From contig BDSU01000036.1 of NCBI GenBank assembly GCA_002897675.1, positions 62,001 to 126,000 of the forward strand: a DNA stretch of 64,000 nt, in the 5' to 3' direction. Source of the DNA: a bacterium BMS3Abin02 (GTDB lineage: Bacteria; Actinomycetota; Acidimicrobiia; Spongiisociales; UBA4744). Both the position numbers and the translations under genes were made by a program. The notes below the pieces were generated by a model. The model searched no databases, was not told where the DNA came from, and worked only from the letters and a program-made list of their open reading frames with translations. How positions within the stretch are numbered: position 1 is the stretch's first letter; the number at the start of each line of letters is the position of its first letter. Below, one piece after another: positions 1 to 64,000 of this stretch.

Positions 1-236
1 GAGAGGCGAGCCACGGGGAGGGCGAGTATGAGGGCGACGAGGTTGGGCACGGCGTTGGCGATGCCGACCATGGACTGGGAGAAACCGAGGCCCTCGAACA
101 GGAAGTTCAGCAGTAGCCACGTGACGCTGAACGAGAAACCCCACAGCGTCGCTGCGACGAGGAACCAGCGCGAGTCGCGCGTAAACGATCGGAGGTGGGT
201 GATCGCTCTGAGCACCGGCGCATGGTATATGCCCAC
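1..236 (-). CDS. MFS transporter, N-terminal part (cut by left edge)
   Basis: Only the first 78 or so codons are present; the gene continues beyond base 1. The translation starts VGIYHAPVLRAI and runs into two hydrophobic segments typical of TM1-TM2 of a major facilitator permease (WFLVAATLWGFSFSVTWLLL, then a stretch ending IANAVPNLVALILALPVARL). The start chosen is the GTG at 236-234, which has AGGA a few bases upstream on the minus strand. A GTG further in (VLRAIT) is the alternative. The substrate cannot be told. A second, complete MFS gene lies at 2858-4024 on the same strand, separated from this one by the lemA/DUF2207 pair. Confidence 0.7.
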   Translation of the reverse strand, partial: MGIYHAPVLRAITHLRSFTRDSRWFLVAATLWGFSFSVTWLLLNFLFEGLGFSQSMVGIANAVPNLVALILALPVARL

Positions 237-248
237 GTTTCCTGTTGG

Positions 249-284
249 TGCCGGCGTCGGACGGTGGCGCTTCCATTGACGAGA
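249..284. repeat. 36-bp repeat element, copy A
   Basis: This element has the form TGCCGGC, then 20 bases, then TTGACGAGA. The same frame with the same spacing recurs at 295-330 and 2842-2877. The conserved end forms the left half of a perfect inverted repeat, GACGAGA-G-TCTCGTC, at 278-292. Its function is unknown. Confidence 0.5.
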
Positions 285-294
285 GTCTCGTCTC

Positions 295-330
295 TGCCAG
301 CCGCACTATTTCACGCCAGCATTGACGAGA
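295..330. repeat. 36-bp repeat element, copy B
   Basis: The element reads TGCCAGC, 20 bases, TTGACGAGA. Together with its flanks (about 54 bp) it aligns with copy C at roughly three quarters identity by eye. It lies just upstream of lemA. The end TTGACG resembles a -35 box, so a promoter role for lemA is possible, but I see no convincing -10 at the right distance. Confidence 0.5.
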
Positions 331-384
331 ATCCTGAAAGGAATCCTCGTAGACTCGGCGCACGTCACCGAAGCGAGGGAAACC

Positions 385-927
385 GTGACCGTGCTCATCA
401 TCATCGTTGTCGTGCTTGCCGTGTGGTTCTTCGGCATGTACAACAGCCTGGTCAAGCTCCGAAACCGCACCGACAACGCGTGGGCTCAGATCGACGTGCA
501 ACTCAAGCGCAGGTACGACTTGATTCCCAACCTCGTCGAGACGGTGAAGGGGTATGCGGCTCACGAGAAATCCACGTTCGAACAGGTCGTCGCCGCGCGC
601 AACCGGGCGATGGCCGCGGGCAGCGTGCAAGAGAAGGCCCAGGCCGAGAACATGCTGACCGCCGCCCTGCGGCAACTGTTCGCGCTCGCCGAGGCGTACC
701 CGGAGCTCAAGGCGAGTGTGAACTTCTCCGAACTTCAGGCGCAACTCACCGACACGGAGAACAAGATCGCAATCTCCCGCCAGATCTACAACGACTCGGT
801 GCTGAGCCTCAACAACCGGGTTCAGACCGTTCCGTCCAACATCGTGGCCGGCATTGCGGGGTTCGAGACGCGTGAGTACTTCGATGCGCCCGATGAGGCC
901 GATCAGGCCCCGCAGGTGAGTTTCTGA
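385..927 (+). CDS. lemA: LemA family protein
   Basis: This is a 180-residue membrane-anchored helical protein of the LemA family. It has one N-terminal transmembrane helix ([20 protein letters not shown]), followed by the family hallmark [20 protein letters not shown] and a long helical bundle. The GTG at 385 is chosen because GCGAGGGA precedes it and the hydrophobic helix starts at once; an in-frame TTG at 322 would add an odd hydrophilic leader. LemA proteins are widespread and their exact role is unsettled. They are often paired with a DUF2207 or TPM-domain protein, as here, where the next gene starts 3 bases after this stop. The two are therefore very likely co-expressed. Confidence 0.9.
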
Positions 928-929
928 AC

Positions 930-2777
930 GTGCGCCGGATCGGCACCGTCGCATTTCTGTCGGTCCTCGCCGTCGCCGTCCTTGCCGGCCCTGCAGCAGC
1001 CAAAGGATTCGATACGACCCGCGCCGTCGTGGAGGTCCAGGTGCAGGCCGACGGATCTCTCCTCGTGACCGAACACATCACGTTCGATTTCGACGGGGCG
1101 TTCAGCGGCGCCTATCGGGACATTCCACTTCGCCCCGGCGAGAAGATCGTCGACATAGCGGTGTCGGAGGACGGCACCGTCTATCAACCGGGTGCGTCCG
1201 CACAGCTCGGTTCCTCCGGCCTTCCCGACACGTTCGGCGTCGCGCAGCAGGGCAACCTCGAACGCATCGTCTGGCACTATGCCGCCGCCAACGAGCAACG
1301 CACGTTCACGGTCTCATACCGCTTCCTCGGTCTGGCCAAAGCCTATGACGATGTCGTCGACATCAACCTGCAGGTGTGGGGCGACCAGTGGAAAGGCGGA
1401 CTCGACTCACTCACCGCAACGATGACCCTGCCCGATACCCCGTCCGACGTTCGCGTGTGGGGGCATCCTGCGAGCGTCAACGGTACGACCTCTCTCGGCG
1501 CCGACGGCGCCTCGCCCGCACTCGAGGCGAGCGGTATCCCGGCCCAGCAATTCGTCGAGATGCGCGTCGTATTCCCACGATCCGCCCTGACTTCGATATC
1601 GGGTGCCACCGAGATCGCAGGGGACGGCCTCCCACGGATCCTCACCGAGGAGGAGGCCGAGGCAGCTCGCGCTTCTCGCGATCGGACCGCAGGACGCCTC
1701 TTGGCCATCGCGCTCGTGGTCATCACGTTCGTGCCCGCACTCAGCGCCGTCGCGTGGCTGTACCTGCGTTACGGGCGAGAGCCGCGGGTTGCCTACGATC
1801 GCGAGTATGAGCAGGAGCCACCGTCGGATGATCCGCCGGTGATCGTCGGCGGGCTTCTCTCCCAGGGAACGGTCGGTGTCCCGGAGTTCACCGCAACCCT
1901 GTTCGACTTGATCCGCAAGGGCGTCCTGACCGCCGGGCCCGTCACGGTCGAGCGCAAGACGTGGGGCGGCCTGCGAACCGAGCAGATCTCCGACCTCGAG
2001 ATCGGACTCGGTGACACGAGCATGGCACTGACTGCCGCCGAGCGTTCCGTCGTGACCGTGATGAAGAGGGTCCTCGCCTCGGGCCCCCAGCCGTTGACCG
2101 AGTTCAGGGAGCTGATCCGAGAGGATGCGGCGGCGAACGCCGAGACATACAAGGTGTTCCAGAAGGAAGCCAGAAAGGCGCTGACCCGCAGAAGGTTGCT
2201 GGACCGCTCCGGTGCAAAGCCGATGGGGATCATCGCTGGGGTCATGTTCGGGCTGATCTTCATCGGGATGTTCGCGCTGGCCCCACTGTCGGACAGCAGG
2301 TGGGGGGCGATCGTCGTTCCCGGTCTGCTGCTGGCATTCTTCGTCAACGCAGTCATCCTCGGTGTGTTTGCCATCTCCAGGAAGGGCTGGGTGAAGCGCA
2401 CCCGTGCGGGCGCTCAGCTGGCGGCCCGGTGGGAGGCGTTCCGGCGGTATCTGAAGGACTTCAGTCGTCTCGAGGAGGCGCCGGCCATCTCCCTGACCCT
2501 GTGGGATCGCTACCTCGTCTACGCCGTGGCGCTCGGAGTCGCCGAGGACGTCCTGAAGGCGGCCCGGTTGCAGGCGCCCCCGGAGTTGGAGCAGCAGAGC
2601 AGCCTGTACTGGTACGGAAGCCAGGGGTATTCCGGTGGACACAGCACCAATGCGCTCGCCGGCCTCGGGAGCGCATTGCACGGTGCCTTCAGCCCACCTT
2701 CGTCGTCCGGTGGAGGGGGAGGCTTCAGCGGTGGGGGCGGCGGCGGTGGAGGTGGTGGCGGCGGCGGCGCCTGGTGA
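930..2777 (+). CDS. DUF2207 domain-containing membrane protein
   Basis: This 615-residue exported membrane protein has a signal peptide (about residues 1-24, ending GPAAAKG) and an extracytoplasmic beta-rich DUF2207 region (about 25-250, with HITFDFDGAFSGAYRDIPL). A TM helix lies near 257-279, then a cytoplasmic region, two more TM helices (about 431-450 and 457-481) and a final soluble part. The C-terminus is almost pure glycine (about 590-614), ending GGAW, which is common in this family and its TPM-domain relatives. GTG 930 lies 3 bases after the lemA stop. The function is unknown; a role at the cell envelope together with LemA is an inference from this recurrent pairing. Confidence 0.85.
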   Translation: MRRIGTVAFLSVLAVAVLAGPAAAKGFDTTRAVVEVQVQADGSLLVTEHITFDFDGAFSGAYRDIPLRPGEKIVDIAVSEDGTVYQPGASAQLGSSGLPDTFGVAQQGNLERIVWHYAAANEQRTFTVSYRFLGLAKAYDDVVDINLQVWGDQWKGGLDSLTATMTLPDTPSDVRVWGHPASVNGTTSLGADGASPALEASGIPAQQFVEMRVVFPRSALTSISGATEIAGDGLPRILTEEEAEAARASRDRTAGRLLAIALVVITFVPALSAVAWLYLRYGREPRVAYDREYEQEPPSDDPPVIVGGLLSQGTVGVPEFTATLFDLIRKGVLTAGPVTVERKTWGGLRTEQISDLEIGLGDTSMALTAAERSVVTVMKRVLASGPQPLTEFRELIREDAAANAETYKVFQKEARKALTRRRLLDRSGAKPMGIIAGVMFGLIFIGMFALAPLSDSRWGAIVVPGLLLAFFVNAVILGVFAISRKGWVKRTRAGAQLAARWEAFRRYLKDFSRLEEAPAISLTLWDRYLVYAVALGVAEDVLKAARLQAPPELEQQSSLYWYGSQGYSGGHSTNALAGLGSALHGAFSPPSSSGGGGGFSGGGGGGGGGGGGGAW

Positions 2778-2841
2778 CACGCGTTGTTCTGGCACTACCG
2801 GCGTCGAACGGCGACGCATGCAGTGACAGGAGACTTGTTTC

Positions 2842-2877
2842 TGCCGGCCACACGATGTCATGGCGGCGTTGACGAGA
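2842..2877. repeat. 36-bp repeat element, copy C
   Basis: The element reads TGCCGGC, 20 bases, TTGACGAGA, and is the third copy of the element at 249 and 295. It overlaps the last codons and stop of the MFS gene at 2858-4024. Copies B and C bracket the lemA/DUF2207 pair in the same orientation. Confidence 0.5.
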
Positions 2878-4024
2878 AGGGCTGGACGCGCACCGACCTC
2901 CCTTCCCAGCGGGCGAACACGACCGTACCAAGCAGTGTCCAGGCTGCCGCGGTGAAGAACATCGTCGGGTAGCTGCCGTAGTGGATGGCCGCACCGAGCA
3001 CAGGGCCGCCGATGAGCGTTCCCAGGTCGAAGAGACCGGTGAAGATGGCGATGGCGGAGCCGCGATCGGCCTTTCGTGAGCGGGTCACGACCATGGCGAA
3101 CATGATGGGGAACGCATACGCGTGTCCTGCCCCACTCAGGAGACCGGCGGCGACCACCATGGTGCCGTTGCCGGCGAGTGCGAGGACGACGAAGCCGATC
3201 GTCATCGAGGCGAGCGCAGGGTACAGCACTTTCGTTTGACCCACCCGGTCGGGGAGTGAGCCGGCGAAGAGGCGCAGAGTGATGGCGATGCTCGAGTAGG
3301 CGGCGAAGAATGCGCCAACCGACCCGATCCCGGTCTCGACGACGAACGTCTTCAGGAATGTGAAGTAGGCGGTGAGTGCCATCGCAAAGACGAACGTCAA
3401 CCACCACAGTGGCCGCAGGTTGCGAGCCGTTACCGATGCCCAGAAGCGCATCGGGACCGACGTTCCTCTGGGAGCATCGCGAAGCGGAAGCGAGAGAAGA
3501 AGGGCAAGCCCGGCGAATCCAAGTGCGGTGAGAAACAGGTCGGTGAAGGTTCCGGCCTCGAGGATGGCGTCGCCGAGCAAGCCGCCGAGGGCGATCGGCA
3601 AGAGAGCGGAGATCCCGAAGAGGGCGAGCCCCTCCGTCCTCCTCGCCGACGGGACCTGGTCCGCACCGTACGTGAACAAGGACGTGAACAGCAGAGCTGC
3701 CGCGATGCCGTGGAGGATCCGCACCACGTAGATCCACGGGCCGAGGCCGGTCACCGTCAGATACAGGGCGAGCACTGCGACGTTGCCCAGGTTCCCGGCG
3801 ATGATGACCGGACGGCGCCCATAGGTGTCCATCGCCCGGCCCACCCACGGGCGAACGACCACCGACGCCAGGGCGGTGAGTCCCACCAGCAGACCGATCT
3901 CGATCTCGCTCGCCCCAAACCCGAGCAGGAATCCGGGAAAGTGGATGAACAGTGCCCAGGCCATTTCTTGGGAGAGGTTCGCAAGCCATGCAAGGGTGAA
4001 ACGTCTCGTCAGCAGCCGGGGCAT
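2858..4024 (-). CDS. MFS transporter
   Basis: This is a complete 388-residue major facilitator permease with about 12 hydrophobic segments. The loop between TM2 and TM3 carries the MFS signature GRAMDTYGRRPVIIAGN. An ATG at 4024 is the start. A TAGGCT hexamer ends 6 bp before it on the minus strand and there is no Shine-Dalgarno sequence, so the gene is probably leaderless. The family covers drug and metabolite exporters and I cannot assign a substrate. It is on the same strand as the truncated MFS gene at the left edge. Confidence 0.85.
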   Translation of the reverse strand: MPRLLTRRFTLAWLANLSQEMAWALFIHFPGFLLGFGASEIEIGLLVGLTALASVVVRPWVGRAMDTYGRRPVIIAGNLGNVAVLALYLTVTGLGPWIYVVRILHGIAAALLFTSLFTYGADQVPSARRTEGLALFGISALLPIALGGLLGDAILEAGTFTDLFLTALGFAGLALLLSLPLRDAPRGTSVPMRFWASVTARNLRPLWWLTFVFAMALTAYFTFLKTFVVETGIGSVGAFFAAYSSIAITLRLFAGSLPDRVGQTKVLYPALASMTIGFVVLALAGNGTMVVAAGLLSGAGHAYAFPIMFAMVVTRSRKADRGSAIAIFTGLFDLGTLIGGPVLGAAIHYGSYPTMFFTAAAWTLLGTVVFARWEGRSVRVQPFSSTPP

Positions 4025-4111
4025 TCGATGAGCCTATACACGCGCCGGCTCCTGTCGATATGGATTCGGCATCTGACGCCGCGGTTAGGCTCACAGGTTG
4101 AAGGAGAGACA

Positions 4112-4411
4112 ATGGCCAAGGAATACCAGCTCCGCATGTACGACGTGGCCGAAGGGAAGATGGACGATTTCCTGGCGATCTTCCCGGCGGTCGTCGAAGC
4201 CCGCCGCAGCGTCGGGTTCGACGTCGTGGGGGTGTGGACCATTCCCGAGGAGAACAAGTTCGTGTGGATCGTCTCGACAGAAGCACCCGGAGGGATCGAC
4301 GCGCTTGCCGATGCGTACCACGCGTCCCCGCTTCGAGCCGCCATCCATCCGGAGCCGGCTTCCTTCCTGGACAAGATCGAGACCGTGTCGATGCAGGCCG
4401 TTGCATTCTGA
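4112..4411 (+). CDS. NIPSNAP family protein
   Basis: This 99-residue protein has the ferredoxin-like dimeric alpha/beta-barrel pattern of the NIPSNAP family: the opening YQLRMYDVAEGKMDDFLAIF, then VVGVWTIPEENKFVWIVS. The ATG at 4112 has AAGGAG 5 bases upstream; ORF extensions further upstream are not supported. NIPSNAP domains are small stress- or monooxygenase-like domains of mostly unknown chemistry. A TAGGCT hexamer at 4086-4091 may be its -10 box. It is followed after 60 bp by folD, possibly in one transcript. Confidence 0.75.
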   Translation: MAKEYQLRMYDVAEGKMDDFLAIFPAVVEARRSVGFDVVGVWTIPEENKFVWIVSTEAPGGIDALADAYHASPLRAAIHPEPASFLDKIETVSMQAVAF

Positions 4412-4471
4412 GCAATCGAGAGCACGCCCGTGGAGCTGCACGGGCCTGCGGCTAGGAAGGGGGTTTCCCCA

Positions 4472-5317
4472 TTGAGTGCCCGCATACTCGACGGAAAGAA
4501 AGTGGCTGCGGTGGTCCGGGAAGAGGTCGCCGCGATGGTCGCGACGATACCGAAGGAAGTGGGACTGGCCACGGTGCTCGTCGGCGACGACCCGGCTTCC
4601 CATGTGTACGTCCGCAGCAAGCGGCGGACCGCAGGCAAGGTCGGCATCACTTCGATCCACAACGAGATTCCGGCCGACGTCACCCAGGAGGACCTGGAAG
4701 CGCTCGTGTCCCGGCTCAACGGCGACGTCGCCGTCGACGGAATCATCGTACAGCTTCCCTTGCCGGACCATCTCGACGAGCAGAGGATCACCTCGCTGAT
4801 CGATCCCGGCAAGGACGTCGACGGACTTCATCCCTACAACCTCGGTCTTCTCGCCTTGGGACGGCCCGGGTTGGTGCCGTGCACGCCGCAGGGCGTGATG
4901 CGCATCCTCGATCACTACGGCATCGAGACGTCGGGTGCTCGAGCGGTGATCGTGGGGCGGTCCTTGCTCGTGGGGCGTCCACTTGGCCTCCTGCTGGGGC
5001 TCAAGGGCACCGACGCGACGGTCACGATGGCGCACTCCCGGACTCGTGATCTGAGCGAAGTCACCCGGGAGGCAGACATTCTCGTCGCCGCCGTCGGCAG
5101 GGCGAAGATGATCGGAGCAGACGACGTGAAACCTGGGGCCACGGTCATCGACGTCGGAATCAACCGGACCGAAGAAGGACTCGTCGGCGACGTCGACTTC
5201 GACGCGGTCGCCGAAGTGGCGGGATCGATCACCCCGGTCCCCGGAGGAGTCGGACCGATGACCGTTGCCATGCTCATGCGCAACACCGCGATTGCGGCCC
5301 GATCGCACGTGGGATAA
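4472..5317 (+). CDS. folD: Bifunctional methylenetetrahydrofolate dehydrogenase / methenyltetrahydrofolate cyclohydrolase FolD
   Basis: FolD interconverts 5,10-methylene-, 5,10-methenyl- and 10-formyl-tetrahydrofolate in the cytoplasm, using NADP. The 281 residues match the family's usual length. Visible hallmarks are the active-site Tyr46 and Lys50 in HVYVRSKRR, the NADP-binding loop VIVGRSLLVGRPLGLLL and the C-terminal signature PVPGGVGPMTVAMLMRN. The start is a TTG at 4472, preceded by GGAAGGGGG with good spacing; a GTG at 4430 would add 14 unconserved residues. Its product 10-formyl-THF is the cosubstrate of PurN and PurH, both encoded in this window. The icd gene follows after 21 bp. Confidence 0.95.
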   Translation: MSARILDGKKVAAVVREEVAAMVATIPKEVGLATVLVGDDPASHVYVRSKRRTAGKVGITSIHNEIPADVTQEDLEALVSRLNGDVAVDGIIVQLPLPDHLDEQRITSLIDPGKDVDGLHPYNLGLLALGRPGLVPCTPQGVMRILDHYGIETSGARAVIVGRSLLVGRPLGLLLGLKGTDATVTMAHSRTRDLSEVTREADILVAAVGRAKMIGADDVKPGATVIDVGINRTEEGLVGDVDFDAVAEVAGSITPVPGGVGPMTVAMLMRNTAIAARSHVG

Positions 5318-5320
5318 TCC
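5292..5320 (+). promoter_or_regulatory. Candidate promoter for icd
   Basis: TTGCGG at 5292-5297 and TAATCC at 5315-5320 are separated by exactly 17 bp, inside the 3' end of folD. Transcription would start close to the ribosome-binding site of icd. GATAAT, two bases earlier, is an alternative -10. Confidence 0.35.
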
Positions 5321-5338
5321 GCCTGAAAGGAGATCAAC

Positions 5339-6541
5339 ATGGCGCTACCGATCACGATGGGACCCGACGGGCTCGTCGTTCCCGACGAGCCGATCATCCC
5401 CTTCATCGAGGGCGACGGCACCGGTCCCGACATCTGGCGGGCATCCCGGTACGTGTTCGACTCGGCCGTAGAGAAAGCCTATGGCGGTCACCGCCGCATT
5501 GGGTGGAAAGAGGTGCTCGCCGGTCAGAAGGCATACGACGAGACGGGCGAATGGCTTCCCCCGGAGACGATCGACGCATTCCGCCAGTACCTGGTCAGCA
5601 TCAAGGGTCCGTTGACGACACCGGTCGGCGGTGGAATACGAAGCCTCAACGTTGCGCTCCGTCAAACCCTCGATCTGTACGTGTGCCTGCGGCCCGTGCG
5701 ATACTTCCACGGCGTTCCCTCGCCGGTGAAGCGTCCCGAACTCGTCGACATGGTGATCTTTCGTGAGAACACCGAGGACGTCTACGCGGGGCGCGAACTC
5801 GAAGAAGGCACGCCGGAAGCCAAGAGCCTGCTCGAGTTCATGAAGTCTCGCTTCGGCTGGGATATTCGTCCCGACAGCGGCCTCGGCCTGAAACCGGTGT
5901 CCGAGACGGCATCCAAGCGTCTCGTCCGGGCGGCGATGAACCATGCGCTGGAGAACAGCCGCAGGTCGGTGACGCTCGTCCACAAGGGCAACATCATGAA
6001 GTTCACCGAGGGTGCCTTCCGTACCTGGGGCTACGAGGTCGTCAAGGACGAGTTCTCCGACGTTGCGGTGAGCTGGGAAGACTGCGGTGGTGAGCCCGGC
6101 GGCAAGCTGCTCGTCAAGGATGTGATCGCCGACGCGTTCCTCCAGCAGATCCTCACTCGACCTGCAGAGTACGACGTGATCGCCACGCTCAACCTGAATG
6201 GTGACTATTTCTCCGACGCGCTGGCCGCGCAGGTCGGCGGGATCGGAATCGCTCCGGGAGGCAACATCAACTACGAGAACGGGATCGCACTGTTCGAGGC
6301 GACCCACGGGACCGCACCGAAGTACGCCGGCATGGACAAGGTGAACCCTGGCTCGCTGATCCTTTCCGGCGAGATGATGTTGCGGTATCTCGGTTGGGAT
6401 GAGGCGGCGGATCTGATCGTCAGGGGCCTCAAGGCCGCGATCGCCGACAAGATCGTCACCTACGACTTCGCTCGCCTCATGGAGGGCGCGACGAAGGTGA
6501 AGACTTCCGAGTTCGCCCAGGCGATGGTCGAACGGATGTAG
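5339..6541 (+). CDS. icd: NADP-dependent isocitrate dehydrogenase
   Basis: This 400-residue homodimeric enzyme of the E. coli Icd type converts isocitrate to 2-oxoglutarate in the TCA cycle. The phosphorylatable active-site serine lies in [13 protein letters not shown] (equivalent to E. coli Ser113). Metal and substrate residues lie in [17 protein letters not shown], and [15 protein letters not shown] carries the Lys-Tyr pair that selects the 2'-phosphate of NADP. The ATG at 5339 has AAAGGAGATC in front. The protein is much closer to the 400-residue E. coli form than to the monomeric enzyme of many actinobacteria. A strong terminator follows. Malate dehydrogenase and succinate dehydrogenase genes are also in the window. 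Confidence 0.95.
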
Positions 6542-6551
6542 AAGCGTCTGC

Positions 6552-6583
6552 GGGGAGGCGTGAAGGCGCCTCCCCGGCTTTTC
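6552..6583 (+). terminator. Rho-independent terminator after icd
   Basis: GGGGAGGCG (6552-6560) pairs with CGCCTCCCC (6567-6575) around a 6-base loop and is followed by GGCTTTTCTT. It lies 11 bp after the icd stop. Confidence 0.85.
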
Positions 6584-6736
6584 TTCCCCTGGCAGGGGGA
6601 GTGGCCTCGGGGCTTTGGCCGAGGTCGATGGGGTGGAGAAAGGAACCGCCGGCCGTGGGGACACCCCCATCGCCTTGCGGGGCTCGGCACTTTTCCATGA
6701 GGGGGAAGGGAAGGCCCGGCTCGCGGGGCTCGGCGT

Positions 6737-7165
6737 CTACACGGTTGCCAGATCCGCCAGTAGCGCTTCGCGGCTCTCCTCGTCTTCTACTCTCGAGGCG
6801 AGATCGTGGGCGATGGCGAGGTATCGGCCACGGTCGGGGTCGGACGCAGCCCGGGCGAGTGCCTCATACGCATAGCCCTCATGGAAAGCCGAGAGATCGT
6901 TGTCCCGGCACAAACGGAGGGAAACCTGTCCGTGGTGAAGCGCGTCGTCTTGACGGCCTGCAACCGCATACACCCTCGAGAGTTGCCACGCCCCGACCGC
7001 GAGGTTGCTCGGCGTGCATTCCTTGGTCTGAGTCCAGTGCCAGCGCGACGCATGGGCGAGATCGATCATCTCGTCGACCTCTTCGGGAGTGCGGTCCCGC
7101 TTCGCGAGCAGATCCCAGGCTGCGTTGAAGCACTCGCTCGCGAACCTGCGGTGCGTTGCATCCAT
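6737..7165 (-). CDS. Conserved hypothetical helical (TPR-like) protein
   Basis: This 142-residue soluble, all-helical protein contains RRFASECFNAAWDLL, RTPEEVDEMIDLAHASRWHW and WQLSRVYAVAGRQDDALHHG. The last has the look of a TPR-like helix pair (RVYAVAGRQDDALHH). I have the impression of a conserved bacterial family of unknown function with this HASRxHW pattern, but I cannot name it. The start is the ATG at 7165, with AGAGGTG upstream; the ORF could extend ten codons further but without support. It is separated from the upstream secreted-protein gene by a hairpin at 7195-7221, so it probably has its own promoter (a TACGGT hexamer precedes the ribosome-binding site). Confidence 0.7.
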   Translation of the reverse strand: MDATHRRFASECFNAAWDLLAKRDRTPEEVDEMIDLAHASRWHWTQTKECTPSNLAVGAWQLSRVYAVAGRQDDALHHGQVSLRLCRDNDLSAFHEGYAYEALARAASDPDRGRYLAIAHDLASRVEDEESREALLADLATV

Positions 7166-7194
7166 GGGACACCTCTCAGCGCAACCGTACAGCA

Positions 7195-7221
7195 TTGAGC
7201 CCCCGTTGGGTGGGGGCTCAA
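7195..7221 (-). terminator. Hairpin terminator between 7244 gene and 6737 gene
   Basis: A perfect 10-bp inverted repeat (TTGAGCCCCC 7195-7204, GGGGGCTCAA 7212-7221) has a 7-base loop. It sits 23 bp downstream of the secreted-protein stop. No T-run follows on the minus strand. Confidence 0.65.
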
Positions 7222-7243
7222 CACATTCCGGTTGCGAGTGCGG

Positions 7244-8023
7244 TTACGCAGCGAGGTCGGTCGACCCATCATGGATCGCGTCACGCAACGCCTGAACCGC
7301 CGCCCTGGCGGAATCCCTGGCCGCGCGGAGCTCGTCCCTCGCCTGCAACAGCTTGTCACGTCCCTGTCTGAGCAGCGCCTTGGCCGGATTCTCCCAGTCG
7401 CTCGCCCCCAGATCGATGACCTGGTTCGGGACTGGGCCGGCGTACGCTTCGGCCTTGCTCATGTGCGTCTGCATCTCCTGGAGCGCAGCCTGGGCCTCGG
7501 TCACGTCGTAGCCGGCCTGATTGGCTCGGTCGACGGCTGCAGAGATCCTCTCGTACGCCTCGGCCCCCGGGTTGTTCACCACCCACACGGCCGTATCGCC
7601 GGCGATCACTTCGCGGATCTTCGGTGCAACGACCAGATAGATCCGAAAGTCCGTGGCGATCTTGGGCACGAGAACCCGAAGCTGATCGACCGTGGTCGCC
7701 GCCTGGATCTCTCTCGAGAGGGTCCGGAGCCCGGCCTCGGCCTCGTTCAGATCGACGAAGAGGTCCGCCTTGTGACCGGCGGTGGCGTGGCCTCTCTCGT
7801 TGAGGGCCGTTCGCAGCCTGTCGATCGTCTCGAACCGCCTGTCGATGGCCTGCTGGGCCCGTTCTTTGATCCTGTTGACGATGTTGAGCCGTTGGCTGTC
7901 CATCGTCTGTTCGGCGACCGTTCTGTCGGGAGCCGGTTCGTCGGCGGTCTGTGCCATGGCAACGCCTGGCAGGGCGAGCACGAGGCTCAGTGCCACGGCT
8001 GCAGTGATGGTCTTGTTGATCAT
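7244..8023 (-). CDS. Secreted helical protein of unknown function
   Basis: This 259-residue exported protein has a classical signal peptide (MINKTITAAVALSLVLALPGVAMA|Q). The mature part is long amphipathic helices with many Arg, Glu and Ala (for example NIVNRIKERAQQAIDRRFE, and a C-terminal stretch RDELRAARDSARAAVQAL), so it is probably a coiled-coil or helical-bundle protein outside the membrane. I recognise no catalytic motif. Its ATG overlaps the stop of the lipoprotein gene at 8020-8400 by 4 bases (ATGA), so the two are translationally coupled and probably act together. Sites facing the cell surface are an inference from the two export signals. Confidence 0.75.
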   Translation of the reverse strand: MINKTITAAVALSLVLALPGVAMAQTADEPAPDRTVAEQTMDSQRLNIVNRIKERAQQAIDRRFETIDRLRTALNERGHATAGHKADLFVDLNEAEAGLRTLSREIQAATTVDQLRVLVPKIATDFRIYLVVAPKIREVIAGDTAVWVVNNPGAEAYERISAAVDRANQAGYDVTEAQAALQEMQTHMSKAEAYAGPVPNQVIDLGASDWENPAKALLRQGRDKLLQARDELRAARDSARAAVQALRDAIHDGSTDLAA

Positions 8024-8400
8024 GGGGTTACATCTCCTTCGTCTTGGTTGAAGCTCGAGTCCAGATCACCGAGGAGGCGATCCAGATCCGCGAGCATGGT
8101 GTCGATGTCGCTCAGGTCGACAGTGACGTCTTCCTCCGCCAATTGGGCTGTCGTGGTGGTGGTGGTGGTGGTCGTGGTGGTCGGAGGCGCCGTCGCAGGC
8201 TCCACAGATCGAGTTGTCGACGGCGTCTCCAGAGGAGCCGGTGCGGCAGGTGAGGTCGTCGTGGTTGCTGTGGCCGGGTGGGACTGCGTTGTCGTGACGG
8301 CGGTTCCGACGGCCTGCGGTTCGTTGATCGGTCCGCAAGCGGTCAGTATCAGGGCACCGGTGATGCCGACGGTGGCCCAGAGGCCGGCTCTCGATCGCAT
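8020..8400 (-). CDS. Thr-rich lipoprotein, unknown function
   Basis: This 126-residue lipoprotein has signal MRSRAGLWATVGITGALILTAC with lipobox LTAC. It is followed by a low-complexity Thr/Ala/Pro linker, including a run of eleven threonines, and a short acidic helical tail (SDIDTMLADLDRLLGDLDSS). The start is the ATG at 8400, preceded by AAAGGAG; two further in-frame ATGs lie six and five codons upstream but have no such site. The linker looks like a cell-wall-spanning tether. It is the first gene of a two-gene operon with the secreted helical protein. Confidence 0.75.
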   Translation of the reverse strand: MRSRAGLWATVGITGALILTACGPINEPQAVGTAVTTTQSHPATATTTTSPAAPAPLETPSTTRSVEPATAPPTTTTTTTTTTTAQLAEEDVTVDLSDIDTMLADLDRLLGDLDSSFNQDEGDVTP

Positions 8401-8513
8401 CCTGTCTCCTTTCATCATCTGAAGACAGGATCGGGTACGGCTATGTGCTCACTGTGAGTGTGATGTTCGAGGTTTGTAAGACCTGGCGGTCGGTGATCGG
8501 CCGCACCTCATTG

Positions 8514-8560
8514 AACCCAGGGCTCGTAGGTGCGCCCAGCGCACCCCTGAGCCCTGGGTT
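8514..8560. repeat. Dispersed extended palindrome, copy 1
   Basis: A 12-bp inverted repeat (AACCCAGGGCTC 8514-8525, GAGCCCTGGGTT 8549-8560) encloses a second one (GGTGCGC, GCGCACC) around CCA. It lies 3' of the HExxH lipoprotein gene and shares its arms with elements at 11244 and 24583. It probably acts as a terminator hairpin. Confidence 0.7.
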
Positions 8561-8584
8561 CGCAGGAATCTGCCGTTGGCCGAG

Positions 8585-9715
8585 CTACCAGAGCTCGACG
8601 TACACGAGGATGGGGACGTTGGGTGCCGACGAGAAGCCGGTCGTTTCCCGGAAGTCCCACAGTTCGACCCAGAACCGGACACCGTCCGAGCGGGAGAAGC
8701 TGCCCTGGTAGTGGGGGAGTTGTTCGTCGTCGATCCGCGCGAAAGCGCCTCCGAAGCCGCGCTGGAGGAGTCTGCGCTCGATGTCGGGGCCGAGGATGAG
8801 GTGTTCGGGCACGCTTGCGGGGAGCTCGAAGTAGTGGGCCTCGGCATGGGTGGCGCCTGGTGCCGACCTGGCAGCGGCCGCTTCATCGTAGAGATCCTCG
8901 GCGGTGGAGACTTCGGTGGCACCGGCAGGAATCCACGGTTTGCCTGCGGCGAGCTGTTTGATCGACGTGCCGAGCCACTTCGCCACCCACGTGCCGCGGT
9001 CCGGCGGAATCCAGTCCGCACGGCCCAGCACGAGCATCGCGACAGATTCGGCCATGTCTTCGGCCGGTCCCGTCCGACCGTACTCGGTTGCCGCCTGGCC
9101 TTCGAGTCGCCAGTCGGCGTGGAGCGGATCGGCAGATTCGTTGGTCCAGCCGGTCTGGGCGGCGAAGGAGAGGACGAGTTCCGATCCGTCGGCGGGGTCG
9201 ACCCGCGCGATGTCTCCGTCGAGCGCAGCCTGGATGTAGGCAGGGTCGAGGGCGCGGAATTGCGCGACGTGCGCGAATTCGTGGGCGAGGGCACGTGCGA
9301 GGTCGAGGCGGGTGGTACCGTCACCGTCGGGGTCGAACGTCCGGTCGACGAGGTAGATGTCGGGTCCTCTTGTGAAAGTGACGGCGTTGCCCACCTGTTC
9401 TTCTTCCGGAGCCGATGCGATGCGGATGATGGATCGCGGTGCGCCGACTTCCCAGAGCACACGGGGCAGCTCGGAGAGCGCGGCATCGAGGAGCGCGAGC
9501 TCGACCGGGTCGGGGTGCGGTCGCGACCCGACGACGGTGATGTCGTGCACGGTACGTTGCCACACGACGTCGGCGAACGGCGCCGACCCGAGGCGAGTGA
9601 GCAGGCTGGTATCGGTGAGGTCGAATGTCCCCGGGGTCGTGGTCGAGCTCGTCGCGTCAGGGACCGCGCAGGCCACCACCATGGTTGCGAGAGCGAGGAA
9701 GAGAAGGCGTCGCAC
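8585..9715 (-). CDS. Putative zinc-metallopeptidase lipoprotein (HExxH)
   Basis: This 376-residue exported protein has N-terminus VRRLLFLALATMVVACAVP, a signal with a lipobox-like VVAC, then a Thr-rich stretch. The central region has the zincin motif ALAHEFAHVAQFRA (HEFAH), preceded by IYLVDRTFDPDGDG. A downstream RLEGQAATEYG could hold the third ligand Glu, as in gluzincins. The C-terminal part contains no motif I know. The start is the GTG at 9715, with a TACCAT hexamer 8 bp upstream and no ribosome-binding site, suggesting a leaderless mRNA. Peptidase activity is an inference from HExxH plus a downstream Glu. It is divergent from mdh. Confidence 0.7.
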   Translation of the reverse strand: MRRLLFLALATMVVACAVPDATSSTTTPGTFDLTDTSLLTRLGSAPFADVVWQRTVHDITVVGSRPHPDPVELALLDAALSELPRVLWEVGAPRSIIRIASAPEEEQVGNAVTFTRGPDIYLVDRTFDPDGDGTTRLDLARALAHEFAHVAQFRALDPAYIQAALDGDIARVDPADGSELVLSFAAQTGWTNESADPLHADWRLEGQAATEYGRTGPAEDMAESVAMLVLGRADWIPPDRGTWVAKWLGTSIKQLAAGKPWIPAGATEVSTAEDLYDEAAAARSAPGATHAEAHYFELPASVPEHLILGPDIERRLLQRGFGGAFARIDDEQLPHYQGSFSRSDGVRFWVELWDFRETTGFSSAPNVPILVYVELW

Positions 9716-9851
9716 GGTGGCAGATGGTAGATGCAGCCCGAAGTTGACCGACGTCATCGAGAGCATGCTCGGACATTGTCGGGTTCCGGCTGAGACCGAT
9801 TCTGATTGCACTAGCCTTGAGTGAGAGGCCGCGAGCCAAGGAGTTGGAACT

Positions 9852-10787
9852 ATGAGCAAGGTGACGGTTGTCGGAGCGGGCAAGTACGGGTCACTGACGG
9901 CGATGCGCATCGCCCAGCTGGATCTTGCCGACGAAGTGGTCATGACGGACATCGTCGAGGGTCTTCCACAGGGGCTTGCCCTCGACATGAACGAGTCCCG
10001 TCCGATCGAGAAATACCGCACGTTGGTCGTCGGGACGAACGAGTACGCAGATACCGCGGGCAGCGATGTCGTGGTGATCACCGCCGGGCTTCCCCGCAAA
10101 CCGGGCATGAGCAGGATGGACCTGCTCGAGGTGAACGCCAAGATCGTCAAGAGCGTCGTCGAGCAGATCACGCACTTCTCGCCGGAGGCGACGCTGATCG
10201 TGGTCACCAATCCCCTCGATCACATGACGACGCTGGCCGCCGAAGTGTCTGGTCTGCCGCGCAACAAGGTCATGGGCCAGGCAGGCATGTTGGACACGGC
10301 ACGGTTCGTGCACTTCGTCTCGGAGGTGAGCGGTGTCGACGTGCTCGACATCGAAGCGCTCACCTTGGGCAGTCACGGGCCGACGATGGTGCCGGTGCCA
10401 TCACAGGTCAAGGTCGCCGGCAAGCCGCTGACCGAAGTGTTGACGGCCGAGCAGATCGAGGCGATCGTGGAGCGCACCCGCAAGGGTGGATCGGAGATCG
10501 TCGGTCTGCTGAAGACGGGGAGCGCCTACTTCGCCCCGTCGGCGGCAGCCACCCAGATGGTCAAGGCGGTCCTGCAGGACACCGGCGAGATCATGCCTGT
10601 GTGCGCGTGGACGTCCGGCGAGTACGGCATCGAGGGCGTGTACCTGGGTGTTCCCGCCAAGCTGGGTGCCAAGGGTGTCGAGGAGATTGTCCAACTGGAC
10701 ATCGACGAGTCCGAGTTGGAGGCACTGCGCGAGGCCGCTGTGGCGGTGAAAGCCAAGATCGAGGATCTGCACAGCATCACGCTATGA
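9852..10787 (+). CDS. mdh: Malate dehydrogenase (LDH-like family)
   Basis: This 311-residue NAD-dependent enzyme interconverts malate and oxaloacetate. It shows the NAD-binding VVGAGKYGS loop, and the malate-specific arginine pair in LPRKPGMSRMDLL. The catalytic Asp/Arg are in GMLDTARF, and the catalytic His is in GSHGPTMVP. The last motif is normally GGHGDTMVP, so the Asp after His-Gly is replaced by Pro and the first Gly by Ser. The ATG at 9852 has AAGGAG upstream. A perfect 14-bp terminator hairpin follows. Assignment as MDH rather than LDH rests on the Arg after GLP. Confidence 0.9.
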   Translation: MSKVTVVGAGKYGSLTAMRIAQLDLADEVVMTDIVEGLPQGLALDMNESRPIEKYRTLVVGTNEYADTAGSDVVVITAGLPRKPGMSRMDLLEVNAKIVKSVVEQITHFSPEATLIVVTNPLDHMTTLAAEVSGLPRNKVMGQAGMLDTARFVHFVSEVSGVDVLDIEALTLGSHGPTMVPVPSQVKVAGKPLTEVLTAEQIEAIVERTRKGGSEIVGLLKTGSAYFAPSAAATQMVKAVLQDTGEIMPVCAWTSGEYGIEGVYLGVPAKLGAKGVEEIVQLDIDESELEALREAAVAVKAKIEDLHSITL

Positions 10788-10800
10788 CGGTCCCGTAACG

Positions 10801-10833
10801 AACGAAAGCCCCCGGTTTACGGGGGCTTTCGTT
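10801..10833 (+). terminator. Terminator after mdh
   Basis: A 14-bp perfect stem (AACGAAAGCCCCCG 10801-10814 and CGGGGGCTTTCGTT 10820-10833) with a 5-base loop starts 14 bp after the mdh stop. The sequence after it is only moderately T-rich. Confidence 0.8.
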
Positions 10834-10895
10834 GTAATCGGTGCTTTGTTCTGCCAGAATCACAGTATTGTAGTTCTCTGCCAGGAGGCAGTCGT

Positions 10896-11180
10896 ATGAA
10901 TAAGGGAGACCTCGTAGAAAAAGTTGCCGATGCCGCGGGCATCAGCAAGAAGGCTGCCCATGTGGCGGTCGAGACGGTGTTCGGTGAGATCACCAAGGCG
11001 ATGAAGAAGGGTGATCGAGTGCAGGTGACCGGGTTCGGGAGCTTCGAATCGACGAAGCGGCCGGGCCGCAAGGGTCTGAACCCGGCGACGGGGGAGAGTC
11101 TGTACATCAAGACCAAGTTCGTGCCGAAGTTCCACCCGGGTAAGGGCCTCAAAGACGAGGTAGCCAAACGGCGCAAGTAG
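10896..11180 (+). CDS. hup: HU family DNA-binding protein
   Basis: This 94-residue histone-like nucleoid protein has N-terminus MNKGDLVEKVADAAGISKKAA and the family signature GFGSFESTKRPGRKGLNPATG forming the DNA-binding beta arm, ending in a short basic tail (VAKRRK). The length is close to the usual 90. It lacks the long Lys/Ala-rich C-terminal tail of mycobacterial HU (HupB). The ATG at 10896 is preceded by AGGAGG. A possible -10, TATTGT, lies at 10866-10871. It stands alone between the mdh terminator and a large palindrome, so it is probably monocistronic. Confidence 0.95.
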   Translation: MNKGDLVEKVADAAGISKKAAHVAVETVFGEITKAMKKGDRVQVTGFGSFESTKRPGRKGLNPATGESLYIKTKFVPKFHPGKGLKDEVAKRRK

Positions 11181-11243
11181 GCGATTGGAACGAGTGGCGT
11201 GTGGGCGGCCCTCGGGCCGCCCACCTTGTTGTTCCGCATCTGC

Positions 11244-11292
11244 GAACCCTGGGCTCGTAGGGGTCCACAGGACCCCTACGAGCCCAGGGTTC
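11244..11292. repeat. Dispersed extended palindrome, copy 2
   Basis: A perfect 23-bp inverted repeat (11244-11266 and 11270-11292) with a 3-base loop ACA has outer arms GAACCCTGGGCTCGTAGG. It lies between the convergent hup and SCP2-protein genes and would end transcription from both sides. It shares arms with the elements at 8514 and 24583. Confidence 0.8.
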
Positions 11293-11301
11293 AGGGGATT
11301 C

Positions 11302-11679
11302 TCAGTACTCGACGTCCAGGCCGGCGGTGGCGGAGGCGTAGTGGCCGAGGGCGGCTTGCTGGGTCATGAGCTTGGCCATGTTGCCGGCGACCTTGATCTT
11401 GCCGGTCATGAAGGCCATCTGTGTGTTGAGATCGCCCTTGAAGATCTTCGATGCGGTCTCATAGCTCGACGTGATCGTGACGTCCGGGTTCTCCATCTCG
11501 CCGATTCTCTGCACCGGGGTGTCGCCCGTGGCGTCCATGTAGAACTTCGCTTCGCCTTCGGGTGCATCGGTGACGACGAACTGGAGGCTCATGTTGGCCG
11601 ACGATGTGAAAGCGTCGCTCGCCCTGAGTGCTTCGGTGACCGCGGCGGCCCATTCGTCGGTGAGGAATCTGAATGCCAT
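11302..11679 (-). CDS. SCP2 sterol-binding domain protein
   Basis: This 125-residue single-domain protein of the SCP2 (sterol carrier protein) fold opens MAFRFLTDEWAAAVTEAL and has the family motifs DVTITSSYETASKIFKGDLN and MTGKIKVAGNMAKLM, which line the hydrophobic cavity. Such stand-alone SCP2 proteins bind lipids or fatty acyl groups; the ligand here is unknown. The ATG at 11679 has AAAGGAAG upstream, and a TAGCCT hexamer further up may be its -10. It is monocistronic and convergent with hup. Confidence 0.85.
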   Translation of the reverse strand: MAFRFLTDEWAAAVTEALRASDAFTSSANMSLQFVVTDAPEGEAKFYMDATGDTPVQRIGEMENPDVTITSSYETASKIFKGDLNTQMAFMTGKIKVAGNMAKLMTQQAALGHYASATAGLDVEY

Positions 11680-11837
11680 GGCTTCCTTTCTTTCCCTCTT
11701 GTCAGGCTAGCAGGGTTCGGGACCGGTGCTTGCGATTGCAAGCAGTCTGCGTCCTCGTGTCCTCTTCTCTTCCATCGACAGAGGCGGTCGAACCGGGCGT
11801 GGCCGGTCGGATTGGAGCCTGTAGAAAGCTCGGCTGG

Positions 11838-12713
11838 TCAGTCGCTCAGGATCGGCAGAAGAGGTCGGTGGATCTTCTTGATGTCCCTGGCGCCGAGCTT
11901 CGCCAGCGGTGCCCGTGGGTGGCCGGGTCGGAGTCCGACCATCTCGGCGGCGGCCTTCACGCCAGGGATTCTGTAGATCTCGACCGCCGAGGCGATCCTG
12001 GTCAGTTCTGCCTGAGCCGTGAGCGCACTCTTGGGGGATCGGTGCGCCTTTGCGACGACCTCGAGGACCATCGTCGTGAGGTAGTTGGACGAGGCGGTGA
12101 TCGCACCGTAGCCACCCGCAGCCATGCAGAACGTGATCGACCGGGTCGCTCCGGTGAACAGCAGGAAGTCGGCGGGTGTTTCCTGTACGAGGCGGGCCAT
12201 CCGCGTGACGTCGCCCCCGGAGTCCTTCATCCCGATGATGTTGGGATCGTGTGACAGTTCGACGACGAGGTCGGTGGGGATCTCGTAGGCGGCGTACAAG
12301 GGGACCGAGTAGATCATCACCGGAAGCGGAGAGGTGTCGGCCAGGGCGAGGAAGAACCGGCGGACGGCATCGCGGCTGCCTCGGGCAAGGGTGGTGGGGG
12401 TCATGGCGAGAACGGCGTCGGCACCGGCTTCGACGGCCTCCATGGCCTGCCGGGTGGCCATTCGCGTGGTCTCCGCGGCGATACCAGACAGCAGAAAAGG
12501 CTTCTCACCGAGTGTTTGCCGCGCAGTTTCGAGGAGGGTCTGTCGCTCTCCGGGTTCCAGGTAGGGACCTTCGCCGGTCGACCCGGCGATCAGGAAGCCT
12601 TTGATCCTCCGCTTGGTGAGCGTGGTCAGGTTGTGTCGATGGGCGTCGAGGTCGAGGTCACCGGATCGGGTGAACGGTGTGACGAGCGCGGGCAGCAGGC
12701 GAGGCGGTTGCAC
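11838..12713 (-). CDS. DapA-family (dihydrodipicolinate synthase / N-acetylneuraminate lyase) aldolase
   Basis: This 291-residue TIM-barrel Schiff-base enzyme has pyruvate-binding GSTGEGPYL (GxxGE), MIYSVPLYAAYEI with the conserved Tyr, and the Schiff-base lysine in NIIGMKDSGGD. The family contains DapA, N-acetylneuraminate lyase and several sugar-acid aldolases. The usual DapA motif TTGE is replaced by STGE, and it is not near lysine genes, so I leave the substrate open. The start is the GTG at 12713, with a TAGCCT hexamer 7 bp upstream (leaderless type); a TTG 20 codons upstream would add an unconserved tail. Confidence 0.8.
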   Translation of the reverse strand: MQPPRLLPALVTPFTRSGDLDLDAHRHNLTTLTKRRIKGFLIAGSTGEGPYLEPGERQTLLETARQTLGEKPFLLSGIAAETTRMATRQAMEAVEAGADAVLAMTPTTLARGSRDAVRRFFLALADTSPLPVMIYSVPLYAAYEIPTDLVVELSHDPNIIGMKDSGGDVTRMARLVQETPADFLLFTGATRSITFCMAAGGYGAITASSNYLTTMVLEVVAKAHRSPKSALTAQAELTRIASAVEIYRIPGVKAAAEMVGLRPGHPRAPLAKLGARDIKKIHRPLLPILSD

Positions 12714-12813
12714 CGACGTGAGGCTACTACCCGACGAAGAGGCTCCGGAATGAACGGCTCGAGGATCCCCCAAGACTCGATCCTCGCGTGTTCTCGGGCA
12801 CCGCCGCGTCAGC

Positions 12814-13377
12814 TCAGGGAGTCGGGTCTGGTTCGATGTGCATCACCGTGTCAGCGGCCCAACAGGTGTTGTTGACAGGGTCTCTGTTGCACACCGAGCC
12901 GGTGAACCACGCGAAACCGGTGAGCCAGTCGTGGTCGAAGACCACACGGGTTCCGAGCCAGTCCCTGTCGGATCCGTCGTTGTCTCGCACTGTCGCGGGC
13001 CAGTTTTCCTCCAGAGCGAACCATGTGCCGCAGCGGAGGAACGCGCCGTTGTCTCCGCTCACGAACGGACGGAATCGCTGGCGGAGTCCGATCGTGCCGG
13101 ATGTGTCGGATTGGTAGATCCACACCTGGAGCACCGCGCCGTCGATGTCTCGAATCGCCCCGGCGGTCGCTTCCAGGATGACGCAGTCGGCGTTGGCCTC
13201 GTCGCCTGCGGCCGCGCCAACCCGCGCGCCTTCACGCGTGCCGGCTGTGACACTGAGCCAGTCGCGAAGTCCCATCCCCCACTCGACGCTCCCGAGGGCC
13301 AGGAGCAGCAGCAGGCTGAGGATGAGTGCGGTTTCGACGGCTGCGACGCCTTGTTCGTTGCGGATCCGTTTCATCAT
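12814..13377 (-). CDS. TadE-like minor pilin protein (cassette B, third gene)
   Basis: This 187-residue protein has a type IV pilin-like N-terminus: basic MMKRIRNEQ, then GVAAVETALILSLLLLLALG with a Glu inside the hydrophobic helix, as in TadE pseudopilins. A conserved helix follows, SVTAGTREGARVGAAAG. The C-terminal part has the pattern GTRVVFDHDWLTGFAWF, shared with the protein at 17338-17907 (GVRIVFDHSWLTNFMPL), so the two are paralogues. It lies 4 bases after the stop of the TadG-like gene and is last in its operon. It probably sits in the membrane with its C-terminal domain outside. TadE proteins assist Flp/Tad pili. Confidence 0.8.
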   Translation of the reverse strand: MMKRIRNEQGVAAVETALILSLLLLLALGSVEWGMGLRDWLSVTAGTREGARVGAAAGDEANADCVILEATAGAIRDIDGAVLQVWIYQSDTSGTIGLRQRFRPFVSGDNGAFLRCGTWFALEENWPATVRDNDGSDRDWLGTRVVFDHDWLTGFAWFTGSVCNRDPVNNTCWAADTVMHIEPDPTP

Positions 13378-13381
13378 GTCA

Positions 13382-14896
13382 TCAAGGGTTGGGGATCAGT
13401 CGGACCGGGTTGCCGATGACCCGGGCCGTCCAGGTCGTTCTATCGTGGGATGTGTTCAGGTCGACATCCATCGTCCAGAAACAGTCGCCGGTGCACGTGT
13501 ACACGCCGGGGTCGGGGATGTCGATGGAAGCGATGATCCATCGCTTGTTGTACTGGGCGTTGCCGTTCACAGTCGTCTGAATCCGACATTGTCCGGTCAC
13601 CGGCGTGGTGGTGTTGCCATCCATGTCCTCGGCAAACCACGTGCAGATGGGAATCGTGCCGTCCGGCATCTGGACCGACATGAACCCATTGCCGCTGCTC
13701 TCGCCGGGGTCGTAGAACTTCAACTCGAGTCTCTTGCCCGCGTAGATGGGATCGACCTCGGCCAGGTAGACGGTGGCCTGTCCGGAGGGAGCGTTGGTGA
13801 AGATGGACATGTCGTTGATGCCGTAGATTCGCACGTTGCCGGCCGGGGTGGCGGTTACGTTGAGCGAGTAGCTGTTGCTGCCGCCGATGTTGGCGCCCGT
13901 GCTCCACACGTTCAGGACGTAGATCCCCGGCGTGGGGTCGTTGATCGTGCAGAGATTCACCCACTTGTTCTTGTACGTGGAACTGCTGGCCCCCGAGTTG
14001 ATATCGCGGCGGCACGAGGCGATGGGCGGGTTGTCGGTCGGGTTGAGCGGAGTCGTGTCGACCATGCGCAACTCGAAATGCATGTCGGTCCCGCCGCTGG
14101 CCGTCTTGGTCAGACTCTCCTCGTCGCCCGTCTCTCCGAAGCCGGAACGGTCGTAGAAGCCGGCGTCGTAGAGTTGGACCGTGAAGCTGGTCTTGCCGCT
14201 GGGGATCTCGACGCCGTAGTAGTACCCGGTCGGCCGGAAATCCGGGTTGAGAGGGTCGGAGTTGGCGTCCCAGGGAGCCCCGGAACCGTCGTTGACACTG
14301 TCGGTGCAGTTGCCCGACGATCTTGCCCAGTCGCACCGGGTTGCATACGGGTCGCCATGCTCTTTGGCGGTTGCCTGCCCTTGAATAGCAGCCCAGAAGT
14401 TCTGGGTCGCTCCCCCGCAACCGCCGGATGGTAACGCCGCCGCGTAGCCGATCCCGAAGCAATTGCTCGGGCTTCCCATCGGCACCGGCTTGATGTACTC
14501 GGCGGTCGAGCGTCGGGTCACGTCGAACGAGTTGATGCCTATCGCCCTCAAGAAGTACGTTGGCACATTCGTGGTAAGGGTCGCCTGCACCTTGTTGTCG
14601 CTCAGCAAGGTGGTTGTGACGGTGTTCGCCCCGCCGACCGGGAACCCGTTGGCGGCGGCGGCGCCCTCGGCATCGGTCTGGGCTTGAGTCATGAATCCCG
14701 GCGCATTGACGACTGCAGCGAGTGCAGCCGCGTCGGAAGCGTTCTGAAGTCTCGACACATTGAGGTACAGCCAGGCCAGGTCGACGGAGAGCGCTGCGAA
14801 CGCGAGAAGCACGACGAGGGAACCGGCCGCCCACACGAGGACGGCTCCGTTCTCGGATGCATCGAGGCGAAGGAGTGCCCGCAGGCGGGACCTCAT
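13382..14896 (-). CDS. TadG-like protein (cassette B, second gene)
   Basis: This 504-residue protein has N-terminus MRSRLRALLRLDASENGAVL followed by one TM helix and the Tad-domain motif SVDLAWLYLNVSRLQNASDAAALAA. A long Cys-containing extracytoplasmic region follows (PMGSPSNCFGIGYAA, NFWAAIQG, YYYGVEIPSGKTSFTVQLYD, VRIYGINDMSIFTN). It ends near NPVRLIPNP. It is a clear paralogue of 15836-17341: both share PMGSP, FWAxIxG, YGxExxSGxTSFTV and YGIxDxSIF. The ATG at 14896 overlaps the upstream stop (ATGA) and has GAGGTG in front. The repeated beta-rich C-terminal part is not the usual vWA domain of TadG and suggests an adhesin or surface role (inference). Confidence 0.75.
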   Translation of the reverse strand: MRSRLRALLRLDASENGAVLVWAAGSLVVLLAFAALSVDLAWLYLNVSRLQNASDAAALAAVVNAPGFMTQAQTDAEGAAAANGFPVGGANTVTTTLLSDNKVQATLTTNVPTYFLRAIGINSFDVTRRSTAEYIKPVPMGSPSNCFGIGYAAALPSGGCGGATQNFWAAIQGQATAKEHGDPYATRCDWARSSGNCTDSVNDGSGAPWDANSDPLNPDFRPTGYYYGVEIPSGKTSFTVQLYDAGFYDRSGFGETGDEESLTKTASGGTDMHFELRMVDTTPLNPTDNPPIASCRRDINSGASSSTYKNKWVNLCTINDPTPGIYVLNVWSTGANIGGSNSYSLNVTATPAGNVRIYGINDMSIFTNAPSGQATVYLAEVDPIYAGKRLELKFYDPGESSGNGFMSVQMPDGTIPICTWFAEDMDGNTTTPVTGQCRIQTTVNGNAQYNKRWIIASIDIPDPGVYTCTGDCFWTMDVDLNTSHDRTTWTARVIGNPVRLIPNP

Positions 14897-15474
14897 CCGA
14901 ACACCTCCGGTTCCATGCGCAGGATCGTGCTCTCGTCGATGACGTAGCTCCCGGTGAAAGGCGGCAAGCCGGTGATCCAGTTGTGCGTCATCCGGATGCG
15001 GATGCCGATGATGTCCAGTGGTTGCGGACCCGCAGCGGTCTGTCGTGTGACCGACGGCCACGGTGGCGACGTGCTGACTGGCTGGTTGTTGACAGTCCAT
15101 CTGTTCACGGACCCGTCGGCGCAAGGGTCGAGCGGATCGCCACCGGCATACCTCCACCTGTTGGTGTTTGTGTTGTCCTGGCTCCCATCCGGGTTCGCCT
15201 TGTAGATGGCGAGATACTCGACCCGGTCAAGAAAACCGTTGGGGAGGAAGGCAACGACAGCCGAGATGGCCTGGCAGTCGGCATCTGGTGCCGTCCCAAC
15301 GAAGGCGGCGGTTCGCACTCCCTCGCGAGCAGCCTGCTCGACCGTCAGGAAATCGTAGAAGGCCATGCCGAACTCCATGATTCCGATGAAGAGGAGCAAG
15401 AGGATCGGCATGACCAATGCGAACTCGACGAGTGTCGCTCCGCTCTCGCGGTTTCGCCTGCGAAGCCGTTTCAC
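14893..15474 (-). CDS. TadE-like minor pilin protein (cassette B, first gene)
   Basis: This 193-residue protein has the TadE N-terminus (VKRLRRRNRESGATLVEFAL, then a hydrophobic helix) and the motif EQAAREGVRTAAFVG. It ends ILRMEPEVFG, nearly the same as the end of the protein at 17904-18422 (IMDIEPQVFG), which marks them as paralogues. The GTG at 15474 has GAGAGGAC upstream; an in-frame ATG ten codons earlier is the alternative. It leads an operon with the TadG-like and second TadE-like genes and lies behind a leader of about 300 nt with its own candidate promoter. Confidence 0.8.
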   Translation of the reverse strand: MKRLRRRNRESGATLVEFALVMPILLLLFIGIMEFGMAFYDFLTVEQAAREGVRTAAFVGTAPDADCQAISAVVAFLPNGFLDRVEYLAIYKANPDGSQDNTNTNRWRYAGGDPLDPCADGSVNRWTVNNQPVSTSPPWPSVTRQTAAGPQPLDIIGIRIRMTHNWITGLPPFTGSYVIDESTILRMEPEVFG

Positions 15475-15790
15475 TCGTGTCCTCTCAGGACTGTCTCCCA
15501 GCATGGTGGCATCAACACACCACTGACCCAGTCAGGGAATCTACACGACCCGATGAGAACTGCAATGGGGATGACCTTGGTCGTGGTCGCAAACCGCAGG
15601 GCGGTGATGCTCCGGTCGTCACGAGACCTCGTACCGTCCCTGCCTCCCGCCGGGCCACGGCTCGAGCGTGCAGCGTCAGGTTGAAGATGATCCGAGGGGG
15701 ACCTGTTGATGACGACCTCACCCCTTTTCGCCCCGTGAGGCGTTTGCCGGTCTCCCGGCCCTGCGCGTGGCAACCGCGCTTGAGGTGGTC
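15475..15790 (-). promoter_or_regulatory. Long structured 5' leader of TadE/TadG cassette B
   Basis: No gene is seen here. Read on the minus strand from the promoter at 15791-15819, the leader begins with CACGCGCAGGGC, a small hairpin (CCGGGAGACCGG), then GGCAAACGCCTCAC, a GGGGCGAAAAGGGG loop and GTGAGG (forward 15715-15770). The CACGCRCAGGGC...GCAAAC...GAAA order recalls the 5' half of a GEMM-type (cyclic di-GMP-I) riboswitch. The expected GACGCAAAGCC is not present, so this is only a weak resemblance. Several more small stems follow before the first start codon. Confidence 0.3.
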
Positions 15791-15819
15791 AGGATATCAC
15801 TGTAGGCGGTTGCCGACAA
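15791..15819 (-). promoter_or_regulatory. Candidate promoter for TadE/TadG cassette B
   Basis: On the minus strand, TTGTCG (15819-15814) and TATCCT (15796-15791) are separated by exactly 17 bp. It lies just downstream of the stop of cassette A (15836) and would give a leader of about 310 nt. Confidence 0.45.
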
Positions 15820-15835
15820 GAGGGTTGTCGAGACC

Positions 15836-17341
15836 TCATTTCCCGAGAACGAGATGAAGGGGGCTGCCGATGATGTAGGCACGCCAGGTCGTCGTGTCCT
15901 GGGCCGTCCCGTTGTAGGCGTAGTGCACCTTCCACCACCCACCCGGGTAGCCGGCGGGGAGATCGAACTCGGTCTTGAGCCATTTGCCGTCGTAGTTGTG
16001 GGCCGGTCTGGTTGCGTCGATTTCACAGGGGCTGCCTGAGCCGATCGTGGCAAGCGGGGACCAATCGTCGGTGACTTCGTCGCGGGTGCTGATCCGACAA
16101 CCACTCGTCCACGGGATCGTTCCGTCCGGGGGGCCGCGGAAAGAGATGATGTTGCTGACGTTGTTCTGCGCGTCGCCCGGGTCGTAGAGCTCGACCACGA
16201 AGGTCTTCCCGCGGTATGCGGAGTCCACTTCGGCGAGGTAGAAGTCCGCGCTGATCGCCGAGATATTGTTGAAGATCGAGATGTCCCCGATTCCGTACAG
16301 GTGCGGCGTCGCCCCAATTCCGGTCACGTTGAGCGAGTAGCGGTTGAGCCCGGTATCGTCATTCGCGTTGGGTGTGTCGACCTTGATCTCGAGCGTGTAG
16401 ATGCCGGTTACCGGATTGACGACGGTGCACAGCGGTTCCCAGACATAGGGGGCGCCGGCGGCGAGCTCCGGCTCTGGGCCCTTGGTCACGGTGCACACTG
16501 GAATCGCGTCGGTGACATCGAGCGGCGTCGAGTCCGGAACGTAGAGTGTTGCGGTGACGGTGTGGCCGGCGCCGCCGCAACCGCCGCACACGTTGTGATC
16601 GCCCGTCCGCTTGGGGTCGCCGCCAGGTGTGTGCAGCGCGAGGTCGAGCGTGTTGACGGTGAACGATGTGGTTCCGGAGGCCACCTCGATGCCGTAGAGG
16701 TAGCCGCGATCCCGCCACGACGGGTTGGGTGACGTGTCGCAGTTCTTGCCGCTGCCGGACTTGTCGGGGCACCACGACGAGTAGGCGTCGCCCATCTTGG
16801 TGTCGGTGTACTTGCCGTGGATGTTCGCCCAGAAGTTCGGCTGGTTGGTGCAGCCCGACTGTCGGGGATCGCAAGCGTTACCGAACTGGCTTTGCGGGCT
16901 CCCCATCGGCAGCGGCGGGACGAATTCGGCGACTGCCGATCGGGTGATTGTCTGAGAGCTCTTTCCGAGCACCTTGAGGAAGAACGTCGGCACGGTTGCC
17001 GTGACGGTCACGCGCAGCTCGTAGGGCGAGTCCGTAACGCCGCCGGCGTCCTTGACTTTCGATGGTGTCACAACCACACCATCGACACCGTCGGTGAACC
17101 CGTTGGCGCCCGCGATCTGCAGGGCTGTGCTGGAAGCAGTCGTCGCGAACTCGGCGGGCATGTAGATCACGCCGGCGAGTGCGGCTGCGTCCGCGGCCCG
17201 CTGGGCCCGGTTGGCGTTGAGGTAGAACCAGCCGAGATCGGTCGCGAAGGCCGACAGTCCGAGCAGAACGACGAGCATGATGCCCACCAGCGGGAGAACC
17301 GCTCCGTGCTCACTGCGGAGTCGCTGCAGCCTCCGTCTCAC
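15836..17341 (-). CDS. TadG-like protein (cassette A, third gene)
   Basis: This 501-residue protein has basic N-terminus MRRRLQRLRSEHGAVLPLVG, one TM helix, and the Tad-domain motif ATDLGWFYLNANRAQRAADA. An extracytoplasmic region follows with many cysteines (GNACDPRQSGCTN, NVCGGCGGAGH) and repeated beta-type segments (LYGIEVASGTTSFTV, LYGIGDISIFNN). It is paralogous to 13382-14896. The GTG at 17341 overlaps the stop of the preceding TadE-like gene (GTGA). The paired cysteines suggest disulfides outside the membrane (inference). No vWA metal-site motif (DxSxS) is visible. Confidence 0.75.
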   Translation of the reverse strand: MRRRLQRLRSEHGAVLPLVGIMLVVLLGLSAFATDLGWFYLNANRAQRAADAAALAGVIYMPAEFATTASSTALQIAGANGFTDGVDGVVVTPSKVKDAGGVTDSPYELRVTVTATVPTFFLKVLGKSSQTITRSAVAEFVPPLPMGSPQSQFGNACDPRQSGCTNQPNFWANIHGKYTDTKMGDAYSSWCPDKSGSGKNCDTSPNPSWRDRGYLYGIEVASGTTSFTVNTLDLALHTPGGDPKRTGDHNVCGGCGGAGHTVTATLYVPDSTPLDVTDAIPVCTVTKGPEPELAAGAPYVWEPLCTVVNPVTGIYTLEIKVDTPNANDDTGLNRYSLNVTGIGATPHLYGIGDISIFNNISAISADFYLAEVDSAYRGKTFVVELYDPGDAQNNVSNIISFRGPPDGTIPWTSGCRISTRDEVTDDWSPLATIGSGSPCEIDATRPAHNYDGKWLKTEFDLPAGYPGGWWKVHYAYNGTAQDTTTWRAYIIGSPLHLVLGK

Positions 17342-17907
17342 AACCCTGCTCCTTGTGCCGGTTCGAGCTGGAACACGCTGTCGTCAGACCACGGGCCGCC
17401 CGGAAGCGGCATGAAGTTCGTCAACCAGGAGTGGTCGAAGACGATTCGAACACCGAGTTGATCCAGGTCCGGAAGACGATCGTCACGCAACGCGGGTGTC
17501 CACGGACAGCCGTTGATCCCCATGCACAGCCAGCCCCCGCCGGCCTTCGGGACATACACGTTGCTGGTGCTGCACTGTCCTTCGCTGCCGATGGCACATC
17601 CCAAAGTTGCATCTGCAGGATCCCCGTTGCTGTCGGCCTTGTAGATCCAGACGGCCTGCACAGTGGACGAGGTCGTGTCCGCCAGTGCCTCTTCCACTGC
17701 GCTGAGGACGATCGCGTCCGCCGCGGCGGTCGTTCCGGCCGCCGAGCCGATGCGAGCACCGGTGCGTGCCGCGTTGGAGACCGACAGCCAGTCGATGAAC
17801 GCGAAGCCGAACTCCGCCACACCAAGCGCCAGCACCAGCAGGATCGGCAGCACGAACGCCGCCTCGATCGTGCTGGCCCCGGCCTCGCGCTTCAGGAAGC
17901 GTCTCAT
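17338..17907 (-). CDS. TadE-like minor pilin protein (cassette A, second gene)
   Basis: This 189-residue protein opens MRRFLKREAGASTIEAAFVL and runs into a pilin-like hydrophobic helix with a Glu near its start. The conserved SVSNAARTGARIGSAAG follows, and a C-terminal domain with GVRIVFDHSWLTNFMPLPGG. It is paralogous to 12814-13377. The ATG at 17907 overlaps the upstream gene's stop (ATGA), and its own stop overlaps the GTG of the TadG-like gene, so all three are tightly coupled. Four cysteines lie in the central part. Confidence 0.8.
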   Translation of the reverse strand: MRRFLKREAGASTIEAAFVLPILLVLALGVAEFGFAFIDWLSVSNAARTGARIGSAAGTTAAADAIVLSAVEEALADTTSSTVQAVWIYKADSNGDPADATLGCAIGSEGQCSTSNVYVPKAGGGWLCMGINGCPWTPALRDDRLPDLDQLGVRIVFDHSWLTNFMPLPGGPWSDDSVFQLEPAQGAGL

Positions 17908-18422
17908 CCGAACACCTGCGGTTCGATGTCCATGATCACCGTTTTCTTCCAGTCCGTCGGCCCGATGGAGAACAGGCCGGTCACCCACTGGTGACGAAAC
18001 TCGATGGAGACCTCGATGCGGTCGGTCGGTGTCGATATTCTCCGACTCCCAGGGTCCCATCCGGGCTGGACGTAGGCGGGCTCGGTTGGATCAGGGCACG
18101 GTGTCCAGCGACATGGAGTGCCACCATTCCACGCGTACGCCGTCTTCTCGCTCATGTTGTCCGGGTTCGCCACCGAGACGCTGACGAGATTGGTCATGCC
18201 GGCGGCGGTCATGGCGCGTTCGACGGCGCGAAGGATCTCGATGTCGGCAGCCGCGTCGTTCCCGGCCACGGCCCCGACTCTGACGCCTTCCCTGCTCGCG
18301 TGACTGATCGAGAGCCAGTCCTTGAAGGCCAGGCTGAACTCCATGATGCCGTACAGGACGGTGAAGAGGAGTATCGAGATGATGGCGAACTCGACGAGGG
18401 TTGCACCGCGCTCGTCCTTCAT
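17904..18422 (-). CDS. TadE-like minor pilin protein (cassette A, first gene)
   Basis: This 172-residue protein opens MKDERGATLVEFAIISILLF (pilin-like N-terminal helix with Glu), then SHASREGVRVGAVAG. The C-terminal part contains RIEVSIEFRHQWVTGLFS and ends IMDIEPQVFG. The start is the ATG at 18422, about 55 nt after the predicted transcription start; the upstream ORF extension covers the promoter and is rejected. It is first of three overlapping genes and paralogous to 14893-15474. Confidence 0.8.
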   Translation of the reverse strand: MKDERGATLVEFAIISILLFTVLYGIMEFSLAFKDWLSISHASREGVRVGAVAGNDAAADIEILRAVERAMTAAGMTNLVSVSVANPDNMSEKTAYAWNGGTPCRWTPCPDPTEPAYVQPGWDPGSRRISTPTDRIEVSIEFRHQWVTGLFSIGPTDWKKTVIMDIEPQVFG

Positions 18423-18484
18423 TCGGTTGGCAGGGTGCGGGTCATACAATTTCGCCCCGATGGATGCTACTACTCTAAGTGGTG

Positions 18485-18513
18485 ATAATACTGCAATAGG
18501 TGGTTGGCTACAA
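18485..18513 (-). promoter_or_regulatory. Promoter for TadE/TadG cassette A
   Basis: On the minus strand, TTGTAG (18513-18508) and TATTAT (18490-18485) are exactly 17 bp apart, in an unusually AT-rich patch for this genome. Transcription would begin near 18477, giving a leader of about 55 nt. Confidence 0.6.
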
Positions 18514-18730
18514 GGGGTCATCTGGAGTCCACCGGAGTCTTCGACCGGTGTCTCGAGGCTCCGGCGCGTCTCCGCGGTTTCGGTGAGGGGGGCGATGGCC
18601 GTGAGATGAGGGTTCGTGTCGATCTGAGGTCCCGGCGATGGGAGGTGCGTCCGCGTTCCGATCGCCGGCAGCGGCGGATTCGAGTCGGAGGAGGGGTCCC
18701 GATCAGGGCCCCTCCTCCGTTCGACGGCGG
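18514..18730. other. Non-coding stretch between cassette A promoter and sdhB
   Basis: Together with the promoter this makes a gene-free gap of about 300 bp. Apart from the terminator hairpin at 18687-18718 I see only GC-rich sequence with small inverted repeats (for example CCGGAGTC-TTCGACCGG near 18532) and no convincing ORF. Confidence 0.4.
18687..18718 (-). terminator. Terminator after sdhB
   Basis: GGAGGAGGGG (18687-18696) pairs with CCCCTCCTCC (18709-18718). It starts 13 bp past the sdhB stop in the leftward direction. No T-run is present. Confidence 0.7.
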
Positions 18731-19498
18731 TTATTGGACCGTCTGTCCGGTCCGCTTCCTGTTCTTGAGTTTCGCTTTGACGTAATCCAGGTTCATCATC
18801 GCGATGAAGTCGATGGAGATGCTCTTCGGGCACGCCGCTTCACACTCACCCTGGTTGGTGCACGAGCCGAAGTACAGCTCCATCTCGTCGACCATCGCTT
18901 CGACCCTCGTCCAGCGCTCCGGTTGGCCCTGCGGCAACAGGTTCAAGTGTGCCACCTTGGCGGCGGTGAACAGTTGTGCCGCACCGTTGGGACACGCGGC
19001 CACGCAGGCACCGCATCCGATGCAGGCCGCAGCGTCCATGGCGGCGTCCGACGCCGGCTTGGGCACCGGGATCAGGTTGGCATCCGGGGCGCTACCTGCC
19101 CGGATCGTGATGTAGCCGCCGGCCTCGATGATGCGGTCGAGCGGACTGCGATCGACGACCAGGTCCTTGACGATCGGGAACGCCTTCGCGCGCCACGGTT
19201 CGACGAAGATGGTGTCACCGTCGCTGAACTTGCGCATGTGGAGCTGACAGGTTGCCGTTCCATTCTGCGGTCCGTGGGGATGGCCGTTGATCACCATGCC
19301 GCACATCCCGCAGATGCCTTCGCGGCAGTCGCTGTCGAATGCAACCGGCTCTTCGCCCCTGGAGGTGAGCCGTTCGTTGACGACATCGAGCATCTCCAGG
19401 AATGACATGTGCTCACTGATGTCTTGTACTGGGATCGTTTCGAACGCGCCGGGAGCATCGGGTCCGTCCTGGCGCCAGACTTTGAGTGTGACGTCCAT
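18731..19498 (-). CDS. sdhB: Succinate dehydrogenase / fumarate reductase iron-sulfur subunit
   Basis: This 255-residue electron-transfer subunit of complex II has an N-terminal plant-type ferredoxin domain with the [2Fe-2S] ligands in [12 protein letters not shown] and a later Cys in TATCQLH. The C-terminal part carries [14 protein letters not shown] and [14 protein letters not shown] for the [4Fe-4S] and [3Fe-4S] clusters. It passes electrons from SdhA FAD to quinone at the membrane anchor. The ATG overlaps the sdhA stop by one base (TAATG). It is last gene of sdhCAB, followed by a terminator. Sequence alone does not separate succinate oxidation from fumarate reduction, but the aerobic TCA genes nearby favour the former. 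Confidence 0.93.
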
Positions 19499-21423
19499 TA
19501 CTTGTAGCTCCTTTGCGAGAGCGCGACGTACTCGAACTCGAGCGGCTCCTTGTGCAGAACCTCCTCGATCTCGCGGCCGATGCCCTTGAACTCCCAGGCG
19601 GCGACATACGAGTACTCGTCGTCGTTGCGGAGCGCCTCACCCTCCTCCGTCTGGCTTTCGACGCGAAAATGGCCGCCGCACGACTCTCTCCTGTCGAGTG
19701 CGTCGAGCGCCATCAGCTCCGCCAGCTCGAAGAAGTCCCAGACTCGGCCGGCGTTGGCCAGCGCCTGGTTGAAGCTCTCGTTCGTGCCGAGCACCTTCAG
19801 GTCCGAATGGAACTCCTCGCGGAGTGCCCGGATCATCTCCAGGGCCTCGGTGAGTCCCGCTTCGCTGCGTTCCATGCCAACGTGTGTGACGAGGATCTTG
19901 CCGAGCTCCTTGTTGAACCACGTGGCCGTATGGGTTCCGTCGACCGAGAGGAGATGATCGAGACGGTCACGAACCTCTCGCTCGATCTGGACGAAGGCTT
20001 CGCCTGTGACGTCCATGGGTTTGGTGCCCAGCAGCGGTGCCAGATAGTTGCCGATCGTGTATGGGAGCACGAAGTAGCCATCGGCCAGACCCTGCATCAG
20101 CGCGCTCGCTCCGAGGCGGTTGGCGCCGTGGTCGGAGAAGTTTGCTTCGCCGACCACGAACAGCCCCGGGATGGTGCTCATCAATTCGTAGTCGACCCAG
20201 AGGCCACCCATCGTGTAGTGCGTTGCGGGGTAGATCCGCATCGGCACCTCGTACGGGTTCTCGTCCGTGATGCGTTGGTACATCTCGAACAGGTTGCCGT
20301 AGCGCTCCTCGATGGTCTCCCTGCCCAGCCGTTTGATCGAGTCGGTGAGGTCCAGGTAGACGCCGTTCTTGCGTGGACCGACTCCCCGTCCCTCATCGAT
20401 CATCTTCTTCGCGTTGCGTGAAGCGACGTCTCGAGGCACCAGGTTGCCGAACGACGGATACCGCCGCTCCAGGTAGTAGTCCCGGTCTTCTTCGGGGATC
20501 TGGTTGGGAGGACGAGTCTCGTTCGGGTCCTTGGGTACCCAGATTCGGCCGTCGTTGCGCAGCGACTCCGACATGAGTGTCAACTTCGACTGGAACTCCT
20601 CGCTCTGCGGAATGCACGTCGGATGGATCTGGACGAAGCACGGGTTTGCAAACGCCGCACCTCGTCGATGCGCTCGCCAGATGGCCGTGGCGTTGCAGGC
20701 CATGGCGTTGGTCGACAGGTAGTACACGTTGCCGTACCCGCCGGTGGCGAGCACGACCGCATGTGCGGAGTGGCTCTCGATCTCACCGGTGAGCAGGTTT
20801 CGGGTGACGATGCCGACCGCCCTGCCGTCGTGGACGACTAGATCGAGCATCTCCATTCGCGTGTGCAGCGTGACCTTGCCGGCGTGGATCTGATTGGCCA
20901 TGGCCTGGTAGGAGCCGAGAAGCAACTGCTGGCCGGTCTGGCCACGGGCGTAGAAGGTTCGTGACACGAGTGCGCCGCCGAACGACCGGTTTGCCAGCGT
21001 GCCGCCGTACTCGCGGGCGAATGGCACCCCTTGAGCGGTGCACTGGTCGATGATTTCGTCGGCCACTTCGGCCAAGCGGTGCACGTTGGCCTCGCGGGAG
21101 CGGTAGTCGCCGCCCTTGACCGTGTCGTAGAACAATCGGAACACCGAGTCGCCGTCGTTCGTGTAGTTCTTGGTGGCGTTTATTCCGCCCTGAGCGGCGA
21201 TGCTGTGGGCTCGTCGTGGCGTGTCGTGGTATGTGAAGACCTCGACCTCGTAGCCGAGTTCGCCGAGTGTCGCTGCCGCCGAAGAGCCTGCCAAGCCGGC
21301 ACCCACGATGATGATCTTGTACTTGCGCTTGTTCGCAGGGTTGACCAGTTTCGTGTGGAAGCGATACTTGGTCCACTTCTCTCCGATCGGTCCCTCCGGG
21401 ATCTTTGCATCGAGTTTGATCAT
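19498..21423 (-). CDS. sdhA: Succinate dehydrogenase / fumarate reductase flavoprotein subunit
   Basis: This 641-residue FAD subunit oxidises succinate to fumarate in the cytoplasm. It has the dinucleotide fold [20 protein letters not shown], and [14 protein letters not shown] with the His expected to carry [26 protein letters not shown], and the active-site region [16 protein letters not shown] and [16 protein letters not shown] follow. The ATG at 21423 has AGCGGAGGGACATC in front; an ORF extension of nine codons is not needed. The sequence is of the class that pairs with a single five-helix b558-type anchor, as the neighbouring sdhC confirms. Confidence 0.95.
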
Positions 21424-21436
21424 GATGTCCCTCCGC

Positions 21437-22195
21437 TCACCCGACCACATGGGTCAGCACCGCGAGCGGAATGCTGACGTTGCCGATCACGATTACCAAG
21501 GCGAACGCCGTGGCAAACCACCGTCGCCATGGGTTGAACCGTGGGTTGTTCCATCCCAGACTCTGGAAGAGACTCCATGCGCCGTGGTAGATGTGAAAGC
21601 CCAACAGGATGTTGGCGATGATGTAGAACGTCGCAACCGGCCAGCGAGAGAAGCTGGCCACGATGTTGTCGTACACCGCGCCGCGTACGAACTCAGGGTT
21701 CGCGTTGCCCCACGTCAGGTCCATCAAGTGCCAGGCGAGGAAGATCAGGATGATCACGCCCGACCAGCGCATCGTTCTGGACGCGTAGTCGGCCACCAGA
21801 TACTCCCTCGGTGTCCGGTAGCGGACGGGCTTCACGCCCCATCCTCTCGCCTTCCAGTTTGTGACGGTCAGTGAGTAGGCCGCGTGGAGATGGAGCACGA
21901 GCGCCGCTGCGATCACGCTGCGGAACAGCCAGAGGAAGACGGTGCGGGGGAGGAACGGCTGAAGGATCGTACGCAGCCACTCGGCGTACTCGTCGATGTG
22001 GTAGACGCCTTCGGCATTCGCGCCGAGGAAGATCTTCAGGTTCCCGATCATGTGGGCGAGGACATACGTCAGGAAGAGAATGCCCGTAACCGCCATGACC
22101 CACTTCTTCCCGACATCCGAGCCGTAGAACTCGCCGAAGAACGTCCGGTATCGTTTGGGCGTTCTCCTGCCCGTGCCTTGTTGGGTGGTCGTCAC
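21437..22195 (-). CDS. sdhC: Succinate dehydrogenase cytochrome b558 subunit
   Basis: This 252-residue single membrane anchor of the b558 type has five hydrophobic helices (for example [70 protein letters not shown]). Its conserved histidines ([29 protein letters not shown]) would bind two hemes and help make the quinone site. The start is the GTG at 22195, directly after GAGGAGGTTCGTA. It is first gene of sdhCAB and divergent from whiB across 207 bp. A TGCTAGCCT (extended -10-like) sits about 40 bp upstream of the start. Confidence 0.93.
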
Positions 22196-22337
22196 TACGA
22201 ACCTCCTCAGCACAGTGGGATAGTGATCGCGGGGAGGCTAGCACCGGGAGGCCTTGGTTCTCGATTCGAAGGAGTTTTCACGGCAGGGTGACTCCATCAG
22301 AGGTTCCGGTACTTGTCCACGGCCGGTCGATTGGGGG

Positions 22338-22375
22338 TTGACAGCGCGCGCGCGGTTTGATTACATGTATGTAAT
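22338..22375 (+). promoter_or_regulatory. whiB promoter region with overlapping palindromes
   Basis: TTGACA at 22338-22343 is a perfect -35, followed by an alternating GC run. At the -10 position lies ATTACAT-GT-ATGTAAT (22360-22375), a 7-bp inverted repeat, itself overlapping the perfect 10-bp palindrome TGTAATTACA (22370-22379). The AT-rich palindromes cover the expected -10 (TTACAT or TACATG) and look like an operator. Confidence 0.55.
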
Positions 22376-22402
22376 TACACGTTTGGCGCTTGGAGGGCAG
22401 TC

Positions 22403-22678
22403 TTGTACAGGAGTCTCATCGAGGCGCTCACCGTCGAGGATCTGTCCTGGCAGGACTATTCGAACTGTAGAGGGGGCGATGCGAACCTGTTCTTCCCCGA
22501 GCGTGGCGCGTCGACTCGAAAGGCCAAAGCCATCTGCGGCGCCTGTGAGGTTCGTGTCGAGTGCCTCGAATTCGCCATCGAGCAGAGCGAGAAGTTCGGT
22601 ATCTGGGGGGGCCTCTCCGAACGTGAGCGGCGGCGCATCCGCAAAGAACGCGCGACCAAGATACGCAGAGTCTCCTGA
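22403..22678 (+). CDS. whiB: WhiB-family iron-sulfur transcription factor
   Basis: This 91-residue WhiB-like protein has the four cluster cysteines Cys22, Cys45, Cys48 and Cys54 (C-x22-C-x2-C-x5-C), the turn motif FGIWGGLSERERR and a basic C-terminal tail (RRIRKERATKIRR) for DNA contact. WhiB proteins bind [4Fe-4S], associate with the main sigma factor and occur almost only in actinobacteria. The start is a TTG at 22403 with GGAGGG upstream. The short, core-only form resembles WhiB1/WhiB2-type proteins; I cannot choose between subclasses. Overlapping AT-rich palindromes at its -10 region suggest tight regulation. Confidence 0.93.
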   Translation: MYRSLIEALTVEDLSWQDYSNCRGGDANLFFPERGASTRKAKAICGACEVRVECLEFAIEQSEKFGIWGGLSERERRRIRKERATKIRRVS

Positions 22679-22736
22679 ACGGAGCGGTTCGCCCGGTAGC
22701 CGGTAGCATGAATGCCATCCAGAGGGAGGAGATGCG

Positions 22737-23678
22737 GTGGAAGACCTCGGGTTCGTCGGTGTGGTTCTCCTGGTCGTGGCGGTCTTTCTCGCGATCGTGG
22801 GCATGGTGCTGAGTCGAAGGACGAAGGCACTCAAGGAACAGCTCGAGGTCGGTGATTCTCTCGCACCCGAACTCGATCTCGAACGGCCCCGTCCCCGGGT
22901 CACGGCGTTCCATGTGCAGGGGGAGGAGGCACAAGTCACGTTCGACGTCCCCCTGCCTCCGGGTGACGCGGACCCGGTCCTCGTCGAACTCCTCCTCTCC
23001 GAAGCCCTGGAGGTCGTGCACGACAAGCAGCATTCGCTGCCCATCGAAGACATCACGAAGGTGGTCGTGTTTGCAGGGCGCGGGGGAGAACCGCGCAGGA
23101 TCGGGGAGCTGCCACTCACCGAGCCGGGGCTACTGCCCCCGCTGTCGGTCGTGCCGCGGCTGCGTTTTGCGAGCATCGGTCTCGACGCGCTGGACCGGCA
23201 GTTCGAGGAGGAGCCCGTCAGTGCACCGCCGGAGCTCGTGTCGGTCAAGGCGAGCGACACGCTCAAGCCGATCGGTGAGGAGCTGCGAATTCCGAAGGCT
23301 CTCGACATCGGCCTTCGCGCCCAAGGCATCGACCCGGGTTCGATGACCGCCGCCGCCATGGTTCGGGGCATACTGCGCCTGTTCGGATACTCGATCTCTC
23401 CCGGTGCAGATCCCGCCGTGTACACGGCCACGAAGGCGGGAACGACGACGTACGTGCGTGAGGACGTCTACCGGCCCGGCGACTATCCCGAACTCGACGA
23501 AGGAACGGTTCGCTCGTTCATGGTCGAGTTTCTGAATGCCGGCGCAGACCGTGGCTTGCTCGTCAGCGCCAAGTTCGCCCCTTTCAGCATCTACAACCAG
23601 GAGCAGCGAGAACCGAGGGTGCGATTCGTGACCCGGGAACGCCTCCAGAAGTTCATCGACTCGTTCTCTCTGGATTGA
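22737..23678 (+). CDS. Membrane-anchored protein of unknown function
   Basis: This 313-residue protein has one N-terminal TM helix (GVVLLVVAVFLAIVGMVLS) followed by basic and then acidic linker residues. A beta-rich domain follows (about 50-150, HVQGEEAQVTFDVPLPPGD). The C-terminal alpha/beta domain (about 190-313) includes SMTAAAMVRGILRLFGYSI, VRSFMVEFLNAGADRGLLVS and VRFVTRERLQKFIDSF. I do not recognise the family. The C-terminal domain has a loose look of a nuclease-like fold, but I see no PD-(D/E)xK motif. GTG 22737 has GGGAGGAG upstream; TAGCAT at 22703 may be a -10. The next gene starts 2 bases after its stop. Confidence 0.7.
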   Translation: MEDLGFVGVVLLVVAVFLAIVGMVLSRRTKALKEQLEVGDSLAPELDLERPRPRVTAFHVQGEEAQVTFDVPLPPGDADPVLVELLLSEALEVVHDKQHSLPIEDITKVVVFAGRGGEPRRIGELPLTEPGLLPPLSVVPRLRFASIGLDALDRQFEEEPVSAPPELVSVKASDTLKPIGEELRIPKALDIGLRAQGIDPGSMTAAAMVRGILRLFGYSISPGADPAVYTATKAGTTTYVREDVYRPGDYPELDEGTVRSFMVEFLNAGADRGLLVSAKFAPFSIYNQEQREPRVRFVTRERLQKFIDSFSLD

Positions 23679-23680
23679 CC

Positions 23681-24367
23681 GTGCGCTTCGGCGTCGCGAT
23701 TTCCGGGGATCCGGATCCGACGTTCCCGGAGGACGTGGCCGGGCTCGAGAACGCCGGTTTCGCAAGTCTCTGGTTCGGGCTCGATGGGGCGGACTGGCAT
23801 CCGATCGTCCTCGCGTCTGCCGCTGCGATGGTGACCACCGGTGCGGAACTGGTCGTCGCGCTTGCCGACCCGACACCTGTGACCGCCAAGTCCGTCGGGT
23901 CTCTCGATGCGCTCAGCGGAGGTAGAAGCCGGGTCCTCGTCGAGACGGCCGGTGATGCTGCACTCATGAGAGCCATGCTCGGTGGCGATCGAGTCAACTA
24001 TGACGGTGTTCCCTTCCGGGTCGTGGACGCCCCGGTGCTGCCGGCTCCGGTGCAAGAGCGGGTCCCGATCTGGACGCGGGCGGCAGAGCTGGCGGCCGGC
24101 GTCGACGGGTGGCTGGCGACATGCGTCGAGGCGTACGAGGCGCTGGTGGGAACGGTCGACCAGGCGTGTCGCGACGTAGGAAGCGACCCTGCGCTGCTGC
24201 GGCGAGCCGTGCTGGTCGATGGCCGAGGCGAGAGGGTCACCTCCGCCCTGTTCGCGGCGACAGCGGGTGAGCTGGCGCAGCGGCTGCACGAGGTCGACGA
24301 GATCGTCCTTCGGCTGGATCGTCGGTCTTGGCGGGTCGCCGGTGAGGTCCTGGCCGGGATGAAGTAG
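23681..24367 (+). CDS. Compact luciferase-like (LLM-type) protein
   Basis: This 228-residue protein has luciferase-like monooxygenase motifs: N-terminal VRFGVAISGDPDPTFPEDVA, LENAGFASLWFGLDG, KSVGSLDALSGGRSRVLVE and YDGVPFRVVDAPVLP. Full LLM flavin or F420 enzymes have about 300 residues. Here the block between the GGRSRV strand and the YDG loop is very short, so the TIM barrel is reduced. It may be a degenerate or cofactor-free member. The start is the GTG at 23681, just after the upstream stop, without a clear ribosome-binding site (coupled translation). Confidence 0.65.
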   Translation: MRFGVAISGDPDPTFPEDVAGLENAGFASLWFGLDGADWHPIVLASAAAMVTTGAELVVALADPTPVTAKSVGSLDALSGGRSRVLVETAGDAALMRAMLGGDRVNYDGVPFRVVDAPVLPAPVQERVPIWTRAAELAAGVDGWLATCVEAYEALVGTVDQACRDVGSDPALLRRAVLVDGRGERVTSALFAATAGELAQRLHEVDEIVLRLDRRSWRVAGEVLAGMK

Positions 24368-24395
24368 GATCAGGTCCTGATACGGAAGGTGAAGT

Positions 24396-24581
24396 ATGTT
24401 CGGAGGAAGAGTCGGCGGGCCTGAGTTGATCATCATCCTCGTCGTCCTATTGCTCCTCTTTGGGGCCCGCAAGTTGCCAGACCTCGCTCGTTCACTGGGC
24501 GCCTCCGCCAAGGAGTTCCGCCGAGGCCTCGATCAGGGTGCGTCGGAAAAGCCTGAGGACGAATCTGGCGAAGAGGAATAG
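24396..24581 (+). CDS. tatA: Sec-independent translocase component TatA/TatE
   Basis: This 61-residue protein has a short N-terminal helix with GGPELIIILVVLLLLFGARK, the FG-x-(R/K)-LP hinge (FGARKLPDLARSLG), an amphipathic helix and a charged acidic tail. That is the TatA/E plan for the pore-forming subunit of twin-arginine export. The ATG at 24396 has GGAAGGTG upstream. The leader has the small palindrome ATCAGG-T-CCTGAT (24369-24381) and a TAGGAT hexamer just before it. tatB and tatC are not in the window. Confidence 0.9.
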   Translation: MFGGRVGGPELIIILVVLLLLFGARKLPDLARSLGASAKEFRRGLDQGASEKPEDESGEEE

Positions 24582-24582
24582 C

Positions 24583-24664
24583 GAACCCTGATCTCAGGGA
24601 CACAGGGGCACTCCTGAACCCTGGGCTCAGGAGTGCGCTGAGCGTATCTACGAGCCCTGGGTTC
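24583..24664. repeat. Dispersed extended palindrome, copy 3 (compound)
   Basis: Outer GAACCCTG (24583-24590) and inner GAACCCTGGGCTC (24616-24628) face GAGCCCTGGGTTC (24652-24664). A nested stem CACTCCTGA...TCAGGAGTG (24610-24634) lies between. It is placed between convergent tatA and the DUF2342 gene and shares arms with 8514-8560 and 11244-11292. Confidence 0.65.
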
Positions 24665-25745
24665 AAAGGTTTTGGGTGGGGAGCAGGACTCGAGCCGCCC
24701 ATCCGACCGGATCGATGAGTTCGGCCAGACTCGGCAGGTTCGCCGGCTGCTCCCAAAGCGTCGTCAACGCGTCTTCGCTCCAGCGGCGAGCGACTTCGTT
24801 GCAGAAACTCGCCGTACCGATCTCCTGGTTTGGCCGCACGTCGACACCAAGCAGTGTGGTGAGGACCTGTTCTCCCTGGGCGGGCTCGGATCGGCGGCGA
24901 TTCAGCGCCTCCCGCATCCGGGCGAGGTCCGGCAACAGCCTGGCCGCCGTCCCATCCATCAGGTACTCGGCGTAGCCGTCGACGATCGCGACGAACGCTT
25001 GGAGTGCCTCGAGGTCGGGCTGCTGTTCCGGAGTGGTGAGGAGACCGGAAAATCCGCCGGATTCGCCGACGAGTTCCTCGAACCGCTCGGGGTCCTGGAA
25101 GCTCTGGAGACGCCCTGTGAGTGCCTCGGGGTCGAGTTGTAGGCCGTCGAGATACCGCTCGACGAGTTCGAGGAAATGAGGCCGCATCCACGGTCTCGAG
25201 AAGAGAGCGGCATGGATGATCTCGCGCAGAGCAACCCACAGTCGCACCTGCCGGCGGTCGAGACCATTCTCGGTGGCAAACGCTTCCACGTTGGGGACGA
25301 TGAGCGACATGTCCGTCGGCTCCACGCTCGGGAGGCCGACGTCGAAATGACCGAGTGTCCTATGGCTGAGAAAACCGATCATGATGCCCATCTGCAGACC
25401 CAGCAGTGCCGGACCGAGTGGGGCGAGAGCGCCGGACATGGGTCCCTCCGCGAACTTCGGGGCGATCGGCTCGACGAGATACCGAAAGCTCATCAGATGC
25501 GAATCCGCCCAGCCACGTCGGTCCGTTGGGATCACGTCGGAGACAGCTCCCGGATCCAGGGGGGTCTCTGCGGCGATCTGCAGTTGGGCGAGACGGCTCA
25601 GATCCTGGTATTCCTCGGCCATCCACGGCTCGATCGGTTCCCTGCCGCCCGCGAGATGACCGGTGAGCTCGGCCGCCAGTTTCCAGTTCACCGGACCCGG
25701 CTGGTTGAACAGGTCGAACAGTTGTGAGAAGAGGTCTTCGTTCAT
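24663..25745 (-). CDS. DUF2342 / zincin-like family protein with altered HExxH
   Basis: This 360-residue soluble protein matches the actinobacterial DUF2342 (putative zinc-dependent metalloprotease or hydrolase) family in layout: PWMAEEYQDLSRLAQLQIA, MIGFLSHRTLGHFDVGLPS and MSLIVPNVEAFATENGLDRRQVRLWVAL, then REIIHAALFSRPWMRPH. As I remember the family, the last motif usually begins HExxH; here the first His is Arg (REIIH). The second His and the Glu remain. Catalysis is therefore doubtful. The stop overlaps palindrome copy 3 slightly, and its ATG overlaps the htrA stop by 4 bases, so the two form an operon. Confidence 0.7.
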   Translation of the reverse strand: MNEDLFSQLFDLFNQPGPVNWKLAAELTGHLAGGREPIEPWMAEEYQDLSRLAQLQIAAETPLDPGAVSDVIPTDRRGWADSHLMSFRYLVEPIAPKFAEGPMSGALAPLGPALLGLQMGIMIGFLSHRTLGHFDVGLPSVEPTDMSLIVPNVEAFATENGLDRRQVRLWVALREIIHAALFSRPWMRPHFLELVERYLDGLQLDPEALTGRLQSFQDPERFEELVGESGGFSGLLTTPEQQPDLEALQAFVAIVDGYAEYLMDGTAARLLPDLARMREALNRRRSEPAQGEQVLTTLLGVDVRPNQEIGTASFCNEVARRWSEDALTTLWEQPANLPSLAELIDPVGWAARVLLPTQNL

Positions 25746-26926
25746 GGCTGGTCCGGTGGCCGTTGACCGAGTACCGCGTCGAGTTCGATCGGGTTCCCGT
25801 CGCGTAGCAGCGAAAGCGTGACCGTCTGTCCGGCCCTGTGTGTACGGAGCAGGGCGATGAGGTCGCGGACACCTATGACGCTGATGCCGTCGATGGCGGT
25901 GATGATGTCTCCGACTTCGGCCCCGGTGTCCTGGATGCCCGTGTCTCCTTCGAACGAGAGGATACGGGCACCTTCGGGGACCTGGGCTCCTCCGATGTTC
26001 TCGAATGCCGGCTCCACCTGCACGCCGATGAACGCGTGGCGTACGACGCCGTCACGGATGAGATCGTTCGCGACGCCCTGCACGATGCTGACCGGCACCG
26101 CGAAGCCGAGACCTTCCGCGCCGACGTCACTGAGGCCGATGGCGGTCGTGATACCGATCAGCCTGCCGTTTGCGTCGAGAAGAGCGCCGCCGCTGGACCC
26201 GCGGGTGATCGGAGCATCCGTCTGGAGGAGGCCGAAGAGTCTCTCGCTCGCGGTGACTTCCAGCTCGCGATTGAAGGCGGAGATGATGCCTGAGGTCACC
26301 GACGGCCCTCCGTAGAGGCCGAGCGGGTTGCCGATGGCGATTGCGAGATCACCGATCTGATAGCTGGACGGGTTCGCCAGTTGCAGCGGAGTGAGATCGG
26401 ACGCATCGATCGAGATCACCGCCAGGTCGGTCACCGGGTCCGCTCCGACGACGGTGGCCTGGTAGATACGGCCGTCGGAGAGCACGATTCTCACGAAACC
26501 GGCGCCCTCCACCACGTGGTTGTTGGTCAGGATGAGTCCGTTGGCCGTGTATACGACCCCTGAGCCGCTTGCGGAGGCGCGATCGGTGAGGCCGTTGCCG
26601 TCCCCGACCTCGACCGTGACGATCGAGGGAATCGCTTTGGCGGCGATGGTTGCGACGGCCGTTGAAGGTGAGGATGCCTGGGCCGGCGCGACCGAGGGGA
26701 GTGTCGTCGAGGTAGATGCCGTGAACGTCTCATGAGAGGGAAGGGCGTCGATTGCGAAGAGGGCCCCCACGGCGAGCGCCGCTCCGAGGATCCCGCCGAT
26801 GAGCGCCGCCGGAAGGACCCCGCGCCCGCGCGCGACAGCAGTCCGGGCCGGCTGCTCCGGCGGTAGGGGCGGTCGTGGCGGAGCAACCCTCGGATCATCG
26901 TCTCGCGGGACGGTACGATCACTCAT
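25742..26926 (-). CDS. HtrA/DegP-type serine protease (S1C) with PDZ domain
   Basis: This 394-residue protein has a cytoplasmic Pro-rich N-terminus and one TM helix (about 38-60, VLPAALIGGILGAALAVGAL). A Ser/Thr/Ala linker follows, then a trypsin-like domain with the catalytic triad in LILTNNHVV (His), DPVTDLAVI (Asp) and ITRGSSGGALLD (Ser), and a C-terminal PDZ domain (about 290-385). It would act outside the membrane in protein quality control. A TACAAT hexamer ends 9 bp before the ATG on the minus strand and no ribosome-binding site is present, so a near-leaderless mRNA is likely. It is divergent from moaE with only 14 bp between starts. Confidence 0.88.
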   Translation of the reverse strand: MSDRTVPRDDDPRVAPPRPPLPPEQPARTAVARGRGVLPAALIGGILGAALAVGALFAIDALPSHETFTASTSTTLPSVAPAQASSPSTAVATIAAKAIPSIVTVEVGDGNGLTDRASASGSGVVYTANGLILTNNHVVEGAGFVRIVLSDGRIYQATVVGADPVTDLAVISIDASDLTPLQLANPSSYQIGDLAIAIGNPLGLYGGPSVTSGIISAFNRELEVTASERLFGLLQTDAPITRGSSGGALLDANGRLIGITTAIGLSDVGAEGLGFAVPVSIVQGVANDLIRDGVVRHAFIGVQVEPAFENIGGAQVPEGARILSFEGDTGIQDTGAEVGDIITAIDGISVIGVRDLIALLRTHRAGQTVTLSLLRDGNPIELDAVLGQRPPDQP

Positions 26927-26940
26927 AGGAGTCTGATTGT

Positions 26941-27369
26941 ATGACCGGAGAATGCGTACGAGTGCGGGTCCTGCCCGACCCGATCGACTACGGCGAGCTG
27001 ATGGCCTTTGTCTCTTCGCCCGCGGCCGGAGCTTCGGTCCTGTTCGTCGGCACCGTTCGGGACCATTCCGAGGGGAAGACGGGCGTCACGCATCTCGAAT
27101 ACGAAGCGTACGCCGAACGGGTCGAGGATGCGATCAGGACGATCGTCGAGGAGGCCGCGGACCGCTGGGATGTGCTCGGAGTCGCCGTCGATCACCGCAC
27201 GGGTGTCGTCGATCTCATGGAGGCGTCGGTGGCGGTCGTCGTTTCCTCGGCTCACCGAGATCAGGCATTCGAGGCTGCCCGATACATCATCGACGAGCTG
27301 AAGATCCGGGCTCCGATCTGGAAGAAGGAGTTCTGGGAGGGCGGGGCGGAGTGGGCGCGCGGATCCTGA
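26941..27369 (+). CDS. moaE: Molybdopterin synthase catalytic subunit MoaE
   Basis: MoaE converts precursor Z (cyclic pyranopterin monophosphate) to molybdopterin together with thiocarboxylated MoaD. The 142 residues show SVLFVGTVRDHSEGKTGV, THLEYEAYAERVEDAIRTI, DHRTGVVDLMEASVAVVVSS, AHRDQAFEAAR and the catalytic-lysine segment LKIRAPIWKKEFW. All agree with the family. The ATG at 26941 has AGGAG upstream. No moaD or other cofactor gene is adjacent; it precedes purD by 61 bp on the same strand. Confidence 0.93.
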   Translation: MTGECVRVRVLPDPIDYGELMAFVSSPAAGASVLFVGTVRDHSEGKTGVTHLEYEAYAERVEDAIRTIVEEAADRWDVLGVAVDHRTGVVDLMEASVAVVVSSAHRDQAFEAARYIIDELKIRAPIWKKEFWEGGAEWARGS

Positions 27370-27415
27370 GTGGCGACAGGAGACCGGTCGCCGAGGGGCG
27401 AGCCGTGCGAGCCGG

Positions 27416-27421
27416 TATGCT
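27416..27421 (+). promoter_or_regulatory. -10 box for purD (near-leaderless start)
   Basis: TATGCT ends 9 bp before the purD ATG and there is no Shine-Dalgarno sequence. This suggests transcription starts at or next to the start codon. No good -35 is seen. Confidence 0.4.
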
Positions 27422-27430
27422 CCTCACCCG

Positions 27431-28681
27431 ATGAATGTACTGCTCCTCGGCAAAGGCGGCCGTGAACACGCCATCGGTTGGAAGCTGTCGCAGAGTCCTC
27501 GCCTGCGCCGACTGATCTCGCTTCCCGGAAACCCGGGTCTCGCTCAGCTCGGTGACGTCAAGACCGGCGTCGACCCTTCTGATCCCGCGGGAGTGACGGC
27601 CTTTGCCCGATCGGCGAACATCGACCTCGTCGTCATCGGGCCGGAAGCGCCGCTGGCCGCGGGGGTCGCCGACGCACTCAGAACGGCCGGCGTCGCGGTG
27701 TTCGGTCCAGATCGTGCCGCCGCCCGACTGGAGACATCGAAGTCGTTCGCGAAGGGAATCATGAGCAGGGCCGGCGTACCGACCGGATCCTCCGCGACGT
27801 TCTACGACACCCGGAGCGCGTTGGCACATCTCGAGGGAATCGGTGAGCCGTTCGTCGTGAAGGCAGACGGCCTGGCAGCCGGAAAGGGTGTCCTTGTGAC
27901 CGAAGACATCGGCGAAGCCCGGCAGTGGGTCCGAGCCTGTTTCGACGGACGTTTTGGTGATGCCGGCTCAACCGTCGTGATCGAGGAGTACCTGCCGGGC
28001 GAGGAGATCAGCGTGTTCGGGCTCACCGATGGCACCGGTGTGATCGGGTTGCGTCCCGCCCGCGACTACAAGCGTCTCCACGAAGGCGGCATCGGTCCGA
28101 ACACCGGCGGGATGGGCTCGTTCACTCCTGTCGAAGGATTCGACGACGCTTGGGTGCACGGCATCGCCGAGAGCATCATCCGCCCGGTCCTCGGGACCCT
28201 GTCGGAAGATGGTATCGGCTATGTCGGATTCATCTACGCAGGGCTGGTTCTGACCCCCGAGGGGCCGAAGGTACTCGAGTTCAACTGCCGGTTGGGAGAT
28301 CCGGAGACTCAGGCCATCCTGCCGACGCTCGACAGCGACCTGCTCGAACTCATCGGCGCGTGCATCGACGGCAACACCGGCGACGTCGCACCGCGCTGGA
28401 GCGACCTGGCCGCCGTCAACGTCGTTCTGGCGGCCGCCGGGTATCCCGAAGCTCCTGTCGGCGGCGACGAGATCACCGGCCTCGATTCCGAGCAGGACGG
28501 CACGCTCGTCTTTCACGCCGGGACGCGTGACGACGATGGCGTACTGGTGACCGCCGGGGGCCGGGTACTGAGCGTGATCGGACTCGGACCAGACGTGGCG
28601 TCGGCCCGTGCTCGAGCGTACGATCGGGTCGCGACGATCGGTTTTGCCGGTCGTCAGTATCGAAAGGACATTGCCGGATGA
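27431..28681 (+). CDS. purD: Phosphoribosylamine-glycine ligase PurD
   Basis: PurD is the ATP-grasp enzyme of step 2 of purine synthesis (phosphoribosylamine + glycine to GAR). The 416 residues show LLLGKGGREHAIGWKLSQSP, VIGPEAPLAAGVADAL, the ATP loop VKADGLAAGKGVLV, GIGPNTGGMGSFTPV and the metal-binding FNCRLGDPETQAILP. The ATG at 27431 starts a purine operon: purE overlaps its end by 4 bases. The start has no ribosome-binding site but a TATGCT hexamer 9 bp upstream. Confidence 0.96.
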   Translation: MNVLLLGKGGREHAIGWKLSQSPRLRRLISLPGNPGLAQLGDVKTGVDPSDPAGVTAFARSANIDLVVIGPEAPLAAGVADALRTAGVAVFGPDRAAARLETSKSFAKGIMSRAGVPTGSSATFYDTRSALAHLEGIGEPFVVKADGLAAGKGVLVTEDIGEARQWVRACFDGRFGDAGSTVVIEEYLPGEEISVFGLTDGTGVIGLRPARDYKRLHEGGIGPNTGGMGSFTPVEGFDDAWVHGIAESIIRPVLGTLSEDGIGYVGFIYAGLVLTPEGPKVLEFNCRLGDPETQAILPTLDSDLLELIGACIDGNTGDVAPRWSDLAAVNVVLAAAGYPEAPVGGDEITGLDSEQDGTLVFHAGTRDDDGVLVTAGGRVLSVIGLGPDVASARARAYDRVATIGFAGRQYRKDIAG

Positions 28682-29151
28682 GAAGCGTTTCCGTACTCAT
28701 GGGGTCCGAGAAGGATCTTCCGGTGATGGAGAAAGCCGCCGAAACTCTCGAACGTTTCGAAGTTCCGTACGACCTGCTGGTGATGTCCGCGCACAAGAGC
28801 CTCGATCGGGTGCTCGCACATGCCGATCAGGCGCGAGCCGGCGGTGTCGGGGTGATCATCGCCGGGGCCGGCAAGGCGGCGCATCTCGCCGGGGTGGTGG
28901 CAGCGCGAACGACCCTCCCGGTCGTCGGTGTTCCGCTGAGCGCCTCACTCGACGGACTCGACGCACTGCTGGCGACCGTGCAGATGCCGACCGGAGTGCC
29001 GGTGGCGACGGTGGGCATCGACGGCGCAGCCAACGCCGCGCTCCTCGCGGTAGCCATCCTGGCACTCGACGATCCCGCACTCACGGAACGCCTCGCGTCC
29101 TACCGTGAGGCCCTGGCTTCGGGGTCCTTCAAGGAGATTCACGTCCAGTAG
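28678..29151 (+). CDS. purE: 5-(carboxyamino)imidazole ribonucleotide mutase PurE
   Basis: PurE moves the carboxylate of N5-CAIR to C4, giving CAIR (step 6b). The 157 residues have the class I layout: [19 protein letters not shown], then [11 protein letters not shown] with the catalytic His, and [20 protein letters not shown]. Several usual residues are changed (SAHRTP to SAHKSL, GSxSD to GSEKD, AHLPG to AHLAG), so it is a divergent class I member, though the active-site His is kept. It overlaps purD by ATGA. The companion PurK is not in the window. Confidence 0.9.
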
Positions 29152-29174
29152 CAGCGGTCACGGACTCGTTCTTC

Positions 29175-29180
29175 TACAAT
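29175..29180 (+). promoter_or_regulatory. -10 box for purC (leaderless start)
   Basis: TACAAT ends 6 bp before the GTG of purC and no ribosome-binding site is present. This marks a likely internal leaderless promoter inside the pur cluster. Confidence 0.45.
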
Positions 29181-29186
29181 CGCCCC

Positions 29187-30056
29187 GTGCTGGCGCTCAA
29201 ACACGTGGCCTCCGGCAAAGTTCGCGAGATCTATGAAGTCGACGAAGAGCGGTTGCTCTTCGTCGCCACCGATCGCATCTCCGCCTACGATGTCGTGCTT
29301 CCCGACACGATTCCCGACAAGGGGCGGGTGCTCACCGGCCTGTCCTTGCACTGGTTCGACTTCCTCGAGACACCCAACCACTTCCTGACCACGGACCTGG
29401 GCGGAATCGGTCTCTCCGATGACGAAGCGGCGGAACTCACCGGCAGGGCAATGATCGTTCGCCGCGCCGACGTGATCCCGATGGAGTGCGTGGTGCGCGG
29501 GTACCTGTACGGGAGCTCTTGGCGCGAGTATCGGGCCGGGGGAGGGCCGACCACCGAGCATCTTCCCGCCGGCCTGCAGATGGCCCAGCAACTTCCGGAG
29601 CCGCTGTTCACGCCCGCGACGAAGGCCGAGAGCGGACATGACGAGAACCTCACCGTTGCGGGTGCGAGGGAGCTGGTCGGCGACGAGGTCTACGAACGAC
29701 TCCGCAGTGTCGCCATCGACCTGTACCGGCGCGCCGCAGTCGCGGCGGCCGAGAAGGGCGTGCTGCTCGCGGACACCAAGTTCGAGTTCGGCTTCGTCGG
29801 AGACGAACTGTTGCTCGTCGACGAAGTCCTGACCCCCGACTCGTCCCGCTACTGGCCGGCCGACAAGTACGAGATCGGAGCCGTGATGCCTTCGTACGAC
29901 AAGCAGTACGTGCGCGACTGGCTCGACTCGACGGGCTGGGATCGCACTCCGCCTGCCCCGGCGATGCCCGACGACGTCAAGGCTGCCACTCGGTCTCGTT
30001 ACATCGAAGCCTTCGAGCTGCTTACGGGGACTGCTTTCGACAGGTATCTGCGATGA
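29187..30056 (+). CDS. purC: Phosphoribosylaminoimidazole-succinocarboxamide synthase PurC
   Basis: PurC condenses CAIR with aspartate to give SAICAR (step 7). The 289 residues are the longer, yeast Ade1-like form (many bacterial PurC have about 240). Motifs are ASGKVREIYEVDEERLLFVA, TDRISAYDVVLPDTIPDKG, VRGYLYGSSWREYR and LLADTKFEFGF followed by LVDEVLTPDSSRYWPAD. The start is the GTG at 29187, chosen because it opens the conserved strand and has TACAAT 6 bp upstream. It overlaps purS by ATGA. Confidence 0.95.
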   Translation: MLALKHVASGKVREIYEVDEERLLFVATDRISAYDVVLPDTIPDKGRVLTGLSLHWFDFLETPNHFLTTDLGGIGLSDDEAAELTGRAMIVRRADVIPMECVVRGYLYGSSWREYRAGGGPTTEHLPAGLQMAQQLPEPLFTPATKAESGHDENLTVAGARELVGDEVYERLRSVAIDLYRRAAVAAAEKGVLLADTKFEFGFVGDELLLVDEVLTPDSSRYWPADKYEIGAVMPSYDKQYVRDWLDSTGWDRTPPAPAMPDDVKAATRSRYIEAFELLTGTAFDRYLR

Positions 30057-30295
30057 AGGCCATCGTGAGGATCCGCAGGCGTGAGAGCATCGCCGATCCT
30101 GAGGGCAGCACCATTCGCCGTGCGCTCGGCGACCTTGGATTCACTGATGTGCAAGCCGTCCGTGTCAACCGGACGATCGAACTGGACCTGCAGGGCCTGG
30201 ATCGAGAGGAGGCCATCTCCCAAGCGCGGGAAATGTGCGATCGACTTCTCGTCAATCCGGTCATGGAAGACTTCGACATCGAGATCGTGACTTGA
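30053..30295 (+). CDS. purS: FGAM synthase subunit PurS
   Basis: This 80-residue small subunit of the three-part FGAM synthase (PurSQL) bridges the glutaminase and synthetase subunits. It has the typical MKAIVRIRRRESIADPEGST opening and the TDVQAVRVNRTIELDLQG strand. Its ATG overlaps the purC stop by 4 bases, and its stop overlaps the TTG of purQ. Confidence 0.93.
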   Translation: MKAIVRIRRRESIADPEGSTIRRALGDLGFTDVQAVRVNRTIELDLQGLDREEAISQAREMCDRLLVNPVMEDFDIEIVT

Positions 30296-30969
30296 ACGTC
30301 GGCATCGTTGTCTTCCCCGGCACGAATTGCGAGCACGATGTTGCCTACGCGTTCGGACTGCTCGGAGCACAGACCGAGTTCGTATGGCATCGAGAGACGA
30401 CCCTGGACGGCTTCGACGGTGTCGTACTGCCCGGCGGTTTCGCCCACGGCGACTATCTGCGCGCCGGTGCGATCGCACGGTTCTCGCCGGTGATGGACGC
30501 CGTGGCAGACGCCGCTCACTCCGGTGTGCCCGTCCTGGGGATCTGCAACGGTTTCCAGATGCTCTGTGAGGCGGGACTGCTTCCCGGGGCGCTGATCGCC
30601 AACCGCGATCTACGGTTTATCTGCCGTCCCGTTCACCTGCGGGTCGAGGCGACAGACTCGGTGCTCACCAGAGCGGCCAAGCCCGGGCAGGTGCTGCACA
30701 TACCGCTGAACTCCTACGAAGGGAGCTACGTCCCCGGTGAAGAGGCTCCCAGGACCGTCCTGCGCTACTGCGGTCCGGACGGAACGATCGGTGAGGCTTC
30801 CAATCCCAACGGTTCGTTCGATTCCATCGCAGGAATCACCAATGCCGCAGGCAACGTCGCCGGACTCATGCCGCACCCCGAGCGGGCCTTCGAAGATTTC
30901 ATGTTGTCCACAGACGGCCGAGTGCTCTTCGAATCATTCCTGAGCCTCGCGGAGGCGGTCCATGACTGA
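30292..30969 (+). CDS. purQ: FGAM synthase glutaminase subunit PurQ
   Basis: This 225-residue class I glutamine amidotransferase feeds ammonia to PurL. It has [15 protein letters not shown], the nucleophile elbow [13 protein letters not shown] (Cys) and the His-Glu pair in [11 protein letters not shown]. The start is a TTG at 30292 overlapping the purS stop (TTGA); it directly precedes the conserved NVGIVVFPG strand. The purL ATG lies 8 bases inside its end. Confidence 0.95.
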
Positions 30970-33148
30970 CCTGCACCGGCGTCTCGGTATGACCGACGGG
31001 GAGTTCGACCGGGTCATCGAGATCCTCGGACGGCCGCCGAACGATCCCGAACTCGCCATGTACTCGGTGATGTGGTCGGAGCACTGCTCGTACAAATCCT
31101 CGCGGCTCCATCTGAAGGACCTGCCGACCGAGGCCCCCTGGGTGGTGGTCGGACCCGGTGAGAACGCGGGAGTGGTCGACATCGGAGACGGCTGGCTGGC
31201 GGCGTTGCGGATCGAGAGCCACAACCATCCGTCCTTCGTCGAGCCGTATCAGGGGGCCGCCACCGGCGTGGGGGGGATCCTGCGCGACATCTTCACGATG
31301 GGTGCCCGGCCCGTGGGGCTTTGGAACCAGATTCGATTCGGTGAGTTGGACGATCCTCACGCTCGCTATCTGCTCGGTGGTGTGGTTGCAGGCATCGCCG
31401 GGTATGGGAACGCGGTCGGTGTGCCCACATTGGGCGGGGAAGTCGAGTTCGACGACAGCTACCGGGGAAACCCGCTGGTCAACGTGATGTGTCTCGGCAT
31501 CCTACGCGAGGAGCAGCTCGTGCTCGGGACCGCAGGCCCTCCAGGATCGATTGCGGTTCTGCTCGGAGCGGCAACCGGTCGCGACGGGATCGGCGGAGCG
31601 TCGGTGCTTGCATCCACCGGTTTCGACGAGCAGGCGGCGGCGAAGCGGCCCGCGGTGCAGGTCGGCGATCCGTACGAGGAGAAGAAACTCATCGAGGCCT
31701 GCCTCGAACTGTATGCACGAGGTCTTGTCGTCGGGGTACAGGATCTTGGTGCCGCAGGACTCAGTTGTGCGGCGAGCGAGCCTGCCGCCAGGGCGGAGGC
31801 GGGCATGGATCTCGATCTCGACGCCGTCCATCTTCGCGAACCCGGGCTGACCGCCTCCGAGTTGCTCATGTCCGAATCACAGGAACGCATGATGGCCTTC
31901 GTGTCGCCGGACAACGTCGATGCGGTGCTTGCCGTCGCCCAACGGTGGGAGATCGACGCTGCCGTGGTCGGGTCGGTGCGTGCAGGCAACCGACTGCGCG
32001 TCCTGCATCACGGGCGCACCGTCGCCGACATTCCCGCTTCGAGCCTGTCCGATGACGCACCGCTGCTCGATCGTCCGGTCGCGAGACCGGATTGGCTGAC
32101 CGATCTGTGGGCACATGAGGATCAGGGATCCGACATGCCGCTCGATGCGTGCCTCGTCGAGATGATGGGCCACCCTTCCCTCGGAGACCCATCGTGGATC
32201 TACGAGCAGTTCGATCACATGCTCTTTCTCAACACGGTCGTCGGGCCCGGACTCGACGGTTCGCTCATCCGTGTCCGGGGAACCTCGAAGGGCCTCGCGG
32301 TCTCGACCGACGGCAACGGCCTGACCTGCCATCTCGACCCCAGGCGCGGCGCTGCCCGACTGGTCTGGGAGAGTGCGCTCAACGTCGCGGTGCTTGGCGC
32401 CCGACCGATGGCGATCGTCGATAACCTCAACTTCGGCAACCCCGAGAACCCGGGCGTGATGTGGCAGTTCACGGAGACGCTTGCCGGTCTTTCGGAGGCG
32501 TGTGCGGCGCTGGATACGCCGATCGTCGGTGGCAACGTGTCGTTCTACAACGAGACCGACGGGGTGGACATCTTTCCTACGCCGATCGTCGGCATGCTCG
32601 GACTCGCCGATCCGATGCCCCGGGTGCGTGCGAGAGGCATCGAGCCCGGAATGTCGATCTTCGTGTTTGGTCCGCCCCAGAGTGAGAGCGTCGCCGGGAC
32701 GGCGTTTCAGAAGATCGTCCTTGGCACACATGGCGGCCGTCCGATCCCGCCCGACGTGGAAGCCGGCCGGCGATCGATCGAGACGGCGATCCGAATTGCT
32801 CATACGGTCGACGGGGCGATCCTCCATGACGTGGCACGCGGTGGCGTCCTCGTCACGCTCGCAGAGCTGCTCATCCCCACCGGGTTCGGGGCCGCCGTGG
32901 CCACGCCGTCCTATCCCGAGGCGTTTGGCGAGGACCCGCACCGTTTCGTGTGTCTCGTACCGGAGCGAGGCGCCCACGACGTGGAGCGCATCGCCGAAGA
33001 CATCGGATGTCCTTTCGAGGCGTGGGGAGTCACCTCTGCCTCGGATCGTCTGCAGTTCGACGACGGATCGCATGCACCTCTCGACCGGTTGCGTGATGCC
33101 TGGACGGGCGCCATCGCAGGAAGGATGACGGGGGGGACCCATGGGTAG
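30962..33148 (+). CDS. purL: FGAM synthase large subunit PurL
   Basis: PurL makes formylglycinamidine ribonucleotide from FGAR and ammonia with ATP (step 4). At 728 residues it is the small, PurS/PurQ-dependent type. Hallmarks are [39 protein letters not shown] (with [16 protein letters not shown]), [16 protein letters not shown] and the second ATP-binding half [15 protein letters not shown] and [14 protein letters not shown]. It overlaps purQ by 8 bases and purF by 8 bases. Confidence 0.97.
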
Positions 33149-34544
33149 TCCGTTCGATCGGCTCGGGGAGGCCTGCGGTGTCTTCGGTGCGTTCGCGCCG
33201 GGATCCCGCGTCGCCAACCTCATCTATTTCGGGCTGTTCGCACTACAGCATCGCGGACAGGAAAGCGCCGGCATCGCGGTTGGCGACGGGGAAGAACTGA
33301 CCGCGTACAAGAACATGGGGCTCGTCGCGACGGTATTCGACGAGAGCAAGCTCGCCGGCTTGCAGGGCACGATCGGCATCGGGCACACGCGATACTCGAC
33401 GACCGGTTCGAGCACCTGGGACAACGCACAGCCTTCGTATCGGGGGCTCGGTGATCGCAGCATCGCGCTCGCACACAACGGCAATCTCATCAACACGGTC
33501 GAACTCGCTCTCCGGCTGGGGTCTGCGCCGGGTTCGACCGATTCGGAGCTGATGACGGAAGCCATCGCGCAGAAGATCCTCGGGGACCCGGGACTGCCAC
33601 TCGCCGATGCGATCGCCCAAGCGATGCCGGAGTTCGAGGGTGCCTACACGCTCGTGGTGATGGACGAGAACACCATCGCTGCGGCGCGGGACCCCCACGG
33701 GTTCCGCCCACTCTCGCTCGGCCGGCTGCCGACCGGCGGCCACGTCGTCGCATCCGAGACCGCTGCGCTCGACATCGTCGGTGCCGACTTCGTGCGCGAC
33801 GTCGAGCCAGGGGAGATCATCGTTCTCACCGATGACGGAATCGAGTCGCGCTTTCCCATGGATCCCGCCGACTCGCGCCTGTGCGTATTCGAGTACGTGT
33901 ACTTCGCCCGTCCGGACAGCGTCGTCGCCGGTCAAAACGTGCACGGTGCCCGGGTGGCGATGGGGATCCGGCTGGCCGAAGAGAGCCCCGTAGAGGCCGA
34001 CGTCGTCGTGCCGATCCCGGAATCCGGCATCCCTGCTGCACAGGGGTTTGCCGCGGCATCCGGGACTCCATACCGGGATGGACTCGTGAAGAACAGGTAT
34101 GTGGGACGCACGTTCATCGAACCGGAGCAGATCGTGCGCGACCGGGGAATCCGGATGAAGCTCAACCCGATTCGTGAGACGCTGGATGGCAACCGGGTGA
34201 TTCTCGTCGACGACTCGATCGTTCGTGGGTCCACGACACGCAGACTCGTCGAGTTGGTGCGCGGTGCCGGAGCGACGGAGGTGCATCTGCGGGTCTCCTC
34301 ACCGCCGTACCGGTGGCCGTGCTACTACGGGATGGACACGTCGGATCGTTCGAGCCTGCTCGCCGCGGAACGGTCCGAAGAAGAAATCGCCGACTTCCTC
34401 GAGGTCGACTCGCTCGGATACCTGAGCCTCGACGGTCTCCTCGTTTCCCTGCCGCGTGCCAATCAGTCGTTTTGCACGGCGTGTCTGTCCGGCGACTATC
34501 CGACCGCGATAGGAAACCACAAGTTCGTTCGGGAGGAGACGTGA
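33141..34544 (+). CDS. purF: Amidophosphoribosyltransferase PurF
   Basis: PurF commits PRPP to purine synthesis (PRPP + glutamine to phosphoribosylamine). The 467 residues start with an 11-residue propeptide before the catalytic Cys12 ([10 protein letters not shown]). The glutaminase domain has [12 protein letters not shown] and [11 protein letters not shown], and the PRPP loop is [18 protein letters not shown]. Cysteines in [25 protein letters not shown] and [12 protein letters not shown] match the ligands of the [4Fe-4S]-containing B. subtilis type. Sequential to purL with an 8-base overlap; purM follows with a GTGA overlap. Confidence 0.96.
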
Positions 34545-35551
34545 GCTCATACGCCGATGCCGGCGTAGACGTGACGGCCGGCGATCGTTTCGCCACGACG
34601 ATCGCAGAGTGTGTCCGCGCCACGTGGGGAGCCAACGTCGTCGGCAGGTTCGGGAGCTTCGCCGCCGGTGTGACGATTCCTCCAGGGTACGAGGAGCCGG
34701 TCATCATGATGACGACCGACGGTGTCGGCACGAAGGCCGAACTCGCCCGGATGCTGGGGACGTTCGACGGGATCGGTGCAGACCTCGTCGCCATGTGTGT
34801 CGACGACCTCGCAGCGCTCGGGGCGGCTCCGATCGGTTTCACCGACTACCTGGCCGTCGGTGCGCTCGACCCCGCGCGCGACGAGACGATCGTCGCATCG
34901 ATCGCGGCAGCCTGTCGCGAGGCCGGGTGCGCCCTGTTGGGCGGTGAGACGGCCATTCATCCCGGTGTTCTGGAGCCTGCACAATTCGATGTGGCGGGAG
35001 CGGCGATCGGTGTGGTCGAGCGGTCGGCGATCCCCGATCCTGCATCTGTTGCCGTCGGGGATCTGGTCATCGGCGTGGCGAGCCCCAACGTGCGATCGAA
35101 CGGGTTCTCCCTGGTGCGCTCCATCTTCGACGCAGAGGATCTCGCATCGCCTGTTCCTGGAACGAATCGGACGGTGGGTGACGTGCTCCTGGAGCCGTCG
35201 GTGCTCTATGCGCCGGCCGTCCTCGCCGTTGCCGGCCAGGTCGACGTGCACGGGTTCGTCCACGTGACCGGTGGGGGCATCCCGGGCAACGTTCCCCGGG
35301 CGCTCCCCGAAGGCCTCGGTGCGACGATCGACACGACCGCTTGGGTAGCCCCTGCCATCTTCGATCTGATCGCACGGCGCGGAGGAGTGGAGCCGACCGA
35401 GATGCTCCGCACGTTCAACATGGGAGTCGGGTTCGTGCTCATCGTCGATCCGGCCCGGAGTGAAGACGTCATCGACGTGTTGGCAGACCACGACCGGTCT
35501 GCCTGCGTCATCGGGGAGATCGTGCCGGGCTCGGAGATCGCCTTGGTGTAG
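34541..35551 (+). CDS. purM: Phosphoribosylformylglycinamidine cyclo-ligase PurM (AIR synthase)
   Basis: PurM closes the imidazole ring of FGAM to AIR with ATP (step 5). The 336 residues begin [20 protein letters not shown] and show MMTTDGVGTKAELA, MCVDDLAALGAAPIGFTDYL, CALLGGETAIHPGV and the C-terminal VTGGGIPGNVPRALPEG and FNMGVGFVLIV. The GTG at 34541 overlaps the purF stop (GTGA) and has GGGAGGAG upstream. It is last gene of the plus-strand pur operon and convergent with the YbaK-like gene, 13 bp apart. Confidence 0.96.
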   Translation: MSSYADAGVDVTAGDRFATTIAECVRATWGANVVGRFGSFAAGVTIPPGYEEPVIMMTTDGVGTKAELARMLGTFDGIGADLVAMCVDDLAALGAAPIGFTDYLAVGALDPARDETIVASIAAACREAGCALLGGETAIHPGVLEPAQFDVAGAAIGVVERSAIPDPASVAVGDLVIGVASPNVRSNGFSLVRSIFDAEDLASPVPGTNRTVGDVLLEPSVLYAPAVLAVAGQVDVHGFVHVTGGGIPGNVPRALPEGLGATIDTTAWVAPAIFDLIARRGGVEPTEMLRTFNMGVGFVLIVDPARSEDVIDVLADHDRSACVIGEIVPGSEIALV

Positions 35552-35564
35552 GTCGTAGGTCGTG

Positions 35565-36056
35565 TCACGTCTCGAGGGCGAGATCCTCGACGATCTGCGC
35601 GTGGTGCAACCGGTCGAACACCTCAGGGGAGGCCTTGATCTTCGCCGAGCGGCTTCCCGCGCCAAAGATGGCCCAGTCGAGATCCATGATCCGGGCGTCG
35701 ACGAAGAGCGGCATCGTCTCGGGCAGCGCGAACGGTGTCACGCCTCCGATCAGCATTCCCGTCAGCTCTTTCGTCGTCTCGGCGGGGGCGAAGCTGAGTT
35801 TCTTCACGCCGAGCAACTCTCGGACCTTGTGGTTGACGTCGAGCCGGGTCGTGGCGAGAACGACACAGGCGGCGTGTACTCCCGCCGGCTTGCGAGATGC
35901 GACAACGATGGTGTTGGCGGCCTTCTCGGGCGGGTAGCCATAGTGGGCGCAGAAGGCGGCGGTGTCGGCGAGGTCTGGGTCGCAGTCGATCATCTCGTAG
36001 TCCGTGCCGAGTCCGTCGAGGTGAGCGATGACGGATTGAACGATCGGGTCCAGCAT
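35565..36056 (-). CDS. YbaK/EbsC-family aminoacyl-tRNA deacylase
   Basis: This 163-residue protein of the YbaK/ProX editing-domain fold has HLDGLGTDYEMIDCDPD, CAHYGYPPEKAANTIVV with the conserved lysine region, VNHKVRELLGVKKLSFA and MLIGGVTPFALPETMPLFVD. Relatives hydrolyse mischarged tRNAs such as Cys- or Ala-tRNA(Pro); which tRNA is unclear here. The start is the ATG at 36056: TACGAT ends 6 bp upstream (leaderless pattern). A GTG two codons earlier is the alternative. It sits between the converging purine operons but has no known purine role. Confidence 0.85.
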   Translation of the reverse strand: MLDPIVQSVIAHLDGLGTDYEMIDCDPDLADTAAFCAHYGYPPEKAANTIVVASRKPAGVHAACVVLATTRLDVNHKVRELLGVKKLSFAPAETTKELTGMLIGGVTPFALPETMPLFVDARIMDLDWAIFGAGSRSAKIKASPEVFDRLHHAQIVEDLALET

Positions 36057-36103
36057 GGCCACATCGTACCTGGCAAGTCTTCGGTCGTCGGTTCTTCCAT
36101 CCG

Positions 36104-36151
36104 TTCTTGCGTGAGCCGGCTGCCCATAGCGGGGGCGGCCTCACGCAAGAA
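36104..36151 (-). terminator. Hairpin terminator after purH
   Basis: A perfect 12-bp inverted repeat (TTCTTGCGTGAG 36104-36115, CTCACGCAAGAA 36140-36151) has an inner GC-rich imperfect stem. It lies 36 bp past the purH stop and upstream of the YbaK-like gene. No T-run is present. Confidence 0.65.
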
Positions 36152-36186
36152 GGGTATCGACACCCCGAACGTCACCGGCCAAGGCA

Positions 36187-37707
36187 CTAATGCCGGAAGT
36201 GCCTCCGTCCGGTGAACATCAGCACGATTCCGCGTTCGTTGGCCGCATCGATCACTTCCTGGTCGTTCACCGAGCCGCCCGTCTCCACGATCGCGACGAC
36301 CCCTGCGTTCACCAGCACGTCGAGACCGTCCCGAAACGGGATGAGGGCCTCGCTGGCGGCGACGGCATCCGAGAGCCGATCGCCGGCCTGATCGACCGCG
36401 CGCTCGGCAGCTCCGACGCGGCTCTGATCGCCGACGCCGATGCCGACGGCTGCATCGTCCTGCACGATCACGATGCTGTTCGACTTGCAGTGCGCTCCGA
36501 CCGTCCAGGCGAGCCGAAGCCGACCGATCTGCTCGGGGGTGGGTTCGGCCACCGAGACCGTTCTCCACTCTCCGATCTCCTGGCGGTCCGCGTCCTGGAC
36601 GAGTGCTCCACCACCGATCATTCTCACGTCGAGCACCGGTTGCCCAGGGAGGCGGGCGACCAGGACGCGCAGGTTCTTCTTCTTGGCCAGGATCGCTGCG
36701 GCTTCGTCGGTGATGGCCGGGCAGATGACGACTTCGAGGAACATCTTGGCCATCTCCGATGCCGTGACGGCATCGAGGGCCTCGTTGACCGCCACGACGC
36801 CGCCGAACGCCGAGAGCGGATCGCAGTCTCTTGCAGCGACGAACGCCTCGCGGACGGAGGGACGTTGAGCGACACCGCACGGGTTCAGATGTTTGACGAC
36901 CACACATCCTGGATGGTCGATCCGGTTGACCAGGCGCCACGTCGACTCTGCGTCGGCGTAGTTGTTGAACGACAGGTCCTTGCCTTGGAGCTGGTGCGCG
37001 TCGAAGATCCAGCCTTCTGCTCCCGCCCGTCGGTACAGCGCTGCCTGCTGGTGGGGGTTCTCACCGTACCGAAGGGCCTTCACCCGGTCGAGGGCGATGA
37101 GCAGGTGGTCGCCCATGCCCTCTCCGTTCAACCATGCGTGAATGAGTGAATCGTACCTGCCGGTGTGGGCGAACGCCTCCGTGGCCAGGCGGCGCCGCTC
37201 GGCAGGCGTGGTGCCGCCTCGGGCCAAGGAGTCGATGATGAACTCGTAGTCGGACGGGTCTGTGACGACCGCGACGCGGCCGTGGTTCTTCGCCGCGGCG
37301 CGGATCATCGCCGGTCCCCCGATGTCGATGTTCTCGATGATCTCGTCCTCGCCCTTGCCGGATGCCACAGTGTCGGCGAACGGATACAGGTTGGCGACGA
37401 GCAGGTCGATCGGCACGATGTCGGCGTTTTCGAGGTCGCGCAGGTGATCGGGGTTGTCTGTGTCTGCGAGCAGAGCCCCATGGATCTTCGGATGCAGTGT
37501 CTTGACTCGCCCATCGAGCATCTCCGGCGATCCGGTCAGATCAGAGACCGCCATGGCGGGAACGCCGAGTTCGGTCAGCGCCTTTCGGGTGCCTCCCGAG
37601 GCGACGACCTGCACCCCCGCCGCGGCAAGGGCAGGGCCCAGCCGGTCGAGACCCGTTTTGTCCGAGACCGAGATCAGGGCTCTGCGGATGGGGTTGCGTT
37701 CCGTCAT
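36187..37707 (-). CDS. purH: Bifunctional AICAR transformylase / IMP cyclohydrolase PurH
   Basis: PurH does the last two steps to IMP: formylation of AICAR with 10-formyl-THF, then ring closure. The 506 residues have the N-terminal MGS-like cyclohydrolase (RRALISVSDKTGLDRLG, VVASGGTRKALTELG, VKTLHPKIHGALLAD) and the C-terminal transformylase (ALRYGENPHQQAALYRRAG, VVKHLNPCGVAQ, ECH-free tail ending MFTGRRHFRH). The ATG at 37707 overlaps the purN stop by 4 bases. Confidence 0.96.
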   Translation of the reverse strand: MTERNPIRRALISVSDKTGLDRLGPALAAAGVQVVASGGTRKALTELGVPAMAVSDLTGSPEMLDGRVKTLHPKIHGALLADTDNPDHLRDLENADIVPIDLLVANLYPFADTVASGKGEDEIIENIDIGGPAMIRAAAKNHGRVAVVTDPSDYEFIIDSLARGGTTPAERRRLATEAFAHTGRYDSLIHAWLNGEGMGDHLLIALDRVKALRYGENPHQQAALYRRAGAEGWIFDAHQLQGKDLSFNNYADAESTWRLVNRIDHPGCVVVKHLNPCGVAQRPSVREAFVAARDCDPLSAFGGVVAVNEALDAVTASEMAKMFLEVVICPAITDEAAAILAKKKNLRVLVARLPGQPVLDVRMIGGGALVQDADRQEIGEWRTVSVAEPTPEQIGRLRLAWTVGAHCKSNSIVIVQDDAAVGIGVGDQSRVGAAERAVDQAGDRLSDAVAASEALIPFRDGLDVLVNAGVVAIVETGGSVNDQEVIDAANERGIVLMFTGRRHFRH

Positions 37708-38312
37708 GACCAAGCCACCTCGTTGTTGCTGACAGTGATATGTCCGGCGGCCAGCGCGTCAACGACCGCCGGATAGAGCTCGTGCTCCTGGACCTGGATT
37801 CTCGCGTGGAGGCTCGCCACGTCGTCTCCGGGCAGGACCGGCACGGTGCGCTGGGCGATGATCGGACCCGCGTCGACGTCCTCGACGACGAAATGGACGG
37901 TCACACCCGTCGTTTCGACTCCCGCCGCAAGTGCCGTTTCCACCGCATGGGCGCCAGGAAACGCCGGGAGCAGTGAAGGGTGGATGTTGACGATGCGGCC
38001 AGGAAAGCGGCTGATCGCGATCGGCGCCAGGACCCGCATGAACCCGGCGAGGACCACCCACTCACAGCCGTACTCGTCGATGACATCGCACACCGCAGCC
38101 GTGAACGACCGCCGGTTCGGGTAGTCGTTCCAAGGGATCAGCACCGTCGGGACGCCGTGCTCGTCGGCCCATCGGAGCCCCTTCGCCTCTCGATCAGCGA
38201 TGACGACCGCGACATCGTATGCGCTGGTGCGCCGGTCTTCCAGGAGTCTGTGCAGGTTCGATCCGCTGCCTGAGATCAGCACGGCGATGGGCACGGACGG
38301 CGCGGACGGCAC
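37704..38312 (-). CDS. purN: Phosphoribosylglycinamide formyltransferase PurN
   Basis: PurN formylates GAR with 10-formyl-THF (step 3). The 202 residues carry IAVLISGSGSNLHRLLED, LAGFMRVLAPIAI and the catalytic Asn-His in VNIHPSLLPAFPGAHA, with the Asp in EDVDAGPIIAQRT. I chose the GTG at 38312 because TAAGCT ends 7 bp upstream with no ribosome-binding site. In-frame GTGs at 38351 and 38294 are alternatives, and the start lies in a 9-bp tandem repeat (CCGTCCGYG). It is first gene of the purN-purH operon. Confidence 0.93.
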   Translation of the reverse strand: MPSAPSVPIAVLISGSGSNLHRLLEDRRTSAYDVAVVIADREAKGLRWADEHGVPTVLIPWNDYPNRRSFTAAVCDVIDEYGCEWVVLAGFMRVLAPIAISRFPGRIVNIHPSLLPAFPGAHAVETALAAGVETTGVTVHFVVEDVDAGPIIAQRTVPVLPGDDVASLHARIQVQEHELYPAVVDALAAGHITVSNNEVAWS

Positions 38313-38614
38313 GGACGGCAGCTTAGTGCTCCGGCGCGGAAGCCCGGCCACGCGCTGTCGGGCGGCATACGGGTGGGGTTGATGTTGTGTGAGGTGTTTG
38401 AGGAGGGGGTGAGGCTACGCCGGTGGCCTGCCTCACCGTTGTGTCGTGGCGGCCTGGCACGGCTCTGGATCGGGTGTACGGCCTCGTGCCGAAGTCCGGC
38501 AGGATCCTCGGGAAGGCTCCCCGACGTGGTGCGCCATGATGTCAGAAGACCAATGGCATGATCGCGGCACGTGGATCCGACGATCCGGTCACAGGGTCGA
38601 TTACCCTGCGATCC
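38313..38614. other. Divergent intergenic region purN / enoyl-CoA hydratase
   Basis: About 300 bp have no convincing gene. It holds the leaderless purN -10 (TAAGCT, minus strand 38325-38320), a hairpin GGTGAGGC/GCCTCACC (38408-38415, 38430-38437) and the candidate -10 TACCCT (38602-38607) 7 bp before the hydratase ATG. An in-frame ATG at 38558 could extend the hydratase by 19 unconserved codons. Confidence 0.45.
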
Positions 38615-39397
38615 ATGGCCGGATTCCTCACCCTCGCAGATACCGACGCCGTCAGGACTCTCACGATGTCGAACCCGGGACGCAAGAACGCCATCCCGCC
38701 AACTTCGTGGAGGCGGCTCGCGGATGCCTTCGAGGCGTTCGAAGCCTCCGATCGGCGTGTGCTGGTCCTGAAGGGCGCGCATGGAGAATTCTGTGCGGGT
38801 GCCGACATGAACAAGCCGACGTTGGACACAACACCGAGCGCCGCAGACAATGCCGCGCGCATGCGTGTCATCAGCAGAGCGGCGACCGCCCTCCACCGGA
38901 TCACCAAGCCGACGATCGCGGCGGTCGACGGTGTCGCGGTGGGGGCGGGCATGAACATGGCGATCGCGTGCGACATCGTCATAGCCACGGAACGGGCACG
39001 GTTCTCGGAGATCTTCGTCAAGCGTGGCCTGACGTTGGATTTCGGTGGAACATGGCTGCTGCCACGCCTCGTGGGTCTGGTACGAGCTCACGAACTCGCG
39101 CTGACCGGGCGCATCGTGCACGCGCGTGAGGCGCTCGAGATCGGACTCGTGACCTCCGTAGTGGCGGTCGAACAGCTCGATGAGGCGGTCGATGAACTCG
39201 CCACCGAGCTGGCCAAGGGTGCGCCGTTGGCGCAGGCGTTCATCAAGCGGGCGCTCGACCGGTCGTCGTCGATGACCTTCGAGCAAGCCCTCGCGTTCGA
39301 GGAGCACGCTCAGGCGATCCTGCTGGGATCCGAAGATCTCGAAGAGGGCGCGGCCGCCTTCATCGGCAAACGCGAGCCGCGTTTCCGAGGTCGCTGA
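38615..39397 (+). CDS. Enoyl-CoA hydratase/isomerase family protein
   Basis: This 260-residue crotonase-fold enzyme adds water across an enoyl-CoA double bond or a related reaction. It has RTLTMSNPGRKNAIPPTSW, the oxyanion-hole segment GEFCAGADM and AAVDGVAVGAGMNMAIACD. Position 1 of the catalytic pair is likely in FSEIFVKRGLTLDFGGTWLLP. The ATG at 38615 has TACCCT ending 7 bp upstream (leaderless type). It stands at the head of the acyl-CoA island. In an atu-type pathway a hydratase (AtuE) acts on isohexenylglutaconyl-CoA, but many other substrates are possible. Confidence 0.85.
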   Translation: MAGFLTLADTDAVRTLTMSNPGRKNAIPPTSWRRLADAFEAFEASDRRVLVLKGAHGEFCAGADMNKPTLDTTPSAADNAARMRVISRAATALHRITKPTIAAVDGVAVGAGMNMAIACDIVIATERARFSEIFVKRGLTLDFGGTWLLPRLVGLVRAHELALTGRIVHAREALEIGLVTSVVAVEQLDEAVDELATELAKGAPLAQAFIKRALDRSSSMTFEQALAFEEHAQAILLGSEDLEEGAAAFIGKREPRFRGR

Positions 39398-39481
39398 GGA
39401 GCGTCGCTCGACGCGACGATGGTGTCTCGTGCCATGTTTGGACACGTTGGGGAGGTTCGAGCCTCATCGCTTCCGAACGGC

Positions 39482-39513
39482 ACCGAGCGAGCGCCCGCTC
39501 GGTCGGGTACGAT
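39482..39513 (+). promoter_or_regulatory. Operator-like palindrome and -10 box upstream of the carboxylase operon
   Basis: ACCGAGCG (39482-39489) and CGCTCGGT (39496-39503) form an 8-bp inverted repeat with a 6-bp spacer. It is followed by TACGAT (39508-39513), which ends 7 bp before the carboxylase ATG. The repeat would cover the -35 region. The half-site resembles ACCGACC/GGTCGGT at 44832-44850, so the TetR regulator at 46027 may bind both. Confidence 0.5.
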
Positions 39514-39520
39514 GGTTGTG

Positions 39521-41119
39521 ATGCAGTTGATCCGGTCCACGCTCGACCCCGGGTCCGTCGAGTTCTCGGCCTACCGCGCCGCGATGCTCGAAGCGACCGA
39601 GATGGTCGCCGCCGAGCATCGCAAGGTCCTCACCATCGGTGGAGAGCGGCACATCGAACGGCACCGAGCCAGAGGCAAGCTGCTGGTGCGTGAGCGGATC
39701 GATCGGCTCATCGACCCCGACACTCCCTTCCTCGAGCTGATGCCGCTTGCCGGGTGGGGCACCAACGACCCTCTCGGCGCATCCAGCGTGGCGGGTATCG
39801 GGATCGTCTCCGGTGTCGAGACCCTCATCACCGGTTCCGATCTGACGGTGAAGGGAGGGACGGCCACCGCCACCGGCATCCACAAGGCTCTCCGGGCCCA
39901 AGAGATCGCGCTGCGCAACCGGTTGCCGTATCTGCAGATGGTCGAATCCGGCGGGGCGGCGCTCGACCAGCAGGCAGAGGTCTTCGTTCCCGGCGGCGCC
40001 ACGTTCAAGAACTACACGCGGCTGTCGGCAGCCGGCATCCCCGTCGTCTCGCTCGTCTTCGGACCCTCTACCGCGGGAGGCGCCTATCAGCCGGGCATGA
40101 GTGACTACGTGGTGATGGTGAAGAACCAGGCGGAGGTCTACCTGGGCGGTCCACCACTGGTCAAGATGGCGATCGACGAAGATGCCGACCCCGAGGCCCT
40201 CGGTGGGGCAGAGATGCATTCGCGCACCTCAGGGCTCTCGGACTACCTGGCGGTCGACGAGATGGACGCCCTCCGGATCGGACGCGACATCATGGCGCAC
40301 CTCAACTGGCGGAAGCTCGGACCCGGTCCATCCCTGCCGCCGGACCCACCCGTGTACGACAGCGACGAACTCCTGGGCATCGTTCCCGATGACCTCCGCG
40401 TCCCGTTCGACGTGCGTGAGATCCTCGCGCGCATCCTCGACGGGAGTCGTCTCGAGGAGTTCAAACCGCTCTACGGAGCACAGCTCGTCGCCGGCTGGGG
40501 ATCGATCTGGGGATACCCGATCGGCATTCTCGCCAACAACGGAATCCTCTTCTCCCAGGAATCCCAGAAGGGAACCCAGTTCATCCAGCTATGCAACCAG
40601 ATCGACACGCCGATCGTGTTCCTACAGAACATCACCGGGTTCATGGTCGGGACCACGTACGAACAGGGCGGCATCATCAAGCACGGCTCGCAGCTCATCA
40701 ACGCCGTCTCCAACAGCGCCGTACCCCATTTCACCCTGATGGTCGGCGCCTCGTACGGGGCGGGGAACTACGCGATGGCGGGAAGGGCGTACGATCCACG
40801 GTTCGTGTTCACGTGGCCGTCGCATCGGATCGGCGTAATGGGTGGAAAGCAGCTCGCAGGTGTCCTCGACATCGTCGCCCGCTCTTCGGCCGCCTCCAAG
40901 GGCGAGGAGGTCGATGAGGAGAACCTGGAGCAGCGCAAGCAGTTCCTCGAGATGAAGATGGACCACGAGTCGCAGGCCCTGTACGCAACCGGCAGGGTCT
41001 GGGACGACGGCATCGTCGACCCGCGTGCATCGAGGACGGTGCTCGGGATCGCCATCTCCGCGGCCCACAATCAGGTCGTCGAGGGAGTCAAGGGGGGCTG
41101 GGGAGTGTTCCGGATGTGA
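39521..41119 (+). CDS. Acyl-CoA carboxylase beta (carboxyltransferase) subunit
   Basis: This 532-residue carboxyltransferase transfers CO2 from carboxybiotin to an acyl-CoA. It has RHRARGKLLVRERIDRLIDP, LPYLQMVESGGAALDQQAEV, FGPSTAGGAYQPGMSDY, the oxyanion segment IVFLQNITGFMVG and GASYGAGNYAMAGRAYDPRF. This is the pattern of the methylcrotonyl-/geranyl-CoA carboxylase branch rather than propionyl-/acetyl-CoA enzymes. The ATG at 39521 has TACGAT ending 7 bp upstream and no ribosome-binding site; upstream ORF codons are unconserved. Overlap with the alpha-subunit gene is GTGA. Context favours a geranyl- or methylcrotonyl-type substrate. Confidence 0.9.
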   Translation: MQLIRSTLDPGSVEFSAYRAAMLEATEMVAAEHRKVLTIGGERHIERHRARGKLLVRERIDRLIDPDTPFLELMPLAGWGTNDPLGASSVAGIGIVSGVETLITGSDLTVKGGTATATGIHKALRAQEIALRNRLPYLQMVESGGAALDQQAEVFVPGGATFKNYTRLSAAGIPVVSLVFGPSTAGGAYQPGMSDYVVMVKNQAEVYLGGPPLVKMAIDEDADPEALGGAEMHSRTSGLSDYLAVDEMDALRIGRDIMAHLNWRKLGPGPSLPPDPPVYDSDELLGIVPDDLRVPFDVREILARILDGSRLEEFKPLYGAQLVAGWGSIWGYPIGILANNGILFSQESQKGTQFIQLCNQIDTPIVFLQNITGFMVGTTYEQGGIIKHGSQLINAVSNSAVPHFTLMVGASYGAGNYAMAGRAYDPRFVFTWPSHRIGVMGGKQLAGVLDIVARSSAASKGEEVDEENLEQRKQFLEMKMDHESQALYATGRVWDDGIVDPRASRTVLGIAISAAHNQVVEGVKGGWGVFRM

Positions 41120-43059
41120 CGATGCGCACTCTCCTCATCGCCAATCGGGGCGAGATCGTCGCCCGCATCGCTCGCACGGCACGGCGGCTGGGAATCATCC
41201 CGGTCGGCGTCTACTCCGACCCGGATCGGGACTCGCCGGCGCTGACCCACCTCGATGCCGCCGTCCATCTGGCCGGCGCCACCGCAGCGGACACTTATCT
41301 CGATGGTCCCGCTCTCATCGACGCGGCGCGCCGCCTCGGCGCAGACGCCATCCACTCCGGATTCGGATTCCTCGCCGAGAATGCCGGTTTCGCCTCCTCC
41401 GTGCTCGATGCCGGGCTCATCTGGGTGGGCCCATCCCCGCAATCGATCGCCGCCATGGGCGACAAGCTCGAGGCCATCAGGCGCGCCGCGGCCGTGGGCG
41501 TCCCGGTGCTGCCTTCGATTCGCCTCGATGACGCCCTCGATCTCACTCGGGTGAGCACGGAGATCGGTTTCCCGGCCCTTGTGAAGGCGGCGGCGGGCGG
41601 CGGGGGCAAGGGCATGCGACGCGTCGAGCGTGTCGAGGAGCTCGAAGCAGCGATCGCCGCCGCCGGTGGTGAGGCACTGAGGAACTTCGGCGACGGCACC
41701 CTCTACCTGGAACGGCTTGTCAGCCCCGCACGACACGTGGAGGTTCAGGTCTTCGGCGACCGTCACGGTGACGTCATCCACCTCTTCGAGCGGGAGTGCT
41801 CCATTCAGCGACGCCACCAGAAGATCATCGAGGAGGCACCGGCCCCCGGCTTGGGTGGCGCACTGCGCGATTCCCTCCTCACCGCCGCCGTGTCCTTGGC
41901 CGAATCCCTCGACTACGAGAATGCGGGAACCGTGGAGTTCGTCGTCGGCGAAGACGACTTCGCGTTCATCGAGATGAACACGAGGCTTCAGGTGGAGCAT
42001 CCCGTCACCGAGGAGATCACCGGCCTCGACCTGGTGGAATGGCAGCTGCGCGTAGCCCGCGGCGAACCGCTCCCCGCCACTCAGGACGAGGTGCATCACC
42101 GTGGACACGCCATCGAGGCCCGCCTCTACGCAGAGGATCCCGCCACCGGGTGGGCGCCCGGCACGGGTCGCATGGTCCGGTACCGGCGCGGGCCCGGCCT
42201 CGCCCGGTACGAGGAGTCGCTGCGCTCCGGCATGGTGATCTCTCCGTACTACGACCCGATGATCGCCAAGGTGATCACACACTGCGCCACACGATCCGAC
42301 GCCGCTGCGGTTCTCGCCTCGGAGCTGGAGGCCATGCACCTCCACGGTCCCGTCACCAACCGTGACTTTCTCGTCGCCACGCTGCGCCATCCCGCCTTCC
42401 TCGAAGGGTTCACGACCACCGACTTCATCGGGGACCACCCCGGTCTGCTCGATGCCGGGCCCGAAGACGCCACCCGCACGATCCATCGTGCCGCCGCCCT
42501 CTGGGCCCGCACCCTGGGCAACCGTGACAGTGACCGGCACTGGGGTCTCGCCCCGGCCCACTGGCGCAACGTCCCGGCAGAGCGACCTTTCGTCGTCCTC
42601 GACGGACACCGGGTCGAGTACGTCGTGCATGAGAACCGCGTCGTCGTGGCGATCGACGGTGCTCGAGATCACGAGGCCACGATCCACGACGACGGCGCCA
42701 CCGTCGTCGAGATCGACGGCGTGGCCACGCCATGTGAGGTTCATCTCGAAGGGGGGAACCTCTGGGTGAACTCGCCCCGGGGTCAGTCGCTCTTCGTCGA
42801 ACAACCTCGCTTCGAGGCGCACGACCCGACGATCGTCGCCGGGGGACCGATGGCCCCGATCCCGGGAACGGTCACGGCGGTCCTCGTGTCGGCGGGGGAT
42901 GAGGTCGACGAACACAGCGATCTGGTGATCATCGAGGCCATGAAGATGGAGCATCGCATCCGTGCTCGCGGTCCTGCAGTGGTGGTCGAGGTACTGGTCG
43001 CTCCCGGCGATCAGGTCGACGCGGGGGCGGTCCTGGTCCATCTCGAGGAGAGGGAGTGA
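41116..43059 (+). CDS. Acyl-CoA carboxylase alpha subunit (biotin carboxylase + biotin carrier)
   Basis: This 647-residue protein joins an ATP-grasp biotin carboxylase and a C-terminal biotinyl domain. Visible are LLIANRGEIVARIARTARRL, the Gly-rich ATP loop KAAAGGGGKGMRRVERVEE, HVEVQVFGDRHGDVIHLFER, ECSIQRRHQKIIEEAPAP and IEMNTRLQVEHPVTEEITGL. The biotin site is EAMKMEHRI near residue 615, preceded by PIPGTVTAVLVSAGDEV. The length and layout match MccA/AtuF-type alpha subunits. The GTG at 41116 overlaps the beta-subunit stop, and the next gene overlaps its stop in the same way, so the complex is co-translated. Confidence 0.92.
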   Translation: MTMRTLLIANRGEIVARIARTARRLGIIPVGVYSDPDRDSPALTHLDAAVHLAGATAADTYLDGPALIDAARRLGADAIHSGFGFLAENAGFASSVLDAGLIWVGPSPQSIAAMGDKLEAIRRAAAVGVPVLPSIRLDDALDLTRVSTEIGFPALVKAAAGGGGKGMRRVERVEELEAAIAAAGGEALRNFGDGTLYLERLVSPARHVEVQVFGDRHGDVIHLFERECSIQRRHQKIIEEAPAPGLGGALRDSLLTAAVSLAESLDYENAGTVEFVVGEDDFAFIEMNTRLQVEHPVTEEITGLDLVEWQLRVARGEPLPATQDEVHHRGHAIEARLYAEDPATGWAPGTGRMVRYRRGPGLARYEESLRSGMVISPYYDPMIAKVITHCATRSDAAAVLASELEAMHLHGPVTNRDFLVATLRHPAFLEGFTTTDFIGDHPGLLDAGPEDATRTIHRAAALWARTLGNRDSDRHWGLAPAHWRNVPAERPFVVLDGHRVEYVVHENRVVVAIDGARDHEATIHDDGATVVEIDGVATPCEVHLEGGNLWVNSPRGQSLFVEQPRFEAHDPTIVAGGPMAPIPGTVTAVLVSAGDEVDEHSDLVIIEAMKMEHRIRARGPAVVVEVLVAPGDQVDAGAVLVHLEERE

Positions 43060-44852
43060 GCGTGCGACCCGTCCGCATCGCAAACATCTCCGGCATGTTC
43101 GGCGATCGCCCTTCCGCTGCGCTCGAAATGCTGGAGGGAGGCGATGTCGACGTCCTCTCCGGCGACTGGCTGGCGGAGCTGACGATGCTGATCATGGCCC
43201 GGACGCGAATGCGGCGGCCCGATGGAGGCTACGGTCGCACCTTCGTCGCCCAGATGGAGCAGATCATGGGCATCGTGCTCGACCGCGATGTGAAGGTGGT
43301 GGTGAACGCGGGCGGTCTCGACCCTCTCGGCTGCGCAGAAGCCGTCCGAGAGGTCGGCAACCGTCTCGGGCTCGCTCCCACGGTGGCTGCGATCACCGGC
43401 GACGACCTCTCCGGCCGCCTCGGGGATCTCGTCGCCGCAGGGGCACCGTTCATCAACCTCGACACCGGAGAACCGCTCGACGACAAAGCGGACAGGATCC
43501 TCACCGCCAACGCCTATCTCGGAGGCTGGGGGATCGCGTCGGCACTCGGCAGTGGCGCAGACATCGTGGTGACCGGCAGGGTCACCGACGCCTCGCTCGC
43601 CGTCGGCCCCGCGGCGTGGTGGCACGAATGGGCGAGGGACGATTGGGATGCACTGGCGGGGGCAGTCGTGGCCGGCCACGTGATCGAGTGCTCGATGCAG
43701 GCAACCGGTGGCAACTTCTCGTTCTTCGGTGAGGTGTCCGGTCTCGAATATCCCGGCTTCCCGTGGGTGGAGATCGCGGCAGACGGGTCGAGCGTGGTCG
43801 GCATTCATGAGGGTGCCGGCGGCGAGGTGTCGATCCCGACGGTGACATCGCAACTTCTCTACGAGATCGGGAGTCCCGAGTACGACAACGCAGACGTCAC
43901 CGCCCGTTTCGACTCCATCGAGATCGAGGAGATCGCTCCGAACCGCGTCAGACTCTCCGGGATCAAGGGACAACCGCCGCCACGGACCCTCAAGGTGGCC
44001 GCTGCCTACGCCGGCGGTTTCCGCAACACGATGATGATCGGTCTCACAGGTCTCGACGCGAAAGCCAAGGCAGACCTGTTCTGCCGCCAGTTCTGGCGAG
44101 CGTGCCCGTGGGATCCTGAGGACTATGAGGAGGTGCGCACCACGCTCATCGGCCGAGGTGAACGGGATCCATCGTCGAACGCTGCCGCCGTCTCCTACCT
44201 GGAGATCGCGGTGCGCGACCCGGACGAGGAGAAGGTGGGTCGCTCTTGGGCGGATACGATGGTGCATATCGCGCTCGGCTCGATCCCCGGTCTGTTCGGC
44301 GTGTGGCCGCCTCGGAAGGCCTCTCCCTACGCCGTCTACTGGCCGACCCTGATCGATCGAGAAGCGGTGACCGACGTTGTCCATCTCGGTGAGAGATCCT
44401 TCGCGGTGCCTGAGACCGATCCCGGCGAGCCGTTCACCGTGACCCTGGAGGAGCCCCGGATTCTCTCTCCGCCGTCGGGCTCCCTGGTACGGGTTCCCCT
44501 GGGACGAGTCGTCGGGGCTCGGTCCGGCGACAAGGGTGGCAGTGCCAACCTCGGAGTGTTCACTCGAACCGACGACGGTTACCCCTGGCTCACGGCCTTC
44601 CTCACCGTCGACCGTCTCATCGATCTGCTCCCCGACCTTGCCGAATACGAGATCGACAGGTACGAGCTGCCTCGCCTGCGAGCCGTCAACTTCGTCGTTC
44701 ACGGCATCCTCGACGAAGGCGTCAGCTCCTCCCTGCGCTTCGACGCACAGGCGAAGGGCCTCGGCGAGTACCTCCGGGCCAAGTGGATCGAGGTGCCCGC
44801 GGCCCTGACGGTGCTGCAAGATCGTGATAGGACCGACCAGTCCGGTCGGTGA
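43056..44852 (+). CDS. AtuA family protein (acyclic terpene utilisation, DUF1446)
   Basis: This 598-residue protein has an N-terminal DUF1446 domain (VRIANISGMFGDRPSAALEM, LSGDWLAELTMLIMAR, VKVVVNAGGLDPLGCAEAV, DIVVTGRVTDASLAVGPA) and a C-terminal AtuA-like domain (VPLGRVVGARSGDKGGSANL, RAVNFVVHGILDEG). In Pseudomonas, AtuA belongs to the citronellol/geraniol pathway, although its reaction is unknown; the family also occurs in other acyl-CoA catabolic clusters. The GTG at 43056 has GAGGAGAGG upstream and overlaps the alpha-subunit stop. A TetR-type palindrome overlaps its own stop codon. Confidence 0.88.
   Translation: MSVRPVRIANISGMFGDRPSAALEMLEGGDVDVLSGDWLAELTMLIMARTRMRRPDGGYGRTFVAQMEQIMGIVLDRDVKVVVNAGGLDPLGCAEAVREVGNRLGLAPTVAAITGDDLSGRLGDLVAAGAPFINLDTGEPLDDKADRILTANAYLGGWGIASALGSGADIVVTGRVTDASLAVGPAAWWHEWARDDWDALAGAVVAGHVIECSMQATGGNFSFFGEVSGLEYPGFPWVEIAADGSSVVGIHEGAGGEVSIPTVTSQLLYEIGSPEYDNADVTARFDSIEIEEIAPNRVRLSGIKGQPPPRTLKVAAAYAGGFRNTMMIGLTGLDAKAKADLFCRQFWRACPWDPEDYEEVRTTLIGRGERDPSSNAAAVSYLEIAVRDPDEEKVGRSWADTMVHIALGSIPGLFGVWPPRKASPYAVYWPTLIDREAVTDVVHLGERSFAVPETDPGEPFTVTLEEPRILSPPSGSLVRVPLGRVVGARSGDKGGSANLGVFTRTDDGYPWLTAFLTVDRLIDLLPDLAEYEIDRYELPRLRAVNFVVHGILDEGVSSSLRFDAQAKGLGEYLRAKWIEVPAALTVLQDRDRTDQSGR
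44832..44850. promoter_or_regulatory. TetR-type operator upstream of acyl-CoA dehydrogenase
   Basis: ACCGACC (44832-44838), a 5-bp spacer and GGTCGGT (44844-44850) form a perfect inverted repeat. It ends 26 bp before the ATG at 44877. ACCGACC-type palindromes are common operators of TetR-family regulators of acyl-CoA metabolism, and a TetR gene lies 1.2 kb downstream. Confidence 0.6.
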
Positions 44853-44876
44853 CCAAGGACCAAGTCAGGAGATTCC

Positions 44877-46022
44877 ATGCCATTCACCGAAGATCACCAC
44901 CACTTCCGCCGGGTCGTCCGGGAGTTCGTCGAGAAGGAGATCAATCCCAATGTCGAAGGCTGGGAGGCGGAGGGGATGATGCCCCTCCACGACGTCTTCA
45001 CAACGATGGGCGACCTCGGATTCCTCGGCCTCGAATACGACCCGGAGTACGGCGGTCAAGGCGCAGATCATCTCTTCACCGTCGTTCTGTCCGAAGAGTT
45101 CGGTCGAGCGGACCACGGCAGTATCGGGATGGCGCTCGGGGTGCAGGTCGCGATGGCGACACCCTCCCTGCACCGTTACGGATCTCCCGAACTGAAGCAG
45201 CGGTACCTGGCCCCGGCTCTCCGCGGCGAGATGGTGGCGGCAATCGCGGTCACCGAGCCGGATGCAGGTTCCGATGTGGCCGCCATCCGCACCAGGGCGG
45301 AGCGTTTCGGTGACGAGTGGGTGATCAACGGGTCCAAGATGTTCATCACCAATTCGCTTCAGGCGGACTGGCTCTGCCTTCTCGCCCGCACGTCCGATGA
45401 ATCCGGGTACCAGGGGATGAGTCAGATCATCGTTCCCACCGTCATCGAGGGTGTCGAGGTTTCGCGCAAGCTGGACAAGCTCGGGATGCGTGCCTCCGAT
45501 ACGGCTCTGATCACCTTCAACGACGCCAGGGTCCCCGTCGACCACACGCTTGGCGCCGAGGGGATGGGATTCCAGCAGCAGATGGCGCAGTTCGTCGAGG
45601 AGCGAATGTGGGCCGCCTATTCGTCGGTCGGCTCCATGGAGCGCGCTCTTGCCCGCACCTCCGAGTACATCAGGCAGCGACACGTGTTCGGAAAGCCGCT
45701 GAGTCGCAACCACTACGTGACGTACAAGCTTGCGGAGTTGGCCGTCGAAGTGGACCTGCTCAAGTACTACAACTACGCCTGTGCCGAGGCCTTCGCCCGA
45801 GGCGACGACACGACGCGGTTTGCCACCATTGCCAAGCACAAGTCGGGCAGGCTGATCAGGGAGGTCGCCGACTGGTGCCTTCAGTTCCATGGAGGGACCG
45901 GGTACATGGAAGAGACCTGGACCACTCGTTTCCTGCGCGACTCCCGTCTCGGCGGTATCGGCGGGGGAGCGGACGAGGTGATGCTCGACATCCTCTCCCG
46001 TATCGATGGCTTTGCCGGGTGA
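44877..46022 (+). CDS. Acyl-CoA dehydrogenase family protein
   Basis: This 381-residue FAD enzyme introduces an alpha,beta double bond into an acyl-CoA. It has the family motifs FGRADHGSIGMALGVQVAMA, AIAVTEPDAGSDVAAIRTRA, WVINGSKMFITNSLQADW, LGMRASDTALITFNDARVPV and FHGGTGYMEETWTTRFLRD, followed by GGIGGGADEVMLDIL near the C-terminus. It resembles the citronellyl-CoA dehydrogenase (AtuD) and long-chain types, but the substrate is not proved. The ATG at 44877 has CAGGAG upstream. A TetR-type palindrome lies 26 bp before it. The TetR gene starts 4 bp after its stop. Confidence 0.88.
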   Translation: MPFTEDHHHFRRVVREFVEKEINPNVEGWEAEGMMPLHDVFTTMGDLGFLGLEYDPEYGGQGADHLFTVVLSEEFGRADHGSIGMALGVQVAMATPSLHRYGSPELKQRYLAPALRGEMVAAIAVTEPDAGSDVAAIRTRAERFGDEWVINGSKMFITNSLQADWLCLLARTSDESGYQGMSQIIVPTVIEGVEVSRKLDKLGMRASDTALITFNDARVPVDHTLGAEGMGFQQQMAQFVEERMWAAYSSVGSMERALARTSEYIRQRHVFGKPLSRNHYVTYKLAELAVEVDLLKYYNYACAEAFARGDDTTRFATIAKHKSGRLIREVADWCLQFHGGTGYMEETWTTRFLRDSRLGGIGGGADEVMLDILSRIDGFAG

Positions 46023-46026
46023 CCTG

Positions 46027-46626
46027 ATGCCACCGAACGACCTCAGAGCACGGCGAGAAGACGAGATCGCTCGCGGCGCGCTGAAACTCTTCCTGGACAA
46101 GGGATTCCACGCCACTTCGGTTCGCGAGATCGCAGCGGCTTCCAACCTCTCGATGGGAGGTCTCTACGAATACATCGGGTCGAAAGGCGATGTTCTGTGG
46201 CTCGTCTACCGTCACCTCCTCACAGGCCTCGACGCTGCGGTCTCGTCTTCGGCCTCGGGTGAAGATCTGGAGGCGACGCTCGCCGCACTCATCGCGGCGA
46301 CGACCGAACACGCCGCCGAGGTGCAGCTCATGTACAGGGAGGCGGGTGCTCTCGACCCGGCGGATCGGGAGCGGCTCGCCGTCTCCGAGCGGGAACAGGC
46401 AGGTCGGCTGGCCGCCATGGTCGAGGAGGGGATCGCATCGGGATACCTGGCCGAGAACGACCCGGAACTCGTCGCCCACCTCCTCATGTTCCTCACCGCG
46501 TTCTATCCGCTCCGACGCTGGCTGCTGCGACATCGGGCCGACCTCGATGCCGGCACCGTCGCCCGATCCGTGGCCCGCATCGTCGTGCATGGCCTGCGTG
46601 CCCGCACTGATGCGGACCCTTCCTGA
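46027..46626 (+). CDS. TetR-family transcriptional regulator
   Basis: This 199-residue protein has an N-terminal TetR helix-turn-helix: REDEIARGALKLFLDKGFHA, TSVREIAAASNLSMGGLYEY and IGSKGDVLWLVY. A helical ligand-binding C-terminal domain follows. The ATG at 46027 is taken; an ATG seven codons upstream, overlapping the dehydrogenase stop, is possible. As the only regulator in the acyl-CoA island it is the likely binder of the palindromes at 39482 and 44832, and its ligand would be an acyl-CoA of this pathway (inference). The second domain has no known motif. Confidence 0.88.
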   Translation: MPPNDLRARREDEIARGALKLFLDKGFHATSVREIAAASNLSMGGLYEYIGSKGDVLWLVYRHLLTGLDAAVSSSASGEDLEATLAALIAATTEHAAEVQLMYREAGALDPADRERLAVSEREQAGRLAAMVEEGIASGYLAENDPELVAHLLMFLTAFYPLRRWLLRHRADLDAGTVARSVARIVVHGLRARTDADPS

Positions 46627-46941
46627 CCGGCCGGAGCACGGTCGTTGCCGGTCTCCGACGGGGCGCGGCCGATCATGTCGGCGCTGGCGCCAGTTCGATG
46701 TGCAACGTCGGCGCGCGAGCGCCCCGATTCGCGGCGAGAGCAAGATCCATCACAGTTTGCCCCGGGTCTCGGTGAGATCGCGAAACTTGCCACGACGCGC
46801 GGCTCCAAGAGTGATCGAGATGACGTGGACGAGAAGCATCCACGGCAGAGGCTCACCGTGGTCGGCGCGCCTGCACGGGCAACCCTCTGGGATGACTGCA
46901 AGTGGTTAGTGTTCCGCGAGGCCGCGACGAGGAGGTTCTGA
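46627..46941. other. Non-coding stretch between TetR gene and second enoyl-CoA hydratase
   Basis: About 315 bp carry no ORF that looks like a protein; the two overlapping ORFs have shadow-like composition. A stem GACCGGC (46625-46631) / GCCGGTC (46647-46653) at the start may be a terminator of the TetR transcript. The ribosome-binding site GGAGG of the next gene is at its right end. Confidence 0.45.
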
Positions 46942-47709
46942 GTGATCGATTATGAGGTGTCCGACGGTGTTGCGACGGTCATGATCGATGACCCCGAGCG
47001 ACGGAACCCGTTGTCGAATGAGGCGGTCCGGGAGCTGAAGGAAACCATCATCCGGGCAGGGAACGATGCCGACGTGCGGGTGCTCGTGATCACGGGCGCC
47101 GGAGAGAGAGCCTTCTCCGCCGGCGGCGACCTCGCGGGCGGTTTTGTGGAGTCGCCGGTGGCGGGGCATGCCTCCCGTGGCGAGTTGGCCGACCTGTTGC
47201 GGGCGATGACAACCCTTCCCAAGCCCATCGTGGGCCGTGTGAACGGGGTGGCTCTCGGCGGCGGTTTCGGTGTCGCCGCCGCGTGCGACATCACGATCGT
47301 CGTCGACGACGTGAAGCTGGGAACACCTGAGATAGGCCTCGGATTGTGGCCCATGATGATCTCTGCGGTGCTGTTCCCGCTCGTGCCGCGCAAGCGTCTC
47401 TTGCACATGATGATGACGGGACAGCTCATTTCGGGGAAACAAGCCGTAGAACTCGGGATCGCGACCTTCAGCGTGCCCAGAGAGCAGCTCGATGCGGTGG
47501 TCGATACCACCGTCGCGAAGCTCAAAGAGATGCCTTCTGGCGCGCTCGCACTTGGAAAACGGGCGTTCTACGTGACGGCGTCGATGGATCCGGACACCGC
47601 GCTCGACAATCTGCACATCGGGCTCACCGCCGTGTCGTTCACGGACGATGCCGCCGAGGGGGTGGCCGCGTTTCTGGAGCGCCGCGACCCGACCTGGACG
47701 GGCCGGTAG
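46942..47709 (+). CDS. Enoyl-CoA hydratase/isomerase family protein
   Basis: This 255-residue crotonase-fold protein has VATVMIDDPERRNPLSNEAV, ERAFSAGGDLAGGFVESP, IVGRVNGVALGGGFGVAAAC and GTPEIGLGLWPMMISAVLFP. The last segment holds the Glu of the catalytic pair and the GLGLWPMM form common in the hydratases that act with methylcrotonyl/geranyl-type carboxylases. The GTG at 46942 has GGAGG upstream. It is separate from the hydratase at 38615, from which it differs clearly, and closes the acyl-CoA island. Confidence 0.86.
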   Translation: MIDYEVSDGVATVMIDDPERRNPLSNEAVRELKETIIRAGNDADVRVLVITGAGERAFSAGGDLAGGFVESPVAGHASRGELADLLRAMTTLPKPIVGRVNGVALGGGFGVAAACDITIVVDDVKLGTPEIGLGLWPMMISAVLFPLVPRKRLLHMMMTGQLISGKQAVELGIATFSVPREQLDAVVDTTVAKLKEMPSGALALGKRAFYVTASMDPDTALDNLHIGLTAVSFTDDAAEGVAAFLERRDPTWTGR

Positions 47710-47919
47710 CGGTGCCAAGCACTGAGTGCGGGTGCCGAGTACGGAGAGCGAAGTGAGCCGGGGAGGCCGCTGAGGAACGCATGCCGCGGGTGACGCCTCC
47801 GTGCAGTCTCCCGACCGTGTGCTGCGAGCCGATGACGAAGAGCCGGCCGGCGAAGTTTCCCCGACATGGCTCCAAGACGGTTGCTATCGTCGCCGCATCC
47901 TTGCTGGGAGGGGAAGAGT

Positions 47920-48708
47920 TTGCTCGAGGTCGCCAACTTGGAGGTCGTCTATCACGATGTGATCCTGGTGTTGCGCGGCATCTCATTCACGGTTCCCGAA
48001 GGCCGGATCGTTGCGCTCCTGGGGGCGAACGGCGCCGGCAAGACGACCGTCCTGCGAGCCATATCCGGGTTGCTCGACGTGTACGACGGCGACATCACGA
48101 AGGGCGAGATCACAGTCGATGGTGCGCCGATCCATCGCGCGGAGGCTGCGGACATCGTGCGTAGAGGTGTGACACAGGTAATGGAGGGCCGCCGCATCTT
48201 TGCAGAATTCACGGTCGAAGAGAACCTGCGTGTCGGAGGGCACACGTCGCGCGGCAGCCTCGAAGATCGCCTGGAACGCGTCTTCGGCTTGTTCCCGCTG
48301 CTGAAGGCTCGTCGCAAACTCATTGCCGGATACCTCTCCGGTGGAGAGCAGCAGCTGCTGGCGATGGGAAGGGCCCTGATCACCGACCCGAAGTATCTTC
48401 TGCTCGACGAACCGAGCCTCGGTTTGGCTCCACTCCTCGTCCAGCAGGTCCGGGACCTCATCGTCGAGATCAACCGCCAAGGGACGGGGATTCTGCTGGT
48501 GGAGCAGAACGCGGCGATGGCGCTGTCGATCGCGGGTCATGGCTACATCATGGAGACGGGGAAGATCGTGATGGACAAGCCCGCGTCCGAGCTGATGCAA
48601 GACCAGGACGTCCAGGAGTTCTACCTCGGTCTTCACGGACCTGGAGGAGAGCACAAGTCGTTCCGCGACGTCAAGCACTACAAGCGGAGAAAGCGGTGGC
48701 TGTCATGA
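47920..48708 (+). CDS. livF: Branched-chain-type ABC transporter ATP-binding protein (LivF)
   Basis: This 262-residue ATPase has Walker A (VALLGANGAGKTTVLRAIS), the signature YLSGGEQQLLAMGRAL and Walker B (YLLLDEPSLGLAPLLV), the LivF pattern of the branched-chain amino acid family. It energises import by the LivHM permease. The start is a TTG at 47920 after GGGAGGGGAAGAG, giving LLEVANLEVVYHDV; upstream ORF codons are unconserved. It is the first gene of the transporter operon and overlaps livG by 13 bases. The C-terminus has an extra basic tail (HKSFRDVKHYKRRKRWLS). Confidence 0.92.
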   Translation: MLEVANLEVVYHDVILVLRGISFTVPEGRIVALLGANGAGKTTVLRAISGLLDVYDGDITKGEITVDGAPIHRAEAADIVRRGVTQVMEGRRIFAEFTVEENLRVGGHTSRGSLEDRLERVFGLFPLLKARRKLIAGYLSGGEQQLLAMGRALITDPKYLLLDEPSLGLAPLLVQQVRDLIVEINRQGTGILLVEQNAAMALSIAGHGYIMETGKIVMDKPASELMQDQDVQEFYLGLHGPGGEHKSFRDVKHYKRRKRWLS

Positions 48709-49526
48709 CCGACCGTCTCCTCGAGGTCACGGACCTGCATCTCGGCTTTGCCGGAATCAGGGCGCTCGACGGTGTCGGGTTCTCCGTCGAGACCGGCGAG
48801 CTGTTCGCCATCATCGGTCCGAACGGAGCCGGCAAAACCTCCATCTTCAACTGTCTCAACGGGGTGTACCGGCCACAGGAGGGGTCCATACGGCTGCAAG
48901 GTACGGAGTTGATCGGCAAGCGACCGCACCGCATCGCAGGCCTCGGAGTCGCCCGCACGTTCCAGAACATCGAGTTGTTCGAGAACCTCACGGTCCTCGA
49001 GAACATCCTGCTCGGAAGGCATCTCCACGTGCGTTACGGGACTCTGTCGGCGATGGTGTGGTTCGGAAGGGCACAACGCCAGGAGGATCTGCATCGCGAG
49101 CGTGCCGAAGAGATCATCGACTTCCTCGAGATCGAAGCGTACCGCAAGAGCCTCGTCCGAGTGCTCCCCTACGGTGTGCAGAAGCGTGTCGAACTCGGGC
49201 GCGCCCTCGCCATGGACCCCAGCTTGCTGCTTCTCGACGAGCCTGCCGCCGGGATGAACCTCGAAGAGACCGAAGACATGGCCCGTTTCATCCTCGATAT
49301 CAAGGAGCAGTTGGGGATCGCGATGATCCTCGTCGAGCACGACATGGGTCTCGTGATGGACATTGCAGACCGCATCATGGTCCTCGACTTCGGGAAGAAG
49401 ATCGCCGAGGGAACGGCGGCCGAAGTGCAGAGCGATCGCGAGGTGATCAGGGCGTACCTCGGTGAGGAATTCGAGCGGGGCGATCTGAAGTCGGCCGACG
49501 TGCGTCTGACCGGAGGTGGAATGTGA
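48696..49526 (+). CDS. livG: Branched-chain-type ABC transporter ATP-binding protein (LivG)
   Basis: This 276-residue ATPase partners LivF. It has Walker A (FAIIGPNGAGKTSIFNCLNG), the LivG-specific GVARTFQNIELFENLTVLEN, the altered signature VLPYGVQKRVELGRALAMD and Walker B (LLLLDEPAAGMNLEE). The signature lacks the usual LSxGxQ serine (YGVQKR), common in LivG. GTG 48696 overlaps livF; ATG 48705 is the alternative. Its stop overlaps the GTG of the acyl-CoA synthetase gene (GTGA). Confidence 0.92.
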   Translation: MAVMTDRLLEVTDLHLGFAGIRALDGVGFSVETGELFAIIGPNGAGKTSIFNCLNGVYRPQEGSIRLQGTELIGKRPHRIAGLGVARTFQNIELFENLTVLENILLGRHLHVRYGTLSAMVWFGRAQRQEDLHRERAEEIIDFLEIEAYRKSLVRVLPYGVQKRVELGRALAMDPSLLLLDEPAAGMNLEETEDMARFILDIKEQLGIAMILVEHDMGLVMDIADRIMVLDFGKKIAEGTAAEVQSDREVIRAYLGEEFERGDLKSADVRLTGGGM

Positions 49527-51325
49527 CGGCCAGTATCCCCGAGGTGCTGCGCGAGGTCGCCGGCGCCGTCCCGAACAAGGTGGCACTGCGGGAAAAGGAG
49601 TTCGGGATCTGGCAGGAGACGACGTATGCCGGCTACTGGGATCTGGTTTCCACGGTCGGCATGGCGCTGTGGGCGCTTGGGGTGCGTTCCGGTGACAAGG
49701 TCGCGATCCACTCCGAGAACCGTATCGCGTGGGTCGTCACCGATCTCGCCGCGCAAGGCATTCAGGCGGTGTCGGTCGGCCTGTATCCGACGAATCCTGC
49801 TCCTGAGGTGGAGTACCTCCTGGGTCATTCCGAAGCCAAGGTGCTGGTCGCAGAGGATCAGGAACAGGTGGACAAGGCGCTCGAGGTGAGAGCCGGACTC
49901 CCGAACCTCGAACGGATCGTCTATGTCGATCCCAAAGGCGTGAGCACGTATCGCGATCCGATCCTCCTGTCGTGGGAGGACTTCCTGGCAATGGGGCACA
50001 AGCAGCGCGAGGAGACGCCGGCGCTCTTCGACGAACTGGTCGACGGCATCGACTCGCGTACCACCGCGACGATCGTGTACACGTCAGGCACCACGGGACC
50101 GCCCAAAGGGGCGATGCTGTCGCACAAGAATCTGCTCTGGACTGCCGGACAGGCGAAACAGATCATCTCGGGTGACCGGCCCGAAAAGGACGCAGAGTTC
50201 CTCTCCTACTTGCCGTTGTGCCATGTCTTCGGGCGCCTCTACGACATTCTCGGGGCGCTCTCGATGCGGGCGACGGTCAACTTCGCCGAATCGATCGACA
50301 CGCTCGTGAGCGACCTGGCAGAGGTCCAGCCAACCTACTTCCCGGCACCGCCGCGTATCTGGGAGAAGATGAAGGCAGCCACCGAGATCAGGATGGCGGA
50401 CGCGAGTTTCCTCAAGCGGATCCTGTACGGAATGTTCATGAAGGCAGGACTTCGCAACGTCGATCGCGTCATGGAGAAAGGCTCCCGGGGAATCGTCGGC
50501 ACGTTGACACAGGGTCTCGGATGGTTGTTCGTGTTTCGAGCTCTTCGCAAGAAGCTGGGGATGGGCAAGTGCCGACAGGCGATCAGTGGAGCTGCGCCGA
50601 TCGCGCCGGAGCTGCTGCAGTTCTTCATGGCACTCGGAGTACCGATCTTCGAGGGGTGGGGGATGACCGAGACGACGGCATTGGGCACCGTCAACCCTGC
50701 GGACGATGTGAAACTCGGCACGATCGGGAAGGCGCTCGACGGGATCGAACTCAAACTGGGTGACGACGGCGAGATCCTCATCCGTCACGAAGGGATCTTT
50801 CAGGGCTACTTCAAGAACCCCGAGGCGACCGCAGCCGCGTTGGCGGACGGATGGCTCCACACGGGGGATGTCGGAGAGTGGGTTGGTGACCACATGCGGA
50901 TCATCGACCGCAAGAAAGACATCATCATCACCGCCGGTGGCAAGAACATCTCTCCGTCGGAGATCGAGCAGAAGCTCAAGGTCTCGCCGTATATCAAAGA
51001 AGCGATGGTGATCGGCGACAAGCGCAAGTTCATCAGCGCCCTCATCGGCATCGAGTTCGACACGGTCGCCAACTGGGCTCAGCGCAAGGGCATCACCTTC
51101 ACGACGTATCGGGACCTGTCGGAGAAACCGGAGGTGATCAAGTTGATCCGAAGGGAAGTCGATCGCGTGAACGCCGATTTCGCACGGGTCGAGCAGATCA
51201 AGAAGTTCCACCTGATCCCCAAAGAGCTCGACCACGATCAGGGTGAGCTGACCGCGACGCTGAAGGTCAAACGCAAGGTGGTCGAGGGTCTGTTCGAGGA
51301 CCTGATCGAGGAGATGTACGCGTGA
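49523..51325 (+). CDS. Long-chain-type acyl-CoA synthetase (AMP-binding)
   Basis: This 600-residue ANL-family ligase activates a carboxylic acid to its CoA thioester through an acyl-AMP. It has the P-loop TIVYTSGTTGPPKGAMLSHK, LPLCHVFGRLYDILGAL, IFEGWGMTETTALGTVNP, LHTGDVGEWVGDHMRIIDRK and the catalytic-Lys segment GELTATLKVKRKVV. The linker and motif pattern resemble the FadD15-like long-chain group. It sits inside the livF-G-H-M-K operon with GTGA overlaps on both sides. This links import to activation and argues that the transporter's cargo is a carboxylic acid rather than an amino acid (inference). Confidence 0.9.
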   Translation: MTASIPEVLREVAGAVPNKVALREKEFGIWQETTYAGYWDLVSTVGMALWALGVRSGDKVAIHSENRIAWVVTDLAAQGIQAVSVGLYPTNPAPEVEYLLGHSEAKVLVAEDQEQVDKALEVRAGLPNLERIVYVDPKGVSTYRDPILLSWEDFLAMGHKQREETPALFDELVDGIDSRTTATIVYTSGTTGPPKGAMLSHKNLLWTAGQAKQIISGDRPEKDAEFLSYLPLCHVFGRLYDILGALSMRATVNFAESIDTLVSDLAEVQPTYFPAPPRIWEKMKAATEIRMADASFLKRILYGMFMKAGLRNVDRVMEKGSRGIVGTLTQGLGWLFVFRALRKKLGMGKCRQAISGAAPIAPELLQFFMALGVPIFEGWGMTETTALGTVNPADDVKLGTIGKALDGIELKLGDDGEILIRHEGIFQGYFKNPEATAAALADGWLHTGDVGEWVGDHMRIIDRKKDIIITAGGKNISPSEIEQKLKVSPYIKEAMVIGDKRKFISALIGIEFDTVANWAQRKGITFTTYRDLSEKPEVIKLIRREVDRVNADFARVEQIKKFHLIPKELDHDQGELTATLKVKRKVVEGLFEDLIEEMYA

Positions 51326-52218
51326 CCCAGTTCCTGCAAGCAACCGTGGCGGGGCTCTCCCTCGCCTCGATCTACGCGCTGCTCGCGCTCGGGTTCGTCA
51401 TCATCTTCAAGTCCACCCAGGTGCTCAGCTTCGCACAGCCCGCCCTGATGATCTTTGGTGCGTACTTCGTCTCCTACCTCGCGGTCACCGTGGGCATCGA
51501 TTTCTGGCTGGCACTGGCGATCGGCATCCTGCTCACCGCGTTGCTCGGAGCCGTGATCGAGCGAGTCACATTGCGACCTCTCGTCGGCAAACCGCTCTTT
51601 ACGCTCGCGATTCTGACCATCGGCCTCGATATCGCGATCCGCGTCGTGGTCGACGATCTCATCGGAGTGAACCTGCGTGGTGTCGGCGACCCGTGGGGCT
51701 TCAGCAGCATACGGGCGGGTGGCGTGGTGATCGAGACGCGGGTGATCGCCATGTTTGTCGCTGCCGTGATCGTCGCGGTCGCGCTGCTCGCTTTCTTCAA
51801 GTACTCCAGGGTCGGCCTGGCCATGCGCGCGACGGCCGCCGATCAAGAGGTGGCTCTCGCCCAGGGAATCAACGTGCATCAGATCTTTGCGCTGGCCTGG
51901 ATACTCGGGGGCGCGCTCGCCGCCCTTGCGGGCATGTTCGCCGCCTCGGGCGCGGCCGGACTGAGCCAGAGCAACTGGATCGTTGCACTGAAGGCACTCC
52001 CCGCGATCGTTGTCGGAGGCCTCGACTCGATCCACGGGGCTATCGTCGGGGCGCTCATCATCGGGTTGGCCGAGGGATACAGCGCCACCTACCAGGCCCA
52101 GTACATGCCGTGGCTGGGAAGCAACTTCAGCCAGGTGATTCCGTATCTCGTGATGCTCATCGTGCTGCTGATCAAACCGTACGGGCTGTTCGGCACCGAG
52201 GAGGTGGAACGGGTGTGA
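51322..52218 (+). CDS. livH: Branched-chain-type ABC transporter permease LivH
   Basis: This 298-residue integral membrane protein has about eight TM helices and the LivH pattern: TVAGLSLASIYALLALGFVI, VLSFAQPALMIFGAYFVSYL, GLAMRATAADQEVALAQGIN and AIVVGGLDSIHGAIVGALII. It forms the translocation path with LivM. The GTG at 51322 overlaps the synthetase stop; its stop overlaps the GTG of livM. Confidence 0.92.
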   Translation: MTQFLQATVAGLSLASIYALLALGFVIIFKSTQVLSFAQPALMIFGAYFVSYLAVTVGIDFWLALAIGILLTALLGAVIERVTLRPLVGKPLFTLAILTIGLDIAIRVVVDDLIGVNLRGVGDPWGFSSIRAGGVVIETRVIAMFVAAVIVAVALLAFFKYSRVGLAMRATAADQEVALAQGINVHQIFALAWILGGALAALAGMFAASGAAGLSQSNWIVALKALPAIVVGGLDSIHGAIVGALIIGLAEGYSATYQAQYMPWLGSNFSQVIPYLVMLIVLLIKPYGLFGTEEVERV

Positions 52219-53327
52219 GAGGACGACCGAACCTCCACAGCTCCTATCGATCCGATCGGGCGATCTTGCCGACCTCCACGCAGAGAGTCGCTCTCGCCGC
52301 CGGCGTGGGTGTGGTCCTCGTCCTCCCGTTCCTCGGTCTCTCCCGGACGTGGCTGATCCTTCTGGCGACCACCTTCGTCGCGTCGATCGGTGCGATCGGG
52401 CTCAACCTGGTGACCGGCTACGCGGGACAGATCTCGCTCGGCCATTCGTTCTTTCTCGGTATCGGAGCGTACGTCGGCGCCGCGCTCTCGGGCGATCCGA
52501 GCGCAAACGTGATCGGGTTCGGTCTCGGCATGCTCATCTGGCTGCCTGCGGCCGGTCTCGTGGCAGCCGCGATAGGCGCGCTGGTCGCCCCGATGGCACT
52601 GCGCGTCAAGGGCCTCTACCTCGCACTCCTCACCCTGGGACTCGTCTTTCTCGGCGAGCACATTTTCAGGAACTGGGACTCGCTGACCGGGGGTACCGGG
52701 ATCGGCCGCAAACCGGCAGTGCTGCAACTGCTCGGGTGGCGGTTCGACAAACCGGGATCGATCGGTGGGATCCTGCTCTCGCGAGAGCAGCAGATCTACT
52801 TCTTCACGTTCGTCCTGTTCGTCGTGATGGCCTTCGCGGCGAAGAACCTCGCCCGGTCCAGGGTTGGCAGGGCGTTCTCGGCCATTCGGGATCGCGACAT
52901 CGCCGCGGAAATCATGGGAGTGGACCTGACCAAGTACAAGGTGCTTGCGTTCGCGGTCTCCTCCTTCTACGCGGGGATTGCCGGATCGCTCTACTTCACG
53001 GTGACAGGCTTTGTCGAGCCGGCGAGTTTCAATCTGCTCCTGGCTATCCTGTTCATCGCAATGGTGGTCATCGGGGGAGTGTCCTCGATCGCAGGCTCGA
53101 TCATGGGCGCTGCGTTCGTAACGCTGCTGCCCCAGATCATCGATTCTGCATCAGGCTGGCTTCCGTTCATCGGTGACGGCGCAGGAGGCGTGCTCAGCCC
53201 GGCGCAGCTGGAACGGATACTCTTTGGAGGGTTGATCGTGTTCTTCCTGATCTTTGAGCCGCTCGGTATGTACGGCATATGGATCAGGGTCCGCAACTAC
53301 TGGAAAACATGGCCGTTCTCATACTGA
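52215..53327 (+). CDS. livM: Branched-chain-type ABC transporter permease LivM
   Basis: This 370-residue membrane protein shows the LivM pattern: AIGLNLVTGYAGQISLGHSF, GLYLALLTLGLVFLGEHIFR, GRAFSAIRDRDIAAEIMGVD, KVLAFAVSSFYAGIAGSLYF and VVIGGVSSIAGSIMGAAFVT. The GTG at 52215 overlaps the livH stop (GTGA) with GAGGTGG upstream; the longer ORF to the left lies inside livH in another frame and is not real. The binding-protein gene follows after 28 bp with its own ribosome-binding site. Confidence 0.92.
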   Translation: MRGRPNLHSSYRSDRAILPTSTQRVALAAGVGVVLVLPFLGLSRTWLILLATTFVASIGAIGLNLVTGYAGQISLGHSFFLGIGAYVGAALSGDPSANVIGFGLGMLIWLPAAGLVAAAIGALVAPMALRVKGLYLALLTLGLVFLGEHIFRNWDSLTGGTGIGRKPAVLQLLGWRFDKPGSIGGILLSREQQIYFFTFVLFVVMAFAAKNLARSRVGRAFSAIRDRDIAAEIMGVDLTKYKVLAFAVSSFYAGIAGSLYFTVTGFVEPASFNLLLAILFIAMVVIGGVSSIAGSIMGAAFVTLLPQIIDSASGWLPFIGDGAGGVLSPAQLERILFGGLIVFFLIFEPLGMYGIWIRVRNYWKTWPFSY

Positions 53328-53355
53328 AGGGCCCGACGACAAGGGAGGAGAGCCA

Positions 53356-54777
53356 ATGAAACGATGGACCAAGCCGGTGATTGTGATCGCAGTGTTTGCG
53401 CTCATCGCGGTGGCGTGTGCACAGGGCGAGACTGCCACCACGACGACGGCCGCGCCGGCCACGACGGCGGCGCCGGCCACGACGGCGGCGCCGGCCACGA
53501 CGGCGGCGCCGGCCACGACGGCGGCGCCGGAGCCTGCAGTGAAGTTCGATATTGGTGTGACCGCGGAGCCGTGTGAGGGTGGCAATCCCGATCGCGGCTG
53601 CATCTATCTGGGCATCATCGACGACGAAACGGGCCCGTTCGCGGCAACCGCACCGGCGCTGGTCGGTGGGCAGAAGGCCTTCTGGGCGACGGTCAACGCG
53701 ACCGGTGGAATTGCCGGCGCTTTTGACGTCACGATTCCCGATGATCTCGTGAAGGACGGCCAGTACAAGCCGGACGTCACGGTCCAGAAGTACACGCAGA
53801 TCGCCGACTCGATCGCTGCACTCGCCATGCTCCTCGGGACACCGCAGGGCATTGCCACGCTCGATTCGATGAAGGCCGACAACACGATTGCCGCGCCGAT
53901 GACGTGGTGGTCGGGCTGGGGCTTCGACAGTACCGACTACGGACTCGTCCTCGAGTTCGGGACGAACTACTGCTTCGAGGCCATGAATGCCGTGGACTGG
54001 GCTATCCAGGCGGTTCCCGCTGCCGGCCGTTCGACGGTCGCCAGCGTGGGCATCGTCAAGTTCCCGGGCGACTACGGTGACGACTATGCAGCGGGCGTAG
54101 CCAAGGCTGCAGAGGCGGATGGCCTGAAGGTGGCATGGCAACAAGTGATCATCCCGGCGTCCGCGGGCGGAGATCCGACCCAGGCGGAAGCAGTCGCCAA
54201 GATCGCTGCCGATCCGGTCGATGTCGTGTTTGTCGTCTCCGGACCGAGCGAACTCGCGGCGGTCGTCGGCGGTGCGGCTCAAGTGCTTGGAGAGAAGGTG
54301 CCGATCTTCATCGGTGCGTCTCCAACATGGAACCCGGGTCTGCTCAAGACGGCTGCAAGTGCCGCATTCGAATTGGGGATCTACTACCAGTCCGCACCCT
54401 TCGGACCGTGGGGGTATGACTCGGTCGGCCATGAGAAGATGCGCACGGCACTCGGTGACGTGCCGGGCAACTTCTTCTTCGTGGCAGGTTGGGCATCCCA
54501 GTATGCGCTCAAGGCAGCATTCGAAGCTGCCTATGCGGCCGGCGATCTGACCAAGGCGGGGATCTACGCAGCGGCGCAGAACCTCACCGACGTCGATTAC
54601 GAAGGCATGATGCCGGCTCGTTCGTTCGCGGGCGCGCCGAATGACGTGTTCCCCCGTGGATCGTTGATGTCGGGCGTTGACACGTCTGCGGTGGACGGTG
54701 TCAGCGTGCTCAAGGACTTCTTCACGGGTCCGACCGCAGCCAAATACGACTTCACCGAACCCTGCGCGAAGCCGTAA
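53356..54777 (+). CDS. livK: Branched-chain-type ABC transporter substrate-binding lipoprotein
   Basis: This 473-residue exported binding protein has a lipoprotein signal (VFALIAVACAQG), then a repetitive linker ATTAAPATTAAPATTAAP that anchors the binding domain away from the membrane. A type I periplasmic-binding fold follows (IYLGIIDDETGPFAATAPAL, KFPGDYGDDYAAGVAKAAEA, DVVFVVSGPSELAAVV). The ligand is not the usual leucine/valine with certainty; the acyl-CoA synthetase in the operon hints at a carboxylic acid. ATG 53356 has GGGAGGAG upstream. A strong terminator follows. Confidence 0.88.
   Translation: MKRWTKPVIVIAVFALIAVACAQGETATTTTAAPATTAAPATTAAPATTAAPATTAAPEPAVKFDIGVTAEPCEGGNPDRGCIYLGIIDDETGPFAATAPALVGGQKAFWATVNATGGIAGAFDVTIPDDLVKDGQYKPDVTVQKYTQIADSIAALAMLLGTPQGIATLDSMKADNTIAAPMTWWSGWGFDSTDYGLVLEFGTNYCFEAMNAVDWAIQAVPAAGRSTVASVGIVKFPGDYGDDYAAGVAKAAEADGLKVAWQQVIIPASAGGDPTQAEAVAKIAADPVDVVFVVSGPSELAAVVGGAAQVLGEKVPIFIGASPTWNPGLLKTAASAAFELGIYYQSAPFGPWGYDSVGHEKMRTALGDVPGNFFFVAGWASQYALKAAFEAAYAAGDLTKAGIYAAAQNLTDVDYEGMMPARSFAGAPNDVFPRGSLMSGVDTSAVDGVSVLKDFFTGPTAAKYDFTEPCAKP
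53452..53530 (+). repeat. 18-bp tandem repeat in livK linker
   Basis: Four perfect copies of an 18-bp unit (GCGCCGGCCACGACGGCG) run from 53452 to 53523, with a partial fifth. They encode APATTA repeats. Identical DNA units point to recent slippage and possible length variation among strains. Confidence 0.85.
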
Positions 54778-54793
54778 GGCAGAACGCACGATC

Positions 54794-54832
54794 GAGGGGC
54801 GGCCCTGTTGGGCCGCCCCTCCGCCGTTTGTT
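54794..54832 (+). terminator. Terminator after the liv operon
   Basis: GAGGGGCGGCCC (54794-54805) pairs perfectly with GGGCCGCCCCTC (54810-54821) over a 4-base loop. It is followed by CGCCGTTTGTTG. It lies 16 bp after the livK stop. Confidence 0.85.
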
Positions 54833-54958
54833 GCTTTCCCGGCCTGCGCGACCGGAGCCCTCGGCGCCGATACGCGGTTCCCCGTGTGTTCCGCCGTTCC
54901 TCTCTTCGCTCACGCACCGCTCGGTTACCGTCGCCGCCGGCGACGGGTGGTCGCAGTG

Positions 54959-55531
54959 CTACGGACGGGGGAGGGGTACCAACCCGGCGAGCAACGCCTT
55001 GAGAGCGTCGCCGATGAGGAACGGGAAGACGCCCAATGCGAGGGCGCGGCCGAGGCCGACTCCGAGAGCGTACGCGAGCCATGCGATACCGAAGACGTAA
55101 ATGGCGGCAGTTCCGGCGAGCGCTGCCGGAATACCGAAGAGGCGCCCCGGTTGCCCCGTCCGCAGCCTGCCTACGAGCGCCGCCGCAGCGATGAATCCGA
55201 CCAGATACCCGAGTGTGGGACCTGTGACGTATGACCAGCCGCCCTGCCCACCTTGGAAGACCGGCAATCCGACCGCTCCTGCCGCGACGTAGAGTGCCTG
55301 ACTCGCCGCTCCTGCCCGGGAGCCGAGGGCCAGTCCGGCGAGCAACACGGCGAATGTTTGACCCGTAATCGGCACCGGCGTGAACCAGAGAGGGATCCGC
55401 AGTTGTGCGAGAACGGCGGTGAGCGCGGCGAAGGCGACAACGAGTGCCACCGTCAGCGCTCGACTTCGTGGCAGGATGCGGGAAGATACGAGGGTCGACA
55501 AGGTACGGCTCCAGGGTTCGTGACGGCTCAT
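54959..55531 (-). CDS. bioY: Biotin transporter BioY
   Basis: BioY is the substrate-binding membrane component of an ECF-type biotin importer; it can use a shared energising module. The 190 residues have about six TM helices and the family motif pattern: LRIPLWFTPVPITGQTFAVL, LGSRAGAASQALYVAAGAVG, LPVFQGGQGGWSYVTGPTLG and YLVGFIAAAALVGRL. No bioM/bioN genes are next to it. The location between a biotin-dependent carboxylase island and its transporter suggests a supply role. The ATG at 55531 is divergent from the next gene with 33 bp between. Confidence 0.92.
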   Translation of the reverse strand: MSRHEPWSRTLSTLVSSRILPRSRALTVALVVAFAALTAVLAQLRIPLWFTPVPITGQTFAVLLAGLALGSRAGAASQALYVAAGAVGLPVFQGGQGGWSYVTGPTLGYLVGFIAAAALVGRLRTGQPGRLFGIPAALAGTAAIYVFGIAWLAYALGVGLGRALALGVFPFLIGDALKALLAGLVPLPRP

Positions 55532-55564
55532 CGGACCCTGTGAGTGGAGCGGAGGTTACGAACG

Positions 55565-56758
55565 ATGCGACTGCGGGCGGCGCTGGCGGCAATCGTGGTC
55601 ATCGCTGCCGCGTGCTCACCGACGGAAGTCACCACGACTGCAACCTCGTCGACTCTCCGGCCGTCGGCCACGACAACGACGACCGTGCCCACTCTCCAGA
55701 CCGGTGTGGGGGTCGGCGACGGCACGATTCACCTCGCCGCCTTCCTGCCGCTGAGCGGTTCCCTTGCCGGGATTGGGCAATCGATCCTCGAAGGGCACCG
55801 GGCGTACTGGCGGTATGTGAACGATGACCTGGGCGGTGTCGCCGGACGATTCACCGTCGCACTCGATGAGGTCGACACCGCGTACGACCCGGCGCCCGCC
55901 ACCGCCGAGCTCGCTGCACGAGAAGACTCGATCCTCGGGATCTCCGCCATGCTCGGCAGCCCCGTCACGCGGGCGCTCTTGGACGCGAACTCGACGATGC
56001 CGATCATGGTCGGGTCCCAGGCCGTCCCGTGGGCCAAGCACGGCAACGCTGTGTACAACCTCGCCGTGCCCACGTATCGGGACCAGGTCACCGTCCTCTG
56101 GGATCTCGCGATCGACGCGGCCGGTGACGCGTCCGATGTGGGGTTCGTTGCAGCAGCCGGCCTCTATGGCGACGACTGTCTCGCAGGCACGGTCACGCAG
56201 CCAAAGATCATTTCCCGCTATCCGGCCGGAACGACCGACTTCGAGGGCGTCGTCAGAGATGTCGACCGTGCGAAGGTGCTGGTGGCGTGTGTCACGAGCG
56301 CAGAGCTGGTTCGCATCATCGCGACCGGCAACCTGCTCGGGTTCACGCCTCCCATCTACGCGACGGGCCCGTCGTATGACCGGGCGGTCCTCGATGCGCT
56401 CGAGGCGGTTCCTGAGGATCTCTGGGTCGCCGGCGGACCACCGGCCTACGAGGACGACACGCCGGGAATGCAGTTGTTCCGTACGGTGACCGATGGACTC
56501 GACGACATAAACACCTGGACGTTCGTCGGATACGCGCAGGCCGCGACGTTCCACCTGCTGCTCGAACAGGCCATCGACGACGGCACATTGACCAGGTCCG
56601 GTGTATTGGCGGCACGCGGCCGTGTCGGCGATGTCGACTTTGGGTACGGATGGGGTCCGGCCGGCTTCGATGACGATGGGATCCTCCCGCACGTGCCCGT
56701 CACGGTCTCGGTCCCCGATCCGGACGCGGCCTTCGGTCTTCGCGCGATCGACCAGTAG
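55565..56758 (+). CDS. Type I periplasmic-binding lipoprotein (orphan)
   Basis: This 397-residue exported protein has a lipoprotein signal (IVVIAAACSPTE), then a Thr/Ser linker, then a type I periplasmic-binding fold (IHLAAFLPLSGSLAGIGQSI, LGGVAGRFTVALDEVDTAYD, GATGPSYDRAV-like). It is a relative of the livK product but more divergent, with no permease of its own nearby. It could supply an alternative ligand to LivHM or act as a sensor. ATG 55565 has CGGAGG upstream; an ATG-like start seven codons earlier is not supported. The gene downstream encodes a sortase. Confidence 0.8.
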   Translation: MRLRAALAAIVVIAAACSPTEVTTTATSSTLRPSATTTTTVPTLQTGVGVGDGTIHLAAFLPLSGSLAGIGQSILEGHRAYWRYVNDDLGGVAGRFTVALDEVDTAYDPAPATAELAAREDSILGISAMLGSPVTRALLDANSTMPIMVGSQAVPWAKHGNAVYNLAVPTYRDQVTVLWDLAIDAAGDASDVGFVAAAGLYGDDCLAGTVTQPKIISRYPAGTTDFEGVVRDVDRAKVLVACVTSAELVRIIATGNLLGFTPPIYATGPSYDRAVLDALEAVPEDLWVAGGPPAYEDDTPGMQLFRTVTDGLDDINTWTFVGYAQAATFHLLLEQAIDDGTLTRSGVLAARGRVGDVDFGYGWGPAGFDDDGILPHVPVTVSVPDPDAAFGLRAIDQ

Positions 56759-56824
56759 GTTCATCGAGCCCGACGCCGACCGGCTTTGGCTCCAGGTCCG
56801 GCAGGGTTCTGCCGATAGGCAGGC

Positions 56825-57349
56825 ATGCAGGCTGTCATCCTCGCTCTCGTACTGGCGCTGGCCACGCCCAGCTTCAGCCCTGCGATCACCGAGAGACCTG
56901 CGAGGGCCCGCGTCGACGCCGTCACCCAGCAACTCGGTATCGTTGTCGGCCGCCTCGAGATTCCGGCGATCGACCTCGACGAGGTGATGCGCGAAGGTGT
57001 CGACCTGTCGGTCATCGACCGTGGCGTGGCGCACTGGTCCGGTACCGCGGATCCCGGCGGTGCGGGAAACATCGTGCTCGCCGGCCACCGAACGATCCAC
57101 TCGGCGCCGTTCCTCGATCTGGACAAGCTCGAGCCCGGAGACGAGATCTACGTCACCGGGATAGGAGGGCGCATTGCCACCTACCGGGTCGTCGAGACGC
57201 TGATCGTCACGCCGGCCGACATGTGGATCGTCGATCCGACCGACACACCGATGTTGACGATGTTCGCCTGTCACCCGAAAGGGTCCGCTCGTCAGCGCAT
57301 CGTCGTGCGAGCCGAACTGGTCGACGCTCCTGTGGTGCAGTTTCCCTGA
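56825..57349 (+). CDS. Class E-type sortase
   Basis: This 174-residue transpeptidase-fold protein has a short N-terminal signal or anchor (MQAVILALVLALATPSFSPA), then the sortase beta-barrel: GRLEIPAIDLDEVMREGVD, the catalytic His in NIVLAGHRTIHSAPF and the catalytic Cys with Arg in LTMFACHPKGSARQRIVV. It is short for class E (typically above 200), mainly from a small N-terminal region. I saw no LAxTG-type sorting motif in the proteins of this window. No ribosome-binding site is evident before the ATG at 56825. Confidence 0.8.
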   Translation: MQAVILALVLALATPSFSPAITERPARARVDAVTQQLGIVVGRLEIPAIDLDEVMREGVDLSVIDRGVAHWSGTADPGGAGNIVLAGHRTIHSAPFLDLDKLEPGDEIYVTGIGGRIATYRVVETLIVTPADMWIVDPTDTPMLTMFACHPKGSARQRIVVRAELVDAPVVQFP

Positions 57350-57462
57350 GACGGAACTTCGTACTTCGTAGTTGACGTGGCGTCTCCTTGCCGGGAGAGC
57401 TTCGGTGACCGGCGACCGGCGACCGACTGCTGAGTGCCGACTGGCAGTACTATTCCCCTCCC

Positions 57463-58494
57463 ATGACCGACTATCCACAACAGAGAGCACCACGGTGGCC
57501 GTACGTCGCCGTCGGTGTGCTCATGGCTCTGCTGATCCTGGCGGTCGTCGCCTGGAGTGTGTCGTTGCCCTACGTCGCGTGGTCGCCGGGACCCGTGCCC
57601 GAGGTCGTCAGCCTCATCACGGTGGAAGGTGCCCAGACGTATCCGGTGCGAGGCAACCTGTACATGCTCACCGTGTCCCAGCAGGACATCAACGCGTACG
57701 AACTGCTCGCCGCGTGGGCGGATCCGACGGTCGATGTGCTCGATCGCACCGCGGTTCGACCGGTCGGTCAGTCACCGGAGGAATACCAGCGGGTCGCGCA
57801 GCGTGACATGCTCGAGTCCAAGAACACGGCAATCCTCGTGGCGCTCGACCGTCTCGGCTATGACGTCACCTACACAGGGGATGGCGTCGAGGTGGCGACG
57901 ATCCTGAAGGGAACTCCTGCCGACGGCGCCCTCGAACTCGGTGATGTGATCACGGCAATCAACGGCAAACCGGTCGAACTCGCCAGAGACGCCGTGGCAC
58001 TGATCACCGCACACGCGATCGGCGACACGATCACGCTCACCGTCGAACGCGGCGATCAGACGATCGACGTACCGATCACACTCGTGGAGCACACACAGGA
58101 GAAAGGCCGACCGATGGTCGGGTTTGGGGCCGTGACCCACAACCTGACCTACGACTTCCCGATACAGGTCGACATCGACTCGACCAATATCGGCGGGCCT
58201 TCTGCGGGAATGATGTACACGTTGGCAGTCATAGATGTGCTGACCCCCGACGACATCACGAAAGGGCATCGGATCGCCGGAACAGGGACGATCGCGTCCG
58301 ACGGGAGCGTCGGCCCGATCGGCGGGATACGCCAGAAAGTCGAGGGTGCAGAGGCCGCCGGGGCGGAGTACATCCTCGTTCCGAAGGCCAACTATGAAGA
58401 GGCGCTGACGGCGCACGTGACGGGGGTCCAAATCATCCCGGTGCAGACCATCGACGACGCGCTCGAGTTCCTGTCGAGCCTCCCGAACGCCTAA
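57463..58494 (+). CDS. Lon-like serine protease with PDZ domain (YlbL type)
   Basis: This 343-residue protein has an N-terminal TM helix (VGVLMALLILAVVAWSVSLP) and an extracytoplasmic PDZ domain (about 125-210, VATILKGTPADGALELGDVI). A C-terminal S16 Lon-type protease domain follows with the Ser-Lys dyad: GGPSAGMMYTLAV holds Ser and GPIGGIRQKVEGAEAAGA holds Lys. This architecture is common in actinobacteria and Bacillus (YlbL). TACTAT ends 9 bp before the ATG and no ribosome-binding site is seen, so the mRNA is near-leaderless. Substrates are unknown; it likely acts on membrane or exported proteins. Confidence 0.88.
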   Translation: MTDYPQQRAPRWPYVAVGVLMALLILAVVAWSVSLPYVAWSPGPVPEVVSLITVEGAQTYPVRGNLYMLTVSQQDINAYELLAAWADPTVDVLDRTAVRPVGQSPEEYQRVAQRDMLESKNTAILVALDRLGYDVTYTGDGVEVATILKGTPADGALELGDVITAINGKPVELARDAVALITAHAIGDTITLTVERGDQTIDVPITLVEHTQEKGRPMVGFGAVTHNLTYDFPIQVDIDSTNIGGPSAGMMYTLAVIDVLTPDDITKGHRIAGTGTIASDGSVGPIGGIRQKVEGAEAAGAEYILVPKANYEEALTAHVTGVQIIPVQTIDDALEFLSSLPNA

Positions 58495-58533
58495 AGCTCA
58501 GATCCGGAGATCGGGCGCAGTATCGTTGACATC

Positions 58534-60387
58534 ATGGCTGGTTCTCTGCGCCCGGAAGATGTCGCTGCCAAGTCATTCAAGTCTGGCTGGCGGGGCTACG
58601 ACACCGGTGCGGTCGACGCGTTCCTCCGTGAGGTCTTTGCGACTCTGACCTCTCTCCAGAGCGAAAACGAGCAGTTTCGTGACCGGCTCCGGAAACTTGG
58701 CGATCGTGACCTTCACGCGGAGTTCGACCAGGTGTCCGCCGAGGTCGGCGAGCTGCTCCAGAGTGCCAGAGAAACCGCCGAGGGGATGCGATTCAGAGCT
58801 TCGGTCGACGCGGAGCAGATCGTCGGCGAGGCTCGCGACGACGCGGTCAGGGTCCGCCAGGACGCATGGAACGAAGGCACGGCGCTGCTCGAAGCCGGCC
58901 AAGAGGAGGCCAACGCACTCATCGACAGGGCCAAGCGTGACTCCCTTGCGATCATCAGCGATGCCGAGCGCGACGCTCACCGGATTGCCACCAGGGCACG
59001 CAAAGATGCCGACGAAGCGATCCGAAGGGCCAAGCTGCAAGCCGACCAACTCATCGTCGACGCCCGTTCGCGCCGTGAGGAGCTGGTCCGCCAAGGCGAA
59101 GCCGAGATGGCAGCGGCCCAGGAGAGGGTTGCCGTCCTGATGCAGCGTCGAGACGAGCTGCTCACAGAGATCGAATCGGTGCAGTCCAAGATCAACGAAC
59201 TGCGCGCCGAGCTCGAGGAACGGCGGGCCGAGATCGGAAAGGCCCGGGCCGCGGGTACCTCCAGTGTGAAGGTGCTGCCGGGCCCTGTCGCTGTCGGAGA
59301 CGGAGAAACGTCACGGACTCCCGACGTCCGGCACGGAGATGGGAAAACATCACGGACTTCCGAGGACTGGCACGAAAGTGAGGACACGGTCCGCATCGTT
59401 CGACCGCCGAAGCGCCTGAAAACACCGACTGGAGAGATCGATGCCGAGGCGATGGCCGCGGAGGTGCGGAGACTTCGCCGAGCACCCGAACCGAAACAGC
59501 CGGCACCGACCGTCGAGACCCTCGAGAGTGTCGAGAGCGAGCCGACTCCTGAAGTAGCGGCGGCACGGGAGACGCTCGAGGCCACGCCGGTCGGCGATGA
59601 CGCCACCGGCATGCCGAGCGGGATCGACGAGTTGTTCGCCAGCCTGCGCTCGGAGCCGGAGACCGCACCCAAGGCCGACCGGGGGCGCCAAGAGGCCCTT
59701 GTCCGTCAGGGGTCTTCCACGCAACCGGAGCCGACGGCACCCCTGGTTCTCGCCACCGATCCGTTCGAGTTGCGCGACCGTCTCCTCTTGCCCATCACGA
59801 ACAAGACCCTTCGGACGTTGAAGCGGGGCCTCACGGAAGCGCAGAACATCGCCCTCGACGAGCTGCGGATTCAAGAGACCGAGTGGAAGCCGGACGTCGA
59901 TTCGCTCGAGGCCAGGGTTGCCGACGACCTCGAGGAACTGCTGCGCCGCGGCGTGTCGGCAGGGTGGTCCGGCGCCGAACGGTTGCTCGAGCGCGAGTTC
60001 GAACAAGGCGACGTGCAGATCGAGAGCTCGGCAGGGCACGACTTCGCGACAGCGATCGTGGATGCTGTTCGCAACGCCCTCGACATGGCCGGCGAGGGGC
60101 CGCGCCGCCGCGCCGCCGCGATCTCCAGGGTCTACCGCGCCTGGCGCGTCGATGAGGCCGAACGACAAGTCCGATCGCTCGCCATCGGCGCCTATCACGA
60201 TGGGCTGCTCGGAGCGTTCGAGCAGGCCGGAGTGCAGCGAGTGCAATGGGTGGTGGCCGGCCGGGGATGTGTGACGTGCAGGGCAAATGCCGAGGCAGGT
60301 CCTGTCGAGCCGGGAGAAGCGTTCGCATCGGACATGAAGCGTCCACCGGCACACGAGTCATGTGAATGCACTCTCTTTCCGGTGTGA
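58534..60387 (+). CDS. DivIVA-domain protein with MuF-like Cys/His C-terminal tail
   Basis: This 617-residue cytoplasmic protein has an N-terminal DivIVA domain (LRPEDVAAKSFKSGWRGYD, then VDAFLREVF) and a long coiled coil (about 45-235, rich in Ala, Arg, Glu). A charged low-complexity linker follows (about 236-400) with a 13-residue tandem duplication (GDGETSRTPDVRH / GDGKTSRTSEDWH). A C-terminal helical domain (about 405-575) ends in VQWVVAGRGCVTCRANAEAG and PPAHESCECTLFPV (Cys579, Cys582, His607, Cys610, Cys612). That tail resembles the end of phage MuF/SPP1 gp7-type minor head domains. TATCGT ends 7 bp before the ATG (leaderless type). Function beyond DivIVA-like polar or septal localisation is unknown. 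Confidence 0.75.
   Translation: MAGSLRPEDVAAKSFKSGWRGYDTGAVDAFLREVFATLTSLQSENEQFRDRLRKLGDRDLHAEFDQVSAEVGELLQSARETAEGMRFRASVDAEQIVGEARDDAVRVRQDAWNEGTALLEAGQEEANALIDRAKRDSLAIISDAERDAHRIATRARKDADEAIRRAKLQADQLIVDARSRREELVRQGEAEMAAAQERVAVLMQRRDELLTEIESVQSKINELRAELEERRAEIGKARAAGTSSVKVLPGPVAVGDGETSRTPDVRHGDGKTSRTSEDWHESEDTVRIVRPPKRLKTPTGEIDAEAMAAEVRRLRRAPEPKQPAPTVETLESVESEPTPEVAAARETLEATPVGDDATGMPSGIDELFASLRSEPETAPKADRGRQEALVRQGSSTQPEPTAPLVLATDPFELRDRLLLPITNKTLRTLKRGLTEAQNIALDELRIQETEWKPDVDSLEARVADDLEELLRRGVSAGWSGAERLLEREFEQGDVQIESSAGHDFATAIVDAVRNALDMAGEGPRRRAAAISRVYRAWRVDEAERQVRSLAIGAYHDGLLGAFEQAGVQRVQWVVAGRGCVTCRANAEAGPVEPGEAFASDMKRPPAHESCECTLFPV
59296..59373 (+). repeat. 39-bp tandem duplication in DivIVA-protein linker
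   Basis: Units 59296-59334 and 59335-59373 are adjacent and clearly similar (core of GGAGAYGGRAAAACRTCACGG type followed by GGCACG). They encode 13 residues each. The change keeps frame. Confidence 0.75.
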
Positions 60388-60415
60388 TCTGTTCTCCCGT
60401 TAGAGTGGAAGACAC

Positions 60416-63229
60416 ATGATTCAGCGAGACCCCGCCACGCGCCGGAATCGGCGAGGCTTCACCTTCCTCATCTTCGTCGCGTTCATCCTGCTCCTGGTAT
60501 TGCGGGGCCTGGCGACATTCTGGACCGACCTGCTGTGGTTCCGATCGGTGGACCTCGGTGCGGTGTGGGGGACACTCATTCTGTCCAAGGTGATTCCCGC
60601 CGCCATCGGATCGGTGGTCGCGTTCCTGATGCTCTGGACGAACGTGCTCATCGCCGACCGCCTCTCTCCCCGGTTCCGGCTCTTCGACATGGCTCCCGAA
60701 GAGGAGTTCGTCGAGCGTATCCAGGAGTGGATCGAACCCAGGATTCGCAAAGTTCGGTTGTGGGCCTCGGCGGTGTTCGGCGTGCTCGTCGGTATCAGTG
60801 CTGCCGGCTGGTGGGACAACATCCTGCGGTATCTCAACCGCAGCTCCTTCGGCCAGACGGACCCGATTCTCGGCAAGGACGTCTCGTTCTACGTCTTTCA
60901 GCTGCCGCTGTACCGGGACCTGTTCGGTTGGGTTTTCCAACTTTTGTTGCTCACGACGCTGCTCGTTGCCGGGATGCACTACCTCAACGGAGGCATCCGG
61001 CTGCTTCCCGGGAGGGCGCCGCGAGTATCCGCCGGCGTTCGGGCCCATCTGTCCGTGCTGCTGGCGGCCATCGCGATCCTCAAGGCGATCGGATACCGGC
61101 TCGACACGTACGAGCTGATGTACTCGTCCCGGGGAATCGTGTACGGCGCCAGCTTCACCGACGTCAAGGCACAGCTGCCCGCTTTGGCGCTTCTCTCACT
61201 CATTTCGCTCTTTGCCGCCGCTCTGTTGCTGTGGAACATCCGCAGTCGCGGCTGGACCCTGCCTGCCGTCGCCGTCGGAGGCTGGCTGGTGATGTCGATC
61301 GTCGTCGGAGGAATCATCCCCGCTGCGGTGCAACGGTTCCGGGTGGAACCCGCCGAGCAGATACTCGAGAAGCCATACATCGAGAACGGCATCACGTTCA
61401 CGAGACAGGCGTACGGTCTCGACGACGTGGAGGTGCGCCAGTTCGCCGCCTCGCCGAATCTGACACTCGACGATATCGAGAACAACCGGCCGACCGTCGA
61501 CAACATCAAGTTGTGGGACCCGGCGGTGCTCACGGACACGTACACCCAGTTGCAGGAGATCAGGACCTACTACGGGCTCAACGATGTCGACGTCGATCGG
61601 TACATGATCGACGGTGCCCTCACGCAGACGATGATCGCCGCACGCGAGCTCGACGAGGAGGCCGATGTCATCTCCGGGTGGGTGAACGAACATCTCGTCT
61701 ACACCCACGGATTCGGCGCGGTCCTGAGTCCTGCCAACACGGTCGACGAGCAGGGCCAGCCGGTGTTCCTCGTCCAGGACGTTCCGCCTGTGGCGACCGA
61801 CCCGAGTCTGGATATCACCCAGCCGCGGATCTACTTCGGAGATACCTACTCGGATCGTTTCCTCATCGTCGGTACCAAGCAGAAGGAAGTCGACTTCCCG
61901 TTGACCCAGCAAGGCGAGTCGGTCGCCCGCAACACCTACGACGGGTCCGGCGGCGTGCCGATCGGCAGCATGTTCAACCGCGCGGCGTTTGCGCTGCGCT
62001 ACTCGGATCTGAACACGCTGATCTCGAATCAGCTCACTGCAGACTCGAAGACGTTGATGATCCGCAACGTCTCGGATCGTCTCCGCACCGCTGCACCGTT
62101 CCTGCGAGTGGACTCGGACCCGTACCTGGTCGATGTCGGCGGACGACTCATCTGGATTGTCGACATGTACACGGTGTCGGATGCGTACCCTTACGCGCAG
62201 CCGGCGTCGATCAACCGACTCGGCATCGGGGTGGGGACCCTGCCGAACCGGTTCAACTACGTGCGTAATACGGTGAAGGCGACGGTCGATGCGTACGACG
62301 GTACGATTCGGCTCTACGTCGTCGACGACAGTGACCCGATCATCCGTGCCTATCGAGCGGCGTTCCCGAGCCTGTTCTCCGACCGTTCTGCGTTGCCGGC
62401 CGATCTCGTGGCACATCTGCGCTATCCGGAGGATCTGTTCCGTGTGCAGAGCGACATGTACCTGCGGTTCCACATGACCGAACCGGACGTCTTCTACAAC
62501 AGTGAGGACGAGTGGGAAGAACCGCTCGACCCTTCCAACGCAGGGAATCAGGACAAGCTTCGCGGAGAGTTTCTCGATCCGACGTTCGCCAGGCCGATGC
62601 TGCCCTACTACCTGCTGATGCGTCTTCCCGAAGAACAGCGGCTCTCCTATCTCATCCTGCAGCCGTTCCTGCCGGTCGAGCGTCCGAACATGGCGTCGTT
62701 CCTCATCGCGAAGTCGGGTCCGGAGGACTACGGGAAACTGATCGACTACCGCCTGCCCCGTACCGGCTTCGTCGACGGGCCAAACCAGGTCGCCGCCCGC
62801 ATCGACCAGAACCCGCAGGTTTCTCAACAGATAACGCTGTGGAACCAGCAGGGATCGAAAGTGATTCGGGGCGATCTGCTCGTGGTGCCGATCGAGTCGT
62901 CACTGCTGTACATTCAGCCGATCTACCTGCAGGCGGCGAAGGTGCCGTTGCCACAGTTCAAACGAGTCGTCGCCGTGTTCAACGAAGAAGTCGTGATGCG
63001 GGAGACCCTCGCCGAAGCGTTGCAGGACGTATTTGCACGTGGAGCCACGACGACCACTCCCACGGGACCGACTGCGGGTCAGACGGCACCCGACCTGCTC
63101 GATCAGGCGGCCGAGGCGTTCACCCAGGCCGAGACCGCACTGCGGGCGGGAGATCTGGGGACGTATCAGGCCAAGATCGAAGAGGCCAAGACGCTCATCG
63201 AGCAGGCGAGGAAGCTGCTCGGCGGCTGA
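60416..63229 (+). CDS. UPF0182 family membrane protein
   Basis: This 937-residue protein of the UPF0182 (COG1615) family has about seven TM helices in the N-terminal third (for example FTFLIFVAFILLLVLRGLAT, AIGSVVAFLMLWTNVLIA, LWASAVFGVLVGISAAGWW, ALALLSLISLFAAALLLWN). A large extracytoplasmic region follows with family motifs TDTYTQLQEIRTYYGLNDVD, DRYMIDGALTQTMIAARELD, THGFGAVLSPANTVDEQGQP and FPSLFSDRSALPADLVAHLR. It is common in actinobacteria and of unknown function. TAGAGT ends 9 bp before the ATG. It is followed by a hairpin at 63230-63254. Confidence 0.92.
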   Translation: MIQRDPATRRNRRGFTFLIFVAFILLLVLRGLATFWTDLLWFRSVDLGAVWGTLILSKVIPAAIGSVVAFLMLWTNVLIADRLSPRFRLFDMAPEEEFVERIQEWIEPRIRKVRLWASAVFGVLVGISAAGWWDNILRYLNRSSFGQTDPILGKDVSFYVFQLPLYRDLFGWVFQLLLLTTLLVAGMHYLNGGIRLLPGRAPRVSAGVRAHLSVLLAAIAILKAIGYRLDTYELMYSSRGIVYGASFTDVKAQLPALALLSLISLFAAALLLWNIRSRGWTLPAVAVGGWLVMSIVVGGIIPAAVQRFRVEPAEQILEKPYIENGITFTRQAYGLDDVEVRQFAASPNLTLDDIENNRPTVDNIKLWDPAVLTDTYTQLQEIRTYYGLNDVDVDRYMIDGALTQTMIAARELDEEADVISGWVNEHLVYTHGFGAVLSPANTVDEQGQPVFLVQDVPPVATDPSLDITQPRIYFGDTYSDRFLIVGTKQKEVDFPLTQQGESVARNTYDGSGGVPIGSMFNRAAFALRYSDLNTLISNQLTADSKTLMIRNVSDRLRTAAPFLRVDSDPYLVDVGGRLIWIVDMYTVSDAYPYAQPASINRLGIGVGTLPNRFNYVRNTVKATVDAYDGTIRLYVVDDSDPIIRAYRAAFPSLFSDRSALPADLVAHLRYPEDLFRVQSDMYLRFHMTEPDVFYNSEDEWEEPLDPSNAGNQDKLRGEFLDPTFARPMLPYYLLMRLPEEQRLSYLILQPFLPVERPNMASFLIAKSGPEDYGKLIDYRLPRTGFVDGPNQVAARIDQNPQVSQQITLWNQQGSKVIRGDLLVVPIESSLLYIQPIYLQAAKVPLPQFKRVVAVFNEEVVMRETLAEALQDVFARGATTTTPTGPTAGQTAPDLLDQAAEAFTQAETALRAGDLGTYQAKIEEAKTLIEQARKLLGG

Positions 63230-63254
63230 CCCGTTCTTGTGACGGTCGAACGGG
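63230..63254 (+). terminator. Weak hairpin after UPF0182 gene
   Basis: CCCGTTC (63230-63236) and GAACGGG (63248-63254) form a 7-bp stem with an 11-base loop directly at the stop codon. It is not followed by a T-run. Confidence 0.4.
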
Positions 63255-63285
63255 ATAGTCCCATTCGCACGTCACAGGAACGCCT

Positions 63286-63313
63286 GCAATCGGTTTGCAA
63301 TCGAACCGCAATC
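63286..63313. promoter_or_regulatory. Three GCAATC direct repeats with 11-bp spacing (SARP-type site)
   Basis: GCAATC occurs at 63286, 63297 and 63308, exactly 11 bp apart, upstream of the YdhR-like gene. Direct heptamer-like repeats at one-turn spacing are the usual DNA target of SARP/BTAD-family activators, and a BTAD/SARP gene starts at 63743. Binding is an inference. Confidence 0.6.
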
Positions 63314-63359
63314 TCCCGATGACAAGCTCGGTCTGTCAGCAAGATCGAAAGGAGATCCC

Positions 63360-63671
63360 GTGCACGCCGTCTTGATCACATTCCAATCGTCCGTCGGGTT
63401 GGACCAGCTCGATGAACCGTTCGCAGCCTACGCAAGAGGTCTGCGTGACGTCCCGGGCCTGGTCTCGAAAACATGGATTCGCGACCAGGCTACGTTCGGT
63501 GGCTTCCATTTGTTTGTGGGGAGAGCTGAAGCCGACAGTTACCTCTCGAGCCAGATGGTGGCGGACCTCACTGCAAACCGAGCATTCTCGGACTTCGAGA
63601 TTCGACACTTCGAGGTGCTCGAGCGTCAAAGCTTGCAGAACGGCATGCCGACCGTTCCGTTGGCCGTGTGA
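63360..63671 (+). CDS. YdhR-like monooxygenase-fold protein
   Basis: This 103-residue small protein has the dimeric alpha/beta-barrel pattern of the YdhR family: HAVLITFQSSVGLDQLDEPF, RDVPGLVSKTWIRDQATFGG, FHLFVGRAEADSYLSSQMVA and FEIRHFEVLERQSLQ. The family is proposed to contain monooxygenases of small aromatic or quinone substrates. The start is a GTG at 63360 with AAAGGAGATCC upstream. A row of SARP-type repeats lies 47 bp before it. Confidence 0.78.
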   Translation: MHAVLITFQSSVGLDQLDEPFAAYARGLRDVPGLVSKTWIRDQATFGGFHLFVGRAEADSYLSSQMVADLTANRAFSDFEIRHFEVLERQSLQNGMPTVPLAV

Positions 63672-63742
63672 TCCCCCCTGGCCTCTCGCACGTGGCGGCC
63701 GGTGGCCGTCCGCGCGGGAGGCCACTTGCGTAAGGTTGGATG

Positions 63743-64000
63743 AATGGACTTTCGAGTTCTGGGGTCGCTGGAGGTGACCACTCGCGGCACGGACGTCTCG
63801 GTGGGTGGATCGAAACAACGCGCCCTGCTGGTCCGTCTTCTGATCGATAGTGGCCACATCGTGCCGACCGGCCGGCTCATCGACGACCTCTGGGGTGAGG
63901 ATCCTCCCCCGACGGCAGTCAAGACGCTGCGAACCTATGTCGCGCGTCTTCGCAAGGTCCTGGAACCCGACCGGCCGCCGGGGGGCGAACCCGCGATCCT
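63743..64000 (+). CDS. BTAD/SARP-family transcriptional activator, N-terminal part (cut by right edge)
   Basis: The first 86 codons show an OmpR-like winged helix of the SARP/AfsR family: MDFRVLGSLEVTTRGTDVSV, GGSKQRALLVRLLIDSGHIV, PTGRLIDDLWGEDPPPTAVK and TLRTYVARLRKVLEPDRPPG. The family usually has a BTAD domain after this and sometimes NB-ARC/TPR parts; those lie beyond the window. The ATG at 63743 has TAAGGT ending 7 bp upstream, so a leaderless mRNA is likely. The 11-bp-spaced repeats at 63286-63313 could be its target. Confidence 0.88.

Follow-up and report, generated by a model that had tools for sequence, protein, structure and literature searches.

The analyzed window, a stretch of 64,000 nucleotides from contig BDSU01000036.1 of bacterium BMS3Abin02, contains at positions 38615–47709 seven genes in the order enoyl-CoA hydratase (ECH), carboxyltransferase (CT), biotin carboxylase/carrier (BC), AtuA, acyl-CoA dehydrogenase (ACAD), TetR regulator, and a second ECH, followed by genes for a branched-chain ABC transporter (Table 1). 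Gene order, strand, and coordinates agreed with those of an earlier sequence-only reading, each gene had a strong Pfam match, and all seven manifested a coding-type pattern of GC content by codon position. The overlaps described for the carboxylase block were also confirmed, with CT ending at 41119 and BC starting at 41116, and with BC ending at 43059 and AtuA starting at 43056. The ACAD gene ends at 46022 and the TetR gene starts at 46006 or, alternatively, at 46027. The reading frame of CT is open from 39419, with the start at 39521 being more likely because similarity to methylcrotonyl-CoA carboxylase (MCC) and geranyl-CoA carboxylase (GCC) begins there. Beyond the previously listed genes, those for LivF, LivG, an acyl-CoA ligase, LivH, LivM, and a binding protein extend the island to 54777, with the ligase gene embedded among the transporter genes. 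The block was found again in a genome of the same genus at 90–95% identity, up to the ligase gene at the limit of that locus. The island had been called complete, but no alcohol or aldehyde genes of the AtuB or AtuG type were present among the genes at 38615–54777. Inverted repeats in its intergenic stretches were short (8–11 nt); the operator of Pseudomonas AtuR consists of 13-bp inverted repeats (PMC9973270).

Table 1 Genes of the island, with positions in the window and supporting matches
Feature	Position	Strand	Evidence
Enoyl-CoA hydratase/isomerase family protein 1	38615..39397 (start 38558 possible)	+	PF00378 (ECH_1) 2.4e-52
Carboxyltransferase (beta) subunit, GCC lineage by sequence	39521..41119	+	PF01039 (Carboxyl_trans) 1.3e-123; loop; tree
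Biotin carboxylase/BT/biotin carrier (alpha) subunit	41116..43059	+	Pfam biotin carboxylase N/D2/C + Biotin_lipoyl; biotin motif EAMKM
AtuA	43056..44852	+	PF07287 residues 6-444, 1.4e-153; PF23544 (AtuA_ferredoxin) 481-577, 5.7e-19
Acyl-CoA dehydrogenase	44877..46022	+	Pfam acyl-CoA dehydrogenase N/M/C
TetR-family regulator	46006..46626 (start 46027 possible)	+	PF00440 (TetR_N), PF17932 (TetR_C_24)
Enoyl-CoA hydratase/isomerase family protein 2	46942..47709	+	PF00378 (ECH_1) 6.8e-45
LivF-type ABC ATPase	47866..48708	+	PF00005
LivG-type ABC ATPase	48696..49526	+	PF00005, PF12399
AMP-binding acyl-CoA ligase	49523..51325	+	PF00501 4.4e-73
LivH-type permease	51322..52218	+	PF02653
LivM-type permease	52218..53327 (start approximate)	+	PF02653 4.4e-37
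Periplasmic binding protein, HAAT/LIV type	53254..54777 (start approximate)	+	PF13458

Among the NCBIfam matches listed, none of the seven proteins had an equivalog over the cut-off, and AtuA had no family at all. The nearest solved relative of the first ECH was 1,2-epoxyphenylacetyl-CoA isomerase (4fzw, 151 bits), and that of the second was 3-hydroxypropionyl-CoA dehydratase (5zai); the first is a candidate 3-alkylglutaconyl-CoA hydratase. The BC subunit matched best, among solved structures, the alpha subunit of Pseudomonas aeruginosa MCC (3u9s; residues 3–646, 476 bits). Alignment of ACAD revealed Glu-Arg at what we take to be the base position of isovaleryl-CoA dehydrogenase, and no Glu at the MCAD position. 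The AMP-binding ligase would have an AtuH-like role.

The CT subunit scored 544 bits with MCC and 507 bits with GCC, compared with 233 bits for the highest PCC-type match, a maximum from which 9tps (519 bits) was left out given that it is a PCC by name and an MCC by its loop. CT aligns to MCC and GCC from residue 35–38, whereas PCC-type chains align only from residue 57–90, and its sequence thus includes the extended NH2-terminal helix region that is absent from PCC. The pocket loop reads EVFVP---GGATF in the island CT, EIFVE---GARGF in P. aeruginosa GCC, and EVFPDREHFGRIF in MCC. In GCC, Gly replaces Phe at the pocket site and a three-residue insertion is absent (PMC4673880), and CT has both of these features. 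The Phe and the insertion that characterize MCC were present in nine of nine MCC-band controls and are missing from CT, which was therefore rejected as an ordinary MCC in terms of sequence class; the enzyme may still have MCC activity. In a tree from which the loop columns were omitted and which was rooted on a very long outgroup, CT and P. aeruginosa GCC formed one clade with support of 97/99, with the MCCs outside (99 in a quick tree). Within that clade CT is sister to GCC (5ikl) and is not nested among characterized enzymes; the highest identity of 5ikl to any sequence in the tree was 56%, to an Achromobacter CT. The atu-like reading of the cluster was thus upheld, with the residue that separates GCC from MCC being the Gly of GCC and with both scores and tree placing CT outside the propionyl-CoA and acetyl-CoA enzymes with which it might have grouped. 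CT appears to belong to the GCC lineage by sequence. It is the only CT of MCC/GCC lineage found in the genome, which is 95% complete and whose other CT is of the PCC/ACC type, and Pseudomonas GCC accepts both geranyl-CoA and methylcrotonyl-CoA; the substrate may therefore be either of the geranyl (terpenoid) or of the 3-methylcrotonyl (leucine) type.

To gain insight into AtuA, a single chain of 598 residues that matched PF07287 over the entire profile (1–437 of 437) with 512 bits against a cut-off of 22.8, we obtained a structure model with a pLDDT of 91.9. The model resembled the CmlA subunit of citramalate lyase (9evf_A) with a Z score of 31.2 (rmsd 3.5, 409 residues aligned; next unrelated entry, 9.4). 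The COOH-terminal domain, predicted alone, resembled the CmlB subunit, a DUF4387 protein (9evf_B), with a Z score of 10.5 (101 residues aligned; next entry, 6.9). Comparison of family profiles with hhalign also linked AtuA to CmlA (98.2%, E = 3.1e-14), with identity across the structural alignment being about 16%. The relation to CmlA emerged from the fold, given that a plain profile search of the PDB was weak (E = 0.03) and a single-sequence search yielded nothing useful; comparison with viral structures gave no result. For the COOH-terminal domain, the likeness to DUF4387 comes from structure, with the profile comparison being weak (4.8%, E = 0.008) and with no DUF4387 match in Pfam. No separate DUF4387 gene was found in the genome by a search whose controls also gave no match. 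G156, R175, D178, E211, C212, Y269, E270, and K313 of AtuA align with residues that are invariant across three CmlA-family sequences. With one domain like CmlA and the other like CmlB, AtuA appears to be a lyase of this type whose subunits have been fused into a single chain. This modeled architecture fits an earlier speculation, found in the portion of the literature available to us, that AtuA cleaves 3-hydroxy-3-alkylglutaryl-CoA to yield acetate and a 3-oxoacyl-CoA; AtuA is also named there among enzymes "characterized or tentatively identified." A shared fold is not proof of a shared reaction, and our literature search found no paper on CmlA/CmlB. Given that the solved relative binds ADP beside pyruvate, we would guess by analogy that AtuA may be nucleotide linked. 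The predicted structure match thus supports the view that AtuA takes part in the route as an active enzyme.

Such a cluster is not out of the ordinary in an actinobacterium. Of 198 genomes sampled from the phylum, 40 had a match to the AtuA family, and this type of island is widespread rather than unique. In counts that ignore kinship, 35 genomes had both AtuA and a GCC-band CT, 5 had AtuA only, 2 had CT only, and 156 had neither; one of those with AtuA only has a CT match (265 bits, 64% partial) beside AtuA that fell below the band. Among AtuA loci with at least 6 kb on both sides, 32 of 44 had a same-strand CT no more than 6 kb away, and every CT readable at the pocket site in named AtuA loci had Gly, Ala, Ser, or Thr (46/46), none having Phe. 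AtuA does not appear to be needed everywhere by the carboxylase, since 7 of 34 relatives with CT lack it; HMG-CoA lyase over the cut-off is present in 6 of these 7. In one relative with CT and no AtuA, a thiolase gene and a gene for a family III CoA-transferase are located upstream of CT. In one family of relatives, the neighbors of AtuA encode an aldo-keto reductase together with a FecCD permease and its binding protein, and a histidine kinase adjoins CT-BC; linkage to the LIV transporter is therefore not universal. HMG-CoA lyase was found in 15 of 27 genomes carrying both CT and AtuA, and AtuA was consequently rejected as its general substitute. No HMG-CoA lyase over the cut-off was detected in the present genome or in that of the same genus.

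We consider it probable, if by no means certain, that the island serves as an operon for the catabolism of beta-methyl–branched acids. The analysis established which genes are present, that CT bears the signature of GCC and belongs to its lineage, that AtuA is linked to CTs of this kind, and that AtuA is predicted to combine CmlA with CmlB; the sequence of steps, the nature of the substrate, and the reaction of AtuA are inferred. The LIV-type ABC transporter would bring in a branched acid, the AMP-binding ligase would convert it to a CoA ester, and the isovaleryl-CoA dehydrogenase–type ACAD would yield the 2-enoyl-CoA. The GCC-lineage biotin carboxylase would then add a carboxyl group at the beta-methyl (gamma) carbon, and a hydratase would form 3-hydroxy-3-alkylglutaryl-CoA. 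Retro-aldol cleavage by AtuA would release the CH2-COO− arm as acetate and leave a 3-oxoacyl-CoA for beta-oxidation. Given the transporter and ligase, the cluster looks built for acids.

The island might instead serve leucine and isovalerate without any terpene, the carboxylase being the MCC of the organism and AtuA splitting HMG-CoA into acetoacetyl-CoA and acetate in place of HMG-CoA lyase. We regard this explanation as unlikely, if deserving of serious attention. It is favored by the carboxylase being the sole one of its lineage found, by the lack of HMG-CoA lyase over the cut-off in both this genome and that of the same genus, by the acceptance of methylcrotonyl-CoA by GCC, and by the branched-chain amino acid family of the transporter, and three matches to E1 dehydrogenase alpha would allow a branched-chain keto-acid dehydrogenase to be present. 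Against it, CT lacks the Phe and the insertion of MCC, and 23 of the 40 sampled genomes with AtuA also have an MCC-band CT, so that the AtuA-linked enzyme in them probably has another function. In addition, according to the part of PMC4347857 available, deletion of accD2-accA2 in Mycobacterium smegmatis leaves growth on isovalerate unaffected.

That AtuA is an accessory factor, such as a protein that handles CoA or one that acts on the carboxylase as chaperone or regulator, with cleavage performed by HMG-CoA-lyase–like or other enzymes, seems to us improbable. The co-occurrence of HMG-CoA lyase with CT and AtuA would accord with such a role, as would the five genomes with AtuA and no GCC-band CT and the description of the function of Pseudomonas AtuA, in the source text accessible to us, as merely "speculated." Against it stand the predicted resemblance of each AtuA domain to one subunit of a lyase of known structure and the absence of an HMG-CoA-lyase–like gene from the DNA covered for 80 of 80 AtuA loci, a weak observation given that only one of nine control MCC loci of about 10 kb had such a gene. 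It is scarcely credible that an ordinary propionyl-CoA or acetyl-CoA carboxylase cluster has been mistaken for an atu-like one: general Carboxyl_trans family resemblance is all that speaks for this identity, which was rejected on the scores and tree that place CT with MCC and GCC and is further opposed by the NH2-terminal stretch common to the latter two.

Under the preferred reading of a beta-methyl–branched acid operon, the cluster most likely allows an actinobacterium to take up and degrade methyl-branched (terpene- or leucine-like) acids. A broader proposal is tentative, and we hold it with less than even confidence: AtuA may be a single-chain, possibly nucleotide-linked, acetate-releasing lyase with a chemistry separate from that of HMG-CoA lyase, which it would replace in this and similar lineages; one GCC-type carboxylase plus AtuA would serve both isoprenoid and leucine-derived acids; and in mycobacteria the accA2/accD2 operon, which is induced by hypoxia, would perform the same beta-methyl removal on a branched acyl-CoA. 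The accessible part of PMC4347857 refers to the AccA2-AccD2 complex as an open question, and that of PMC9283954 describes strong induction of accA2/accD2 in hypoxia. In the portion available, PMC6530141 counts accD2 as a mycolic acid gene, with a reference that, by its title, concerns Corynebacterianeae such as Corynebacterium glutamicum and Mycobacterium tuberculosis. Our literature search found nothing of use on beta-decarboxymethylation in mycobacteria, and none of the papers it listed on AccD2 and geranyl-CoA linked the two. The lyase reading of AtuA offers a hypothesis for the AccA2-AccD2 complex. The two-domain match to a solved acetate-releasing lyase also turns an old guess into an assayable reaction, with R175, D178, E211, C212, Y269, E270, and K313 as candidate residues.

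Compared with known systems, the island resembles Pseudomonas atuABCDEFGH/atuR (acyclic terpene utilization) in that AtuA, GCC-type alpha and beta subunits, ACAD, hydratase, ligase, and TetR lie in one block, with the AtuA-, AtuC/F-, AtuD-, AtuE-, and AtuR-type genes being assigned by family rather than by orthology to the Pseudomonas proteins. It differs in gene order, in the attached LIV-type transporter, and in the sister-clade position of CT. With P. aeruginosa GCC (5ikl; PMC4673880), CT shares the pocket Gly, the lack of the three-residue insertion, and the 97/99 clade, but it represents a sister lineage whose assignment to GCC derives from sequence. The main and COOH-terminal domains of AtuA are predicted to have the folds of CmlA and CmlB (DUF4387), respectively, of citramalate lyase (PDB 9erq and 9evf), in which the subunits are separate rather than fused as in AtuA; unlike citramalate, which that enzyme cleaves to pyruvate and acetate, the expected AtuA substrate would be a CoA ester carrying a bulky side chain. 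The layout Rv0976c-fadE13-accD2-accA2-fadE12-echA7 (Rv0976c–Rv0971c) of M. tuberculosis corresponds to the order AtuA-ACAD-CT-BC-ACAD-ECH by way of two mycobacterial stretches with that order, from Mycolicibacterium sediminis, whose CT has a GCC-type loop, and from a mycobacterium-like genome. This order is unlike that of the island, and no LIV-type genes were detected in the two stretches. Plasmid pLPS8 of Rhodococcus opacus (NZ_CP093381) carries a gene set like that of the island on one strand, CT-BC-ECH-x-AtuA-ACAD-ligase-TetR, and differs in the additional TIGR03084 protein between ECH and AtuA, in the Ala at the pocket site, and in that the annotation of the stretch includes no LIV transporter.

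The seven genes of the cluster proposed by the sequence-only reading were all present, on a single strand and in the claimed order: enoyl-CoA hydratase (ECH), carboxyltransferase (CT), biotin carboxylase/carrier (BC), AtuA, acyl-CoA dehydrogenase (ACAD), TetR and a second hydratase, with the claimed overlap of gene ends through the carboxylase block. Comparison of the window CT with PDB chains yielded 544 bits for Pseudomonas aeruginosa methylcrotonyl-CoA carboxylase (MCC), 507 for P. aeruginosa geranyl-CoA carboxylase (GCC), and at most 233 for chains of the propionyl-CoA carboxylase (PCC) type; 9tps, a PCC by name that scored 519 bits, has a loop of the MCC type and clusters with MCC. Published criteria tell GCC from MCC by a residue of the substrate pocket, Gly in GCC and Phe in MCC, and by a three-residue insertion found in MCC (PMC4673880); the motif RQDEVFPDREHFGRIF also fixes the pocket position (Phe157/Phe191; PMC4347857). 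The loop of the window CT (EVFVP---GGATF) is of the GCC type (EIFVE---GARGF) rather than the MCC type (EVFPDREHFGRIF). In a careful tree of 42 rows, with the loop columns left out, a 97/99 clade contained the window CT, GCC and the AtuA-linked CTs without the insertion, and MCCs fell outside; the phylogeny and site residue that had been suggested as a check thus both place the window CT with GCC and apart from MCC. Because the group that contains it is sister (99/97) to GCC and an Achromobacter CT, we assign the protein, on sequence grounds, to the GCC lineage and not as a proven GCC.

The co-occurrence of AtuA and this type of CT was counted with CT scored as present at ≥590 bits and AtuA as any AtuA-family match. 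Both were present in 35, AtuA only in 5, CT only in 2 and neither in 156 genomes of a phylum sample of 198, and the corresponding values for 59 relatives were 27, 2, 7 and 23; these are raw counts that ignore kinship, and fragments and weak matches resembling the citramalate lyase subunit CmlA (G248 and G071, for example) were scored as positive among the 40 genomes with AtuA. Four genomes of this sample (G074, G082, G083 and G217) have AtuA-family proteins and no GCC-band CT; these proteins, with open frames of <500 codons in G074 and G082, probably represent other functional branches of the family. Of the 80 named AtuA loci, 44 extend for 6 kb or more to either side, and 32 of these 44 have a same-strand CT within 6 kb of AtuA. 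The site residue was Gly, Ala, Ser or Thr in all 46 readable CTs of named AtuA loci, and MCC-band control loci showed Phe together with the insertion (9/9).

AtuA-locus CTs of Desulfobacterales, other deltaproteobacterial loci, Dehalococcoidia and Phaeobacter keep the insertion, lack the site Phe and lie outside the GCC clade, with the Phaeobacter locus containing a second CT that has Phe and is more distant from AtuA. At four Dehalococcoidia and deltaproteobacterial AtuA loci (L101, L104, L106 and L122), some of whose CTs were included in the careful tree and fell outside the GCC clade, the MCC insertion is combined with Gly for Phe. The existence of such insertion-bearing, Phe-less CTs outside the GCC clade suggests that a large pocket accompanies AtuA in more than one lineage, whatever the direction of change. 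A second origin of the large pocket at the Dehalococcoidia and deltaproteobacterial loci is possible.

AtuA itself was modeled from 75 aligned proteins (mean pLDDT, 91.9). The best structural match was 9evf_A (Z 31.2, 409 residues, rmsd 3.5, 16% identity; Foldseek E 6.7e-20), and the second was unrelated (Z 9.4). The 9evf structure is a citramalate lyase with ADP and pyruvate, whose chain A is labeled both "AtuA family protein" and "Citramalate lyase, subunit A" and whose partner chain is labeled "DUF4387 domain-containing protein" and "subunit B." Profile comparison with a three-sequence CmlA family gave 98.2% (E 3.1e-14, residues 63-335). The COOH-terminal domain of AtuA, named "AtuA ferredoxin-like domain" in Pfam, matched 9evf_B when predicted alone (pLDDT 88.4; Z 10.5 over 101/105 residues, next match 6.9); Pfam gave no DUF4387 match for this part, and sequence comparison was weak. 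A CmlA-like gene lies directly 5' of a DUF4387 gene in two genomes, and at one of these loci (L240) a large membrane protein resembling, by eye, a TRAP transporter is encoded just upstream. The simplest interpretation is that AtuA corresponds to CmlA and CmlB in one chain. In the cleavage of citramalate to pyruvate and acetate, a tertiary alcohol loses its CH2-COO- arm as acetate. Given that the same type of bond would be broken in the conversion, proposed speculatively in the literature, of 3-hydroxy-3-alkylglutaryl-CoA to a 3-oxoacyl-CoA and acetate by AtuA, the structural match provides independent support for that guess. ADP bound in 9evf may point to a use of ATP. A literature search on CmlA/CmlB found no paper.

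In the source genome (2.5 Mb in 46 contigs, 95% complete), two CTs scored above the Pfam cut-off, the window CT and one of PCC or acetyl-CoA carboxylase type, and no protein exceeded the NCBIfam cut-off for HMG-CoA lyase; the four proteins with the HMGL fold are a 2-isopropylmalate synthase, a citramalate synthase and two LeuA-like proteins. HMG-CoA lyase was also absent from the same-genus genome (rated 100% complete) and from 5/5 family f4 genomes, of which one is just 56% complete. AtuA may therefore replace HMG-CoA lyase in the source organism. Such replacement fails as a general rule, because HMG-CoA lyase is present in 15 of the 27 relatives with both CT and AtuA and in 6 of the 7 with CT and without AtuA (end-of-contig fragments in G015 and G034 being scored absent). 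Three relatives (genomes G020, G041 and G027; loci L150, L152 and L154) combine a GCC-type CT with HMG-CoA lyase, AtuA not being detected in the genome. Given three E1-alpha matches in the source genome, leucine degradation is possible as judged from gene content. The window ACAD shares Glu-Arg with isovaleryl-CoA dehydrogenases at the position of their catalytic base and has no Glu at the MCAD base position.

Approximately 160 bases past the seven-gene block are genes for LivF, LivG, an AMP-binding acyl-CoA ligase, LivH, LivM and a binding protein. The run from the first hydratase to the ligase recurs in the same-genus genome (L231) with 90-95% identity, and in L070, from a less closely related acidimicrobial MAG, LivG, ligase and LivH are similarly joined to CT, BC and AtuA. 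The interval between TetR and the second hydratase, which contains a 98-codon open frame with no Pfam match as well as imperfect inverted repeats 9-11 nt long, is possibly a regulatory stretch.

Positions of features in the window and at compared loci
Feature	Position	Remark
Purine biosynthesis gene run	window 27431-38351	upstream of island; recognised by reading
YbaK-type tRNA-editing domain protein	window 35565-36062	amid purine biosynthesis genes
Formyltransferase domain	window 37704-38351	confirmed; part of purine biosynthesis run
TetR-to-second-hydratase interval	window 46627-46941	~300 bases
CTs with MCC insertion and Gly for Phe	L101, L104, L106, L122	near 321, 502, 1893, 5441
CmlA-like gene directly 5' of DUF4387 gene	L240:3875-5592, L241:4516-6271	
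TIGR03084 family protein gene	L248:8183-8995, L249:8159-8980	Mycolicibacterium chubuense, Rhodococcus opacus

This type of island is widespread, not exotic. In Rhodococcus opacus, a plasmid encodes CT, BC, ECH, a TIGR03084 protein, AtuA, ACAD, ligase and TetR. The TIGR03084 family "metal-binding protein" lies between hydratase and AtuA in R. opacus and M. chubuense, and several further named loci have a gap of similar size ahead of AtuA; this protein may also belong to the route, and none was seen in the window. The order AtuA-ACAD-CT-BC-ACAD-ECH, in one direction, is found in Mycolicibacterium sediminis (L128) and in a mycobacterium-like genome (G096, L193), the latter also having an MCC-type CT (L213), which clusters with 9yx0_G, presumably a mycobacterial MCC. 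Judged by layout alone, Rv0976c of the Mycobacterium tuberculosis Rv0971c-Rv0976c operon should be AtuA. PMC9283954 describes this operon as including echA7, fadE12, accA2, accD2 and fadE13 and reports its strong induction under hypoxia and in stationary phase. According to PMC4347857, AccD2 departs from the Phe motif, M. smegmatis deleted for accD2-accA2 shows unimpaired growth on isovalerate, and the role of the pair is an open question. Our reading predicts a larger 3-methyl-branched enoyl-CoA as the accD2-accA2 substrate. What makes the island valuable is a coherent mechanism for AtuA that can be tested and that would extend to this poorly understood mycobacterial operon.

Follow-up and report, generated by a model that had tools for sequence, protein, structure and literature searches.

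The right end of the window, by which we mean the whole 64,000-nt stretch of DNA analyzed, carries a YdhR-like gene preceded by three short direct repeats and followed on the same strand by the 5′ part of an AfsR-type SARP gene (Table 1); both genes are real by profile and ribosome-site evidence. The YdhR-like ORF has the ribosome site AAAGGAGA, and in profile searches its product belongs to the Pfam ydhR family PF08803 (E 9.8e-10; 38.7 bits against a cut-off of 27.1). Its AlphaFold model is of high confidence (pLDDT 91), with E. coli YdhR (1wd6) as the best PDB fold match (TM 0.77-0.78), which places it in the dimeric alpha/beta-barrel (DABB) fold; among solved folds the closest are E. coli YdhR and SnoaB, a cofactor-free oxygenase. 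The window protein thus has in common with E. coli YdhR (1wd6, 2asy, 2hiq; ~24% identity) and with DABB monooxygenases such as SnoaB a small DABB fold, and any oxygenase role would be suggested at the level of fold, by similarity to cofactor-free monooxygenases. A viral search found no copies of the gene.

Table 1. Features at the right end of the window (window positions; L003 positions where given)
Feature	Positions	Strand	Details
51-bp dyad element	63232..63282		13-bp arms flanking an N25 core; immediately follows the UPF0182 stop; 3 bp separate it from the first GCAATC
SARP-type repeat 1	63283..63293	+	CCTGCAATCGG; GCAATC at 63286-63291
SARP-type repeat 2	63294..63304	+	TTTGCAATCGA; GCAATC at 63297-63302
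SARP-type repeat 3	63305..63315	+	ACCGCAATCTC; GCAATC at 63308-63313
Putative weak -10 element CAAGCT	63323..63328	+	9 bp 3′ of the repeat-3 GCAATC; proposed by analogy with AfsR/afsS
YdhR-like gene	63360..63671	+	103 aa, GTG start, predicted DABB fold (PF08803, AlphaFold, PDB fold match)
GC-rich hairpin between ydhR and the SARP gene (72-nt gap)	63678..63725 (approximate)	+	RNA fold of 63665-63743: -43.1 kcal/mol, z -2.9
AfsR-type SARP gene, 5′ part	63744..64000	+	ATG at 63744; whole gene L003:6745-10419, 1224 aa

The SARP gene begins 72 nt 3′ of the ydhR stop, where the earlier note had placed it, and encodes an OmpR-type DNA-binding domain (Trans_reg_C), BTAD, a STAND ATPase, TPR and a C-terminal class III cyclase, in that order. 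The N-terminal OmpR-type domain (PF00486) followed by BTAD (PF03704, 7e-43) is that of a large SARP and matches the AfsR and EmbR structures; the DNA-binding domain also matches regX3. For the STAND ATPase and TPR part, AAA_22 scores above its cut-off and NB-ARC just below, with a P-loop, GIGGAGKT, at residue 297 and a TPR_12 match. The same order of OmpR-type, BTAD, STAND ATPase and TPR domains is found in AfsR of Streptomyces coelicolor (PDB 8jke, 8hvr, 8k60), resemblance to which spans the first 600 residues at a score far below the AfsR equivalog cut-off. The AfsR residues that contact DNA (W74, P79, R87, T88, R92, R94 and K95) are kept in the window protein as W50, P55, R63, T64, R68, R70 and K71.

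Unlike AfsR, the window SARP adds the C-terminal class III cyclase (PF00211, 1.3e-12; L003:9910-10416). Its motif set is apparently complete (FTDMEGST at 1059, KHTGDGF at 1101 and DLFGTAMNLAAR at 1157) and supplies what we take to be the two metal-binding Asp residues, the substrate Lys/Asp and the Asn/Arg transition-state pair. The cyclase is probably active. The domain is absent from both intact orthologous SARPs scanned (G092 and G090). PimR, of the SARP-LAL type, has a C-terminal half described as guanylate-cyclase-like but reportedly has no N-terminal guanylate cyclase signature; the window SARP, by contrast, has the full motif set. The ydhR neighbor is the one SARP gene detected in this genome, which leaves it as the sole SARP candidate for binding the repeats.

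The three GCAATC copies lie exactly 11 bp apart, in the register that the earlier note had described, with 46 nt between the last copy and the ydhR start codon; the direct repeats of SARP operators are spaced by 11 or 22 bp. Within the 64-kb window GCAATC is the sole hexamer that occurs three times at 11-bp spacing, and no such hexamer triplet arose in 40 Markov-simulated windows; the local chance, for the 130-nt intergenic stretch, is p ~5e-5. The genome search for the repeat that the earlier note had proposed placed GCAATC-N5-GCAATC at the ydhR locus and, as an exact pattern, nowhere else in the 2.51-Mb genome. A genome-wide regulon was considered and rejected: the exact motif occurs only at ydhR, and the relaxed motif gave nine other sites scattered through the genome. 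A promoter scan of the ydhR upstream region found no consensus sigma-70 promoter (-35/-10). The spacing of CAAGCT is plausible against the ~8 bp expected from the 3′ repeat to the -10, its sequence is weak, and the -10 elements of the four ydhR promoters compared below are likewise weak and not clearly conserved. Between ydhR and the SARP gene, the GC-rich hairpin has no T-run and is a possible attenuator.

This layout of three 11-mers, CAAGCT 9 bp on and then the ribosome site fits known SARP operators, in which heptamers recur at 11-bp intervals beside a -10 (PMC5930380, PMC10936776). Known SARPs bind 11-bp-spaced direct repeats whose 3′ copy lies ~8 bp from the -10, and they do so as side-by-side dimers, which in addition hold region 4 of sigma (PMC10936776). 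AfsR activates afsS from direct repeats with an 11-bp period that cover a poor -35, an arrangement like that of the window, and the afsS -10 is CACTGT (PMC10936776). The two systems differ in box sequence (YGCAAYC, with Y for C or T, in place of the afs box), in target (a predicted DABB target here, AfsS for AfsR) and in host, which here is not a streptomycete. The box of PimR, CGGCAAG, is present in three copies with 4-bp spacers, of which at least two heptamers are needed and three work best (PMC5930380). The PimR, SanG and PolR regulators share with the window the three (or two) heptamers, the 4-nt spacers and the GCAA core, and PimR likewise has one target next door; unlike the window SARP they govern antibiotic clusters, and in the case of PimR there is no overlap between operator and -35.

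We examined orthologous loci. Of 138 genomes in the order, four have a close YdhR-like homologue: this one and the distantly related G082, G090 and G092, which belong to other genera. Searches of the class, order and phylum returned the same four loci and two distant ones. The three orthologous YdhR-like proteins are 57-59% identical, with the SARP domain at 47-49%, and in all three loci an AfsR-type gene lies directly adjacent to ydhR on the same strand. YGCAAYC-like repeats at 11-bp spacing precede ydhR by 42-65 nt in all three, so that the absence of the repeats upstream of orthologues, which the earlier note had named as grounds for abandoning its idea, was not observed at any SARP-adjacent orthologue. 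There are three copies in G082 (CGCAATC, CGCAACC and TGCAATC), two in G090 and two in G092 (TGCAACA, then GCAACC). Across the four loci, a small comparative set, GCAA is invariant in 10 repeat copies and the 11-bp spacing holds throughout, while the sequence flanking the repeats is not alignable by eye. The relaxed pattern GCAAY-N6-GCAAYC, set after the orthologues had been seen, has 7-16 matches per whole genome (both strands) in G082, G090 and G092, which makes a match in a given 150-nt upstream stretch ~2-4e-4 likely in each; G092 counts only by this relaxed pattern, its repeats under strict GCAATC scoring not being significant (p 0.06).

The gene order is swapped in G082, where the SARP gene comes first and ydhR second, and the repeats still lie directly before ydhR; that they stay with ydhR despite the swap indicates that they belong to the ydhR promoter. 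Two further observations concern G082. Its SARP gene is split into two overlapping frames (L023:1141-1249), which points either to a misassembly or to a gene in decay, and GCAACC-N5-GCAACC pairs cluster on contig 70, the contig of its module (L090:1134, 1419 and 2169; L091:1243). On inspection, these clustered TGCAACC pairs match no clear promoter and were rejected.

Loci that lack the pairing served as controls. Three close YdhR-like homologues from Chloroflexota (Dehalococcoidia), ~60% identical to the window protein, have neither a SARP neighbor (by tblastn) nor the repeats. One of them (L019) has a consensus sigma-70 promoter, TTGACA-17-TAGTAT; a promoter scan did not confirm one in the other two. 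The repeat pattern is also absent from most of 26 other SARP loci fetched from relatives, and the three matches among these are situated either inside the SARP start or well away from it. The suggestion that the repeats are a SARP-regulated site of ydhR thus gains support, at the level of sequence comparison, from their conservation with a SARP neighbor and their absence from close homologues without one.

Given the repeats themselves, the way they are conserved together with the gene pair, the intact DNA-binding helix and the sole detected SARP, it is probable that the GCAATC repeats are a SARP operator through which the adjacent AfsR-type protein activates ydhR. From this evidence we infer a switch (binding, activation, -10 element, start site, autoregulation and gating signal alike) in which the AfsR-type protein would bind the 11-bp repeats side by side on one helix face, overlapping a poor -35 region, and the bound SARP would recruit RNA polymerase to the weak -10 near 63323 and so turn on the YdhR-like gene. 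Where ydhR precedes the regulator gene, as in the window, read-through could give positive autoregulation of the SARP, and the ATPase, TPR and cyclase domains would presumably gate activation by some signal.

OmpR/PhoP-type boxes are also 11-bp direct repeats, and OmpR-type regulators share the SARP DNA-binding fold. The repeats could thus bind another helical-phase regulator of, for example, the OmpR/PhoP response-regulator type, with the SARP neighbor incidental, and the regX3 match of the SARP DNA-binding domain is in keeping with such kinship; on the other hand, the repeats track the SARP neighbor at four loci, one of them swapped, and are gone in homologues without a SARP, and the module has no other gene able to be the regulator, so that we regard this alternative as unlikely. 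A second alternative keeps the SARP as the binding protein and changes its role, to that of a repressor or of a purely autoregulatory factor for the downstream SARP gene. With ydhR upstream of the SARP gene on the same strand, at a gap of ~60-75 nt, in three of the four loci, the operator could indeed also serve the SARP gene; however, in G082 it is the SARP gene that comes first, and the repeats, placed between the two genes, serve ydhR; moreover, known SARPs are activators whose repeats cover a poor -35, the arrangement seen in the window. This role is quite improbable. That the repeats are a functionless relic, upstream DNA carried along as the module spread as a unit, would suit its sporadic, cassette-like distribution, but is very improbable, since ydhR and the SARP domain have diverged and the flanks are unalignable, yet GCAA and the 11-bp period persist, which is not expected of neutral DNA.

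Beyond the window the SARP gene runs to its end and is followed by a 51-bp dyad element, mtnB, mtnA and tRNA-Met; we read the contig to its last base, 5.3 kb past the window; the mtnB-like and mtnA-like genes (methionine salvage), named from their sequences, are on the strand opposite the SARP gene. The flanks of the module are thus UPF0182 on one side and mtnB, mtnA and tRNA-Met on the other, and between UPF0182 and the contig end there are no biosynthetic genes near the SARP gene. The earlier note had imagined a small redox or secondary-metabolite locus continuing past the right edge and had advised looking there for biosynthetic genes; a biosynthetic cluster past the edge is rejected by what the contig contains up to its end, and the secondary-metabolite part of the idea is not supported. 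The redox part survives only as the fold similarity of the YdhR-like protein to cofactor-free monooxygenases.

The module (L003:6233-10471) is bracketed by two copies of the dyad element, at 63232-63282 and L003:10421-10471. The element has the form CGTTCTCGTGACG-N25-CGTCACGAGAACG, is constant in length and mostly follows gene stops by a few bases; the window copy folds as RNA at -33.8 kcal/mol (z -5.8). At up to 3 mismatches there are 36 copies in this genome, including L003:10421-10471; a copy also lies at L100:1501-1551. Relatives have 59 (G001), 33 (G084; another family, with arms CGTTCTTGTGACG) and 1 (G046), and the element is absent from the other relatives searched. Rfam gave no match at L003, the one locus checked (two copies); the element probably represents a family of REP-like sequences or bidirectional terminators. 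In G001, a genome of the same genus, ydhR and the SARP gene are both missing, and the UPF0182 gene is joined to an mtnB-like gene by one dyad element (L112:2140-2190). Two copies around the module here and one at the empty site there indicate a cassette gained or lost, and gain between elements fits as well as loss by recombination between two copies.

More distant YdhR-like homologues, from Chloroflexota and other members of the class, adjoin an AAA/STAND gene in five of five cases examined, a small sample that leaves out the four weakest YdhR matches (L011-L014). The neighboring regulators are of the STAND or AAA_16 kind, LuxR-type at L024 and L025 and with a C-terminal OmpR-type domain at L026; no DNA-binding domain was seen in the available part of the neighbor gene at L028 and L029. 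The repeated occurrence of such pairs, with regulators of several types, may reflect a functional link. A conjecture that we hold only loosely, and consider doubtful, is that DABB proteins of the YdhR-like kind serve STAND-type regulators across phyla as dedicated partners, small enzymes that make or clear their signal, while the DNA-binding part differs (SARP, LuxR-type or C-terminal OmpR-type).

Taken as a predicted system, the ydhR-SARP locus would be a known kind of SARP switch, and what is new is the predicted box sequence and the unusual target. For an actinobacterial lineage that has been little studied, it yields a predicted SARP box, YGCAAYC repeated at 11-bp intervals, together with one local target; the literature searched contained no paper that mentions both Acidimicrobiia and the SARP family. 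The locus suggests that the work of large SARPs extends beyond antibiotic clusters to free-standing switches of two genes, and that one such SARP is fused to a probably active cyclase. The pairing with YdhR-like proteins may help to identify the signal to which these STAND regulators respond.
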